This document shows, piece after piece, positions 1-64,000 of a stretch of DNA of 64,000 nucleotides. Source of the DNA: Owenia fusiformis. Lineage: Eukaryota; Annelida; Polychaeta; Sabellida; Oweniidae. A program made the position numbers and the translations under genes. The stretch covers positions 31,416,024-31,480,023 of the forward strand of contig CAIIXF020000006.1 in assembly GCA_903813345.2 (NCBI GenBank), written 5' to 3'. The notes below the pieces were generated by a model. The model ran no database searches. It was not told the DNA's origin and saw nothing but the letters and a program-made list of their open reading frames with translations. Each line of letters starts with the position of its first letter. Within the stretch, counting starts at the first letter, position 1.

Positions 1-291
1 ATGCTTTACATTCAATTTTAATTGACGTTTTTTTTATTTCTGAATATGATTTTGAAAAGTGAAACTGAAAGTGAAACTGTCATCATCAGACATTGCATCA
101 TTTTTAATGTTCCCTTTTTTACGGTTTTTCAAATTGGCTAATTCATATTTTGGTTGGCGAAATTTTTTTGGGAAGATTTAGCCACAATGGCTAACAAGTT
201 TTTTCAACTATCGTGATCTCTGGTAATGAAGGGAGAATCATATTTCCAATGATACATATAAATCCTATATTTGATCTTGTATGTTCCCTGC

Positions 292-377
292 GAACCCAAA
301 ACCTCCATAAGTGGAACACCTTCTAAGTGGAACGCTTTGTGGCAGAATGGAGTGTTCCACTTACACAGGTTCTACTG
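292..377. repeat. Possible terminal fragment of a pogo/Tigger-like DNA transposon
   Basis: Read on the minus strand, the segment starts TA-CAGTAGAACCTGTGTAAG and carries three spaced copies of AAGTGGAAC-type words. CAGTAGAACCT next to TA resembles the ends of pogo/Tigger-like Tc1-mariner elements. No second end or transposase was found nearby, so only a fragment is proposed. Confidence 0.3.
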
Positions 378-409
378 TATTTACATAATAATGTTATAAA
401 GGAGCATGT

Positions 410-1065
410 AGGTTATCGCAAACAACTTCAGACAATTCTAACTTGAATTATGAATATTTTCTGACCATGAACATGGGTATATCTTTTAGATCTATTCATT
501 ATCTTCAAGAAAAGTAAATATAATGATTAATCAGACCTAAGTGATATTAAAGGGAATGGCCCAATCAACATACTTTTTACTAAAAATGGTGACCTAATTT
601 TCACCAAAGATGCAACCTTTAATTATATTGTTGAATGCATAATTAGAATATGCTTTGAGACATGTTCTATTTCCTAAGAGGAAAAGTGGATTGCTCCTGG
701 GACTTTAAAGACACTGAATTTGGATGATCAAAATGAACTGAAACCAAAGGATAGCATGAATTATTTCAAAGGGGAAATAACATGGGGAACACTAATCTTA
801 GGGGAATTCAGTTTTCTTTTCAAGAGCTATTTGATACATTAAAATAAAGAAAAGTAATGCATTAAACATTAATAAAATGATAGCATTTTTGGTGAAAATG
901 AGGTCAACAACTTTGAAAAAATATATTGATGGGTTGATTGCTAGTGAAATATCTCCGAGTCCGATTGACTTTATTATCCCTGTATACCCTGACTTCATGG
1001 TCAGAAAATAGTCATAATCAAAGATATAACTGTCTGAAATTGTTTGTGATAACTTACCTGAACCT
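410..1065. repeat. Diverged inverted repeat (foldback)
   Basis: The left arm (about 410-660) reads GTTATCGCAAACAACTTCAG and continues to TATTTTCTGACCATGA. The reverse complement of the right arm (about 840-1065) has GTTATCACAAACAATTTCAG and the same TATTTTCTGACCATGA. Both arms also share a 'GACCTCATTTTCACCAAA'-like segment. The arms are clearly homologous but diverged, so this is an old insertion. The 120-codon ORF on the minus strand at 798-1160 lies over the right arm and is probably not a gene. Confidence 0.5.
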
Positions 1066-1199
1066 TTCCAGGTCAAATCAGGAGTGACAAAATTATTTCC
1101 ACCAAATTTTTGACATGTCTTCAAATACGATAATATTTTCTTCATAAGATAGAGTGTCACTTGTATAATTTATTGATTGACCTGAGATCGTACCATATC

Positions 1200-3490
1200 T
1201 TTATGACATAGAAGCGAAATAGCCATATTTAATTTTAATGATGTTTGTTTAATTGTTGTTTGCCACTTTTCGACAATTGTCAAAATTTGGGGGTTTTGGG
1301 GAGGGGTACAATTAGGTTAAAAAATTCACCTGATTCAGACTATCCTTAAATGAGCACTGATTCACCCGAGAGCATAACTTTTTCAAAACATGTAAGTGTT
1401 ATTTTTGGACCACTCACATTAATGTTTCGTCTAATTTTCCCTCAGAGTTTCATCATCATTGTCCAAATCGTATGCCATATTTGTTGAGATATATGAATGT
1501 TCATTATTAAAATCTTGGCTTCATTTGCAGTTGGAAAGGATTCGGCATTAGGTGTTATAAGTCCCAGAGCACGATAAATAAAAAAATAACAACAAAATGA
1601 CATAGAACTGATAGATGTTTTCTCCTGTGCGTGTCAGCCTTGGTCTACCAAATTGCTATTCAGTAGGAAGAAACTCATTTTTCAGTTTCCATTTTAATTT
1701 CCTGACAAATAGGGCGATCATCCCAGGATTTTTTCTATGATCTATGTGTCGCCATAGCAACTTCTGTTTTAGAGAACAATAGAACAATAGAAAAGATTAC
1801 TTTACCATAATTTTAATCATCCCACATTGTAGACATATTAAGAATTAAAAATATGAAGAGAATGACAAAACCCCTTAAAACACATTTCTTAGGAAACAAA
1901 TAGTGTCGTATTCTTGTTACTATGGCAACAGAGTTTTTTCTTTTTGTCATTTTTGTCATACAGATTACCTATCATACCAGGACCAAATCCTGAAAATTTG
2001 AATTCAGTATCTTCATTAGTATCTTAGATATATAGGTTTATTATAGTGTCCCCTGCAGATTTTATCGGATTATATAAGGAAAATGCTCTGAAGAGGGTTG
2101 CCCAAGGATGCCACTTAACAGTTCTGGTATTTTTGAGGTCCCAACCCTCTATTCATGGGAATAGTTAACCATTGTAAAGCTACTCATGGTTAACTGACAG
2201 AATTGATTGTATCTTCAACTAAGAAGACAATAAAATGTTAAAACCAGAAGAAAACCACACCAACTTTCTTCTATTTACCAGGGGTAGGGCACTATAAAGT
2301 CATATTAAAATTACAAAATAGTACTTCATCACTATAATAGATGTATTACAATATCACACATACCTTGGGAATGTTGTTAGAATACTACTTTGAGCTGTTT
2401 AAGTTATCATATTTTGCTTGAAGCTACAAATATAAAATAAGCAAGAAAAAATGACAAAAATTGCATATTTTTTTCTAATTAATTGTATTTTTCCGAAACC
2501 AACAAAGATATCAACCTATAACTTTAGGGTAGTATTCATCTCTGTACTAACAATGTATGCTGTAGAACTTAGAACAATGGTTTATATATCCTTTGAGTTA
2601 TGAACTAATATTATAGTACCCCCTAAAATAATTTCACAGGGGGGTAAAAACGCTAAAATTCAGTGTCGTGACCACCCCGTTGAGCTGTCATCTTTTAATA
2701 TCTTTATCAGCATGAAAAACTGATCCAGAAAAAATAGGTCTGTTGCTTTTTCTAAAAAATGCCTCAAAAACCCTATCCCTTGAGATATTCTGAAATTGGA
2801 ACCTGTCTATACTCCACTGAATATTATGTCAAACATATAATTTCCTCAAAGTATACAATTGATTCTAATGTAAGTCAATCACTGATGTCATTATTATGAA
2901 AGCCCTAGGCCAAATGAATGTATGTTGTTATAGTTCAACGGCCTCAATGGATTCCTTATTGTCAAAGGCAGTACAATTCTTGTATGTTTCCGATTTATGT
3001 TTTGCTATATGGGGGTTATTTCTGTCTGACATCACGTATTATTCAGAGCTGCTACAGGAAATGGACCAGTGAAGTAAAAGTAAGTTGACAACAATAATGA
3101 GAGAAAGGTGAAAGGAGCACTCTTCGTGAATTTTGCTGTCGTTAAAGTAATTGAAATATTGTTACTAATGAGGGTATTTACGACTCATTTACGTTGGAGT
3201 CTGCCATCATGTTATAAAGGGTAACAATTTTCAATGAATATAATCCATTCGATGACGTCGTTTACCATGCACCTCACCAGGTGGTCTATATAGTAATATA
3301 ATAGCTAAAAAGTAAAAATCCTCAGATGTGGTAATATAACATTATGATTTAAGAAAGGTATGAATACTTAAATAAAGAAAAAGTGGTGATTTAAACTTTT
3401 GAAAATCACCGTTGTTTCGCCCCGATCACGCTGCTGTACGCACGCACCCGGTCCATTATCGGTAGCCGTGCATATAGCATGGGTGTTATA
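1200..3490. other. No recognisable feature
   Basis: AT-rich sequence without a convincing ORF, exon pair, tandem repeat or inverted termini that I could find. Confidence 0.5.
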
Positions 3491-3492
3491 TA

Positions 3493-3866
3493 CAGGGTGT
3501 CAAATAAGTCCCATCCCTATGCTACAGTTGAAACCTCAACAGATGGAACCTGTGATATACCATTGGAAAGATCATCCAACGTTATATTCACCGCCACAGA
3601 GTATAATTTTTTTCATTTTGAGTTCTTTTGACTTTTCTGATGCTTGATTTTTAAAATCCTGCCAAATACGCTAAATTGCCACGGTCCATAGGTCAACTGT
3701 CACCACAATTGATACAATGTAGCAATTCGTGACATTGATTGACATGTATTAAATATATGCCAATTAACGAAACTTTGGATATCCTTCCAAATTATATACC
3801 ACAAATGGACCATATATTGTGGTTTTGGCTGTAAAGAGGGGGAGGTGGGACTTATTTGACAACCTG
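3493..3866. mobile_element. 374-bp MITE, Tc1/mariner type, TA target duplication
   Basis: The element begins CAGGGTGTCAAATAAGTCCC and ends with its near-exact inverse (GGGACTTATTTGACAACCTG). TA occurs directly outside both ends (3491-3492 and 3867-3868). The arms stay similar for about 100 bp, for example ACCATTGGAAAGATCATCC against ATTTGGAAGGATATCC. Small ORFs on both strands here are translations of the arms. It lies at the left edge of the satellite array. Confidence 0.7.
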
Positions 3867-3868
3867 TA

Positions 3869-6230
3869 GTGTTATTAATTTTATAAAGTGGTGACACCAT
3901 AAATGGTGGCATCATATTACGTGTCATTAAAGTGATGACACCATTAACCATGGCATTTGAAAGAGTTATCAAAGTGATGACACCATTCATGATGGCAGTT
4001 TAATGTGTTATTTAAGTGATGACACCATTATTGATGGCATACAAATATGTTATTTAAGTGATGACATTATAACGTGTTATTTAAGTGATGACACCATAAT
4101 GATCGCATTTGAGTGTGTTATTAAAGTGATGACATCATTTTTGATGGCAGTTTAATGTGTTATTTAAGTGACGACACCATTATTGATGGCATATGAATAT
4201 GTTATTTACGTGATAACATTAGAACGAGTTATTTAAGTGATGACACCATTAATGATCGCATTTGAGTGTGTTATTAAAGTGATGACATCATTAATGATGG
4301 CAGTTTAATGTGTTATTATTTAAGTGGTGACATTATAACGAATTATTTAAGTGATGACATTATAACGAGTTATTTAAGTGATGACACCATTAATGATCGC
4401 ATTTGAGTGTGTTATTAAAGTGATGACATCATTAATGATGGCAGTTTAATGTGTTATTTAAGTGATGACACCATTATCGATGGCATATGAATATGTTATT
4501 TAAGTGATGACATTATAACGAGTTATTTAAGTGATGACACCATTAATGATCTCATTTGAGTGTGTTATTAAAGTGATGACATCATTAATAATGGCAGTTT
4601 AATGTGTTATTTAAGTGATGACACCATTATTGATGACATATGAATATGTTGTTTAAGTGATGACATTATAACGAGTTATTTAAGTGATGACACCATTAAT
4701 GATCGCATTTGAGTGTGTTATTAAAGTGATGACATCATTAATGATCGCATTTGAATATGTTATTTAAGTGATGACATTATAACGTGTTATTTAAGTGATG
4801 ACACCATTAATGATCGCATTTGAATGTGTTATTAAAGTGATGACATCATTAATGATGGCAGCCTATTGTGTTATTTAAGTGATGACACCATTAATGATCG
4901 CATTTGAGTGTGTTATTAAAGTGATGACATCATTAATGATGGCATTTTAATGTATTATTTAAGTGATGACACCATTATTGGTGGCATACAAATATGTTAT
5001 TTAAGTGATGACATTATAAAGAGTTATCTAAGTGATGACACCATTAATGATCGCATTTGAGTGTGTTATTAAAGTGATGACATCATTTTTGATGGCAGTT
5101 TAATGTGTTATTTAAGTGACGACACCATTATTGATGGCATATGAATATGTTATTTACGTGATAACATTAGAACGAGTTATTTAAGTGATGACACCATTAA
5201 TGATCGCATTTGAGTGTGTTATTAAAGTGATGACATCATTAATGATGGCAGTTTAATGTGTTATTATTTAAGTGGTGACATTATAACGAGTTATTTAAGT
5301 GATGACATTATAACGAGTTATTTAAGTGATGACACCATTAATGATCGCATTTGAGTGTGTTATTAAAGTGACGACATCATTAATGATGGCAGTTTAATGT
5401 GTTATTTAAGTGATGACACCATTATCGATGGCATATGAATATGTTATTTAAGTGATGACATTATAACGAGTTATTTAAGTGATGACACCATTAATGATCG
5501 CATTTGAGGGTGTTATTAAAGTGATGACATCATTAATGATGGCAGTTTCATGTGTCATTTAAGTATTGACATGGCTTTATGACGTGTTATTTAAGTGATG
5601 ACACCATTAATGATCGCATTTGAGTGTGTTATTAAAGTGATGACATCATTAATGATGGCAGTTTAATGTGTTATTTAAGTGATGACACCATTATCGATGG
5701 CATATGAATATGTTATTTAAGTGATGACATTATAACGAGTTATTTAAGTGATGACACCATTAATGATCGCATTTGAGTGTGTTATTAAATTGATGACACC
5801 ATTAATGATGGCAGTTTAATGTGTCATTTAAGTAATGACATGGCTTTATGACGTGTTATTTAAGTGATGACACCATTAATGATTGCATTTGAATGTGTTA
5901 TTGAAGAGATTACATCGTAATGACGGTATTATAGCATATCATTAAAGTTATTCCATTCATGATGGGATTTTAACGTGTTATTAAAGCTATGTCACTAGTG
6001 CCATGAATGATAACATAACGGTTTATTTCATGACATTGAAAATCTCTATTTTCACTACCCTTAGTTCGTGACATATATCACTTAACGTGAAATCAAAGTG
6101 ATGTCACCATCAATTGTGGCATTGTTATTAAAGTGAAGACACCATTTATGACAGCATTTTAACGTGTTATTGATGGCAGTATAATGCTTTATTATTTGAG
6201 TGATGACACAGCTAGTGAAACATGTTTTGT
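3869..6230. repeat. Satellite array, ~38-bp units with higher-order structure
   Basis: About sixty tandem units of the type TTATTTAAGTGATGACACC + ATTAATGATGGCATTTGA fill the region. Variants alternate in a fixed order (GACACCATTAATGATCGC, GACATCATTAATGATGGCAG, GACATTATAACGAG). A block from about 4030 to 4580 recurs about 948 bp further right with few differences, including rare variants (CATTTTTGATGG, GTGATAACATTAGAACG), which shows recent block duplication. Many units contain the 14-bp palindrome CATCATTAATGATG. Units decay after about 5900. A remnant of the same family appears at 19746-19885, on the far side of the inserted LINE. Confidence 0.92.
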
Positions 6231-6239
6231 TTATGTTTA

Positions 6240-7827
6240 AGTTTATTTATTATTTAAAATACACACAAAATACAATATATGAACTGGGTGACACTTTAAA
6301 AAGTGTATATTCCCAATATAAGCCAAAAATAATACATGTGTGTTGTCATACCTATTAAATGCAGTTGGGGACCTGCCTATGTATTCATCTATTTGAACGA
6401 AAGTATTGATTTGTCACATCATAATAGACCAAATGAGATAACGTTTTGGCATAATGTCAAAAGTGTTCTTGAATACAATATATACCAATGAGTGCAAATA
6501 TACTTACAATGTAGTTTGAACATTATTTGGAACAGAGGCAAAATCAGGGGGTACAGCAGAGCTTAAAGGAAATATAAGTCAGTTTAGTAAAAAAAACAAA
6601 AAAAACACAAAAACAACATAACTGTATGTGATTGAAATATTACCATATGGGTCAGATATACTGAGCAATCATATTGAGAGCAGTTTTGTTCTTCGAAGAA
6701 ACCAAAAGAGCATCCAAAAGAGCATACACGAGAGAAAGCATGATAAGGGCAATGGGTGATAAAGAGACAGCAAAATATCAATTGAGTTAGTATGTTTCCA
6801 AAAATAGTTTTTTAGTTCTCTTTTAAATGAATAGAGGCTTTTTATTTGTTTAAGTCTTTCTGGTAATTTGTTCCAAAGCTGAGGTATTGAAATAGATATA
6901 GATGATTTACCATAATTTGTGCGAAATTTAGGTTGATCATAGGTCATTCTATTTCTGGTGTTATAAGGATTTCTTTCATGAACTGTTGTAAAGAGACGAG
7001 GGTATATACTCCTATAGTTATCTAAGTCATTTTTCCATTTGAACATAAATATACATTTCGCTTGCTTATTAATGTCAAAAATAGTAGTAAGTTTTAACAT
7101 TTCAAAAAGTGGAGAGGAATGTGCTCTATAGTCACTATTTGTTGCAAGACGTACAAACCTTTTCTGGGACAAGTGAAGTGGATTTATTGATGTAGGATTT
7201 GCATCCCCCCAAACAAGATTACCATATATTAGATACGAATAGATCAAAGAGTAGTAAATACGTGTAAACCCTTGAATGTTTAGAATATGCTTAATCTTGT
7301 ACAAAATACCTATGGTCCTTGAAATTTTCATATTAACTGAAGATATGTGATCTTTCCATGTCAAATGTTGGTCAATTATAATGCCTAAAAAACTGATCTT
7401 TGAAACTTGTTCGAGTTTATTGTCATTGAGATATATTTTGAAGTTACTTGGATCATAGTGCTACTGTCTTGATGTAAAAATGATGTATTTGGTTTTAGAA
7501 ATGTTTATAGAAAGTCTATTAGCCACCAGCCATTCTTCAATATGTTTTAGCTCGGTGTTCAATATATCATTGAGTTCATTTAGATTTTTGCCATTTATCA
7601 ATATATTAGTGTCATCTGCAAAAAGAACAAAAAACAATATTGGAGATGATAAGTATGTGTCATTAATGTAAACAATGAAGAAAAGGGGACCTAGTATGGA
7701 GCCTTGATGGATTCCACAGTTAATGGTATTTGGCTCAGAAATAACATCTTTGTATGAAGTTCTTTGAATTCTATTTTTGAAATAACTTTTTACCAAATCA
7801 AGTGATACGCCACGTATACCATAAAAA
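6240..7827 (-). mobile_element. Non-LTR retrotransposon (LINE), C-terminal half of RT ORF and 3' end
   Basis: Translated on the minus strand, this gives the second half of a reverse transcriptase. After the insertion point come YGIRGVSLDLVKSYF, motif B (CGIHQGSILGPLFFIVYIND), the catalytic FADD box (LFADDTNILI) and a C-terminal domain running through TWKDHISSVN, YNTRNRMTYDQ and PQLWNKLPE. The frame is open except for one TAG at 7463-7461. About 400 bp of presumed 3' UTR follows toward 6240; the exact 3' end is uncertain. The first half lies at 19109-19745, separated by the 11.3-kb element at 7828-19108. The three-base joint at the junction restores LYFYGIRG exactly. With a stop here and two frameshifts in the other half, the copy is dead. 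The subfamily (Jockey/CR1-like group) is not resolved. Confidence 0.85.
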
Positions 7828-7850
7828 ACAGGTTCCAGTGAAGTTTGACA
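7828..7850 (+). repeat. Left terminal inverted repeat of the 11.3-kb element
   Basis: ACAGGTTCCAGTG is followed by one mismatch, then AGTTTG, one mismatch and CA. It pairs with 19086-19108 and has the target duplication TAAAAA immediately outside at 7822-7827. Confidence 0.8.
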
Positions 7851-7941
7851 TTTTTCCAGTTTGACAAAAGTATTAAACAAAACTGTTTTATAGGTGTTTT
7901 TACTCATGACATATTTATTCATTGCATCTTCTTACATTAAT

Positions 7942-8534
7942 TCAGGCACATGTATTTCAGAGGGAAACAAGTTGTCTGAATTCAGACAGAAACATTCTTT
8001 AGCTAAACATATAGTGTATCTTATACTTGAATATTCTGTGTCTGAATTCAGGCAGCGACTTTCTAATCTATAAGAAACCTAAATTTTCACTGTCTGAATT
8101 CAGACACAACTTGATAATAGTAAGATGAATTTGTTTATCTCTTGTGTCTGAATTCAGACACAGGCTTTTCCATATTAGAAAACAGAAGCTGATTTCAACT
8201 GTCTGAATTCAGACACAATTTGTTAATAGTAAGATGAATTTGTTAATCGCTTGTGTCTGAATTCAGACACGGGCTTTTCCATATTAGAAAACAGAAGCTG
8301 ATTTCAACTGTCTGAATTCAGACACAATTTGTTAATAGTAAGATGAATTTGTTGAACTTATCTGTTGTGTCTGAATTCAGACATTGGAAATCAGTATCAA
8401 TTTTCTCAGATTGAAGTCTTGTCTGAATTCAGACACATAAACAAATTCATCTCACTATGAGACTGTGTCTGAATTCAGACATAGGCTTTTCCATGTTAGA
8501 AAACTGATTCAACTGTCTGAATTCAGACATGGAC
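7942..8534. repeat. Left subterminal array of 16-bp palindromes
   Basis: About eleven copies of TGTCTGAATTCAGACA (or one-base variants) lie about 53 bp apart, near 7973, 8041, 8090, 8143, 8201, 8255, 8310, 8366, 8419, 8466 and 8514. Two spacer types alternate, one containing AGTAAGATGAATTTGTT and the other GGCTTTTCCATATTAGAAAA, so the array has grown by duplication of a ~110-bp dimer. The palindrome is extended to GTGTCTGAATTCAGACAC in several copies. Symmetry and repetition suggest binding sites for a dimeric protein; that is inference. Confidence 0.9.
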
Positions 8535-8559
8535 TGATCATAGTGAGGTGAACCCTAAT

Positions 8560-9340
8560 TAAGTTATGCAATGTTGCTTATGACCACATTATCCATACTT
8601 TTCTGACAAAAATGGACATAATATACTCTAATTCACACCAAAGTAATTAGAAAATAACAATTTCTTTTTATATATGGTTCTCAGTGACAGTTCTCATGGT
8701 TTAATCTACTGTACATCATTACAAAATGTATTTGTTCAACCTTAAGTTCATCAAATTATATGTCTGACTACTTTAATAATATATTTCAGCACATATTTCT
8801 GAGTATACTCACTACATACAGAAAAAGTTGTCAAGTTATTCCATTCCATTTCATTTGATTTTTCATTTATTTGATCCTTTTAACTTAGAGATGTTAACGT
8901 ACATTCTGCATCACATAATTGAAGCTGATTTAAAATTGATCAACTATTTACAATCAAATTATTTTGTTAATAACTATTATGATACTAGTATAGTAAATAT
9001 ATAGTAAATATAAAAGGTATAATATACAATGTACAACCCAAGGGAAAAGTGAACCATGTCACTTTCACTTCATTTGATAGATCTTTGACAATATGTAGCT
9101 GTCAAAATACTAGATTAATAGTATTTATCTGTGTGTCTCGAATTGTGGCGGGGTGTCAATGTTTTTTTTAAAATGTTGTTGTAAGTTGATCTTATTTCTG
9201 ATTTGTTGTGGGATTCAATTAATTGGACTGTGTTAAAGCGAATACTAAACTTCAATTTTAAGTTCCCTGTCAATAGTCATGGTACAGTAGATGCCATTGG
9301 ATATAAAGTTTGCCATGTTCAATTAATATCCCGTTAAAAG
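8560..9340. other. Interior of the 11.3-kb element, no recognised feature
   Basis: AT-rich sequence between the left palindrome array and the first coding-like exon. No repeat or ORF of note was seen. Confidence 0.4.
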
Positions 9341-9346
9341 TAAATT

Positions 9347-10086
9347 TTAATGTCCAATTTCCACAACCAAACCAATCTTCACTGCTTCACCAGGACTCAT
9401 TCTATATCCTACTATGTATTCCACCTCAAACTTCTGTCTTATTTGGAAGGGTCTCTGTTTCCCCCCTGATTTAATGGACATTTGCTGGTTACAACCTGAA
9501 ATAGTATAGATTAAACAGTTTTATCTATGTTATCATGAAGACTCAACTTGACGGATGGACAGACAAAAGCAGACAGACACTCCTAATAATAAAGAAAAAT
9601 AACAAAATAAGCGGGAAAATAACACACTTCAGATTTCATATGGAGTGTAATGGAATATACCCTTTTGACCATTATTGTGTTTTGATTCAATGTAATGCTC
9701 ATACCTTTTTTCTGCAGACCTCGACTTTGTTCTCTCAATAGTGCTGTTAGGATTAATCGCTTTCTTTTTTGACTCATGTGTATGTCCTTCTCATATAGCC
9801 ATGAGAATTTGACCGCATTTTCTGAAATATTAATTATCAGTCTATCAATGTCAAGTAAGAATAAGTGAATTAATTAAGTAGAATTTAAAACAAACAAAAT
9901 TTTTTTTTAAATTAAATATACATTTTGATGATGGTGTTACATACTTACAATGCAAACATAGATTCCTTCCAATATATGCAAACTCTCTTCGTTATATTCA
10001 CTGACTTTTGTCACTTTGTATAGCTCGGCAAGTCGATATTCAAATGATATTGGCCCTGTTTCAAATGTTGGTACCTTAGTTGCCAT
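9347..10086 (-). CDS. Tentative three-exon gene inside the 11.3-kb element, unknown function
   Basis: Three exon-like pieces follow one another on the minus strand. Piece 1 (10086-9949) starts MATKVPTFETGPISFEYRLA and ends ILEGIYVCI at donor gtaagt. Piece 2 (9821-9705) follows acceptor tttcag and reads NAVKFSWLYEKDIHMSQKRK to SRGLQKK, ending at donor gtatga. Piece 3 (9495-9347) follows acceptor tttcag and reads CNQQMSIKSGGKQRPFQI to VVEIGH, then a stop. Pieces 2 and 3 join in phase. Pieces 1 and 2 are out of phase by one base, so either a lesion, another exon or an independent first exon is involved. Together they would encode about 135 residues, basic in the middle, with no membrane segment and no family I recognise. 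Correct splice sites plus open frames argue for a former gene carried by the element. Confidence 0.4.
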
Positions 10087-10352
10087 CTCATATTTTCCAA
10101 GTTAGTTTTGCATTGTGTTTTCTACCACGTAAATGCATCTAGGAGTGTTGTCTTCATAAGATCTACATCTAAAACCTTCTCTTTTCTAGTATTAGCTGTT
10201 CTGCAAAATAAACAGTGCTAACATATTATTTGACCTCACAGACTTGACGTTTTTGTCTAATACAAGATTAAAAAACCATAAAAGTCATTATAATATTTTG
10301 AATTCTCATATTAAGCTGTCACCCAAGGAGGATTGGAAGCCAGGGTTCCAAC

Positions 10353-11046
10353 TCAATATTCTTTAATCTCCAATCGATGCGGTAGTTTCTGATCCTGCCT
10401 GTATATTTCTACGGCTGCCAGGAGAATGGCTGATATTCTTGATTGAATTTTGTATTCAATCATAACATGGCTATGTGATACCCATATATGAAACAGAATA
10501 TTGATTGGCGTCACTGGGAGGAAATCCTCCTTGGCTGTCACATTAGGATCTGCCTAAAAAACAGATGACTGGGTAGCCGGTGACTCAGGGTGCCTAATGT
10601 GTCTAGCAGGGTTACCAACTTTCAAAGTTGGACATTTTCCCCTAATATAGTAGCAATTTGACATGATAGCCCCAGCCTCCTAAGTGTAAACTATACTGTT
10701 CTATATTTAAACATTATCTTTTCATCAAAAACCTACCAGAGACCAAGCACTTTTTGAATAATCGACTATTTTATCAATATCAGAATACCCGGAAGGCATA
10801 AAATCAAATTCTAGCCCTGCTAAGAATGTTACCGAGTCACCTGGCAACCCGGTTATCCAGTCACCCCAATTTTACACAAAACCTTTGATTCTCCTCTCAA
10901 GCTTAACCATCTTCTAAATAATTTTTACATCTTTCTATCCTACTCTGGACTTAAAGTTATGATAAATTGACTTACCAAATTCACAATTCCCTGTTGATGT
11001 ATCTGCCATACTGTACATAAGCATGTTCCAATAATCCAGTGTTTAA
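10353..11046 (-). CDS. Tentative C-terminal exons of an unknown gene inside the 11.3-kb element
   Basis: The 3' piece (10553-10353) follows acceptor ttttttag and is open for 66 codons. It reads ADPNVTAKEDFLPVTPINIL, then VSHSHVMIEYKIQSRISAIL and QDQKLPHRLEIKEY, then a stop. An upstream piece (11046-10976) reads KHWIIGTCLCTVWQIHQQG then IVNL at donor gtaagt and joins it in phase 0. Its acceptor is weak in pyrimidines. Between them sits a MITE-like inverted repeat (10565-10870). The family is not recognised. It lies just upstream of the pieces at 10086-9347 on the same strand, so both could belong to one transcription unit or to two genes in tandem. Confidence 0.35.
10565..10870. repeat. Short inverted-repeat element (possible MITE)
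   Basis: The left end has TGACTGGGTAGCCGGTGACTC and, further in, TCTAGCAGGGTTAC. The inverse of the right end has TGACTGGATAACCGGG, GGTGACTCGG and TTAGCAGGGCTAG in the same order. The arms match with small gaps. No clear target duplication was found. Confidence 0.4.
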
Positions 11047-11360
11047 CTGTTTAATTCAGATCTCTTTCTTCAAAATGTTAATAATTTCTAATATTGTCTG
11101 TTAAACCTGTTTCCGCCAAAAATTTGAATGGGTGTAACTTAAATCTCTTCTTTCATTGGATAGTGTAAAGTTTAGGTGAGTCTAATATTTCAAAAAGGGT
11201 ACACAGTGATTCAATGGACTGATCTGAAAGCTTATTCCCTAAGTGCTACTAACTGTACCTGTATGCAATATACACCACAAAAGTAACATTAACATCTTCA
11301 AACAGAATAATTTCCATTGGACAATTGATTATACAGTATACAAAAGGAAAATAACAAAAG

Positions 11361-14300
11361 CATGACAGTTGGAGAAATCCTAGGTGCTGGAAATTTGAAG
11401 AAGATTCTAGGATTTATTTCCAATATGTTGATGTTAGCAGGGGTAAGTTATTTTTATTAAGATAGTTTTAAATACTTTTTCAAAAATTACATTTAGTTTA
11501 AGAAAATCCAACTAATCTTAAATATAAAAAGAGATATTGAAGATTAGAATAATGCGAATTATGTGAGCTTCCCCCTTAAACCAATTAGAACTTTTAAACC
11601 AAGAATGAATCACAGCCCCTTCAATGAATGATATTGGTTTATTTAAAACTTATGAATTTGAAAACTTTAGATGAATAAATCACTGGCCCTTCAGAGGGGA
11701 AAAATAGTACAATGATGGTGGTCTTTCCTAACATGGACTCAACCACCAATGATAGGGTTAAATTACTGTTGCTGCAAAATGTTGATTCTATAAAGCTATT
11801 TATAATGTACATTGTTTTTTGTAGGAACAAAGCCCTACATGCATACATAAAATATATTGATTGTGAAGAAGAGTCTGCTACCAACATATGGATAAAGGTG
11901 AGTAATTAATTCTAACATGTTTGTTTGCCTTGTTTTCTTTAAAACAATTTTTCCTGGAATTTTGAAACAATATTCAACATTTTTCCCTTTCCTTTGGGGC
12001 CCACATAGTTCGTATTAAAGGATAGTACCTTGTGAAATTGACTTCTTACTTTATATTCATTATAAGTTCTAGTTCAGTGTTCCATCTGTACTTTGTTGCA
12101 TTAGGCCATATGATGTAGATACTTTGTTTTATGTCCTGCTTTAAAGTCCAAATAACACAATGGCATAAGGAAAACAAACATTAACACTTGTTTGCTGGGA
12201 AATGTATATGATAAATTTCTATATAAAAGGGTATGGTATTCCTATTTGCAGTGATTTCAAATACACATTCAACTAATCATGTACATTGGTACATGTGGCA
12301 TGCAGTATGTTTCAAAGATATTCATAGAAATAAAATGCTCAATTAACTATTCAATTGATTATAATTAATCCAACCTTATTGATAATTAACAAATCAATTA
12401 TATTTTAATATCAATCTCAGTGAGGTAATATCCAAAAATATATATATTAAAGCAGGTAATTTTATGATGAAGTAAATGGGTCTTCACATGCAGTATTACC
12501 CTGAACAGATTTGTCATTAAAATTCAGAGTATACCCTCACAAAAAGATAAAAACAGATGATTAAATAAAGGAAAGGGAAAGCAACAGAAATTAACGAAAC
12601 AGAATAATTACTTATAGTATGAACCTAAAAGTTAATTCATCACTTTTGTTTATTTTTTAGTGAATATTTGTTGAACATCTTTTAAGGGCAAATTCTTTGA
12701 AATTGAGATGCATATCTAATAACCACAAATTGCACAAGCATTTACACTGCCATATAATTTAATTTGATATCGACTACAATGTTTAACTCCTTGATATTAT
12801 GACAAATTCCATCTGAAATTCACAAAACCACTTAGTGATTTCTTATATAATATAGCACAAACGAGATACTTATCCATTTCTATAGCATAACATCTTTACA
12901 CAAAAGCTAGGTTTTTCAATAGGTTGAGATCACTCAGTTGTGAACCATATAATAAAATCAACTTCTAGATTGAGTTTCATGATTTAAGTTTGGAGAAATC
13001 CGATGAAGTTGAATTTGGTTATATTGCTTCAAATGTTCATAAAAATGTGAGCAATACAAAGAGAATGCTGTGTTTGGAAATAAATATATCACAAACATAT
13101 GTTTTTTAAAAATAAATGATTACATCATTTCTCATTAAAATTCTCCCAGATTCTCCTATTCTGAAGTCCAATAAACATGACAGTTACCACTTAAATGGAT
13201 CAAACTTTCCAATGACTGATTTTGACATTATCTATTAATGAGTTGATCTTATAGGATGGACTGTTGGTACTGTCTCCTAAAATAAATAAAATACCACCCT
13301 TTATTATCCAGTGATAGACCACCTTTAAGTAGTTTCTTCAAAATGGGAATGTTAACCATATCAAAACTAATTTGATTGTGAATTTCTTTCTAATAAAATG
13401 TGTCAAATACAGAATCCAGGCTAGTTTAACCTTGTTAGAATACAGCATGTTTCAAATGCAATTCAGGGCCAAGCTTGATACTAAATGAATATAGGGTAAT
13501 ATGACCATCCTGATGCTAAAGTGTCAGCAAAAGCTCAAAATTCATTTGATGTATTGCAAATATTAGAAAAAATGTTCAAAAACATCAAAGAAGAAAATGG
13601 ATAAACAACCAATAGGAAAAATAAATATGAAATCAATTTTTTAAAACATCAAACAATGAAAGTAAAAAAACACAGCAGATGCTCATCAAGTTTCAACCTC
13701 AATCTAAAGAGGGCTCCACAAGAGGGGGTAGTGGGGCCGCTTTTGTCACTTTTAAGATTTCAAAATTCTCACTTTGTCACATTTAAAATTTACTTGTCAG
13801 ATTCGTTCCTTTTTAGTCAGTCAAAGTATTTACATGTAATGCACTAAATTGTCTGTTATGTTACATTGTTTGATTGCTGGTTAGAATAAGTCATCTTACT
13901 AGCATCAATTTACATTCAGAACGAATTATCTATTTTTGTCACTCTCAAAACACTTGTCAGTCTGATAAATGTGCAAAATTGTCACTTGCAAGGATTGATT
14001 GTCACATTTGTTCATTTTTAAGTACCAAAAAGTCCCATTTTTAGAGGCCAGGTCGCCTTATCACATACCCCTTGGGGAGCCCCCTAAAGCATTGTTATAT
14101 TCCTTGGGCTATGAGGTAAGTTATGTGTTAGCATGCCACCAAGAGAATATTAATTGTCAAGATTTGGGTGATAATTATTGATCAAAGTATCAAAGACAAA
14201 GTGTCAATTTTTCTAGGGAATACTAAGTGTTTCGATATGGGTGAAAGACTAAAAGATAGTAATTGAGATGCAACAAATATAATTGTAATCACAGATACTC

Positions 14301-16366
14301 TTATCAATTTGGCTCAAAATTATGTAATGACATGCGAGTTCCTCAAATACAAAGTTAAATTATAAAGTTGATCAAAGTTTAAGATACATTGTGGACTATT
14401 GTGACTATTATTAAATTGTGAAAATACTTAGTAACACCCAGTTTTAAAGAAACACTTTTTATGTTATAATGTTAAAGCTTTAAAACAATGAAGCCACTAT
14501 GTATTTGGTTTATAACAAGATTCAAGGACACAGCTTATTTATGCTTCCTTGCAAATGCTGATACCAAAGTTCTGGTACCAGGAACATGTCAAATTAATCA
14601 ACCTACTTAGGTGATGTGATCACCAACTTGTCAACACTAAACGTTTTCCATGACCTTAAAACATTAATCATGGAAACCGTGAATTTAAATAAGGTCATTT
14701 ATATTTTTAATAAAGGGAATATCTCAAACTTTTGAGAAAAGGAAGGTTATTTCATATTGAAAAGGAAGGTTATTTAGATTGAACATATATGACACCACCC
14801 CTTTTAAAATATATCCCATGTTAGTTGTGTTACATCCACACCTCAAGCATCTGATACACCGATACAAGTGGGTTAAATTTCAAAATGTTAATTTTAGCCC
14901 TCCCCAAGTAAAATAAACATAAACATTATGTAATGTTGTGATAAGGGGGAGAGGGTTATATCATACTAAGTAAGCTTTAGAGAAATGATTGATCTATTTC
15001 ATTGCATGAAAACCAGTGTTTCCTAAGTGACATTTTTGTGGTTTTGAGAAAATGGGTTTAAAGTTGAAACATGAACCATTTATGATACAAAGCTGATTTT
15101 ATACTATCTCATGTCATTGTAAGGTTTATGTATATGATTTCAAAACTATTATATTTGCAGTGGTAAGAAAGGAAATTGTGGCAGAAGATTTTTCAGCTGT
15201 TTTGCACATTTTGACATTTACGTTGACTCATTGTATCAAATTGATCAATTCATTGATTTTGCAGTTTGGAAAATAAAACTTATTGCATCATTGAATTCCC
15301 TTTCAAGTTTATAATGTTGAAGTTTTCAATCAACTGTTTTAATTGTAATTAATAATTTAATTAATGCCATATATCACAGTCATTGTTTTTTTAGTACATT
15401 GTTTTTGTCATTATACCATTATACTGTACATTAAACATTATTGCAATATTAGCATATTAGTCTAATACTGATTATTTGTTGAAAGGGTTGACTCAGAATT
15501 TTAATGCAGAGTAGGCCAGTTTGTAAGTTGTATGTGATGGAACCTTTGAATATATTATATTTTCAACCTACATGCATCCTTCATTTCCAAAATACACTTA
15601 TGTAATACATTAATTAAACATGTAATTAAACATGTTAATTGTCTCGATATCCTGTATTGGCACTCGACTCCGTCTCTTGCCAATAAAGAATTTCTCGAGC
15701 AGAATATATACTGTATTGGACTTCAAATCATTCAATAACTTATAATATTATCATTTCATTATATCGTGCCATCAAAAGAAATGGTACATTTTAGAGTGTG
15801 ATACTCTGGTGCCGCTTTCAATATATCTTACTTTTAGTGTTATTGGACTTCAAAGAGAAGTGAAGGTTATCCGCAAATAATATACCCATTGCATGGAATA
15901 TGTTATTTTCTTTGGTATAACAAAATATTTGGGCTAAGAAATAATTTGTGAAGCTTTCTAAATGTTTTTTCATGAAAAATAGCATGCTCCACTAAGCTGG
16001 ACAAATCTTTGACCACCTGTGACTTACCAACCATATTTCATGACTACCAGCCTGATATAGTCACAATGTTACATGACTTTAAATATCAAGTAGTTATTTC
16101 CTAAAATGACAGGGTTGCAGCTTTATTTGACCACCCTGTACAGCAATATTACTTAATATTATTATATTACTTAAATAATATTATAGTTTTCTTTTGTTTA
16201 ATTCCAGGTGATGTTTGAGACCAAAAAAAACGGCGAGCGGTTTATGTTGGCTATTTCCAAAGCAACAACATGTATGCATGTCAATACAAGGATTGCCATT
16301 GCGCATGTTCATTTGTTGCACAATACAACACAGAAAAAGCAAGCAAGATCAAAGATCATTAATTGA
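11361..16366 (+). CDS. Scattered exon-like pieces on the plus strand, one weakly PR/SET-like
   Basis: Three pieces have splice-like borders. 11361-11440 starts ATG, encodes MTVGEILGAGNLKKILGFIS plus seven residues and ends at gtaagt. 11825-11897 follows acceptor ttttttgtag, encodes NKALHAYIKYIDCEEESATN then IWIK and ends at gtgagt. 16208-16366 follows attccag and begins VMFETKKNGERFMLAISKA, ending in a stop. The second and third join in phase; the first and second do not. The order Y-I-D-x4-S-x2-N-x-W-x-K-V across the second junction recalls the end of a PR (PRDM/SET-like) domain, whose usual form is D-x4-S-x2-N-W-M-R-Y-V. One extra residue and the long gap make this weak. It may be a decayed captured gene or chance. 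Confidence 0.2.
11900..13700. other. Interior of the 11.3-kb element, no recognised feature
   Basis: AT-rich sequence without exon-like ORFs or repeats that I could identify. Confidence 0.4.
13710..14085. mobile_element. 376-bp MITE-like insertion within the 11.3-kb element
   Basis: The left end reads AGGGCTCCACAAGAGGGGGT and the inverse of the right end AGGGGGCTCCCCAAGGGGTA. AAAG lies just outside both ends (13706-13709 and 14086-14089), a possible 4-bp duplication. The interior repeats the word TTGTCAC at short intervals. Two short plus-strand ORFs overlap the arms and are not taken as genes. Confidence 0.55.
14090..16200. other. Interior of the 11.3-kb element, no recognised feature
   Basis: AT-rich sequence; neither a coding exon nor a tandem array was seen. 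Confidence 0.4.
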
Positions 16367-16629
16367 GCCATTAGAGCCAAATACGACACCAATCTCGAAA
16401 AAGAAGCTTAAAGATGAAATTGGGGAAGATAGCATCTCTCTATATAGGAATGAACACTCTCACTGTTGAGTCAAAGCCAGTGATATGGTGGGATCAATTT
16501 ATGTGGCAAACGTCAAAGCCATTGTAAATTCCTTGAAGATCGTTAAATTAGAACTTGGGCTAGTATAATGATGAAGCTAATATATTATAATGTATTATGA
16601 AAGAACTAGAGTATTACTCATATTTACAT

Positions 16630-18060
16630 GCCTAACCATCAACAACGTACAGTGACAAAATATACCGCTGTTCATTTTATATTGTACAGTGTCACTAAAA
16701 ACTGATGATGCAGGTGTGTTGTAGGTTTTCAAAAATTAATTTTGGGCATACTCGAAAGATTTCAATTTCATGTTTAATTTTGTATGCATTCGACTTTTAG
16801 CTTTCTGATTACATTAAAAGATTTAAAAGCAATGCTCGATTTTTCCGTAGTTAATCTACCAACAAAAATTGATCGGTTGGAAAATGTTGGGTTTTTCACA
16901 TTTCCTTTGATCATTTTTTCTCCTGTCGCCTAAGAGTGTCATTTATTTATGAGAATATGTTTCTCTAAACTACACAATTTAAGATGAGTGAAGATTTGAT
17001 AAATATTATGTATTGGGTGTAATTTTAAAAAATCAGAAGAGTAGTTGTCAACTCCACTGAAGGGTGTCAGTGTAAATGAAATTCACGAGATGTTATATTG
17101 AACAATGCAATAATTCAATTTCAAAATCCAGCATTTGATGAGTAACAAGTTAGGTTTAAGGAACATGTTCAATTATCCTCAATACAGATGTTCTAAAGTT
17201 AAGGTAAATTTGATTTTTAAATCTTTTTGAATGTTATTTCATTTTATAAAAGTATTGGTGTGGTGATTAATATGTGACCATGGGATGTTAGCCTCTAACC
17301 TCTTGATCACATGACATCTGTACTTTAACGTAATAAGAAACACTTTTATGAATTTTAATTATCTTAAGAAGTTCATAGAGAGATCTATACTAGCTAGTCG
17401 AACATGACTTTTTAAAACCTCTTTATGCTATATCTGGAAAGTGTTGAGGTTCAATACTATGGTTCAATCGAGTTTAAGTAATACTGTGATTGTTAAGTTT
17501 CAGTTTTAAATCAATCTGATCCCCCTGCCCATTAGTGTTATTAAAAATATGTTGTCAGGGTTAACTGTGAATTCAGATATGTAAGTTCATTGGGAAACGT
17601 ACATCAAGATGACAAGGCACATTTGTAATTTTTTGATTTTTATTATTTTAACTAAAACATGAATATTTATTAAATCTTCAACCGACCTTAATTGTGTAAC
17701 TTAGGGAAACATATTCTCATAAATATAATTGACACTCTTAGGTGACAGGGGGAAAAATGATCAAAGTAAATGTGAAAAACCCAACATTTTCCAACCGATC
17801 ATTGTTTGCGGTTAGATTTACTATGAAAAAAATCGAGCATTGCTCGAAAATCTTTTAACGTAATCAGAAAGCTAATGGTTTTCCTAATAGAATACACACA
17901 AAATTAAACATGAAATTCTTTATGCATTCCTCAGATTAATTTTTAAAACCTACATCACATCTTTTGCTTCATATCAGTTAGAATAGTGACACTGCAAATC
18001 AAAAGTGTACGGGGGTATATTTTGTCACTGTACATTGTCGATGATCAGGTGTGATTTAAA
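16630..18060. repeat. 1.4-kb hairpin (long imperfect inverted repeat) in the 11.3-kb element
   Basis: Left-arm segments such as GATCGGTTGGAAAATGTTGG (about 16870), CCTAAGAGTGTCA and TTATGAGAATATGTTTC recur inverted in the right arm at about 17800, 17740 and 17710. Outer segments GTACAGTGACAAAATATACC (about 16648) and its inverse (about 18015) also pair. Arms are roughly 80-85% similar by eye, with the fold near 17300. It may be a nested foldback transposon or a structural part of the larger element. Confidence 0.65.
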
Positions 18061-18424
18061 ATAAAAAAGTTTAAATGATAAATCTTCTGCCTGTTGTACC
18101 ATCAATTACAGTATTTTCTAATGAAGTATTTTCTGTAATGCTAAAGATTACTTGATCTGTACATGATGAACTACTTTTTAAAAATATCTTGTCATAAAAT
18201 TTAAAATTGTACTTATATAGAATTGCAATTAAAACATTATATAAGACATGTTAATTGCAATCCGATGAAAATTTCTGTTGCCAAACTTATTAATGGAAGT
18301 GAAATTGCTTTTAACACACAAATGTTGACCCAATGAATTTGAATTCAAACATCAATTTCGATTATAAAACAGAAGTGAAAACAATAATTTCTGAATCCTT
18401 ACCTGTAATGTCAGTTTACTAGAA

Positions 18425-18866
18425 TGTCTGAATTCAGGCACCTTATTTCAGTTTCATAGATTTTTGTCTAAATTCAGGCACCTCATCCAAGCTTAGCAAG
18501 TTGTCTGAATTCAGACACTATATTTCAGTTTTATAGATTGTTGTCTGAATTCAGGCACCTCATCCAAGCTTAGCAAAGTGTCTGAATTCAGACACTATAT
18601 TTCAGTTTTATGGAATGTTGTCTGAATTCAGGTACCTCACCCAAGCTTAGCGAGTTGTCTGAATTCAGACACCATATTTCAGTTTTATGGAATGTTGTCT
18701 GAATTCTTATTTTAGTTTAAGAGAATCTTGTCTGAATTCATGCACCAAAATCTCAGATATAAGTCTTTTTTTGAATTAAAAATGTGTGGGCATGTCTGAA
18801 TTCAGACACATATTTTCCCATTCTAAGAGTTGCATAGAGTAAAACATCTGCCTGAATTCAGACACT
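18425..18866. repeat. Right subterminal array of 16-bp palindromes
   Basis: About twelve copies of TGTCTGAATTCAGACA or close variants (often ...CAGGCACC) lie about 39 bp apart from 18425 to 18866. Spacers alternate between TATATTTCAGTTTTATAG and CTCATCCAAGCTTAGCAA, forming ~78-bp dimers. The spacers and spacing are unlike those of the left array; only the palindrome is shared. Confidence 0.9.
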
Positions 18867-19085
18867 TCATATATCTACACAAAAAGATTGTAAATATGTT
18901 GCTGATGTCTGTACATAACATAAATATACAGTACCTAGAAATATATATCTTTATTTTTATACTTTGCTGGTTGTTTATAATCTTTTCTCATTCAAAAAAC
19001 TTCTCCAACACCTAAAGAATACATTAATTGTCAAATATATTTCTTGATTTATATTAATAATTCAAACTTTTGTCACCTATGGAAT

Positions 19086-19108
19086 TGCCAAACTACACTG
19101 GAACCTGT
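19086..19108 (-). repeat. Right terminal inverted repeat of the 11.3-kb element
   Basis: On the minus strand it reads ACAGGTTCCAGTGTAGTTTG followed by GCA, pairing with 7828-7850. The second TAAAAA target copy follows at 19109-19114. Confidence 0.8.
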
Positions 19109-19745
19109 TAAAAATATAATTTTTGAAAAAGAATTTCATGGTCGATAGTGTCAAATGCCTTGGAAAAATCTAAAAATAGGCCAATTGAGTATTCTCCGAG
19201 ATCAATAGATTTTCTTATTTTTCAACAAAATTTAGAACAGCCATAAAAGTTGACTTCTTTTCTCTAAATCCAAATTGATTCGAATATAAAATTTCCATTT
19301 TGTCAATAAAAGTAGAAAATCTCCTATGCATTAATTTTTCAAGTAGTTTGGAGAATACAAGAAGGACAGAAATGGGGCGATAATTTGTAAATAATTTGTC
19401 ATTATCTTTTTTATATATTGGAATGACTTTGGCGGCTTTTAAATGATCTGGAAATATACCATTGCTAAACGATAGATTAAATATATGCAAAAGGGGCTGT
19501 AAGAGTGCGTTACCACACTCCTTTATGACAAACGGCTTAAAGTCATCAAGACCAGCAGCTGAATTTTTCAGATTATTTATTTCAGTTTGAATTTCATCAT
19601 GAGATATTGGATTAAGAAATAGAGTAGATTTTGTTTGACCTAATTTCTGCATGAAATCAAGTGGGTTCTTTTTTGATTTGGGGATTTTTGAAGCAAGATT
19701 CTCACCTACAGTTGAAAAAAGTTGTTAAATTGATTTGCAATTTGC
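19109..19745 (-). mobile_element. LINE, N-terminal half of the RT ORF
   Basis: Minus-strand translation gives the fingers and first palm motifs of a non-LTR reverse transcriptase: GENLASKIPKSKKNPLDFM, then NSAAGLDDFKPFVIKECGN, VIPIYKKDNDKLFTNYRPIS, NQFGFREKKS, and motif A in [19 protein letters not shown]. It stops at LYF, where the 11.3-kb element is inserted. The frame is broken by one missing base in an A run near 19214 and one in a T run near 19720. No endonuclease domain is present, so the LINE copy is 5'-truncated and abuts satellite sequence at about 19745. Confidence 0.85.
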
Positions 19746-19885
19746 TGTTTGTAATGTGTTGTTAATGATGGCATTTTAACGTCTTATTAAATTGATGAAT
19801 CCAGAATTAGTGGCATACTGGCATAATAACGTAGAATTAAAATAAAATGATGACCCCATTTTTGATGACATTATGAGACCAGAAG
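19746..19885. repeat. Remnant of the 3.9-6.2 kb satellite
   Basis: It contains GTGTTGTTAATGATGGCATT, TTAAATTGATGA and AAAATGATGACCCCATTTTTG, matching diverged units of the array that ends at about 6230. Its place next to the truncated 5' end of the LINE shows the LINE was inserted into this satellite. Confidence 0.65.
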
Positions 19886-20031
19886 CATTAATATTATTGT
19901 TTGTCCTTTACATGTTTGAGTGGCCATTTCCCAGGGGCCATTTTTAATGATAGTTGGGTAACATAAAAATTATTTGATAATTTCGACTATCACAGATCCA
20001 ATTATTAAAATGGTTCAATTTGTCGCAAGTA

Positions 20032-20908
20032 CACTCCCCTCCATAAGTTTGGCAACCTTTTTTCCCCCATTGAACTACGTGTTAAAGCCTCTTTACCTTT
20101 GAATTTTTATTTACTTAGCCTGTGATGAAAATACTTATACTATTGATGAAAACATAATTTGACTTTAATTCCAATACCTCCAAATTTTCTCAATTTTTTT
20201 CCTCAATTACAATGGGTCGAAAATTGATGATAAATTTGATGAATTTTTGAAAATTGACATTCCCATGTTAACCAATGAGAAATGGTAGGTTTGCCGCAAG
20301 TCATATGACAGAATATCCATCCATCCGAGTCCTTGCAAAAAATACGAGTTAGGCAGGCAATTGAATTTTCTAACTTTATTTAACAAAAAATTGATATGTT
20401 TCTTCAGGTTCAACAAAGTTATAGGGCTTTAAAGTCAAAATTGTTTTTCAAAAAACCTCCCCCATTGAAATAACACAGGAGGCGAAAAATTATTTTCAAA
20501 AATGACTTTGAAGCGCTGTAACTTTAATATTCATCAAATAAACTAAACACTTAGTGTTCAAAAAAGTTAGACAATTCAATTTCCTATATAAAAATATTTT
20601 TTGCTGAATCTTTTACTGAAAAGATATCCTGATTTCTGATTTGCCCCGAACCCTCCATTTCCCATTGGATTACATGGGAATGACGATTTTCAAAAATTCA
20701 TCAAATTTATCATCAATTTTCGACCTATTGTAATTGAGGAAAAAAAATTGAGAAAATTTGGAGGTATTGGAAATAAAGTCAAGTTACGTTTCCATCAATA
20801 TCATAAGTTATTTCATCGCCGGTTAAGTAAATAAAAATTCAAACGTAAAGAGGCTTTAACACGTAGTTCAATGGGGGAAAAAGGTTGCCAAACTTATGGA
20901 GGGGACTG
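20032..20908. mobile_element. 877-bp MITE with ~255-bp arms, Tc1/mariner type, TA duplication
   Basis: The left end is CACTCCCCTCCATAAGTTTG and the inverse of the right end CAGTCCCCTCCATAAGTTTG. TA is outside both ends (20030-20031 and 20909-20910). The arms remain about 90% similar for 255 bp, including TTTGGCAACC and AAAATTGATGATAAATTTGA. The unpaired middle (about 20290-20650) has no transposase ORF. Long arms with TA duplication fit a non-autonomous Tc1/mariner element. Confidence 0.8.
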
Positions 20909-21075
20909 TAGCATGCATAACGGAATATCTATATAGTATAATAAAAATTTACAGTCTACAGTCACAACACGGCCCGGCAACACAGTGCATGACAAAACTT
21001 GACGAGGATTAACAATTAACAATTCGCATGCTGCTAGCTGAAAGCTAGACTCGATTAAATATGATATATCAGACT

Positions 21076-21628
21076 CACTGGTGATCCGCTCGATTACGCT
21101 GGTTACCGAAACGGTTCGTTTTGGTAACAAAATGTCGGAACGTCGAAGGTACGATTTTTCTTTTTTCCTTATTCCACGCGTTCTAGGCAGAATCCCCACG
21201 ACTTTTTTCTCACAAACATGTATCAGCATCATACAGTATGTTTTAGAAAATGCACATATTTGCGAAAAAATAGCTCAGAAGACATCAGAATCGTCGATTT
21301 AATTCTTCACTTAAGTTTCATAAACGGTTTGGGTTAAAAGAGCAGATCTTAACCGTTTTTCGAAAACCGTTTATGTAACTAAGTGAGGAATTAAATCGAC
21401 AATTCTGTTGTCTTCTGAACTATTTGTTCGCAAATATGTACATTTTCTTAAACATATGATACTATTACTAATACACGTTTGTGTTAAAAATGTCGTGGGA
21501 ATTCTGCCTACAACGAGTGAAATAAGGAAAAAAAGAAAAATCGTACCTTCGATGTTCCGACATTTTGTTACCAAAACGAACCGTCGGAACCGTTTCGGTA
21601 ACCAGCGTAATCGAGTGGATCACCAGTG
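21076..21628. mobile_element. 553-bp foldback element, CACTG ends, 5-bp duplication AGACT
   Basis: The ends read CACTGGTGATCCGCTCGATT and, inverted, CACTGGTGATCCACTCGATT. AGACT flanks both (21071-21075 and 21629-21633). The two arms cover almost the whole element, folding near 21350 (AAACCGTTT... either side). Short ORFs on both strands are mirror images of the arms. Confidence 0.78.
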
Positions 21629-21639
21629 AGACTATTAAT

Positions 21640-22930
21640 AATAGAAAAACGTACGTTTAGTACACATTTGAGATTGTGTAATTGAATTTAGAAATATGAG
21701 AATGTGTCGATTTACTCTTTGACAGAATCACAGAGAATTTGGAGAACAGATTGGTTAAAGGCAGAATCAGATATATAGGGGTAACAAAAACCATAATTAT
21801 AGAAAAATAATACGTTTGTATTTTAAAAATCTTTAATTCTCCTGAAATAAAGTATTTTTTAGAATTTGACAAGCAATGATCTGAGTAATATTCTAAAAAC
21901 AATTTTCGTTTAAACGTGCTGCTAGATCAGAACCTATATTCATTGTATGAGAAATAACGAAATTCATCGAATATAAAGCTGAGACTAATATACTCTAAAT
22001 TTTTTATGTTAGTCTCAGTATAAAGTTAGCATACAATAATTAGATACATTAAAATCATAATATAATGTTAACAGATCTGACCAATTCTAACAAATCAGGA
22101 CAACCTATTTCATGCATTGAATTATATAACCAACAACCCATCCAGGTCACTTTCTAGTGAAACAAAGAAACTGACAAGCTTATCATTTTCATAGCTGAGT
22201 ATAAAAATAAATACTAAATTGTATCAAATGGTAAGTATTGAATGGTCGCCAAGGTGACAAGTTGACCCTTGCAAAACGTTTCTTTGAAATTATATTCTTT
22301 TAAGTCATTTCGTATCTTTTAAGTGATATTGTATAACAAATGCAATGTGTGAAAATAATGCACTGTGGCACTGTAAATTATAAGATCGGGTGGAAAGTTT
22401 GGATTTTCTGAGGCTGAAATCTGAAAAATGATAAACATTTGGAATCCTATCTATCATGTCTATAATACTTTTCATTTGAGTATATATAAAGAAATTTCAA
22501 AAAGTAACGAACATTTCTGTTCTCTCGATCCCCTGGATTTCATGCAGTAATATCTATTACTTTGGTTGGAAATAAAGAATTAGATTTTCGAGAATAATTC
22601 CACATCAGGCATGTAACCTTGAGTGAATCAATTCCTGCCAATTAATGTTATTATATAATTATCCTCCATAAACTAAATTCATTTAGCACTTCTTGGAAAA
22701 AGGGTATATCAACCTCCGGGCTTAATCATTTTCAATAGCAATTTGAATGAAAACACTTATATTTGGTATTATTACGTATGATAAAATGGGCCCAGTGGGT
22801 ATAAGCCAAATATAGTTATCTTATTTTTATTTCAATGATTAATTCAATAAATCAATCTGCAACATTTTTGTCATTTTCATGTAAGAAGCCTTAAAGATTT
22901 TAGAGACATCTTATGAGAATTTATGGATAT
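21640..22930. other. No recognisable feature
   Basis: AT-rich intergenic sequence downstream of TADA3 with no convincing exon, tandem repeat or terminal repeats. Confidence 0.4.
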
Positions 22931-22932
22931 AT

Positions 22933-23526
22933 GGGTGTCCCCAAAAGGGTGAGCAGTTTTTGGACAAGTATTTTCTCAGCAATAGGTTACTCCAATTCAT
23001 TGAAAATTTCTATAAATGGTAAGGGTAGTAGTATCAGCAAATGGTACAACTATGACAGAGATCAGTTACATATTATGTGAGTATGGATACTTTCAAAATT
23101 GCACATCAAAAATCCAATGTCACAGCTATGCAATTGCAATGAGACCATCATAGCGTTTGTGCCAACTATCAGGTTATAAGTATCTGTCAATCAGTTTTAG
23201 TCTCAAAATAGCTTGTCTGTGTATCAGGTTTATTGATTTGTTTCATTGTTCTCTGTATCCAAAAACTGTTATGTCCAAAATCTGTACAAAAAAAAAATTT
23301 CTGTTTGGAAAAAAGAGCTTCTGTCAGACTGAAGTAAATGGATATTTTGGCACAATATTTTTAATTTAAAAATACTGGCATAATATGTAACTGATCTCTT
23401 CCATATTTATTGCAGTTGCTAATGATACTAATAGTCTATATTTCCTCAATAAAAATGTCAACGAATTCTGCTGATCTTTTGCTAATAAAGTACTTGTCAA
23501 AAGTGGCTCACTTTTTGGGACACCTG
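22933..23526. mobile_element. ~594-bp MITE with diverged mariner-like ends
   Basis: The left end reads GGGTGTCCCCAAAAGGGTGA then TTGGACAAGTATTTT. The inverse of the right end reads GGTGTCCCAAAAAGTGAGCC then TTGACAAGTACTTT. GGTGTCCCAAAA ends are common in mariner-derived MITEs. Arms diverge inward and the exact outer base is uncertain. Confidence 0.5.
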
Positions 23527-23819
23527 ATACATTCTATTTACAGATTCAATCAGATTGTAGATTTATTACTCATTCATTACTCATTAGTTACAAATGAAAA
23601 ACAAGATTTTAACAATCTGTGAATAAATAAATAAATATTCCTGCAAATTACCATTTTGAAAAAATACATAACGCCATATACCAATACATCTTTCCAGCAT
23701 TATCAAGAAATTAAGTCCACTTTGAGTTGCTTCCTGTCTGGACTAATATAATGGAGGGCTTCACTAGATCCCTGATAAGCTGTTTGTTGGGATAGTTAAT
23801 TAGTTATACATGGTATAAG

Positions 23820-24253
23820 CACTGTTCCACAGATGGATGACTCTAACTGCAGTTAGTATCAATCAAGATGGTGGCCAATATTCTTTCGTTTTCGATGAAC
23901 CAACGATTTCAGCTTAACTAAATTGAATCTGGATTCCAAATGTTTCACCATGTAAACTAATAAAATTATGATTGTAAAGTCACAAGAAAATTTTCAAGAA
24001 TCTGCGTGTCATTCCTACGTCATCATCAAATTAAGATTTCGTCAGTGAGTCGGTTTTCTTTAAACTCCAATATCGCAGGTGTTAGAACATTTTCTTGTGA
24101 CGGTTTACAATCCTAACTTTATTAGTTGGCATGGCGAAACATTTGGAATACAGATTCAACTTAGTTTAGCTGAGGTTTATAGAAAATGAAATAATTTTGG
24201 CCACCATCTCGAATGATACTAACTGCAGTAAGTCATCAAGCTGTGGAACAGTG
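23820..24253. mobile_element. 434-bp foldback element, CACTGTTCC ends, 5-bp duplication ATAAG
   Basis: Ends are CACTGTTCCACAG on both sides in inverted order, with ATAAG immediately outside (23815-23819 and 24254-24258). Arms pair over most of the length (CTGCAGTTAGTATCA, GATGGTGGCCAA, CCAAATGTTTC). With 21076-21628 it is the second foldback here with a CACTG start and a 5-bp duplication. Confidence 0.8.
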
Positions 24254-24259
24254 ATAAGT

Positions 24260-25477
24260 GATGTGTAAAACATTCTATCTATCCTTGTTGGATAGGTAAC
24301 AAAAGCTGAACAATTTTATTTTGTTTATGCATATGATATATTGTTTCTATAATATTTCTGATTTACTTACATCAATATGTACAATCTACTAGGAACTATT
24401 AGCCAAGGAACAATATCAATGTTTATTTTTAGTAAAACTTATTCAAAGAAAGCTCCCCCATTAATATGGAAGAATGAGTTATAACATTATCACCCATTCA
24501 ATTTCGAAAATATTTCCTTTGACTTAATCTGGCCTTTTAAACCTTCTCCTACACAAAATCAGCATTGATAAAAAGTAACAAATTCTTATTTGATTTAGTT
24601 CCTTCTCCCTTATATAGTCATGTTGATTCATTCACATTTTACTTCATTAGTTGTATTGATGTGTCATTGCATCTGATCTAATCTTAACTTAATAAAATGT
24701 CCACTTATGCAGTACATATTTTGTAATTTCATGGTCAATATTTCAGTTTTAAGACTATTAGCTTAAATTCCTACATCTGAACAAATCACATATATGTTAA
24801 ATATTCTAGTATAATTCAATAGAATGTTCCTAATGAAATTATGTTTTTACATTTCTAACATTTGACACCATATAAGTAAAATATTCTAGTATTCTAGTGG
24901 CCTTTTACTATTACACATTTAGTTCAATGATATGCAACCAATGGCACTAAATAAGGAAAGTTTCAAATTTCAACAAGGAGGTGATTTTGCCTGAGTTTAA
25001 TATGAGACATGCAGATAAACTGTGCATTGTCTAATAGCCAGTTGTTCAATTGTATCATTTATTGGAGGAAATCATTAATAAACAGGTTTCTTTATCGCAA
25101 TAGCAATATCATAAACTAATGAACGCATATTGGTAAAGTGAATAAAGTGAATGAGAAAAATGATTGACGGCCATAGGTGGGATGACTATTGATTTGCAAA
25201 ATTTTCACACTGTTTCTTCATTCTTTGTTCCCACATCTATGTCCCTTGATATTTGTGAATCATCATTTAATCATGTTGGGTGGTAATTTCCTGGTTGGTG
25301 GGTGCCTAATATGGCAGTTCAAATATTTTATGGCCACACTATGTAAGAGTCCTATCAGTATAAACCTGTCGAGAAAGTGAGTCTCAAATGTTGCATTGTA
25401 GACATTATTTGCTGCTAGAGTGCACTGTCTGCTACACACATACATACAATATGTACATACACACATATGGAAGCAAT
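24260..25477. other. 3' flank of TADA3, no recognised coding feature
   Basis: AT-rich sequence downstream of the TADA3 stop codon. A minus-strand AATAAA (inverse of TTTATT near 25058) could serve as the polyadenylation signal, about 420 bp after the stop, but this is not certain. Confidence 0.4.
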
Positions 25478-28400
25478 TCACATTGCATATGACAGCTCCA
25501 GCTGTTTAACTATTGTCTCTCTCTCTTTAAGAACTTTAAATGCAACTTCCTTTTCTTTCTTTGTGAGAACCTTTTTCTTTTGTCTGGCATTTTGTATTTT
25601 TCTCCATGTCTCCATTACCTAGAATTGAAAACAATATTTGAGATCATAAATCAATCATGGAATATTTTTAGATATTTTTACATTTCTATAATTAGAGTAT
25701 ACAGTAGATGGTTTCAAACATTCTGCTCTAGAAGGTCGTAATTCTGGCTGTGATCAGTAGTGATGTTTGGAATAATCTCCAGTTGAAAGAACTGAGTTCA
25801 TTATATCACCCATAATTCATTGAGTTATGTGCTTAAATTCATTTTACACAATGTAATGTTAAGTGAAGTGCGATTTAGGTATACAGGGGTTTCACTACAA
25901 TCTCTCACAACAGGCTAAATAAATGAAAACAAGAACACAAATGTGTACAAAATGTCCCCACCTATGGGTGATCCAGTCAAATGGTTATCCTAAAAATGAA
26001 TAGACAAGACTTAACCGACATAATTTGAGGACGGAAAATCCAAAATGGCCACCTTAAAATTTACCTAGAATGCCAAAAAAAGAACCACCCCTGAAAATTT
26101 GAAATTGATCCCTCACACAGTTAACAGGAAAACATGTAAACAAGACTTTACAGACAAGATTTGAGGACAGAAAATCCAAAATGGCTGCCTTGACATTTAT
26201 CCAGAATGCCAAAAAACTAATCTGTTTTAGATTTTCATACTAAGAATCATCCCTGAAAATTTGAAATTGATCTACCAAACGGTTCACCTGGAAATGCATA
26301 GACAAGACTTTACAAACAAGATTTTAGGACAGAAAATCCAAAATGGCTGCCATGACATTTACCCAGAATGCCCAAAAACTAATCAGATCTAGATCTTCAT
26401 ACTAAGAATCATCCCTGAAAATTTGAAATTGATCTATCAAACGGTTCACCTGGAAACGCATAGACAAGACTTAACTGACAAGATTTTAGGACAGAAAATC
26501 CAAATGGTTCACCTAAAAACGCGTAGACAAGACTTTACGGGCAAGATTTTAAGATGGAAAATCCAAAATGGTTGCCTTGACATTTATCCAGAATGCCAAA
26601 AAACTAATCAGATCTAGATTTTCATACTAAGAATCATCCCTGAAAATTTGAAATTGATCTATCAAACGGTTTACCTGGAAACGCATAGACAAGACTACAA
26701 ACAAGATTTTAGGACAGAAAATCCAAAATGGCTGCCTTGACATTTACCCAGAATGCCCAATAAAAACTAATCAGATCTAGATGTTCATACTAAGAATCAT
26801 CCCTGAAAATTTGAAATTGATCTACCAAACGGTTCACCTAAAAACGCGTAGACAAGACTTTACGGGCAAGATTTTAAGATGGAAAATCCAAAATGGCTGC
26901 CTTGACATTTATCCAGAATGCCCAAAAACTAATCAGATCTAGATGTTCATACTAAGAATCATCCCTGAAAATTTGAAATTGATCTACCAAACGGTTCACC
27001 TAAAAACGCGTAGACAAGACTTTACGGGCAAGATTTTAAGATGGAAAATCCAAAATGGTTGCCTTGACATTTATCCAGAATGCCAAAAAACTAATCAGAT
27101 CTAGATTTTCATACTAAGAATCATCCCTGAAAATTTGAAATTGATCTATCAAAAGGTTCACCTGGAAACGCATAGACAAGACTTAACTGACAAGACTTTA
27201 GGACGGAAAATCCAAAATGGCTGCCTTGACATTTACCCAGAATGCCCAAACACTAATCAGATCTAGATTTTTGTACTAAGAATCATACCTGAAAATTTGA
27301 AATTGATCTACCAAACGGTTCACCTGAAAATGCGTAGACAAGACTTTACAGACAAGATTTTAAGACGGAAAAATCCAAAATGGCCGACAATAAAAAAGTG
27401 ATTATAAGTTTTTGCTGATTTCTTTTTACAAAATTATCACATATAACTACTGTTAACAATAACATAGGCTTTTACAACAAAGTACATCTGAAATTATTTA
27501 TAAAGCTACTAAATAGTTGAAGTATGAAAACTGAAAAACACCATTTAATATGATACAAAGTATTATCGCACGCTAAGACATTAAAAATGGCTGCCATGAC
27601 TGAGCTAACAGGTCCAAAACCTAATCAGATCTAGAATGAAGTGAGCTGAACAAGATTTTAAAGTTTTAAAAGCAACTTTGAAGCTGTTTTCTTCAAGTTT
27701 GCAGACAAGGATTTTAGCATTTGACTTCAAAATGGCCGACAGGAAGTAGGTATCGAGCTTATTTTTTTTTTTCATCCACATTTATATGCACTCATAAGTT
27801 ATCCCTGAAAATTTGAAGGTGATATCTGTAGCGGTTTTGGAGAAAACGGCCGGACGTACGGACAGACAGACATACGGACAGACAGACGGACGCGCGCCGA
27901 CAATATGGCCCAACACTATGTGGTGGGGACATAACAAAAGGCAAAATTAATGGAAATCATAAATTTAACATGGAAAAGTTGAAAAGTCCCTAAAGACAAC
28001 AAGCGATTTTGTGAAAACAACTGGTGAAAACCGCCTGTTGCCTGCTGCTTATGAAACCCCTGGGTATAGTATCCAATTTTGTAGCCCACCCTATATGCAT
28101 TGAATACATTTGAGAAAATGTTGTCATCCGTAATTGCAACATATTGTGAATTCCCACTATATTTAGCGCCTGTATACATTATTTAGCATAAACAACCAAG
28201 GCATAACACTTTCAATATGAATCATTAGGGAATAATAGGCTTTAATTATGCCATTATCTGCTTTTAAGAGTTTCAAAGAGATAGCATTATGAAACATTTT
28301 TTTGTTTCAACATAGGATAGATGGAATATATATCATAATACGTAACTATCTTATTCATTATTTTTATTTGACTTTTAAGAGGCAAGGGAGTCCCTGTTCA

Positions 28401-31400
28401 TATTTCTCAACCAAATATAATCTCACTAGAGGAGCGACATTTGCAAATATTTGGATGAAACAGCTGATTTTACAACTCTTACTATATGCTTTTCTGTACA
28501 TTGTATTCTCTTTTCAAAGAACTGACAAGATTTAAACTTTTTGAACAACCCTTGTATATGGCAAGGGAGTCCCTGTTCATATTTCTCAACCAAAATAATA
28601 TGCTATGTATTTTTAAAAGGTATGTTTATTTGTGCAAATATTCTATGCTAAAACCAACACTTAAAGGTTTTATAAGTAATGTGAAGGAATATTTTATTAT
28701 GGACAAATGGGTTGGCAGAAGCGATAAGTGGAAAATCATGGAAACAAAATTAAACAAATGAACTGATGATTTTTTCTTTTTAAATAAAAAAAATGCCAAT
28801 GGTATAACGTCTCTTAAAGACTAAATATTTAACCAATACTGTATTGTAAAATTGTTAAATGTAGGTTTACCATGTAACTGTACTGTAATTGTTTTTCGCA
28901 ATTGCTTTAACATGCTTATTCTTTGAAATAAAAAAAATTATAAAAAAAAATATATATATATATATATAATCTTACTAGAGGAGCGACATTTGCAAATATT
29001 TGGATGAAACAGCTGATTTTACAACTCTTACTATATGCTTTTATGTACATTGTATTCTCTTTTCAAAGAACTGACAAGATTTAAACTTTTTGAACAACCC
29101 TTGTATATGGTTTTATGTACATGTATTCTCTTTACAAAGAACTGACAAGATTTTAACTTTTTGAACAACCCTTGTATATGGTTTTATGTACATGTATTCT
29201 CTTTACAAAGAACTGACAAGATTCATTATTTCATAGAGAAGTGGGAAGATAAGATACACACCATATTATGCATCTACATACTGCAAGAGGGTAATAGTTA
29301 CAGTTAGAGTATAAAGGGCTAGCTTATTTGAGTAAACACAAACATTACTGAGTGAACTATCCTACTCGTACTCGGTTTGTTTATTTCGTGGTATGAGGAA
29401 AGTTCTATTGAAAACCTATTTGGGGACTTCGATGATATACAACAGCAGAAGAGTAAAATATTTGATTATTTTCTGTGGATGGATGTGCTTGGTAGTGGTA
29501 AATTGGTCAATATCTATAGGTTGAAATATGAAGATGTTTTACCATGCCATCTATATAAGACTTGGAGAGCAGAAGTTTTAATTTCATGGGATATTTTTGT
29601 TGACATTTACTTCAGTAATTTTTTGACAGAAAGATAAGGTGTTTGGCTCTATTTCAAAAAAAATCTTTGGAAATCAATGGGCTGAGATTTGAGAAATTTC
29701 AATCTGAACTTTGTCAACTTAACATGCATTTCAATGGAAGAAAAGTAAGTGGATTTCTACCACTGCATGGGTTTCAATCATTCAGACACACAACCTCAAT
29801 TATGGAGCACGGAGAATACTGATTGGGACCGTAGAGTATTTATTATAGTGTGGCGATGGCAACAACAATAGAAGTTGAAACATAGTTATATTGCTTATTT
29901 TAAGATATTATCAGTGTTAAATGTTTTGCAATTTGCATGTGCTGTCTTTGATTTTTCCAATGTTTACCTGCTAGTTTGGGGCCGCTTTTGGGTGGTCTTT
30001 GGCAAGAAAATGAATGAAAGCAACACAATTACCAAGGTGCTTGTAGTTTCACCACCAGATGGCTGATTTGGGTGAAATAACATTGCAGATATAGGAAAAA
30101 GTTCCTCTAAACTTTAATATTCATTAGATTTAATTGGATCAATTTTCATATAACCTTTTTGAGTTTGATAATTATACAACTAAAAATATGTCCAGTGAAA
30201 GAAAATATCTTTTGTCCAATACAAGAAAGGATATTTTATTTTTCACTATTTTTAACATGGGGTATATAGTGAAGAATGTCACCACTTTCATTAGTTACAG
30301 ACACTGACTGCCAAACACCAACAAACAAACACTGACTACCGAACACCAGCCACCAAACACCATCCACAAAAACTTGGAGACTATAACAAACTAGAAAACG
30401 GCAACTTTACGGAGTAGCAAATCCCAACGAACATGCTAACATATATGAATCTGTATTTGTCACAAAAATAAAAACATTGGAAACATTAGAGATATATCAG
30501 AATTTCTACCAATTTTAAAAGCATTTGAATTACCATTTACGAGTTTTAAAGGCACAAATAATAAAGATAATTTGAATTTTCTGAGGCACAAATCTGGAAA
30601 ACAATACCAAATAAGTGATCTGCCTTAAATTTCCTTCAATTTGAGAATAATATAGTCATACTTTGAAGAGATCAGAAAATCATTGTGAAATTCCACATAA
30701 GGCGGAGGCCATTTTGAATTTTACGAGGCCCAAATAACAAAACCGATACAATATTTCCAATCTACTCTAAAACATGTAAAATGGCCTTTCATTTGATAAT
30801 AAAGCCATACTTTAGGGGCGGGGTCAAAATATCAATGTTCATATGGAGACAAAAGTAATTTCGTTTGGACAACAACCCCCCCACCCCCCCCCTCTAGACG
30901 AAAGCTTAGGTCACTTCAAAAAAACATTGATTTTCAGTTACTGTCAAATGATTTGGAACCCGTGATTACATTGATGAACATGTTACCTTTATACACCGAT
31001 GATATACTATAGCGATTCCATCCATACGGTGAATTAACACACGTTCACAATTTAACTGCATTAAACTCTTCAAAAGGAGGAGGGAAAAGTACGGAATTTA
31101 TTTGAAAAATGATCGAATTATCGTCTTTATCTACCGATATTCTGGACCTATCACACAAAAAAGCTCACGAACTATTGAAAACAAGCCTTTTTATCAGAAC
31201 ATAGCGCCAGAAAAAGTGGGTAAGTCCAATTATTTTTTGTATATCAGATCCGAATTATCGATGTTTTTTTGGTCAACGAAAGTGCCCAAAAACCCCCTCC
31301 CCCTCGCGAAAGTACTTTCGTCTCCATATGGACATCGATATTTTGACCCGGCCCCTTAGAAAGATATCAAAATTAACGCAAATTTCTGTTGGCAGCCATT

Positions 31401-34400
31401 TCAAATTTTCTGAGGTACAAATCAAAAGGACAATACCATAGTTATGATCTACCCTAAACTTCCTTCAATTTGAGTATAATATAGCCATACTTTAAAGGGA
31501 TCAGAAAATTATTGTAAAATCTCACATAAGGGGGCCATTTTGAATCTTAAGAGGCCCAAATTACAAAACTGATACAATAATATTTGCAATCCACTCTAAA
31601 TTGCCTTTCATTTGAGTATAATAAAGCTATACTTTAGAGAGATTTAGAAAAATTAATGCAAATTCCCATTTTCTTGACCCCCCATACATGGCCCCTGGGG
31701 GTCTAGTGAAAAACGTGGATATATATGAAATAGATATATGTTGTGAATAAACTTCCAAAATTTCAAACAATTATATTTCTTACATTGGTTTAAAATTAAA
31801 ACTTTAAGATTTTCACGAAAAATCGGCCATCTTGGGAATTTCTTTTGTTGCGTACAACTATTCACCAATATACATCTTTCCACCAAATATGAAGAAAATC
31901 CATCCACTAGTATTCAAGTTATCTTCCAGACGGACGGATGGATGGACTGACAGACTGACGGATGGATGGACAGAGGACTTTACTATATCCCTACCAAACT
32001 TCGTCTGTTGGGATAACAATGTGTCGCCACTTCGAGTGGTGACATAAAAATGTTTGAAATAGTGTATGTGACCAATGCAAAAGTTCAATGTCAGATAAAT
32101 AACTCTCATAGTTTGGGAGGGTGTTAATGTCCAAAATAGTTAAGCTCTGCCGATATAAATTATCAAATTCTTGAGAATGTCATCACTCAATGACAACTGG
32201 ACAGACTGATATACAGAAGGATTAAAATCTGATCCACAAGCCCAAAAGTTGTTCACTTTAATAAACCAACCATCCCATATATAGAAAATATGATAGTCCA
32301 AAAAATGAGAAGTATAGGTATCTAGTTCACAGGGGGAGGTGGTATCTGAGAGTTAACTATTAAAATATAGTTAGCTCACTGACATTGAATATTTGTATTG
32401 GTCCTTCACAGAATCAACATCCTATTGGTCGTAACATTTACCTCTAAATCAGCTGCTGCCATCTTTTTTCTTAACTCCTGACGTTCCATTTCATCCTTAG
32501 CAAGCCTTAGCAGCTTTTTAGTAACAAGAGTATTATGTTGCGTCACTGCCTTTAGTTCACTTTGTTTTTTCTTCAGTTCTTGGAGGATTTCATCTTCAGG
32601 GTCAGAATCTAGGACATCATCTGCCTCTAGGATACCTGAAGTACAACATATTTGTGTCAAAATTCACGAAACTCTTCATGATGTTGTACAAATCAATGTA
32701 ATTATTCACAATTCCAAATGTATAACAGGAAACTCCCAAATATGTAAAATGAGTCCATAATAAAGTTCATGATTAAATTCTAATCCTTGAACCATTTTTT
32801 AGATAAAACATGATGACACTGAGATTATATTTATGAAATCGATTGAAAAAATTGTAGTATAAGAATTGTGACCATAAGTGAGCACAGATCAGGGGACTGA
32901 ATCAGACTTTAGTTATCTTTAATCATTAGAAACGCTTCTAGTGGTCACATATGTGATGATTGATGGATGACTCAAACTTTTAATTAAAGTTGTGTCTGAG
33001 TTGCTTAGGGTTTGAGTTAACCTGGCTCAAATTGACTTGATGGTTGGAGTAAACCTGGAGATTACAAATTGTTCATGAAATGTTCCTAAAGAGTCGTACA
33101 TTTTTTTAAAATTCCAACATAATCAGCATGTTTAAAAATGACACAAAATGCCATATTTTGCATTCAGGAGAGGATGTGAAGCTCTGTATATATATTCAGT
33201 GTATGCATGCTGTAATTGGAGCACTGAGAAACTGACCTTGCTCTTCAAGCTCTCGACGTATCCTACGCTCAAGCATGACTGTGTTCCCGATGTTCAGCTG
33301 TTTTGCAAGTGACTTGGGGGACATTGCTGCATTCGCCTCTATGGCCTCTGGAATATAAAAATATATATAAGAATAATAAATCAACAAATAATAGAATATT
33401 CCCCAAATGATGTTTCTTCAAAATCATATATGACATTTATCCCATATTAAGGGAAATGTTAGGAACTGATATACAAGAAACAACTAAAGTATTCAACCAA
33501 TGATCATCCAAAACAGGATAATAGATATTAACCCACTTCCAGAATCCAACAAAGGGAAATAATTTATACGTATCTGCATCTCACTGCAATTTGTCTTAAA
33601 GTATCGGATAATAGATATGAGTATCAGGTTATTTCCTTGATAATCTACCCAATACATAAGTCTTGTACTCCTAAACAATAGAGATATTTCGCTTATACAT
33701 GAAAGGCCAAAAGCACAACTTATATCTATGCGAATAGCTATATGTTATAAGTATAAGTGAATTGAAAGTTTTGCAAAAAGATGTACTTATATGTACAGAA
33801 ATGTATATTTTTGCATCGATCTATTCTAATGTTCTTTACACCAAGAATGAATTATTTTTGCTTACAAATATACGATTTATGAGGCGGATTGGATAGTAAT
33901 ATGACTTAGTGCCAAATATCTCTATGATTCTCATCCAATAACTATGTCTAAACGAGATAAGTATTCCCTCACTTATAAACAATGTTTTATAAGCAATGGC
34001 TACATATAGATGGATAGAGCTGCACAACAAATGATGACATAAAACACCTGTTATAAGTTATAAACACACAGGATTTATAAACACGCTCATAAGTGCGAAA
34101 TCTTGCTGATGTACAATTTAGCACATATACTGTACTTTCTGCCACACAACTATACTACCGACAGCATGCTTGCAGTGCATATCAATGCAGTAGTTAAATT
34201 CCTTACAAAGGCCTAAAGTTTTCCCTATTGCAATATATTCATAATAATACCTTGGTTTTCTATCTCATTGGAGTCCTCCATTGGGGCCATGATGTTTTCT
34301 TCAATCAAGGCTGACACCAATCTCTGAGTAAGAGGACCAAATGGGGAGGATTCTTCTATGTCCCTACAACAAATAAAATTACATAGTCATATTTTATAGT

Positions 34401-37400
34401 CCTTGCTATTACTGTACAGCCAAAGTATGTAGCATTGTTTGAATTTTGACATCTTGGACAACATTATATTTAATTTCACTTGCAAAATAGTATAGTTCAT
34501 ATGCCCTTTTCATTACTAATATTTTCTGATTACTTTGAACAGTCTTAGAGGTTTTAATCATGACCAAAATGTCCAGATTCAAATAAATATTGCTTTCTGT
34601 ATCTTGAGTTTGTGACAAAATTGAGTTTCGAAATTTTGGTCCAGGTGAAACATTTTATATTAAAGCTTGGGAATTTTTTATTGAATATAGGTCAATAGTA
34701 ACTCCACCGCAATGAAATTTTTGTAGGTTATATCTTCACATCAAAATTGCCAACTTCCTAAGACCCGGAAGACAAAATAGCAGTTTAAAATTGTAATTAT
34801 GATGTGGGGATAACTCATAGTCTCATTCAGCTGAAATCCATGAAATAACCAAAACAAGCAACTGTCCAAATTATTTTCTGCTATTCTCATCTTTCATGTT
34901 TCACCTTTTCATGGTCAAGCAAAAGTAAGTTTTCAATGTGAAACCAGTTTTGTGTAAAGCTCTCTTGTTTCATGAGCTTTTTAAAGGTTCTCAGCTATAT
35001 AAATTGAATGACTGAACCTTATCTGACAATTAGTTAACATGGCAATAGATATACCATATTCTCTCTAATAGGCTTAGATAATCTTTAAACGCACACTCTA
35101 CTTTTCCATAAAAGAACTGATCTTACATGTTATTCTCTGTTCTACTGAGCAAAGTAGAGGATTCATCGCTTATTGCACTTGTACTCGAACTACTCAGACG
35201 TTTATCTGTGATTTTGGCACCTAAATGAAAAGCAGAAATATTTATATTATTAAGTTTTCAGCACAGTAACAGAAACATTTGGTAAAGTCTTGACCAACAA
35301 AATGAGCAGAATGAATGACCCAACTATTAATGTAAAATTCAATAAAATGTATAAATCTAGACTGTCAAATTAAGCAAAATGCTTAAACCTCTACATGTAG
35401 TGGTGAATAACTAGGCACAATGATTAAATATCTTCTGTCAAAGTAAGAACTTTACTATAAAACTTTAAAAAATTAAATATTAGATTAAGTAAATGAGGCG
35501 CTGAATTATACAAACCTTCTTTTTGTTCCTCGAACATGTCATCCTGAGACCACTTCTGAGAATAGTGCTTGCCTAGAGGAGGAATTTTGTAATAATCAGA
35601 GTCATCCTCCTGGCACTGGAGCAAGTCTTGAAGCACCTAGAGGGAAATGGACAGTTTTCTAGTGCTGATACTTACTTAATAGATGGACGAAATAACATGG
35701 GATAATTCATTAGAAAGACAAAACATTCATTGACTGCTGCCTCCAGCTGCCAGTCACAAAAATGGTGCCAATAACAATACTTAACTTACCACTTCTTGGT
35801 GATGACAATTCATATATCTAAAACAGATTGCATTCAAAATAACATCCCTTGACACTGAATCTTTCCGAAGTGATGTCCATATAAATCCAACTGCAACAAT
35901 ACCAGTTTAATTGTAATTAACTAAAATATTTCAAGAAGAATGGTCATGATACCTTTAGATCATTGTTTGTGATGTCAGCACAATATGGCTCCACGGCAGT
36001 CCAGAATCTGCTAGCCTCGTTCTTTGGAAGTTTTGGTAGATCATTTATTGGAGATTCTGCATAACTATAGTCTAGAATTTTGGCTGGCTGGAAACAAAAT
36101 CGAAACAATCTATTCTTGTAGATGTGTAATTCATCTATATGTTTCTAAAATATCAATCACGTCATTAAGTGGCGTTCTACTGTTAGATAAAAACCAACCT
36201 GACTTGATCTATTTTTTCCACCTCGACTTGGACCACCCTTTCCACCATCACTTTTAAATTTCTTACTTGGTCTTTCATCACTTCCTTTACCTCGTTTGCC
36301 CGATGGGGATGGACAAGGTGATGGTGTCTGCAAAATAATTATGAAAGTATCATGAAATGTTCAAACATATAAAGACACAGTACATAGTAAACATTCATTA
36401 TCTTTTGAGATTATTCATTATTACACCCAATCTCTTGCTTTTGTGTCTAAAATGTACCCATCATATCAAAAAACCTGAATATTTGGCATTGTTTGCTATT
36501 CAATATTCATCCTCATTCAATTAGCTTATCCCCCATCCCCTCTCTTTATGTTAATGACTTACCCCTTTTCCTCCTTTCTTTCCAGAAGCCCTATCTTGCC
36601 AATTGGTTAGGATCTGCACCTCTCCCTCTAGTAGTCGCATTCTCTTTGCCACTGAGGAGAACAGAGTTTCCATCTCTGTCTGCAGTGAATCAAGTTCCAC
36701 AATAGATACACTGTCATCTTTGTCCCGTTGGAGGACTGCAAGTAGAAAATGTATGAAAATATATGACTGGAAGGAGTAGCTATGTTTTGACCATTTCTCA
36801 ATCTTGGGATGATAATTATAGGATATCCTATGATTTTGAGGAATATCATTTTTATCTACGAGGTGATATTGATATCTGCACGAGAGAGCAAAGCGAACGA
36901 GTACATATATCAATATCACCGAGTAGATTAAAATGATATTCTGAAAAAAACATAGGATGTTCTTATTATCCTACACTTACAAGGAGTGTACTAAATGTAT
37001 AATATCATTGCAAAATGAATTTCATGCCAAATAGAGTCAATTTGGCGGGAAATCAACAAGCGGAGTATATCGTCACAATATCCTCCACATATTGGGTTTT
37101 CCGGAGTATATCGTCACGATATCCTCCGCCTGGAGTATATCATCACGATATCCTCCAGTTATTAATTTTGCCAATAAATATCGAGTTTATTTAATTAAGT
37201 TATTATACATTTAGCACACTAAGTATCATTATCTTTTCCACAGAAGGAAATTAGCTAACTGAAATACAATTATACATCTAGTAGATGGTTTCATCCTGAG
37301 AATTTACTCAATAAAAAATACCTAACTCATGGAAAATCCCATGGAAAATGTCATGCATCCCAAGACATGTAGCTTTCAAGGAATGGGGTACCAAATGTGA

Positions 37401-37546
37401 ATGTTTATTCTACCATAGGATAACAATTGTTACTTACCTGCAGTATATCTTGGACATAACTTGGTGTGGTCAACTGGTAAGAAGTCTGGGTACTGTAATG
37501 GACAATCTTTATCCTGGCTTCCCATATTCTTCCCTTTACCCTTCAT
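25478..37546 (-). CDS. TADA3: Transcriptional adapter 3 (SAGA/ATAC HAT module subunit), ten exons
   Basis: Exons (minus): 37546-37438, 36735-36563, 36327-36199, 36087-35953, 35636-35516, 35220-35127, 34363-34251, 33347-33237, 32635-32442, 25618-25478. All borders are GT-AG and all phases agree, giving 439 residues against about 432 in vertebrates. Landmarks in order: DCPLQYPDFLPVDHTKLCPR; ELDSLQTEMETLFSS and VQILTNWQD; a basic low-complexity stretch (exon 3); PKNEASRFWTAVEPYCADIT; YYKIPPLGKHYSQKWSQDD; FGPLTQRLVSALIEENIMAP; the C-terminal Ada3 region with ILEADDVLDSDPEDEILQEL and LLRLAKDEMERQELRKKM; and RQKKKVLTKKEKE near the end. TADA3 bridges TADA2 and GCN5/PCAF in SAGA and ATAC histone acetyltransferase complexes. 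The start could instead be the second ATG at 37525. The last intron (32441-25619) is 6.8 kb and full of repeats. It is head to head with PIGV. Confidence 0.95.
25952..27932. mobile_element. ~2-kb element with ATGTCCCCACC ends and internal ~160-bp tandem units
   Basis: It starts ATGTCCCCACC and ends GGTGGGGACAT, an 11-bp inverted terminus. From about 25980 to 27400 eight or so units of about 160 bp repeat, each with AATCCAAAATGGCTGCCTTG, AACTAATCAGATCTAGAT and ATCCCTGAAAATTTGAAATT. Near the right end is a simple tract of (A)CGGACAGACAGAC words. It lies in the last TADA3 intron. The same layout occurs at 30276-32045. Confidence 0.6.
28381..29222. repeat. Direct repeats of a ~180-bp unit plus ~70-bp subunits
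   Basis: GGCAAGGGAGTCCCTGTTCA is present at 28381 and 28560. The following block, from ACTAGAGGAGCGACATTTGC to GAACAACCCTTGTATATGG, occurs at 28428-28560 and again at 28972-29111. It is followed by two further ~70-bp copies of its tail (TTATGTACATGTATTCTCTT...). The second copy is split by an insertion at about 28600-28963. Confidence 0.7.
28600..28963 (+). mobile_element. Short insertion, possibly the 3' end of a LINE
   Basis: The second copy of the direct repeat is interrupted between CAACCAAAATAAT and TAATCTTACTAGAGG. The insert is open on the plus strand to a stop at 28759, ending VKEYFIMDKWVGRSDKWKI then METKLNK. It then has an A-rich tail and (TA)n before the repeat resumes. A coding tail, short 3' UTR and A-rich end fit a 5'-truncated retroelement, but no RT motif is present to prove it. 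Confidence 0.4.
30043..30265. repeat. Dispersed repeat, copy 1 (other copy at 44095-44325)
   Basis: Shared words include TTTCACCACCAGATGGCTGA, AATATGTCCAGTGAAAGAAA, CAATACAAGAAAGGATATT and AACATGGGG, in the same order and orientation as the copy near 44.1-44.3 kb. Identity is roughly 75% by eye. Confidence 0.65.
30276..32045. mobile_element. Element with ATGTCACCACT ends and internal ~250-bp repeats
   Basis: It begins ATGTCACCACT and ends AGTGGTGACAT. Between lie two to three diverged ~250-bp units, each with CTTCAATTTGAGTATAATATAG-like, GGCCATTTTGAAT and GAGGCCCAAAT words. A GACGGACGGATGGATGGAC tract sits near the right end. One unit is interrupted by the MITE at 30815-31355. Lies in the last intron of TADA3. 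Confidence 0.5.
30815..31355. mobile_element. 541-bp PIF/Harbinger-like MITE, TTA duplication
   Basis: The left end is GGGGCGGGGTCAAAATATCA and the inverse of the right end GGGGCCGGGTCAAAATATCG, followed by TCCATATGGAGAC-type pairing. TTA flanks both ends (30812-30814 and 31356-31358). Removing it restores the host repeat CATACTTTAGAAAGAT, which matches the uninterrupted unit near 31630. G-rich termini and a TTA duplication fit PIF/Harbinger. Confidence 0.72.
36811..36973. repeat. Compound hairpin element, copy in TADA3 intron 1
   Basis: The outer arms pair ATAGGATATCCTATGATTTT with the inverse of CATAGGATGTTCTTATTAT. The inner arms pair GGTGATATTGATATCTG with ATATCAATATCACC around CACGAGAGAGCAAAGCGAACG. 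A second copy with the same plan lies at 58756-58911. The 122-codon ORF across it is exon 2 of TADA3 run on into the intron. Confidence 0.7.
37062..37156. repeat. Three near-perfect 25-bp palindromes in tandem
   Basis: GGAGTATATCGTCACGATAT plus CCTCC occurs at 37103-37127, with one-base variants at 37062-37086 and 37132-37156. Each copy is a palindrome with one mismatched pair. They lie in TADA3 intron 1, about 300 bp inside the donor, near the PIGV/TADA3 shared 5' region. Confidence 0.75.
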
Positions 37547-38551
37547 ACTATGTGGTCATCAATGTAAAATGCAGCCTGTATGCAGAGAAATAATAACTTA
37601 ATGTAGCAAGTAGCAACAACATTCAGAAACCTGGTAGTGGTTTTCTACACATATGATTGGGAGGTTGTACAGTCATAAGTGCTACATTTATAAGGTACTA
37701 AAAATCTTTGGAAGTGACCCCATGTTACTCGACGAAAATTCTAGATTTGTGACTTAAAAAATGAATGAGAAATATTATTTTTGATCTATCACTTCAACTT
37801 GTAACTGATGATTGAATCTGCGTGATAAGTCCCACATATGTACCATTCCATACCTGTCTATTATCCTGATCATGTACAAATTCTGTGAATTCAAGGGATG
37901 AACACAGAATGTCTCGGAGGGTGCAGCCCAGCATAAGATAAAATAAATGAATAATTAGGCTAGACAAGGTTAACTTGTTGAACTAATGACAGAAATGTTG
38001 GAGTGATAAAATGGCAGTGGTTTCGACTTTTGTTTTTACGATATTGAAATCATTCATACAGACAACACGACATCCTTGTAAATAATGTGAGACATGAGAT
38101 AAAATTCAGTTTGTTGATTGGCTAATAAATTTTTGTGTATCAAGCATTTTTAGCCTTGCATGTAGATGGATTTTCGATGAATAAAATCTGTTTAGTCTAA
38201 TCAATAGTTGATAGCCCATGGTAAAGATTTAGCTTTCACTTTCTTTTCACACTTTTGTTCTGACCTACTTTTTGCTTTTGAAATGTTGCTCTTATTCTGG
38301 TACTTATTGCTAATCAAATGAATTGGAACCCAAGAAAACTGAATGAGTAGAGAGAGATACTATAGAAAACAGTTACATTTACTTACCTGCTCTTTATTAA
38401 TGTGAGTATTATATGTGTAAACACAGAGGGCTCAATATTTTTGTCAAAAAAGCCATTCAAAGTTCTTAACCAATGAATTCTCTTGTTGCAAACAAGCACT
38501 TGGAAAATCGAATTATGGCCAATCAAAAGAGGTGTACCAAACTCCTTCGCT
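37547..38551. promoter_or_regulatory. Presumed bidirectional promoter region between TADA3 and PIGV
   Basis: The start codons of TADA3 (minus, 37546) and PIGV (plus, 38552) face away from each other across 1005 bp that must contain both 5' UTRs and promoters. No CpG island or clear TATA box stands out. The assignment rests on gene arrangement alone. Confidence 0.45.
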
Positions 38552-41500
38552 ATGGCGCTTCCGGCTGAGCAAAAAGTTAGAAAATTCGCATTAATTTCCA
38601 GAATTGCAGTCTTCGTCGTACAGGTAGGGCCATAAGATTGTGTCACTCTATTGATTATTAATATTGGCCCGTATATATTTGGGTTTGAAAGTCTCAAACA
38701 ACGTCTAACTACGAATGACGTCAAAATTAAAATTGGGCCAAGAGTTAGAATTTCCTAAGATTTTCGACATCTAAAAAGTCACTCGACTTTTTTGCAAAAA
38801 AACTTCCAAAAAGTAACAGTCACATGAATTCATATTGTCGTACTTACAAAATGATCCACCGCCTAACTTATGCACCATTGAACTCGGTAATATTGTATTA
38901 ATTACGGTATATTCCCATAGAAAACTGGGCTTGCTTTTCAACATTTCAAGCGAAAATTCTCTACGGAGCTTTTGTTTTCTGACTTAATTTCTTCCAAGAA
39001 ATCGGTGACGTGATAGGTTCAGTTCATCTTATTTCGAAAGGGGTGTCATCTGTTTAGAATATTTATTTTCATCTTGTCCAGTCCTACAGTTGGGGACATA
39101 AATAAATGACAGGTGGATTTGCTGAAGTGAGGATTTCCCATGTTAAAAATAAGAGAATTTACAAGAGGCCATACATCAGTGGATGAGATTATACAAAATG
39201 TAAAATATACAAATTTTAAGGGATATATATCTAGACAATATTGGAAATTATGGGCTTTCAGACCACCATAATTAGGAAATGGTGATCGAAAATCGACCTG
39301 TCATTTATTTTTGTCCCCAACTGTATATACAATCTGCCCTTATCTTTTTCGCTTGTAAAACCGCGTAGTAATGATGAAATTATGGAATAGATTCTCTGAG
39401 AGTGGCGACATGTCTTCATCTCTACCATTTTGCGTTTGACACCCCTCGTTTTGGGCGAGTCCGAGTAAACCGCACATCCGGGTGATTAGAAAAGGGACAT
39501 TTTTAAAAAATTGAGCGGCAACAAAGATACTTCTGGTCAAACTGAGTTTATGACGAAACTTATGAAAGAATCAATAAAAGGTAAGTGGTATACATTAGGC
39601 GGATGCCAAAAATTAAACGTGGAGCCAATTAATTTGAAACTTCAGAATGCTTTCTATGATTCAAAATCACAAAAAAGTCGAGTGACTTTTTAGATGTCGA
39701 AAATCTTAGTTTCATTACATGTAGATCATGGGCTTTCAAATAGAAGGGTAGGCAACTTCCCATATTTCATACATAAGCATTGCTTGATCTGTTCGAGCAG
39801 AAAACGCCATATTGGAATTTGGCAGAAAAAACATTCACTCGACTCACTTACAAGTCTTGATCAAAAAGGAAGAACTTCAGCACTCCAATACTTGCACGGA
39901 GGGATGATAACTAAGTATGACATAGTTAAAGAACAAAAGTAAGCCGCTGATCAACTTAATTCGTGTTTCAAAGGTCACTATTATTCAGCTGTCCATTTCT
40001 CTGTTGGAGAGCCATAAGTTTCAAAATCTAACATGGCTCTCGAAGTGAGTAATCCTTCCCCACATTGTCTACATCTTCCAGTTTTGCACAAGTGCACTTA
40101 TGTGCCTAGAAAAGACTGGTGAGAAGATTTGTTTTATAAAATGTATAAAAAACGAGAGAATTTTCTTGTTTTTTATTCATTTGATCAAAACATTCTTCTT
40201 TACATTCTCTTCTAGGTACATCAGTGCACTCGTTGTACAATTGTACAAACGTGAGAGATGTAGACATTGTGGAGGAGTGATTCAAATTTGAAAAATAACA
40301 TGTGACCCACTTGAGGGTTGCATCAAAATTCCGAACATGCACCCTGACCTAAATGTAAGGTTTGAATTATATTTTATTCAAGTTCTACCATTGTTAAACC
40401 ATATATCTACTTTAAATGGGATAATTAGCCTTTTGCAGATTATTGATGTAGATGTTGAGTTAGCTTGCAATCTTGAAGCTGAATACTGAGAATTCAGCTG
40501 CAAGTCTACCTATGTTATTTTTCTAAGATAATTTTGTCACCACATGTTTTAAGCTATTGTTTGTTAATATACCCACCCATGTGGCTATAATCTTACCAAT
40601 GCTCTCAAGACCATAGCTTATTATGCTTGAATAGAATCATTAATTTGCTATTCATGTATCCTGTCTTTGTCTACATTAGTTCAGACTCCGAAGTCAATTG
40701 TTATTGTAATGTTAACAGATATATGTATTGACCTACATTGAGTTTAGTGAATTTTATGGAAGGAGTACCCTTGTAAAGGTAAGAATTTCTCATCTTTTAC
40801 AAAAAATAAGCAGTTTTGACAAGTTTTTTTTCTAAAGTTGACAATCTCAGGTATGACAACACTTTTGGGAGAATTTATCCAACCATTCTGGAGAAAATTT
40901 TGTGCAACACTTTGAATAATTTTCTGAAGAATCAACATTGGCCATGTTGGATCTGAACATTTAGGTTTACATTTACGTTTTCTAGTTAGAGCAGTTCTGT
41001 ATGTCCATAACAAGAAATTGAATTTATGCTTCCAGGTTGTTGCGAATGCTGTCATTCCTGACCACAATGCTGGGGTCTTCAATCCACCAGCAGAACAAGA
41101 CAAAACCATTTTGGATGATATCATAACATTCCTATTTGCTGGCTATAGAAGGTGGGACTCTGAGTACTTTCTACACATAGCAGAACATGGATACACCTAC
41201 GAGAACTGTCTGGCTTTCTTTCCTCTCTTTCCATTAACAGTGAGAGTAGTAGCTAACAGTTTACTATACCCGCTCCAGTGGTTTGCCACCTATAGCAATG
41301 TACTATTGGTGTCAGCTGTATTTATAAACCTCTACTGTTTTGTGAAATCAGCAGAGATGTTGTATCATTTAGGGAAGGCCATATTGAATCATGAATCCCT
41401 GGCATACAAAGCATGCCTTATGTACTGTATCAACCCTGCAAGCGTATTCTTCTCAGTTGCATACTCAGAATCAATGTTTGCATGGATAACATTCACAGGA

Positions 41501-43349
41501 ATGCAGAGGTTTGATGGAAACACCAGGAATGGATCATTCTGGTTTGCAGTAACAACTTCCATAAGAGCAAATGGTTTAATAAACATGGGATATTTGTGGC
41601 ATAGAAAGCTGGGAGAATATATCCGTTTAGTTCCTGGCCTTAGAGGACTCAGCCTTAAAGACAAAATTATGGTGGGAAATGTCGTGTTCTGGATGATATG
41701 TACCATTCCATTGGTTTTATACTCCATACTCTGCATAGCACCATTTTTACTGGTACAATACTTTGCATATACTCAGTTCTGCACTGGAAACAAAGCAGAT
41801 GGCATTCCTCAGAATATTCTTGAATATGGAACAGCTAGAGGTTATACCATAATGGGTGTTGGTCCACCACCCCTCTGGTGTAAATGGACTATCCCACTAT
41901 CCTACTCCCATGTGCAGAACTCACATTGGGATGTTGGATTCCTTAGATATTTTGAGGTGAAACAGGTTCCTAACTTCCTCCTTGCATCACCTATGATTGT
42001 TATATGTATGTTGACTGCACTGCGTTACATCAGCAAGAATCTCAAGTATAGCATTACACTGGGCCTAGGAAGAAAAAGGTAACAATATGTACAATGTATG
42101 GTACTTGTAATTGAACAAGGATCATAGAATGTCAGAAAATTTGTCCACTAATTTTCTTAGATATTCAAAGAATACCTCAAATCTCTCAGATGTTTTATTA
42201 TTCCATGGTCATTCAATAGAAGTCCATGATTATGCTGTAGAATAATATCCTACTCTATCAATGGGTATACCATTTGAATGAAACCTTCCTGTTTAACTTA
42301 GTGTACCTTATATCAAGTTATTACTATGTTTTGTAGTTACATACACAAGAAGAGTGATGCATCTGTGCCAGATTTGAAGGATACAGGCTTTGATAGTGAG
42401 AAGTGTCTGCCTTATGTTCTCCATATGCTTGCTATGGTCATTTTTGGATTCTTCTTCATGCATATACAGGTACATGTATTAAGTTTTTACTACATTCAGA
42501 GCATTTGACATTTTCTTTGACAATCACTTCTTTGTTAGTTCATATTCATTTTGAAAATACCAAGACAGGGTTGAACTCTAGTTATTATATTTAATGCCCT
42601 CCTGTCCCCATGTTAGACTTTGTCAATGCATCGTTGATTGTTAATTTAGATCTTGGAGCTCAAGTTTGAAATTGGAAGTACACATGTACTATAAGTCGTG
42701 TTTACTCTCTCTAACTAAAAAGGGCATAGTCCTTTATCAGCCATAACATTTCAATATTTCGTTGAAACTCTCAGGTACATATACATTGTGTATATATTAC
42801 GATTAACTGATGGAAGCTTAAAAATCAGATTGAATTTTAAAAAGTTGGAAAATGATGCATTATTTTTTGAAAAATTGCCCAGTACAAAATCTTGAAAAGC
42901 ACTGGAGGGATTCTACAATACAAACCCGTTCTCTTGAAATTGACTGCCATTTGCTGTAGCATTGTACTTGTGCCCCAAAATTTGGTTATTGCTCTTATTG
43001 TCATGCAGAGTCACCAAAATAGTAAGATTAGTAATATTATTTCCAGGTTGTAACAAGATTCATAGCATCCTCATGTCCTGTCATATATTGGTATGTTGCC
43101 ATGGTAACCTCATCCCAGGAAGAGTTGGAAGAGAAGCAGACAAACAGATACAACATATTTGCTCAAGTGAAGGACAAACAACAAAGTGATTTACAGGAAC
43201 CTGAGGAATCAGCGTTTGATAACTTGCTAACTAGACAACTGAGAAATATCCATAATAATTCCTTTTCTATAAATTTAATTTTGCTTTATTTCTCTATATA
43301 TTTTATCATTGGAACAGTGCTGCATTGTAACTTTTTACCCTGGACATAA
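38552..43349 (+). CDS. PIGV: GPI mannosyltransferase II (PIG-V), four exons
   Basis: Exons: 38552-38623, 41036-42078, 42337-42469, 43047-43349, all with GT-AG borders and matching phases, giving 516 residues (vertebrate PIG-V about 493). Exon 1 is only 24 codons (MALPAEQKVRKFALISR to FVVQ) and is easily missed. Exon 2 opens VVANAVIPDHNAGVFNPP, followed by the conserved RRWDSEYFLHIAEHGYTYEN (W-D-x2-[HY]-F luminal motif), LAFFPLFPL, CINPASVFFSVAYSES, SIRANGL, FAYTQFC, PPPLWCKW and VGFLRYFEVKQVPNFLLASP. The protein ends LHCNFLPWT, as in animal PIG-V. It is an ER multi-pass enzyme that adds the second mannose to the GPI anchor precursor. Intron 1 holds three inverted-repeat insertions. It is divergent from TADA3. 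Confidence 0.96.
38756..39708. mobile_element. 953-bp element with perfect 38-bp inverted termini, PIGV intron 1
   Basis: TAAGATTTTCGACATCTAAA... at 38756-38793 and its exact inverse at 39671-39708 match over 38 bases, continuing through AGTCACTCGACTTTTTT. The ends may include a TTA/TAA target; the true boundary is not resolved. The interior has no transposase but carries a nested TA-flanked MITE at 39087-39323. Perfect ends imply a recent insertion. Confidence 0.7.
39087..39323. mobile_element. 237-bp MITE, Tc1/mariner type, nested
   Basis: Ends CAGTTGGGGACATAAATAAA and, inverted, CAGTTGGGGACAAAAATAAA continue through TGACAGGT. TA lies outside both (39085-39086 and 39324-39325). It sits inside the 953-bp element at 38756-39708, so it is younger than that element. 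Confidence 0.8.
40047..40287. repeat. ~240-bp foldback element in PIGV intron 1
   Basis: The left arm CCCCACATTGTCTACATCTT... pairs with the inverse of TGTAGACATTGTGGAGGAG. GTGCACTTATGTGCCTAGAA pairs with the inverse of TTCTAGGTACATCAGTGCAC. The fold is near 40165. Short ORFs on both strands are arm translations. Confidence 0.65.
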
Positions 43350-44090
43350 AATATACACTGTAAGGGTATTTCTGGATCTGTTTTGAGATAAAATTACATC
43401 AATAGGGATGTTAAGATATTATGTAGTATGTGATTGTGTAATAACATGACCCCCAGGGATTTCTTTCCCTTCAATTGGTTCTTCCATGGACCTAATTACA
43501 ATTATTTTTGTTATAACTTTAAAGTTGAGTAAGTAAATATGATAAAGTGGAGAACTACATGTATTACCCAGAGAAACCATCATTTTACTTGTTTTTTATA
43601 AGTTCTAGAAACATGTAATTTAGCCTTCCTATAAGTCAGTGATAAAAGTTATGCTACTTTTTCAACTAAATCTGGACACCTGGTCAATTTCCATTTTAGT
43701 ATGTCAATGAAATATCAGTCTTCTCAATAGAAATGGGGAGCATGGCCAAATTTTCCTCCTTTTTTGTAATATTTATTTTATTTCAGTTTCACTTTTTACA
43801 TTTTAAAGCAACCTTCAAACGTTTTTCCTTTCACACCATACATTCCTACCTTCCAATCCATACCCTCTCATCTTTCATACATCCCAGTCTTTGAAAAATA
43901 AGTTCCCAAAATATCCTCCTTTTTGGCATTGGACTGTGGTGAAAAGTTAAGTGAGTGACAGGCCAGTGACTGTGGCTTTGACATTATTCATTTCTGCATA
44001 TAATAACATATATAATGTATAGTAAAACCTGTTTATCTCAATGCTTATCTTATCCAAACACCTCTCAATTACTCAGATGCGAGTAGGTAG
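43350..44090. other. 3' flank of PIGV, no recognised feature
   Basis: Contains the PIGV 3' UTR and intergenic DNA. No canonical AATAAA close to the stop was found, and no other gene. Confidence 0.4.
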
Positions 44091-44094
44091 TTAC

Positions 44095-44325
44095 CAGTTT
44101 CGCCACCAGGTGGCTGATTCGGGGGAAATAACATGGCAGGGTATTACAAAATTCCCTTAAACTTGAATATTCATCAGTTTTAGTGGTTCACATTTCATAT
44201 TACCCTTATGTATCTGATAGTTATACAAATTAAAATATGTCCAGTAAAAGAAAGTATCATCTGCCCAACACAAGAAAAGATATTTCCATTTTTGTGATTT
44301 TACAACATGGGGGCTATGGGGAATC
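44095..44325. repeat. Dispersed repeat, copy 2, with a CTCF-like core word
   Basis: Same order of words as 30043-30265: TTTCGCCACCAGGTGGCTGA, AATATTCATC, AATATGTCCAGTAAAAGAAA, CAACACAAGAAAAGATATT and AACATGGGG. CCACCAGGTGGC at 44103-44114 matches the core of the vertebrate CTCF consensus. The other copy has CCACCAGATGGC at 30052-30063. Confidence 0.65.
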
Positions 44326-44511
44326 TCCCCGACCTAGAAGTCACATTTTCAAAGAAAATTAAATTTTCAAAGTTGATAAACTCTTTTCAAAACTATATTT
44401 CTAGATGTAATTTTACATGTCGATTCCAAATATGACATCAGTTTGACTGAATTTTGAATTTTAAATGATGTAAATCAAGATTGTTTCTACTCGCATCTAG
44501 GATATTGGAAC

Positions 44512-44912
44512 ATTTTTAGGTCCCATTTTAAATGTGAACATTTTTAGGTCCCATTTTTTAATGTGAACATTTTTAGGTCCCATATTTTAATGTGAACATT
44601 TTTAGGTCCCATTTTTCAATGTGAACATTTTTAGGTCCCATATTTTAATGTGAACATTTTTAGGTCCCATATTTTAATGTGAACATTTTTAGGTCCCATT
44701 TTTCAATGTGTACATATTTAGGTCCCATTTTTTAATGTGAACATTTTTAGGTCCCATTTTTTAATGTGAACATTTTTAGGTCCCATATTTTAATGTGAAC
44801 ATTTTTAGGTCCCATTTTTCAATGTGAACATATTTAGGTCCCATTTTTTAATGTGAACATTTTTAGGTCCCATTTTTTAATGTGAACATTTTTAGGTCCC
44901 ATTTTTTTAATC
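44512..44912. repeat. Minisatellite, ~29-bp unit, 14 copies
   Basis: Fourteen tandem copies of AACATTTTTAGGTCCCATTT + TTTAATGTG occur with single-base variants. The variant CATATTTAGGTCCC recurs in copies 8 and 12, each time after a CAATGTG unit, so a four-unit block was duplicated. Confidence 0.93.
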
Positions 44913-44919
44913 TGCCATA

Positions 44920-46990
44920 GACTTCTATGTTAAAAGAACTGGAAATATATGTATAGTATTAGTAACCAATTTACCTCAACCTCAGTAACTCCAAATTATA
45001 ACAGACACAAAATTAAGACGATGGTTTACACTACCTATTGATGGAGTTACTAATTAAATATAGAAAATAAATTCTGAAAGTTCCACACTTCATTGAAATA
45101 TCTTGAGTTACAGAGGTTTTGTTTGATGTCTTGTGTTACATTTGTGAATGTGTTACATGAACACAATATGTCAACTGAAATTAGAGTGGGCTGGGACAGA
45201 CAAGATGATAGACTAATAATAATGTTTAGAAATGTAGAGAATGAGTCTAAAAGGGATCCAAAAGTTGTAATAGAATGAACGTGACATATTTAACAAGAGA
45301 GAGAGAGTGACTGAAAAACATTTTATCCACCGAGGTTGCCTAATTGCACATTTTGAGGCTGGCATTTAAACACAGTATATACATAAAACACTGTCCATAA
45401 AACATATTTTATTTTGCTTTAACCTATTTGATAAGCCACAGATTTCAGATACATTTTTGCTTGAGATTTTATTATTATACAATCATCTCAAAGAATATAT
45501 ATCCTCCAAAGAGACTACCTTGTTCCATATGATATCTGTCACTATTGTAAGCCCTTTGTGTTTTAAACCGTTTGAAATTTTGGAAACCATTTGAACTGCA
45601 ATAATTACAAATATATTATTGAAATCCATGGTTGATTTAATGAAAAGATATAGCAAAATAAAATAGACGATTTTGGACCGACCCGTATTTTAAAGATTTT
45701 ATTTAGATTTTATTTAAATGTTTTTATATTAGAATTCCACGATTACTTGTATACCATAAAGTTAGAGTATTCCTTCAATAATATTGAACATTAGGTGGGT
45801 TGAAATATAATTCAAACTTTAAAAGAACAGTTTGAAGGGGCAAACAATTTTGAAGGATGAGAACTTGGTATTATATAAATAAAAAAGAATTTATTTCTTA
45901 TCTCATTTGATTTCCATCTTTATTATCCACTTTGGTCTTATTTCTTTCCGTGATATTATTCTAAAATTGACATGCTTGAGGTCATTATTTTGAAAGGATT
46001 TTAACCGATTTGATCTCATGACAAGATATACGATTGGAAAAACGCTGTAGCTGCTTAATGACTGTTTTTACATGTATGGATATTTGAAACGGGCTTCACT
46101 TATCATTCTGTCCAGTACAGTGTGTCAAATGTCTTTCGGAAAGATGTCCTCGATTATCCCTGTGGGTTCAACGCGTACGAGGCAATTATACTCCCACCTG
46201 ATCATTACTTAATCATCGTTGCCTTTATGATAATTGCTTCTAGTACGAAGACTAGCTGAAATGTAAAACTGGGGAAATATTTGACTTCGAGAAATTAACT
46301 TCAACAAATATAAAAATATGCAAATGTCCGACTTGGTATTTGTTTTCCAGTAATTTTATTTGTGTTCTATTTTTCATTCCAGTACATGTAAGTATATCCT
46401 ATGTGAAATGTGGGTAAAAGGAAAGTGAAATATACATTTAGGTGTTTGGAGTCTAAATCGTCATATTTGATACATCCCCTTACATACGATGCCAATTACC
46501 ATTTTAGTGATTACATAATAAAACTCATAATTTGATGATTGCTAAATGTACTGGGTGATCTCGGCGTACGTGCGTCATAGCATTCATTAAAAGGAAACAA
46601 TAAAACACTGGTGAGCGTTCAAGTTAGGACATTCTTGAAGAATTCGGTGCTAGTATTTGCATTAATGTTTGCATACTAAGAGAAATTGAACAATTGGTGC
46701 ATTAACACGTTTCTCTTGTAATAGAAAGCTGATGGTAAATTAATTGCTGGTTAAGTATCCATTCAGATATCGAGATCTATATAGATTCTGAGCAGTTTGG
46801 TATTTTGTATTATTTTAATTTATGACTTCGAGGTAGTAGACATGTATTAATTGAACATAGGAACTATACGGTATGTATATACCTCACTCATGAAGGCAAC
46901 TTAGTTTGTAGCAAAAGGCCGGATAACACACATCAACGAAAACATAATAACAAGGAATATTTCTTTTATAAATCGTGCTCGAGAATTCTG
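44920..46990. other. Intergenic, 5' flank of the IGFBP-like gene, no recognised feature
   Basis: AT-rich. A short (GA)n run near 45296 and a short plus-strand ORF at 45093-45278 without homology or splice context were seen. The promoter of the downstream gene is presumably in the last few hundred bases. Confidence 0.4.
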
Positions 46991-47003
46991 TTGAGAGAAG
47001 GAC

Positions 47004-47909
47004 ATGAATCTACAAATACTTTCACATAGAAACAGACATATGTTACATTTTGCACATATGATCATATTGACTATAATTCTGACTCAATTAGCGCAAGTGA
47101 TAAGTGCGAACAAAATGCGCCGATATTTCGATTGTCCGCCCTGTGATCAGTCTAAATGCGCTAAGCCCCGTGGATGTGAAATTGTTCGTGAACCCGGTGT
47201 TTGTGGCTGCTGTGTGCGCTAAGCAAGAAGGGGATAGATGTGGCGTTTATACAGAAAGATGTGGACACGGGATGCAGTGTAAACCTCAATACGGAGAAAG
47301 CAGTCCAATTGCCGCTCTTTTAAGGGGAGACGGCGTGTGTTTGAAAGTCATCTGGCCTTGGATGAGTAAGCAATTTTATTTAGAAATCATACAATTTAAA
47401 TAACATCTTATAAAAATCATAATATATGATTATATATATTAAAAATATATATTAAATATATTAAAATAACGCACTTTTACATGCTATAATTGTTGTACAG
47501 ACTCGTCTGGTCTTTAAAATCCATAAGAGGATTACATTGGTGTTAAATTTTTGAGAATTTTTGAAGTTCATTGTTTAAAATGACTTTTTCATTTTTTGGA
47601 ATCTCTTAAATCTATTTGTATGTGACAAAATACGGACAATACATGTGTGATCAATCTTATATCGATGTTTTCATGGCACATCATATTTACAGTCATTTCC
47701 ATTTGAAATAACGAAAAGTCTTGATGACGTATTTAGTAGTTTTTGAATATTCTGTCATGAAGCATATTTTTGTTTTTGCAGATTCAAAACAATCGCATAA
47801 AAACATTAAGGGATTTCACGTTCCAAGGTTATCCAAACGATCAGCGTCGCCTCTTCTGAATGCCATTAATCGTCATATTAGGTCTCACATCAGTACATCA
47901 TCATCCTGA
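47004..47909 (+). pseudogene. Secreted single-IGFBP-domain protein with a frame break, two exons
   Basis: Exon 1 is 47004-47365 and exon 2 is 47782-47909 (donor gtaagc, acceptor tttgcag, phase 1). The N-terminus has a signal peptide (LHFAHMIILTIILTQLAQVI), then the IGFBP N-terminal cysteine pattern FDCPPCDQSKC, PRGCEIVREPGVCGCC. At about 47217 the frame ends in CVR and a TAA. The domain continues in the +1 frame as AKQEGDRCGVYTERCGHGMQ, AALLRGDGVC. The expected CCxxCA spacing would need five more bases; TGCGC next to CGCTAAG suggests loss of one copy of a 5-bp direct repeat. Exon 2 gives a basic tail (KQSHKNIKGFHVPRLSKRSA to ISTSSS). IGFBP-domain proteins bind insulin/IGF-like peptides outside the cell. 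It is either a pseudogene, a polymorphic null allele or a base-calling error; everything else looks intact. A polyadenylation signal follows at 48609. Confidence 0.8.
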
Positions 47910-48608
47910 TGCATTCTTCAGTGTGGATATGTGGAATGACCAACCGTCCCGCAGATGAACCATTCTGTGCTTTACAACGTTGACATGCGCATCCAATGCC
48001 CTTTGTGGCCCTATACCTAGTATAGTGTATATTAACTAAAAGCCGATTGAATACTGTATGGGACTACTAGAATTCATGAATTGGTAGATACAATTATGAT
48101 CCAGACTAGATACAAGGTTACCCGGCCTAAATCAGAACCGACTAAAATTGTAATATTAACTGTTCTATCAAGCGTATTATCAGGGACAGAAAGTATAATC
48201 AATGGGTTTGCAAGCATCACCCATACTTTATGTTATGATTTATCATGTCACACAAGACATACTTGACACCGAATACCTTGTATTACACGGTGACATACGA
48301 TTGCAATTATAGACTACAAAATGATCAATTCATTAAATCAACTGCAGATTAATTCTGATATATGGTCATCAATTACACTGAGGAATGTTGTGTTATCTAT
48401 CAGAACACCTTCAAGTTCAAGGGGAACATTCGGTACTTTATTTGTAAATTGAAATATATTTTCGACAGTCATTTCGCATAGTGTGCATATGTACATAAAT
48501 AATGTGATGTATTGAACGCTATATTAGACTAGTTTGACAGTAACGTCAGACTCTAGTGTATTTTTGTATTTATTACAGATGTATTATATATGTTTATTCC
48601 ATGAAGAT

Positions 48609-48614
48609 AATAAA
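48609..48614 (+). terminator. Polyadenylation signal AATAAA, IGFBP-like gene
   Basis: AATAAA lies about 700 bp after the stop at 47909, on the gene's strand, followed by T-rich sequence. It is a plausible 3' end signal rather than a proven one. Confidence 0.4.
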
Positions 48615-48939
48615 ATAATAATTACTTTCAAGATAATCTTTTCTGTTAAGTTCCTGAAACATGAAAGTACTTATAAAACAAATCACATTCACACATTAAT
48701 GTGAATCTTTAAAAAACTAGGTCTCTAAAACACCACTTTGAAAAATTCATAATTTTGCACCTTGAAACATTGGTTCAAAGACACCGGTAAAAAATTGGGG
48801 CCAAAAATTGTTGGGGTCCAAGATCTGCTCTGCTCCTTTCCACATAAAATGTGCAATTAAAGTTGTACTAAAACCAATTTAAGAATCTCTTATTATCTTG
48901 TTTTTAGCACAAATAACATCCCTTTTGGTATTTTAATTT

Positions 48940-49680
48940 TTAAGAAAGGAGTGGTATCGATATGGAGAACTTTTTGAACAGACGTTTCTCTTAAACCAGT
49001 CATGAAATAAATCTAAAAAGTTAACACATCGTCAATTAAATGGTCATCTTTTGAATGGTAACAATATAATTCGAAAAATATATAAATATTTTCATCTATA
49101 TTGTTTTAGAAAACACATCAAACACTTGTTTTGTTCTTGGTATCATGTTTCCAGAGTGAAATGAAACATCTTTCCGAACCTCGAACCTCGTTGGAACAAA
49201 ACGACATAAACACAACATGTTTAAGTCTCTCAATATTATAATTGTACAAAGGAAATTTTGGTTGATTTTTAAAAGTATCTTGTAAATGAAATAAAAGGTT
49301 TATCTTGATTTTTATCTATTTTGGGGGGGATTTTGTTTTAATTTTTTGAATACTTTTTTTTAATCAACCAAAAATTCCTTTGTATAACTATAATATTGAG
49401 AGGTCTAAAAACATGTTGCATACGCTATTTTGTTCCATCAAGGTTCGGAAAGACATTTTATTTCATTCTCAAGAATTGGTAGAAAGGAGCAAAAAAACAA
49501 AAAATGTCAACAAAAACAGTTGTATAAAATATTTCTAAATAATTTTCGCATAAATTGTTGTCAATTAGTCAACATAACATAAAATACCGTGTTTTTTACA
49601 GAATGTTTTCAACGTTTGGTTTAAGAGAAAAACATTGTTGAATTCAGTTCTCCATATCGATACCAATCCTTAGGCCCAAA
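48940..49680. repeat. ~740-bp foldback element
   Basis: GGTATCGATATGGAGAACT near 48952 pairs with the inverse of AGTTCTCCATATCGATACC near 49645. TTTCTCTTAAACCA, the CTTTCCGAACCT segment and CAATATTATAATTGTACAAAGG all pair in the opposite arm. The fold is in the T-rich tract near 49310. Arms about 80% alike by eye; ends not sharply defined. Confidence 0.65.
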
Positions 49681-49689
49681 ATTTCAAAG

Positions 49690-51296
49690 ATGGTCATATG
49701 CAGTTTTCAGTGTTTTGTATAGTATAGTTGAGATAAGATTTCTGTTTTCATTTTATAGGAGGTAAATATATAGGCTCACCTTGTGAGGCAAAAATATATA
49801 TGCCTTTTACATATGTGGGTGTATGTGTTGACTTTACTAATTCTTATCCCAATAGTTTTTTCTATGGAGATAAATGAATAAATGTAGTGGCAATAAGGAA
49901 GTGAGGGGAGTGAGAAGTGCGAAGAATGTTTAGTGTTCTTAAATTAGAAGTATTGACAAGTTAATATATTGCACCACTTAATAAACCCAACCAAAAACTT
50001 GTAAATACTTTAAATAACCTTCATAAATAACTGAAATAATTAAGAATCGGCACACAGTGACCTAGAACACCTGGCAAACTGGGAAGTTATTTCAAAAGGA
50101 CTTGTTCAGTTAATGATAACTTTTCATGTTAAGTACATTAAAATCAGTTTTATTAGGTAATGCTAATATACTTTCAACTACTCTACTCTTTCCGGATCCT
50201 GTAATGGCTTGTATGCATCATCAATCAACCCACTAATAACTATTATTCAAAAAAGTATTTTCTGAATGTTCAACTTGAGCTGCCACGGATTACTGAACAG
50301 AAACATAGAAACTTTAAACTGATAAAACGAACTGTTTCGCTTTTAAAGAAAAAAAGAGTTTTTGTTTTAATATATTTGTAAACAAAAGAGAATGTTCAAA
50401 ACCTGAAGTCATAAAACTATTCATCAAAATGTTAAAAAATGATCTTTCTATGTTCTCTGAATCACAAATACTCACAAAATACAACATGGAATTCAAAGTT
50501 TTATATTGTCATTTATTTTGTACAGCATGTTCTTGATAACACCTTTTACATTGGTTACTCATTAAACACATCTTTTAAAGCACTGGCAATGATGAATAAA
50601 GAAATGATAAGATCCTGATATGCGAACTGCCAATGTTCTTGTAAAGTGGATCAGAATATCCTGGAGGATTTGGGAAGCTGAAACTAAACATAAACATGAA
50701 ACACCGATTATGTTGAATCACATGGAAAACTACATAAAGTAAAAATGATAAGTGCTTTCACACTACATAACAGTAATCGTTTCAAAGTATGTTGATTGAA
50801 TTTCTGTTTCAGATTAGAGATACTGAAAATATGTACTTGGGTTGTTAAAATTGTCAAATCAAAACTGTGTTTTTTATTTCAACTGGGCTGCCATCTTTAA
50901 ATGAATACTGCACTTCAAATGCAGCAACAATTCTTCTGGAAATCCACAGGAGTTATTCTGTTGGATTGAGTCATTTGATCCAAGAATGACCCACTGTCTG
51001 CCAATGCCTGGTTAACCAATCACAAAACAGCACCAAATGGTATGATAAAAATATATGACTGACCAAGCTTTCTGGACACCATGTATGATACAATTCATGT
51101 TGTTTTCAGATTGTATGTTATGGCATCCATCCTCGATTCCATGATTTAATGCTAGGCTTTTCATTTTTTCATTAAGCGTCACATTATACAGAATATATGT
51201 ATTGTTTAATGCAGTACTGTCTGGTTCACTATTTCTTTGTATTTCTTATACAATCCATATCGACTCAAAAATATACAATGAAATCTACTAGAGGTC
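49690..51296. other. Intergenic and SUPT5H 3' flank
   Basis: No coding feature was recognised. The part nearest 51297 is the SUPT5H 3' UTR (minus strand). Confidence 0.45.
50873..50878 (-). terminator. Candidate SUPT5H polyadenylation signal
   Basis: AATAAA on the minus strand (inverse of TTTATT), about 420 bp after the SUPT5H stop. Supported by the sequence motif and position only. Confidence 0.35.
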
Positions 51297-54200
51297 TCAC
51301 TCTGCAGGCATTCGACACAAGTAAGATAAGGGAAGCATTTTGAGGCTTCCATTTTCCATTTTGACAACACCCTCTTGACTGTCTATACTGAGTAACTGCC
51401 CTGTGCTCTCCCTGTCTTCTCCCTGGATAACTTTCACCTGCAAATGTACACATAAAGTCAAGAACCGTGTAGAAAAAGCAAGGTTATCTACAAATTCAAG
51501 GTGATTATCAATACAAAAGGTCTGTCTATGCCTCTCATGATCAAAATTGTACCTATTTTATATAAGTAAATATGACTGCCATTTTTTCCGTCAAACAGAG
51601 ACAATTTAGAGACAATTTAAAAATTGAAATTTTTTCACAATTAAAATATTCAAATTGGGAAAGGATCTAATTCTTCATGGTTTATTTAAATCTCCACCTT
51701 AATGGATAAAATCAGGGTGTAAGTGGAACTCAACAGAGAATGCTATTCTAAACTAGGGACTGCAGCAAATTCAATTCCAAGAGATTAATGGCAGGAATGA
51801 ATGTTTCTTACTTTGTCTCCCTTCTCAGGTATAACTGGTTGAATGTGTTCTGCTCCTACATTAACAACTCTGTCTTCACTAGTGATGAACACAGAACACA
51901 TGCCTCCCTGCAACACAAATGTCATGTCCACATATAGTATTCAGTTTAAATATGGGAATCAAAGGTTGCACATACACAGAGTGAACATTCAATGTTATTT
52001 TGACTAATTATATAAACATATAACAAGGCAAAACAAATGACAAAATGTCACCACCTAGTTGCTCAAATCTGAAGTCAGATTTGAACTTCTGAGAACTTGT
52101 AGATGATTTTGAAAAACAAATATGGTCAATTTGAAGCAAATTGAAAAAGACCTTTTTGTCACCACTTTTTGGTGGTGACATAAAAATCAAAAGTTTGGAC
52201 AAAAATAAAATTTTGGATAGAAATAATGTCTTATGAAAAAAGCTAACATTTCATAAAAAACACTAGTATGTAATTATATGTGGGATAACTTGATCTGAGG
52301 AAAGAGATTCAAGGACAAGGAGAAACAAGTAATGCTAGTTGATTGTAGGAATAATTGTAAGTTGGACCTTAGAATGAACTGGGTTGATGCACAATTATGT
52401 CACAGCCAGACAGTACTTGTATTACTCACATTTCAACAAAGAGGCTGTTATATCATAAAATATAACTATGATAGTCTTCATGCATTCTTAAGATTAACAT
52501 CGCCTACAGTATTATGCAACACACTTGTTGACTGAATATATCTGATCTGAGGAAAGAGATTCAAGGACAAGGAGAAACAAGTAATATTTTGAAAAACAAC
52601 TTCACTTGATGGATAGCATGGCATATTTTGAGTAAGCTGGCTATTATCTTGATTAGAAATGAAAACAAAACACTTGCAGTAGCATTCCTTCACTTCAAAT
52701 TGTTGCCTTGAAAGATACTTAGAGCAAGACACAGAGTGAACAATACTGTGCTCTTGGAGAGTAAAAAATTAATACTAATCAGGTTCACAGCAGAATGCAA
52801 TATATCACCAAAGGATGCAATATGAAATATATTTTAACAAGGTACAGGAGCAGTCTGCACTTTCACAACCTTTTAGTCATGTTTACGTCATTTAAAAGTT
52901 AATGTTGCAAAGCTCTTTATTATACCCACTTCTACTTTCAAAGTGAATGTCAGGGATAACAAACATATCTTATACTTACTGAAATACTTCTAATGACACC
53001 TATTTGGTGAATAAGGCCTGGGTCCTCATGAGTCTCCTTAATTTTGATCTCAATTTCTGTGGTGTGCCAATCACTACCTCCATGCTCCATGCCTAGAAAC
53101 AATAAACATTGGAACAATCAATTCTGAACATGTGTTCTCATATACTGTAAGAAATAAATAATAGTGATTGGGTGAGATTACATTCACAATTCAGCAGTAA
53201 AACTATATAAGTCCTCCAAGTACTTGAAATGAACTATAACAATTACATGGATACCACGATATGGACACCGAGTCATCATTTGTCCCTTCTTATGGGCCAG
53301 TCAATATAGCACTGTTTTCATCAAAAGAACAATCCATGAAAATTATCACCATTTGCCCCCTCCCCAAATATGTCCTAGTGGTGCATGCCTTTCACCCAAT
53401 CAATTTTATCTATTTCCCCACCTACTGAATTGCTATTTGTACCTCCCACTTATTCATAAGGACTAGATTACACTTGGATTCCAAACTGTCCAATTCATAA
53501 CAGTTATGCTTCAAACAATGTTGAAAACTTTTTATTTTGTCACCACAACCTCTAATACCCTGAAACCCAGAACTTAAACTTAAAAATTATACACTCTGAA
53601 GATAACAAATAATATAATATTAAGGTTTTGACACTCATGGGGTTGTAACTTCATTTAAAACCAAATTTAGGTATCACACACAATTCATAAATAAGCAAGA
53701 AAAAAGAAAGAAATTAGCACATTACATAACTGAATCATCATGTCAAAGAAAGTATGTATTCATTACAAACGTTTGGCCTATATAATACATGGAATGGAAT
53801 ACCCTTTACAATTATTCTTATTATCCACATAACTGAAAATTACTGTATAATGTGTATGATTATTCTGTTATTTACATACATAGTATATGAAAATAACAAA
53901 ATGATCCTACACATTCTAATCAGTCTAGACTCTACTATATAATACATAATTGCTAATGCTCTATGTAAGTGTCACGTTGGTGAAACATGTGCAACCAGAA
54001 GCACATGATCCCACATAACAATTCTACCATTTGTCTTGAATGACGTGTCATGTCTGACATGTAACATGTTTATGATTTACCTGCATGAAGGGGAAGATGC
54101 CAATCAGATTCAATAGGACAAAAGACAATGTATTGAATAATTCAATGTATTGTTATTAAAAAGGACTGTTCTTGGACGTCAACCCTGCTCTGTGTGAGGG

Positions 54201-57200
54201 TATTTGGAAAGAGGTCAAGGTCAACTCAAGGTCACAGGCTTATAAAAATAAAATCTCAAACTCTCATGGCAGTGCCTCAGAATAGACACTACGGCAAACA
54301 AATGAAAAATATCCAGAATCTGGAGAAATTAGTCACGTTCAAGTCTCGATTAAATTATCACGGGGTACCATCGAATAATTTTGGCAACGTACCGGAGAAC
54401 GACATTTTACTAAGAAATGGCAATAATTTAGCACAATATATTTTTTAACTAGAGTTCTATTTTGATTTTGACAAAAGTAAGTATTCCATGCAATAACTAT
54501 TTCATTCATGAGTTTGTAGAAATTCTGTTGGAACCCAGTTCTGATCAAGTACGAAGTTATTGAAATCGGCGCAAACGGACTTTACTCCGAAAGATGGTTT
54601 TTCGATTATAACTTTTCACAACATTTAAGTATAGACTTTTGAAAAAAGTACAGAATAGTCCTTATACTTTTGAATAATTCTGTTATTTCTGATTCACACG
54701 ACTCTGATTTGTTTAATTTAAAAAAAAGTTTTAAAAATATTACTTAGGAACGTAACCGGAGCTGGGAACGTAACCGGAGCAGATCAGATGAATTATTTAA
54801 TCAAAAAAATTAAAATATATGATTTAAAGCACATATACTAATTTAAAAACATACGGGATTGTTCGAATGCGTATTTATTAATATATATGCTTTAAATCAT
54901 ATATTTTATTTTTTTAAATTATATAATTCAACTGATCTGCTCCGGTTACGTTCCCAGCTCCGGTTACGTTCCCAAGTAATATTTTTAAAACTTTTTATTT
55001 AATTAAACAAATCAGAGTCGTGTGAATCAGAAATAACAGAATTATTCAATAGTATAAGGACTATTCTGTACATTTTTCAAAAGTCTATACTTAAATGTTG
55101 TAAAAAGTTATAATCGAAAAACCATCTTTCGGAGTAAAGTCCAACTGCGCCGATTTCAATAACTTCGTACTTGATCAGAACTGGGTTCCAACTGAATTCC
55201 TACAAACTCATGAATGAAATAGCCATTGCATGGAATACTTACTTTTGTCAAAATCAAAGTAGAAGACTCTAGTTAAAAAATATATTGTGCTAAATTATTG
55301 CCATTTCTTAGTAAAATGTCGTTCTCCGGTACGTTGCCAAAATTATTCGATGGTACCCCGTGATTATGAGATGTGTATTCTCTACTTCGCTCAATCATTA
55401 TTTGTCAAAATATTTCAAAAATCAAGGATCGCATGTGGGTTTACCAATCAAAAGGGGCATTGCAACCAATCAAGTTCTCTGGATTTTCCAAACACGTGGC
55501 AAGAGCATGGGACAAGAACCAAACATATAATTATTAATGTAGGTGAAATCGCCACCTTACAGTAGAAGCTGAGACTAAAGATTTGTCTGCTGGCGTGATA
55601 TGTTGGAAGACTGCCACTGAGAATGATAAAATCTGTGTTCAAAGCCAGGACAAAACTATTGCTCATAAAATGAAGTACCAAATATGCCTTGATTGGTAAA
55701 GAAACATGTCATGTGAGGATCTTGAGCATTTGGACCATTTGAAGCAATAATTTCTTGTAGCATTATATCTTTCTTACCTGCACCTGGGGTCTGTGGGGTG
55801 AGGGGGGCTCCTGGAGTCAAGGGACTGCCATAGCCAAGGGGAGAGGGACTTTGTCCATAAGGTCCTGAGGGTGAGGGGGTTCCAGCATATCCCTGGGGGC
55901 TAGGTGTACCTGTATAACCAGCTGGACTTGGGGTACCTGCAATGATTAATATAGACAACTAGAGACATGGCAAAGTCATACAAATAAGTAGATACAAGGG
56001 AATAATAGGACAAATCACATTCAACTTTATTCTTGCATGCCATCATCCTTGAAATATGAACTAACCAAAACATTTACTTCTTTGAATGCACCATTATACT
56101 TTTTAATGTCTAATTATGCACCATTCAAAGGTTTGTGTGGGAGGACTTCTATCTTGTACATTCAGCATAAATATCTAGCTTGCATAGTGGAAGAAGTCTC
56201 CATAATATCTTGCTTTTTGCATTGATATAACAACAGAAATGAAGATAGCACATCAAAAGAGTATAGATATTAGACATATAATGGTAGTAAGTTTGGCTGG
56301 TGTGGGAGTATAACATACAGCTACTTGATTATTTTGTGAACATAAAGTACATTGAAAAAATTGGGGGATTTTCATGAGACAGCTGTGCCATCTATTTAAC
56401 TGTAACTGTTTACACCCTAATGACTTGATTAAGTATACTTTTCTCTCTATTATTCCACAGACACTTTGCTCCTTGATTTACTGATTCATATTGGCTTTTG
56501 TCTATGGAGGGATGATTATTAACGGATAATCCTTTGAGTAAACTAGTCAAGAATTACTCGCGCCTCATTCGCATTTGGTTTTGGTACAGCTCTTAAAGCA
56601 CTAGCTGTAAATCGCTTTTCATCAACAAGCTCAGACGTTCCTTTTTTGAATTTATTAAGAAATTGCTTTTCAACTTTTGCTTTATTGTATAAATTGTTTG
56701 TTTTTGAAGAAAAATGTTTCCTATTTTCCATTTCCTTGATTTACCTTGTTTATGGAGGTGTTTTACATTTGGGTAATTTTAGTGACATTGCATTCATGTT
56801 TGTACCTACACTTTACAGGTCTGCAGAATCCATTGTATTCCCTGCATGTACTGTAAGTATCTCAGTCGACATATTTTCTTTGTCTTTTATGAGACTTTAT
56901 GTGGACTGTTGTGCCATCTATTTAAATAACAATTCATTAAATCAACTTATACACACCTTGGTATCCACTTGGTGAAGGACTTGGCTGACCATAAGGGGAG
57001 TATGCACTTGGTGTTTGAGGGGTGTAAGGTCCACTAGGGCTAGGTGTGTCCACTGCAGCATAGCCAGGGGTGGCAGGGTTCTCTGTTTCTGGTGTGCCAT
57101 ATCCACTGGGAGAGGGAGCAGCATCATCAAAGTTGTAGTCATACTCACTATTTCTGAAATGTAAATAAACCATATTTAGTCCTGCAGGTATATCCTCACG

Positions 57201-60200
57201 TGGGAAGAGTCCCCTATAAATCTTATTTCAAGAATATTTTCATATCAAATGTTGAGGGGATACACAGTAACTGAAACGGCCATGAGTAAAATTACACATA
57301 CTAGATATAGTAATAGCAAACATGCAAAACAAGTAAGAAAGGTTAGAAACCTGGATGGTGTGTTGGCATTTGTAGGATCCCAAGCTCCACCTGGTGTTCT
57401 GGACCCATCATGAGCTGGTGTGGAGCCTCCACCATAATGAGGAGTCCTACTCCCATCATGCAATGGTGTCTGTGAGCCATACATGGGTGTGCGCGAACCA
57501 TACATTGGAGTGGCTCCACCTTGCATGGGAGTCCTTCCTCCATCACCCATTGGTGTGCGACCAGCATATGTGGAGGAACTTCCAGGTCTACGACCACCAG
57601 CCACATCTGCAAGTCTTGCCTTATCAACATTGATGGTCTTACAGCTTGAATGGAGTTCAACACGGGCTGTAGATTCAGTAGCATCTTTAACAATACCAAT
57701 ATAGCCCTTAAAAGGCCCTTGGATGATTCGAACAGTCCGGCCAATGAATTCTCTATCTCTTCTGTCCCTTCCTCTGCCAGCACCACCAGCGCCACCTGCT
57801 GGAGCTCCTCCAGACCCAGGGTGGGAGGGACTGGATAAACGTGGGGACATGGGGGCAAACCCTCCAGGTGTAAGCCCAGAACTTTGCTGAAACACATACT
57901 CATTTCATTTACTTATGGCAAGTATATGTCTGATGATGTCTTAGAACTGACCTCATGAACCGTATTAGCATAAAACTCTTCAGAAATGCAGAAGATATAG
58001 AATATTGGGCAGTACACATAGACATAGAAATTAGTTACTTTGAAACAAACTCCTCATACTAAACCACCTGAACACAAGGGTATATAGTGTAATAAAATTT
58101 AGTGACTAGTATAATGGAATGAAGAACCTGAAGCTTCAATATATTTGCAAGAACCTACCTTTGAGCCTCCAGCAAGGGATACATGTCTGGTTTTACACAC
58201 AAAGATGCCACCATTCTCTGTCATTAGCCGAGAGTGGAGGAAGGCAAAGTGTCTGTATAAATGTTTAATCTCTCCTTGACGACCCTACAATGTTAACAGT
58301 AAGAGGTGAAATAATCAGTTAGTTAACTGGCATATTCAAATCTTTTATTCCTATATGTGTAATGTTAAAAATAATTCGATTCATCTGATTCAACATTTTG
58401 TCATGTTATCTGACTGATTTGGAAACATTATATACACTACTGATTCATTTATAATCAACAACGTGGTATTTAGAAGACAAACAAGCTGATTTCTCCAAAA
58501 CAAGGGAAAAGTAAGAGCTGGACCAAATTAAATATGAAAGGCAGTTGTTTATTATTTGAAGTGTTGATAGATAGCAGAACTGAGACAGATGTGAGCTAAA
58601 AATCCATACTGATACGAAATATTTGTAGATTCAGTTGCATTGTAATCAACATGTTTGAAAAGCTCAGCTGGCCTAATTTACAGAAGGAATTGCTTGGCTG
58701 CAGATCATCTTGGACAAACAATATGTTACACCATGAAAAATACTGTACATATATAGAGGATATCCTATGATTTATGAGTGATATGATTTTTATCCATGAA
58801 TGGATATGATATCTGCACGCGTGAGCGTAGCGAGAGAGTGCGGATATCAACATCCATGAGTGGATTAAAATCATATCACGAGTAAATTATAGGATGTTCT
58901 TTTTATTCCATAGTAAAGTCATCATCAGAATCGTCGGGAATTAAGTGATTTAAATCGAATTTTCCAAACGATCCGGCGATATTGACACTAAGCCTCGTTT
59001 TGAGTCTGAAGTAGCAAAAATCCATAATTCATAGCATACGGCGCCGTATGTCATGGCTAAAACACCGTATGCTATGGTTAAGTGAAAATTTGTCAAAAAT
59101 ATCATATTTTACCACTGATTACAAAAATACCGTTTTTATTTTGAAATGTTATCCTATGAATATCATGCTAACTATGGAATAATAACTTCTACATACCGAA
59201 TGTGGCCCATCTACAACTTTGACAATATCCTTCACTTGTATGTTATTACTTTCAGTATCCAAGGCAACTGCACTTCTGTTTTCTTTCTTTTTAGTAACAG
59301 CTTGATGCTTTACATGTATAACCTTAAAATACAAAAGAACATTTTTTATCATTGGCACGCTAAAATAAACTCACAGTAAACTGACTAAAATAATATGAGG
59401 CTAAAATGCAAACCATAACAATTGAATGCCTTGAATTTCTGCTTTGTTGGTATTTAACTAAACAGACATTTATCCAGAACACATCAGTGATGCTTACAGT
59501 AGGATTGCATACGTTAATTAATCTTGTATTCTTACTTTGTTGTGCATGCTGAGCACTTGGAAATGTTCTTTCTCCAAACGAACAATCACACCAACTGTCT
59601 GTGCACTGAAATAAAATGTTATAAGAATTATTATGATAAATACAGGTCGTTCAATAAGTTCTCATAATTTTGCTCTCATTTTAAGAGTTTTTTATATTTT
59701 TCCATGAAAATTTCACAGACGATGCAGAATGTATCTGTGTAACAACCCTGCAAAAATTAAGTTTTAATTCTAATGGTCGTGAAAATGGCGGTTGTTATAG
59801 TAACATGAAAAATGGGTAGGCGGGGCAGATTATTTGACGTCATAGTGGCATATAATTCAGTTCAACATTGTGGAGAGTAACAAGTGTTTTAATGTCATGT
59901 AGTCCCATTTATCCCATGAAATAGTATGGGGTAAATGTTTCTATTCCTACTTTAAATGCTCAAAATAATGTCCATTGGATGCGACACACTTTCGATGACG
60001 TTCTACCCAATCCTGGAAGATTTTATGGAATCCATCAGGAAATCTAGCTCTGAGAGCATTTTGGACTGCATTCTGCAAATCTTCTGTCGATGCAAATCGA
60101 AAACCTCTCAGCTCATCTTTCATTCGGCCAAACACGCCAAAGTCGCATGGGGCTTCATCAGGTGAATATGGTGCCTGTGGGAGAACTTCCATTCCGAGTT

Positions 60201-63200
60201 CTCCTATGGTGTTCAGTACAAGTTCTGCCCGGTGACACGGGGCATTATCCTGATGAAATATTCTTGTCGCCAACTCTAGGAGGGGGCGTTTCTTTGAGAA
60301 GGCCCGTTTGAGATGCCTCTTGAGAACCTGAAATAGTCAGTAGGATAGGATACTAATGCCTTTAACATTTGTACTTAACCATTTTTATAGTTCAAATCTG
60401 ATTTTAAATTTGATTTGATTTAATGTTTTTACTCTTATATTGATTAATTTATTAATAATGAATAAGCTTACCATTGCATAATAGTCCTTGTTTATTCTCT
60501 GACCATCAGGAATTGCATGCGTAAGCAGCACCCCAGAGCTATCCAAAAACACAATGAACATCACCTTGCCGTCATTTTTGGTCAGTTTTGCCAGGGTTGA
60601 AATGGGAGTAGGTGAGTTCTTAGTTCTCCAACCACTTGATGCTCTCTTCCCAAGGGGCTCATAATAGCTGACGTACACCTCGTCGCATGTGATAATTCGT
60701 TGAAGAAAACTATCCCCTTCATCTTGGTATCGTCTTAGAAATTCTTGGGAAACCTCAACTCTGCGGGCTCTCTGGTCACTAGTTAACTCCTTTGGCACCC
60801 ATTTAGCACACATGAGGTTCATTTTAAGCTTCTCTTTCAGAATGAAGTGTGTTCTACCTATACTAATGTTCACATTCTCACTAAGTTCCCGTACAGAGAT
60901 GCGGCGATCATCATCTAGAACTGTCTTAACTCTTTCAACAGCCTTTGGGTTGGTGACTTTTACCGGTCTGCCAGTCCGTTTTTCATCCATCACAGATTTT
61001 CTTCCCTCTGAACCAAACCTTTGATACCATTGGTATATGGTAGGTGTGCTCATTAACTCCTTTCCATAAATATCTTGAACTGCTTTTATTGTTTCTCCTC
61101 TTGATTTCTTGGATAACACACAAAATCTTATCACACTACGGATTTGAATTTGAATTTCATCTTGACTTTTCACAAGACCACAGTCAGCTGCCATCTTGGG
61201 TCTCTCTATTGAAACCTTTTCTGTGATGTCATACCTTTTTATGTGATGTCACAGTAATAACTATACTCAGAAAAGTTGCATCTTTCACACTGATGTCAAA
61301 ACCTGTTTCTATGGTTGCAAATCTTTCAGATAAAACATATGACATTTCAAGATGAAATCTAACTACATCCATGGATTTTACGATCAAATAAAGTTGCCCC
61401 GCCTACCGATTTTTGACGTTACTATAGCAACCGCCATTTCCACAACCATTAGAATTAATACATAATCTTTGCAGAGTTGTTACACAGATACATTCTGCAT
61501 CGTCTGTGAAATTTTCATGGAAAAATATAAAAAACTCTTAAAATGAGAGCAAAATTATGAGAACTTATTGAACGACCTGGTATGTGGGAAACAATGACTT
61601 GTAGGAGCATCAACTTAATACGGTACATTCATTTCTAGATTTTGCAGTAGAATCCTTTTTAAAATGTTTTCAATAGTCTTATTGGCATTTTCTGCATCAC
61701 TTATGTGATATTATGTTTGGGAAGGTAGAGGAAATGTATGTTGTTAACCCCCCTATCACACCAAACTCGTTCTTACCCGTTCTTGCCAGTCCTACGAAAA
61801 CGTCGTAAAACGGGCTCAATCTGGCTGTGGTTGGGAAATATGTCTGAAATAATTAGCTTCTTCGTTCTTAAACAGTCTTCAATACGTCCTTCTCGTTCGC
61901 TGTTCGTTCAGGTCGCACCACGTCGGTGTGCAACGTAGTAGAACGCGTCCCTTAGTCTAGACGGTCAACATGACCTGATTACAGAACGTTATGGTCGCCA
62001 TCGAATTTTGAATCGATTCAAAATTCTAAAATCACATTCCCGTCTGAGAACGATCATAAAGTTCGTAAATAGACCTTAGAAAGTTGCAGCTACGTTCATT
62101 CCGTTCGCACACAGTTTTGAAGAACGCAGTGGCAACTTGTTTGGTGTGATAGCTATATTTTTGCTAACTCGTTCATAAGCAGTGTTAAATACGTTCTCAA
62201 TCAGTTTAAACCCGTTTGCAATTAGTTCTACCTCGTTCTCAACACGTCCTCAGACAATTCAACTCGTTGTTAAAACGTCCCTAGTAGGATTGAAGTACGA
62301 CGGTTCCATTCGTAGTACGTCCAGCTCGTCGTTAGTACGTTGTCACTCGTTCTAATTGTAGAAGGTGACGACCACGAGAACATTTTGAGCATTGTCTAAG
62401 TTCTAGAGGACCTACCCGTTCGAGTACGTTCGATGAAGTTTGTTAATAGATCCCAAACGGTTCTTAGTAGGTCCAGTCCGTTCGTACACAGTTGAAGCCC
62501 GTTTTTGAGAACGTAGTGAGAACTAGTTTGGTGTGATAGTAGGGTAATTGAAAATGTTGCTAATAATTTTGTTGCATCTTTCATTGATTCATTGTTCAAT
62601 GATTGCATCAATGAAAGAAGGCCGTATTATAATTAACCCTACTCAGATGCACATGCATGAATGGATGGATTGACCAATAATTTTACAGATGAAATTCAAT
62701 TAACAAGTACAGACTTATTTCTGCAAATATTTGTCATCCTATGATGGTGAAGTTTAGTAAATGTATCCTATCTTGTGGTAAATGCTAATGTTTTACAATA
62801 ACATGAACAAATGATTGATAAAAAACAGGTGAACTTACTCTAATTGCACAAGGTCTCCAAACTGGAACTGTCCCAATGTGTCTACACCAGTGGCCATATC
62901 TGCACACAATTGCAAATCTCTTGGAAGAACCTTCAGCTGTAAACATAACATAAGCATAACTTGTGATATCAAAACTTTGTATTATCACATTATATTAAAA
63001 CTTGCTGTTCTTTAGAGAATACAATTTTAGAGTAAAATATCTGAAATGTTAATGTTCATGTTCAAATGTTTTTGGCAATCATTTATAATCAGATTTATAC
63101 TGGCCTTCAAACAGTATCAACAATTGGAGATGTATTAAAGATGGGCATGAAAAAAAGTCGCATGTCTGTGATTTCAAGATTTATCTTAATTTTTATGGAT

Positions 63201-63789
63201 TTCTTTCAATTTGACATATCTTTTTTGGCATTGATAGTAAAAGACACTGTTTTTCATGAACGACCCAAGCTAAACACAGCCCAACACTTTGCAAAGCATG
63301 TCTATGACAGTTCATACCTCGTGCATAGTAAGATCTGAGAATAGTACAACCATACTATCTTCCACCCTGACAATGAGGCCTGTGTCTCCCTCATATCTGC
63401 CAGCTATCACCTTCACATGGTCTCCCATCTTGAAGAACTTCTTCAACTCATGTGCTGGGAACTCTAGTGGATCCTGAAACACAACACTGATATCTATGAT
63501 TGAATTCTAGTTATCCCTTACTGTTGTATCTATTTTCTCTAATTCATTCACCTTTCATCTTCCAATGAAACTAAAAGAGACCCAACAGGAAATATCAAAT
63601 ATGTGTAACATAGATAAAAAAAAGTTCTTACTTTGAGATCTTCGTGTTTTGGCATCATGATGATCTTGTTGCCATCGACAGAAATGACTTTACCCTGGAG
63701 GTTGATCAACTCCCCCTCAGCCACCTCAACATTGTCCCCTGGGATGAAGCTATGGGTCACTTCTCCAGAGCCACCAGACCTTGGGATCA
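51297..63789 (-). CDS. SUPT5H: Transcription elongation factor SPT5, C-terminal 12 exons (5' part off the window)
   Basis: Exons (minus): 63789-63632, 63473-63318, 62936-62839, 59605-59536, 59322-59197, 58284-58159, 57886-57351, 57153-56957, 55936-55778, 53092-52980, 51907-51812, 51437-51297. All are GT-AG and in phase, giving about 658 residues that match roughly the last 60% of animal SPT5. KOW-type segments: [81 protein letters not shown]; and the terminal [18 protein letters not shown] ending CRMPAE. Exon 57886-57351 carries the CTR1 repeats ([19 protein letters not shown] type, TP sites phosphorylated by P-TEFb). The next two carry CTR2-like PSPSGY/TPSP repeats. SPT5 with SPT4 forms DSIF, which clamps RNA polymerase II and controls pausing and elongation. 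The first complete exon here begins one base into a codon, so upstream exons lie beyond 64000. Introns hold a mariner, a CGTTC-rich element and several foldbacks. Confidence 0.97.
52045..52181. repeat. 137-bp element with ATGTCACCACC ends
   Basis: It starts ATGTCACCACC and ends GGTGGTGACAT. The body is unlike the longer elements at 25952-27932 and 30276-32045, but the termini and their A-rich flanks match. It may be a minimal derivative of the same family, in a SUPT5H intron. Confidence 0.5.
52291..52585. repeat. Pair of 43-bp direct repeats 252 bp apart
   Basis: TGATCTGAGGAAAGAGATTC followed by AAGGACAAGGAGAAACAAGTAAT is identical at 52291-52333 and 52543-52585. The segment between is unique in this window. 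It is a tandem duplication remnant in a SUPT5H intron. Confidence 0.8.
54358..55363. mobile_element. 1.0-kb near-perfect foldback, TTA flanks
   Basis: The left end reads TCACGGGGTACCATCGAATA and the inverse of the right end is the same, with TTA outside both (54355-54357 and 55364-55366). A 5-bp ATTAT reading is also possible. Arms pair almost base for base for about 480 bp, through ACGTACCGGAGAACGACATT and GAACGTAACCGGAGC, with the fold near 54870. PIF/Harbinger-like duplication is possible. It lies in a SUPT5H intron. Confidence 0.78.
58756..58911. repeat. Compound hairpin element, copy in a SUPT5H intron
   Basis: Same plan as 36811-36973: GGATATCCTATGATTTATGA against the inverse of TTATAGGATGTTC, an inner pair GGATATGATATCTGCACG against GTGCGGATATCA, and the loop GTGAGCGTAGCGAGAGAG. 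Confidence 0.7.
59643..61580 (-). mobile_element. Mariner element (DD34D) with ~200-bp inverted termini
   Basis: Left end CAGGTCGTTCAATAAGTTCT and inverse of right end CCAGGTCGTTCAATAAGTTC, with TA outside (59641-59642 and 61581-61582). The first ~110 bp of the two arms are almost identical, and similarity extends to about 200 bp, far longer than the ~30 bp usual for mariners. Very similar arms and an intact transposase suggest a young insertion. It lies in the SUPT5H intron between exons ending 62839 and starting 59605. Confidence 0.9.
59947..61194 (-). CDS. Mariner transposase with an apparent intron
   Basis: Piece 1 (61194-60472) encodes 241 residues: an N-terminal helix-turn-helix region ([28 protein letters not shown]), the mariner signature WVPKEL, and the first catalytic aspartate in [15 protein letters not shown]. 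Piece 2 (60327-59947) begins [15 protein letters not shown] and carries the second aspartate in [13 protein letters not shown] and the third in [13 protein letters not shown]. Exactly 34 residues lie between those two, so DD34D. The pieces are separated by 144 bp (60471-60328) that starts gtaagc and ends tttcag and contains an in-frame stop. Splicing gives [16 protein letters not shown], as expected for the family, for about 367 residues (typical mariner about 345). No other lesion is visible, so it could be active if spliced. It catalyses cut-and-paste transposition at TA. Confidence 0.92.
61753..62539. mobile_element. CGTTC-rich element with CTATCACACCAAAC ends
   Basis: It starts CTATCACACCAAACTCGTTCT and ends with the inverse (AGTTTGGTGTGATAG). 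An internal inverse copy (ACTTGTTTGGTGTGATAG) ends at 62152, so it may be two units of about 400 and 387 bp. The interior repeats short words built on CGTTC, ACGTC and TAGTACG and has far more CpG than its surroundings. No ORF of note. In the same SUPT5H intron as the mariner. Confidence 0.6.
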
Positions 63790-64000
63790 CTGACAAGGTT
63801 AAGGAGAATATTCCCTTTGTCTTAAATGTCATGTAACATCATGCATGGGAAATTATGTCTCCAAGGGAATAACTGCAGAATCTTAACTTCTAAACTTTTC
63901 AACAAACATGCAGAAACAATTTGACTTTTTATGCATTATTTCAGAACATTTGTCATTTTCATCAATATAACAAAAGGGTTCAAGACTTCTAGTCGCAACA

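Follow-up and report, generated by a model that had tools for sequence, protein, structure and literature searches.

An 11.3-kb insert in a LINE of Owenia fusiformis is very probably a deletion derivative of giant DUF7869/ParB-like DNA transposons

In the window of Owenia fusiformis DNA considered here (the whole analysed stretch of 64,000 nucleotides from contig CAIIXF020000006.1), a LINE reverse transcriptase is split by a long insert that an initial annotation had described as an 11.3-kb TIR element of unknown class, raising the question of what kind of element this is. Frame reading of the flanks placed the downstream half of the reverse transcriptase at 6669-7822 and the upstream half at 19114-19724, both on the minus strand. 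When the flanks were joined after removal of the insert, a single frame ran over the junction (33 residues read), which agrees with the earlier assignment of both halves to one ORF. The frame of the upstream half changes near position 19215; the interrupted LINE is therefore itself a broken copy. The insert is a TIR transposon placed in this LINE, a discrete element as annotated, although its limits had to be moved from 7822-19114 to 7827-19109.

To define these limits, we compared end pairs throughout the genome. The search yielded 18 loci with both ends, spaced 10.3-33.4 kb apart, and an exact 4-bp target duplication occurred in 17 of the 18, the exception being C2:15787735. Among the 17 complete pairs other than the window copy, the 4-bp match was found in 16 and a 6-bp match in 3, so that the annotated 6-bp TAAAAA duplication is actually the 4-bp AAAA, with copies at 7823-7826 and 19110-19113 (plus strand). 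Complete pairs carry an A on the left and a T on the right beside ACAGG because the true termini are AACAGG...CCTGTT; as these two bases belong to the termini and the duplication spans 4 bp, the element extends from 7827 to 19109 (11,283 bp). The duplicated sequences vary (AAAA, CATT, AGCA, GTTG, TTCG and others). Over this and two further families described below, inverted ends with an exact 4-bp duplication, as in class II TIR transposons, were present in 28 of 30 pairs, compared to 16 of 870 control pairings of left and right flanks from different copies. The grounds for rejection named in the annotation (no further locus with both ends, a variable duplication length, or reverse transcriptase halves from separate LINE copies) thus did not apply. 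The left terminal inverted repeat (7827-7853, plus strand, beginning AACAGGTTCCAGTG) and the right one (19083-19109, minus strand, ending CACTGGAACCTGTT) are complementary at 89% of 27 nt, of which the 14 bp of AACAGGTTCCAGTG are perfect; the inverted ends had been estimated at about 23 bp. Subterminal palindrome arrays were likewise found at both ends, as annotated. The left array (7973-8529) holds 10 exact sites of the 16-bp palindrome TGTCTGAATTCAGACA and 11 at up to two mismatches, and the right array (18425-18864) holds 4 and 10, respectively. Across 498 Mb, TGTCTGAATTCAGACA occurs at 270 sites, whereas a reversed control occurs at none.

The interior of the element gave no match to any Pfam family in six frames at E values up to 1, in line with the annotation, which had recognised no transposase, integrase or polymerase. 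The origin of the insert was indicated by the longest member of its family, a 33.4-kb relative that has the ends and the 16-bp palindrome in common with the window copy and shares ten near-colinear blocks between the palindrome arrays. Identity in these blocks is 69.7-85.3%, with nine of them below 79%, and their order is kept except for one inverted block. The relative contains a DUF7869 gene, matched at E 7.2e-28 and accompanied by further exons; a ParB-like exon lies on its other strand. In the window copy, 9167-9529 (minus strand) is a remnant homologous to positions 1419-1791 of the relative, where a 120-aa minus-strand frame ('...VGYRMSP...') is located. Two further remnant blocks within 9688-10212 (minus strand) correspond to 8534-8686 and 9478-9815 of the relative, both minus-strand exon candidates. 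Positions 1792-8533 of the relative, the site of its DUF7869 exons, have no counterpart in the window copy. The middle part (10909-14757) comprises five short blocks, one of them inverted, that match 11.1-18.1 kb of the relative. Two blocks at 16183-16540 (plus strand) correspond to 19754-20119, where the ParB-like exon region begins, and no match to the ParB-like core was found. The exon-like pieces that had been noticed inside the insert thus do overlap blocks homologous to parts of the relative's DUF7869-gene side and to the start of the ParB-like exon, but they are remnants.

Two further families in the same genome, A and B, have other TIRs and other palindromes but share this layout, with most elements 28-36 kb long. 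The palindromes are family-specific: TGTCTGAATTCAGACA in the window type, and TATAGAAATTTCTATA and GTGTC-N4-GACAC in the other two. The 4-bp duplication was present in 11 of 12 checked pairs, namely 8 of 9 checked in family A (which has 11 pairs in all; C9:1336391 lacks it) and 3 of 3 in family B. The coding relatives combine a DUF7869 gene with a ParB-like exon on the opposite strand, and the two are oriented outward. Of the 11 family A end pairs, 10 enclose DUF7869 matches and 9 enclose ParB-like matches, and all three family B pairs enclose both; one family A pair, C2:24861461 (20.6 kb), contains neither. Pairs of the window family other than the 33.4-kb relative showed no DUF7869 match inside. 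Genome-wide, 16 of 43 DUF7869 loci had a ParB-like match within 40 kb, in all 16 cases on the opposite strand. Since 27 of the 43 DUF7869 loci lacked a ParB-like match within that distance and 6 of 22 ParB-like loci lacked a DUF7869 match, the pairing is not universal at the sensitivity used.

The DUF7869 protein is likely a DDE-type transposase, as judged from its motif pattern and its association with the elements. Its three acidic motifs stand in a DDE-like order; DNC.RENK and GHTHEDID were present in all six loci read, and DGMDQ.K in all three in which that stretch was read. Searching the DUF7869 profile against the PDB gave only eight weak, unrelated matches (E of 0.12 or more), and our literature search found no paper naming this domain. 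The label 'ParB-like' came first from a motif, IDGNHRFAAAK / IGGNHTLAALK, that we took to be of this type. Compared with PHROGs, four of six members matched phrog_723, each weakly (best E 0.011), and the other two matched phrog_1033, also weakly (E 0.3 and 0.37); both groups are annotated as 'ParB-like partition protein'. What supports the label is the concordance of these weak matches among all six members, which belong to different families. Pfam returned no ParB for these members and, for single ones, unrelated weak matches (e.g. DUF2606, E 0.011), and the profile of the ParB-like alignment had no match in the PDB. The ParB-like matches of family B are weak (E 0.024-0.042), yet all three elements have them in their interior, on the strand expected.

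Taken together, the insert very probably arose by deletion, as a long non-autonomous derivative, from giant cut-and-paste DNA transposons of this DUF7869/ParB-like type, which mostly measure 28-36 kb. The same-genome relatives thereby partly settle the class that had been left unknown. The DUF7869 transposase would be supplied in trans, would excise the element between AACAGG...CCTGTT and would integrate it at target cuts staggered by 4 bp. Both cores, that of the transposase and that of the ParB-like protein, appear to be lost from the window copy. As this copy kept ends and palindromes, mobilisation could still occur. Seven copies of the window family differ by 1.3-7.6%, and a close autonomous partner was not found in this genome, the sole coding relative being the diverged 33.4-kb copy. 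Family A moved recently, as indicated by two copies that are 99.0-99.6% identical over 5,870, 1,978 and 965 bp. On C5, two derivative copies of 12,178 bp each agree fully over the 51 and 48 bp of terminal sequence that were compared. Their duplications differ (TTAT and TACT), and their flanks are dissimilar, matching at 17 of 70 and at 17 of 69 positions, a pattern as expected if such a derivative itself had transposed. MITEs, according to passages of PMC5199201, are likewise internal-deletion derivatives that are mobilised in trans by the transposase of a different element and are classed by TIR and duplication; they are, however, shorter than 800 bp, compared to about 10-11 kb here.

The reading that best survives beside the one preferred here, with a probability that we place slightly below even, is that these are known Sola1-type elements or their derivatives, and that DUF7869 is another label for the Sola transposase. 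Sola1 elements make a 4-bp target duplication, as observed here. The same length is given for Sola2 in the relevant passage of PMC3627910. The nearest described element is the brown-algal Sola1-1_Ec32, to which the coding relatives are likened by description: in passages of PMC12477816, this giant Ectocarpus element of 21.5 kb has a transposase and an opposite-strand gene with a ParB-like domain, and the relatives are alike in giant size, transposase (putative here) and opposite-strand ParB-like gene. The same paper reports giant Ectocarpus families with pseudogenised or absent transposase genes, presumably moved in trans. Against a Sola1 assignment, the algal ParB-like protein carries a DNA methyltransferase domain (PMC12477816), whereas none was found in the relatives' frames scanned, and the passages of that paper considered here mention no palindrome arrays, unlike the elements here with their arrays; its main text lacks the word 'subterminal'.

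KDZ/Zisupton elements make 8-bp duplications and were ruled out by the 4-bp duplication; in the three minus-strand frames of L063, a piece from the relatives, the matches were DUF7869 and a single weak SAM-like one, and no KDZ. Kolobok and piggyBac, TTAA-specific in the passage of PMC9587614 that treats them, were ruled out by the varied duplications. Autonomy of the 11-kb element itself, with an intron-rich protein of its own that escaped recognition, is very improbable. Short windows with a synonymous bias do occur, such as 10485-10550 (minus strand, 6 to 1) and 10917-11036 (minus strand, synonymous versus other changes 18 to 4, with stops present), but a scan across seven copies gave weak and scattered signals, which we took as remnants. 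The median synonymous/non-synonymous ratio was 0.28 over all 40-codon windows, and the longest stop-free frame lying wholly within the element reached 96 aa in the window copy, while among six further copies, read in pieces, one had a frame of 157 aa; the missing Pfam matches, DUF7869 block and ParB-like block also argue against autonomy. Descent by gene loss from a Polinton/Maverick-like element or from another one of viral origin, suggested by the large size, the TIRs and the seemingly 6-bp duplication typical of Polintons, is hardly credible given the 4-bp duplication, the lack of any Pfam family, PolB or retroviral-type integrase in the window, the lack of polymerase, integrase and capsid domains in those pieces of the relatives that were scanned in full (L063 minus, L065 plus, L094 plus), and a search of viral contigs with the DUF7869 alignment in which none of 28 pattern matches was confirmed as a relative.

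For the DUF7869/ParB-like transposons, an analogy with bacterial ParB-parS offers a tentative, rather unlikely model of end bridging: each family's ParB-like protein would recognise its own palindrome, load and spread at the subterminal arrays, and join ends 30 kb apart for the DUF7869 transposase, much as ParB acts at parS. The likeness consists of a ParB-like protein and 16-bp palindromic sites (passages of PMC12704722 and PMC9178275); ParB-parS is, however, bacterial, while the candidate counterpart lies inside eukaryotic transposons. The main text of a 2025 ParB-fold survey covering eukaryotes, among these ParB sources, contains no word that starts with 'transpos'. End bridging, if true, would account for the movement of very large elements and of 11-kb derivatives, and the family-specific arrays would make a simple, testable model of end pairing in very large DNA transposons. 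The data suggest that DUF7869, a domain to which Pfam assigns no function, may act as a transposase, and indicate that giant transposons of the kind known from algae, with a ParB-like partner, occur here as well, in at least three families.

Nested inside the window copy, 10323-10533 is a fragment of a dispersed repeat; at least 18 other loci match about this stretch only, among the 40 of 1,030 first-look candidates that were scored.

The window lies on contig C6 of the 498-Mb genome, and its element occupies window positions 7827-19109, an 11,283-bp insert with ends AACAGGTTCCAGTG...CACTGGAACCTGTT whose 27-nt arms are 89% complementary. AAAA adjoins the element at either side. Joining the flanks after removal of the element and one AAAA gave an open reverse transcriptase stretch with FADDTN in one frame, indicating that the two LINE halves belong to one copy, as proposed in the initial annotation; the LINE frame shifts farther upstream, near 19215. 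To the left of the LINE, a large tandem array of 27/42-bp units occupies 3884-5915. Within the element, a pair of long imperfect inverted arms at 16631-18053 (up to 126 nt, 83%, spaced about 0.6–1.3 kb) is present also in the other copies compared and is possibly an older nested foldback element. The main-subfamily copies compared have no match to about 13710-14083, a stretch that was probably inserted later into the window copy.

The genome was searched with the window-family end as a pattern, allowing two mismatches, and with the reversed pattern as a control. We obtained 31 forward and 27 reverse sites, compared to 4 and 2 in the control. By position, 18 complete inverted end pairs were found, including the window, at a spacing of 10,301 to 33,421 bp, so that the inverted-end element recognized initially from the window recurs in the genome. 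Three unpaired end sites had at most one mismatch; of these, C1:37462696 belongs to a copy whose ends are damaged and forms its right end. In all 17 other pairs, the letter adjoining the ACAGG end is A at the left and T at the right, and because of this constancy both were assigned to the element. The two sides then agree in the following four letters in 16 of these pairs and also in the window, while left and right letters of different copies matched in only 6 of 306 control combinations. The constant duplication length expected by the initial annotation was thus observed, at 4 bp rather than the 6 bp given there. The stagger is fixed, the ends are specific, and copies occur at many sites.

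Sequence was read in pieces for twelve of the 17 additional pairs. One is a 33.4-kb coding relative and ten contain most of the interior of the window element; the twelfth, C2:15787735, has the opposite orientation, and this interior was found there too by genome search. Base-by-base comparison of six copies with the window copy and one another revealed two subfamilies and a divergence of 1.3–7.6% at aligned positions. The derivative copy at C5:19596948 (L057) harbors a nested 1,373-aa open frame (L057 4534-8652), which we take to be a Gypsy-like polyprotein; at least this one long copy owes its length to a nested element. Two derivative copies of equal length reside at different sites on C5.

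The 33.4-kb relative (C6:23578930-23612350) has the window-family end and palindrome and a GTTG duplication. Between the palindrome arrays, ten blocks share 69.7–85.3% identity with the window and are colinear save one inverted block. The minus strand encodes DUF7869 (PF25273; E 7.2e-28 in one exon, with matches in further exons), and the plus strand carries a ParB-like exon. Neither positions 1792-8533 of the relative, which include the DUF7869 exons, nor the region from about 20120 up to the right array have a counterpart in the window. With the whole ParB-like exon as query, the search recovered, apart from the relative itself, four weak matches in other derivative copies, none of which extends past the first 67 residues of the exon.

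In the same genome, DUF7869 yielded 95 exon-level matches representing 43 loci; no match was obtained in the 14 control genomes searched. Comparing two copies of a near-identical DUF7869 group mapped the end of a second giant family, A (AAGTCCTGACTATTTRATAAAG; palindrome TATAGAAATTTCTATA, 281 genome sites vs 3 in the control). Family A comprises eleven end pairs spaced 20.6–35.6 kb, save one at 72.5 kb, and three unpaired ends. Ten pairs contain DUF7869, nine of which (27.7–35.6 kb) also have a ParB-like match, and 4-bp duplications occur in eight of the nine pairs checked. In one copy read through in pieces, 11 palindromes lie near the left end and 8 near the right. Among the family A palindrome sites listed, two groups fall outside mapped pairs: at C2:2103123-2118224 (about 15 kb), palindromes flank an uninterrupted 576-aa DUF7869 frame, possibly a smaller, intron-poor relative, and at C1:25432805-25440171 four palindromes span 7 kb with no mapped ends. 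The family B end (AACAGGGTGCAAAAC) has its six terminal letters in common with the window family, and GTGTC-N4-GACAC repeats occur near the one end read. Three family B pairs (28.1–31.1 kb), all with a 4-bp duplication, and three further exact but unpaired ends were found. Across the three families, 4-bp matches occurred in 28 of 30 true pairs versus 16 of 870 false pairs.

In the pieces of the three families read, each palindrome was confined to its own family. Of the 270 genome sites of the window-family palindrome, the 50 listed all fall within mapped copies, and 185 are in the 13 copies read. The family A ParB-like exon as query gave 21 matches and, with further searches, 22 ParB-like loci, 16 of which lie within 40 kb of DUF7869, on opposite strands in every case (window family 1, A 9, B 3, ends unmapped 3). 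Six ParB-like loci had no DUF7869 match, and 27 of the 43 DUF7869 loci had no ParB-like match. All six aligned members matched ParB-like partition families in PHROGs: four hit the same family, with a best E of 0.011, and the remaining two hit a second one, at E 0.3 and 0.37. Pfam gave no ParB match for these members, with weak unrelated matches at similar E-values, and the alignment had no match in PDB. The agreement within PHROGs is suggestive, not proof, of a ParB-like identity.

DUF7869 is located inside most complete elements of families A and B and in one window-family copy. It displays three ordered motifs, IIDGMDQ, LQADNCWRENKN, and LSFLIVGHTHEDID, each following a hydrophobic strand-like stretch, as motifs do in RNase H-like transposases. 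From these sequence features we infer that DUF7869 is a DDE transposase, by which the derivatives would have been moved in trans. Genome searches for end pairs and DUF7869 did not identify the partner that last moved the window family; divergence may be too great for the 33.4-kb relative to have done so. In Pseudomonas aeruginosa, a parS site is a palindrome of 16 bp (PMC9178275). ParB spreads after loading at parS (PMC12704722). Speculatively, ParB-like protein and palindromes might together form parS-like clamps at the ends; alternatively, the palindromes could bind the transposase.

The plan of these elements is similar to that of Sola1-1_Ec32, a giant DNA transposon of Ectocarpus, as far as described in the available part of PMC12477816; giant transposons with ParB-like genes are therefore not new. 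Judged against that part, features beyond the known plan are DUF7869, the lack of a detected methyltransferase, family-specific palindrome arrays, and a probable animal host. The probable animal origin is judged from host gene frames recognized in the window. In the one collection of papers searched, no mention of DUF7869 was found, nor, among the matches listed, of ParB-like genes in animal transposons.

Elsewhere in the window, a 287-aa frame on the minus strand at 60385-61248 presumably encodes a mariner-like transposase. Host gene frames are located at 40928-42082 and 57245-57904, which we take to resemble GPI mannosyltransferase (PIGV) and transcription factor SPT5, respectively.
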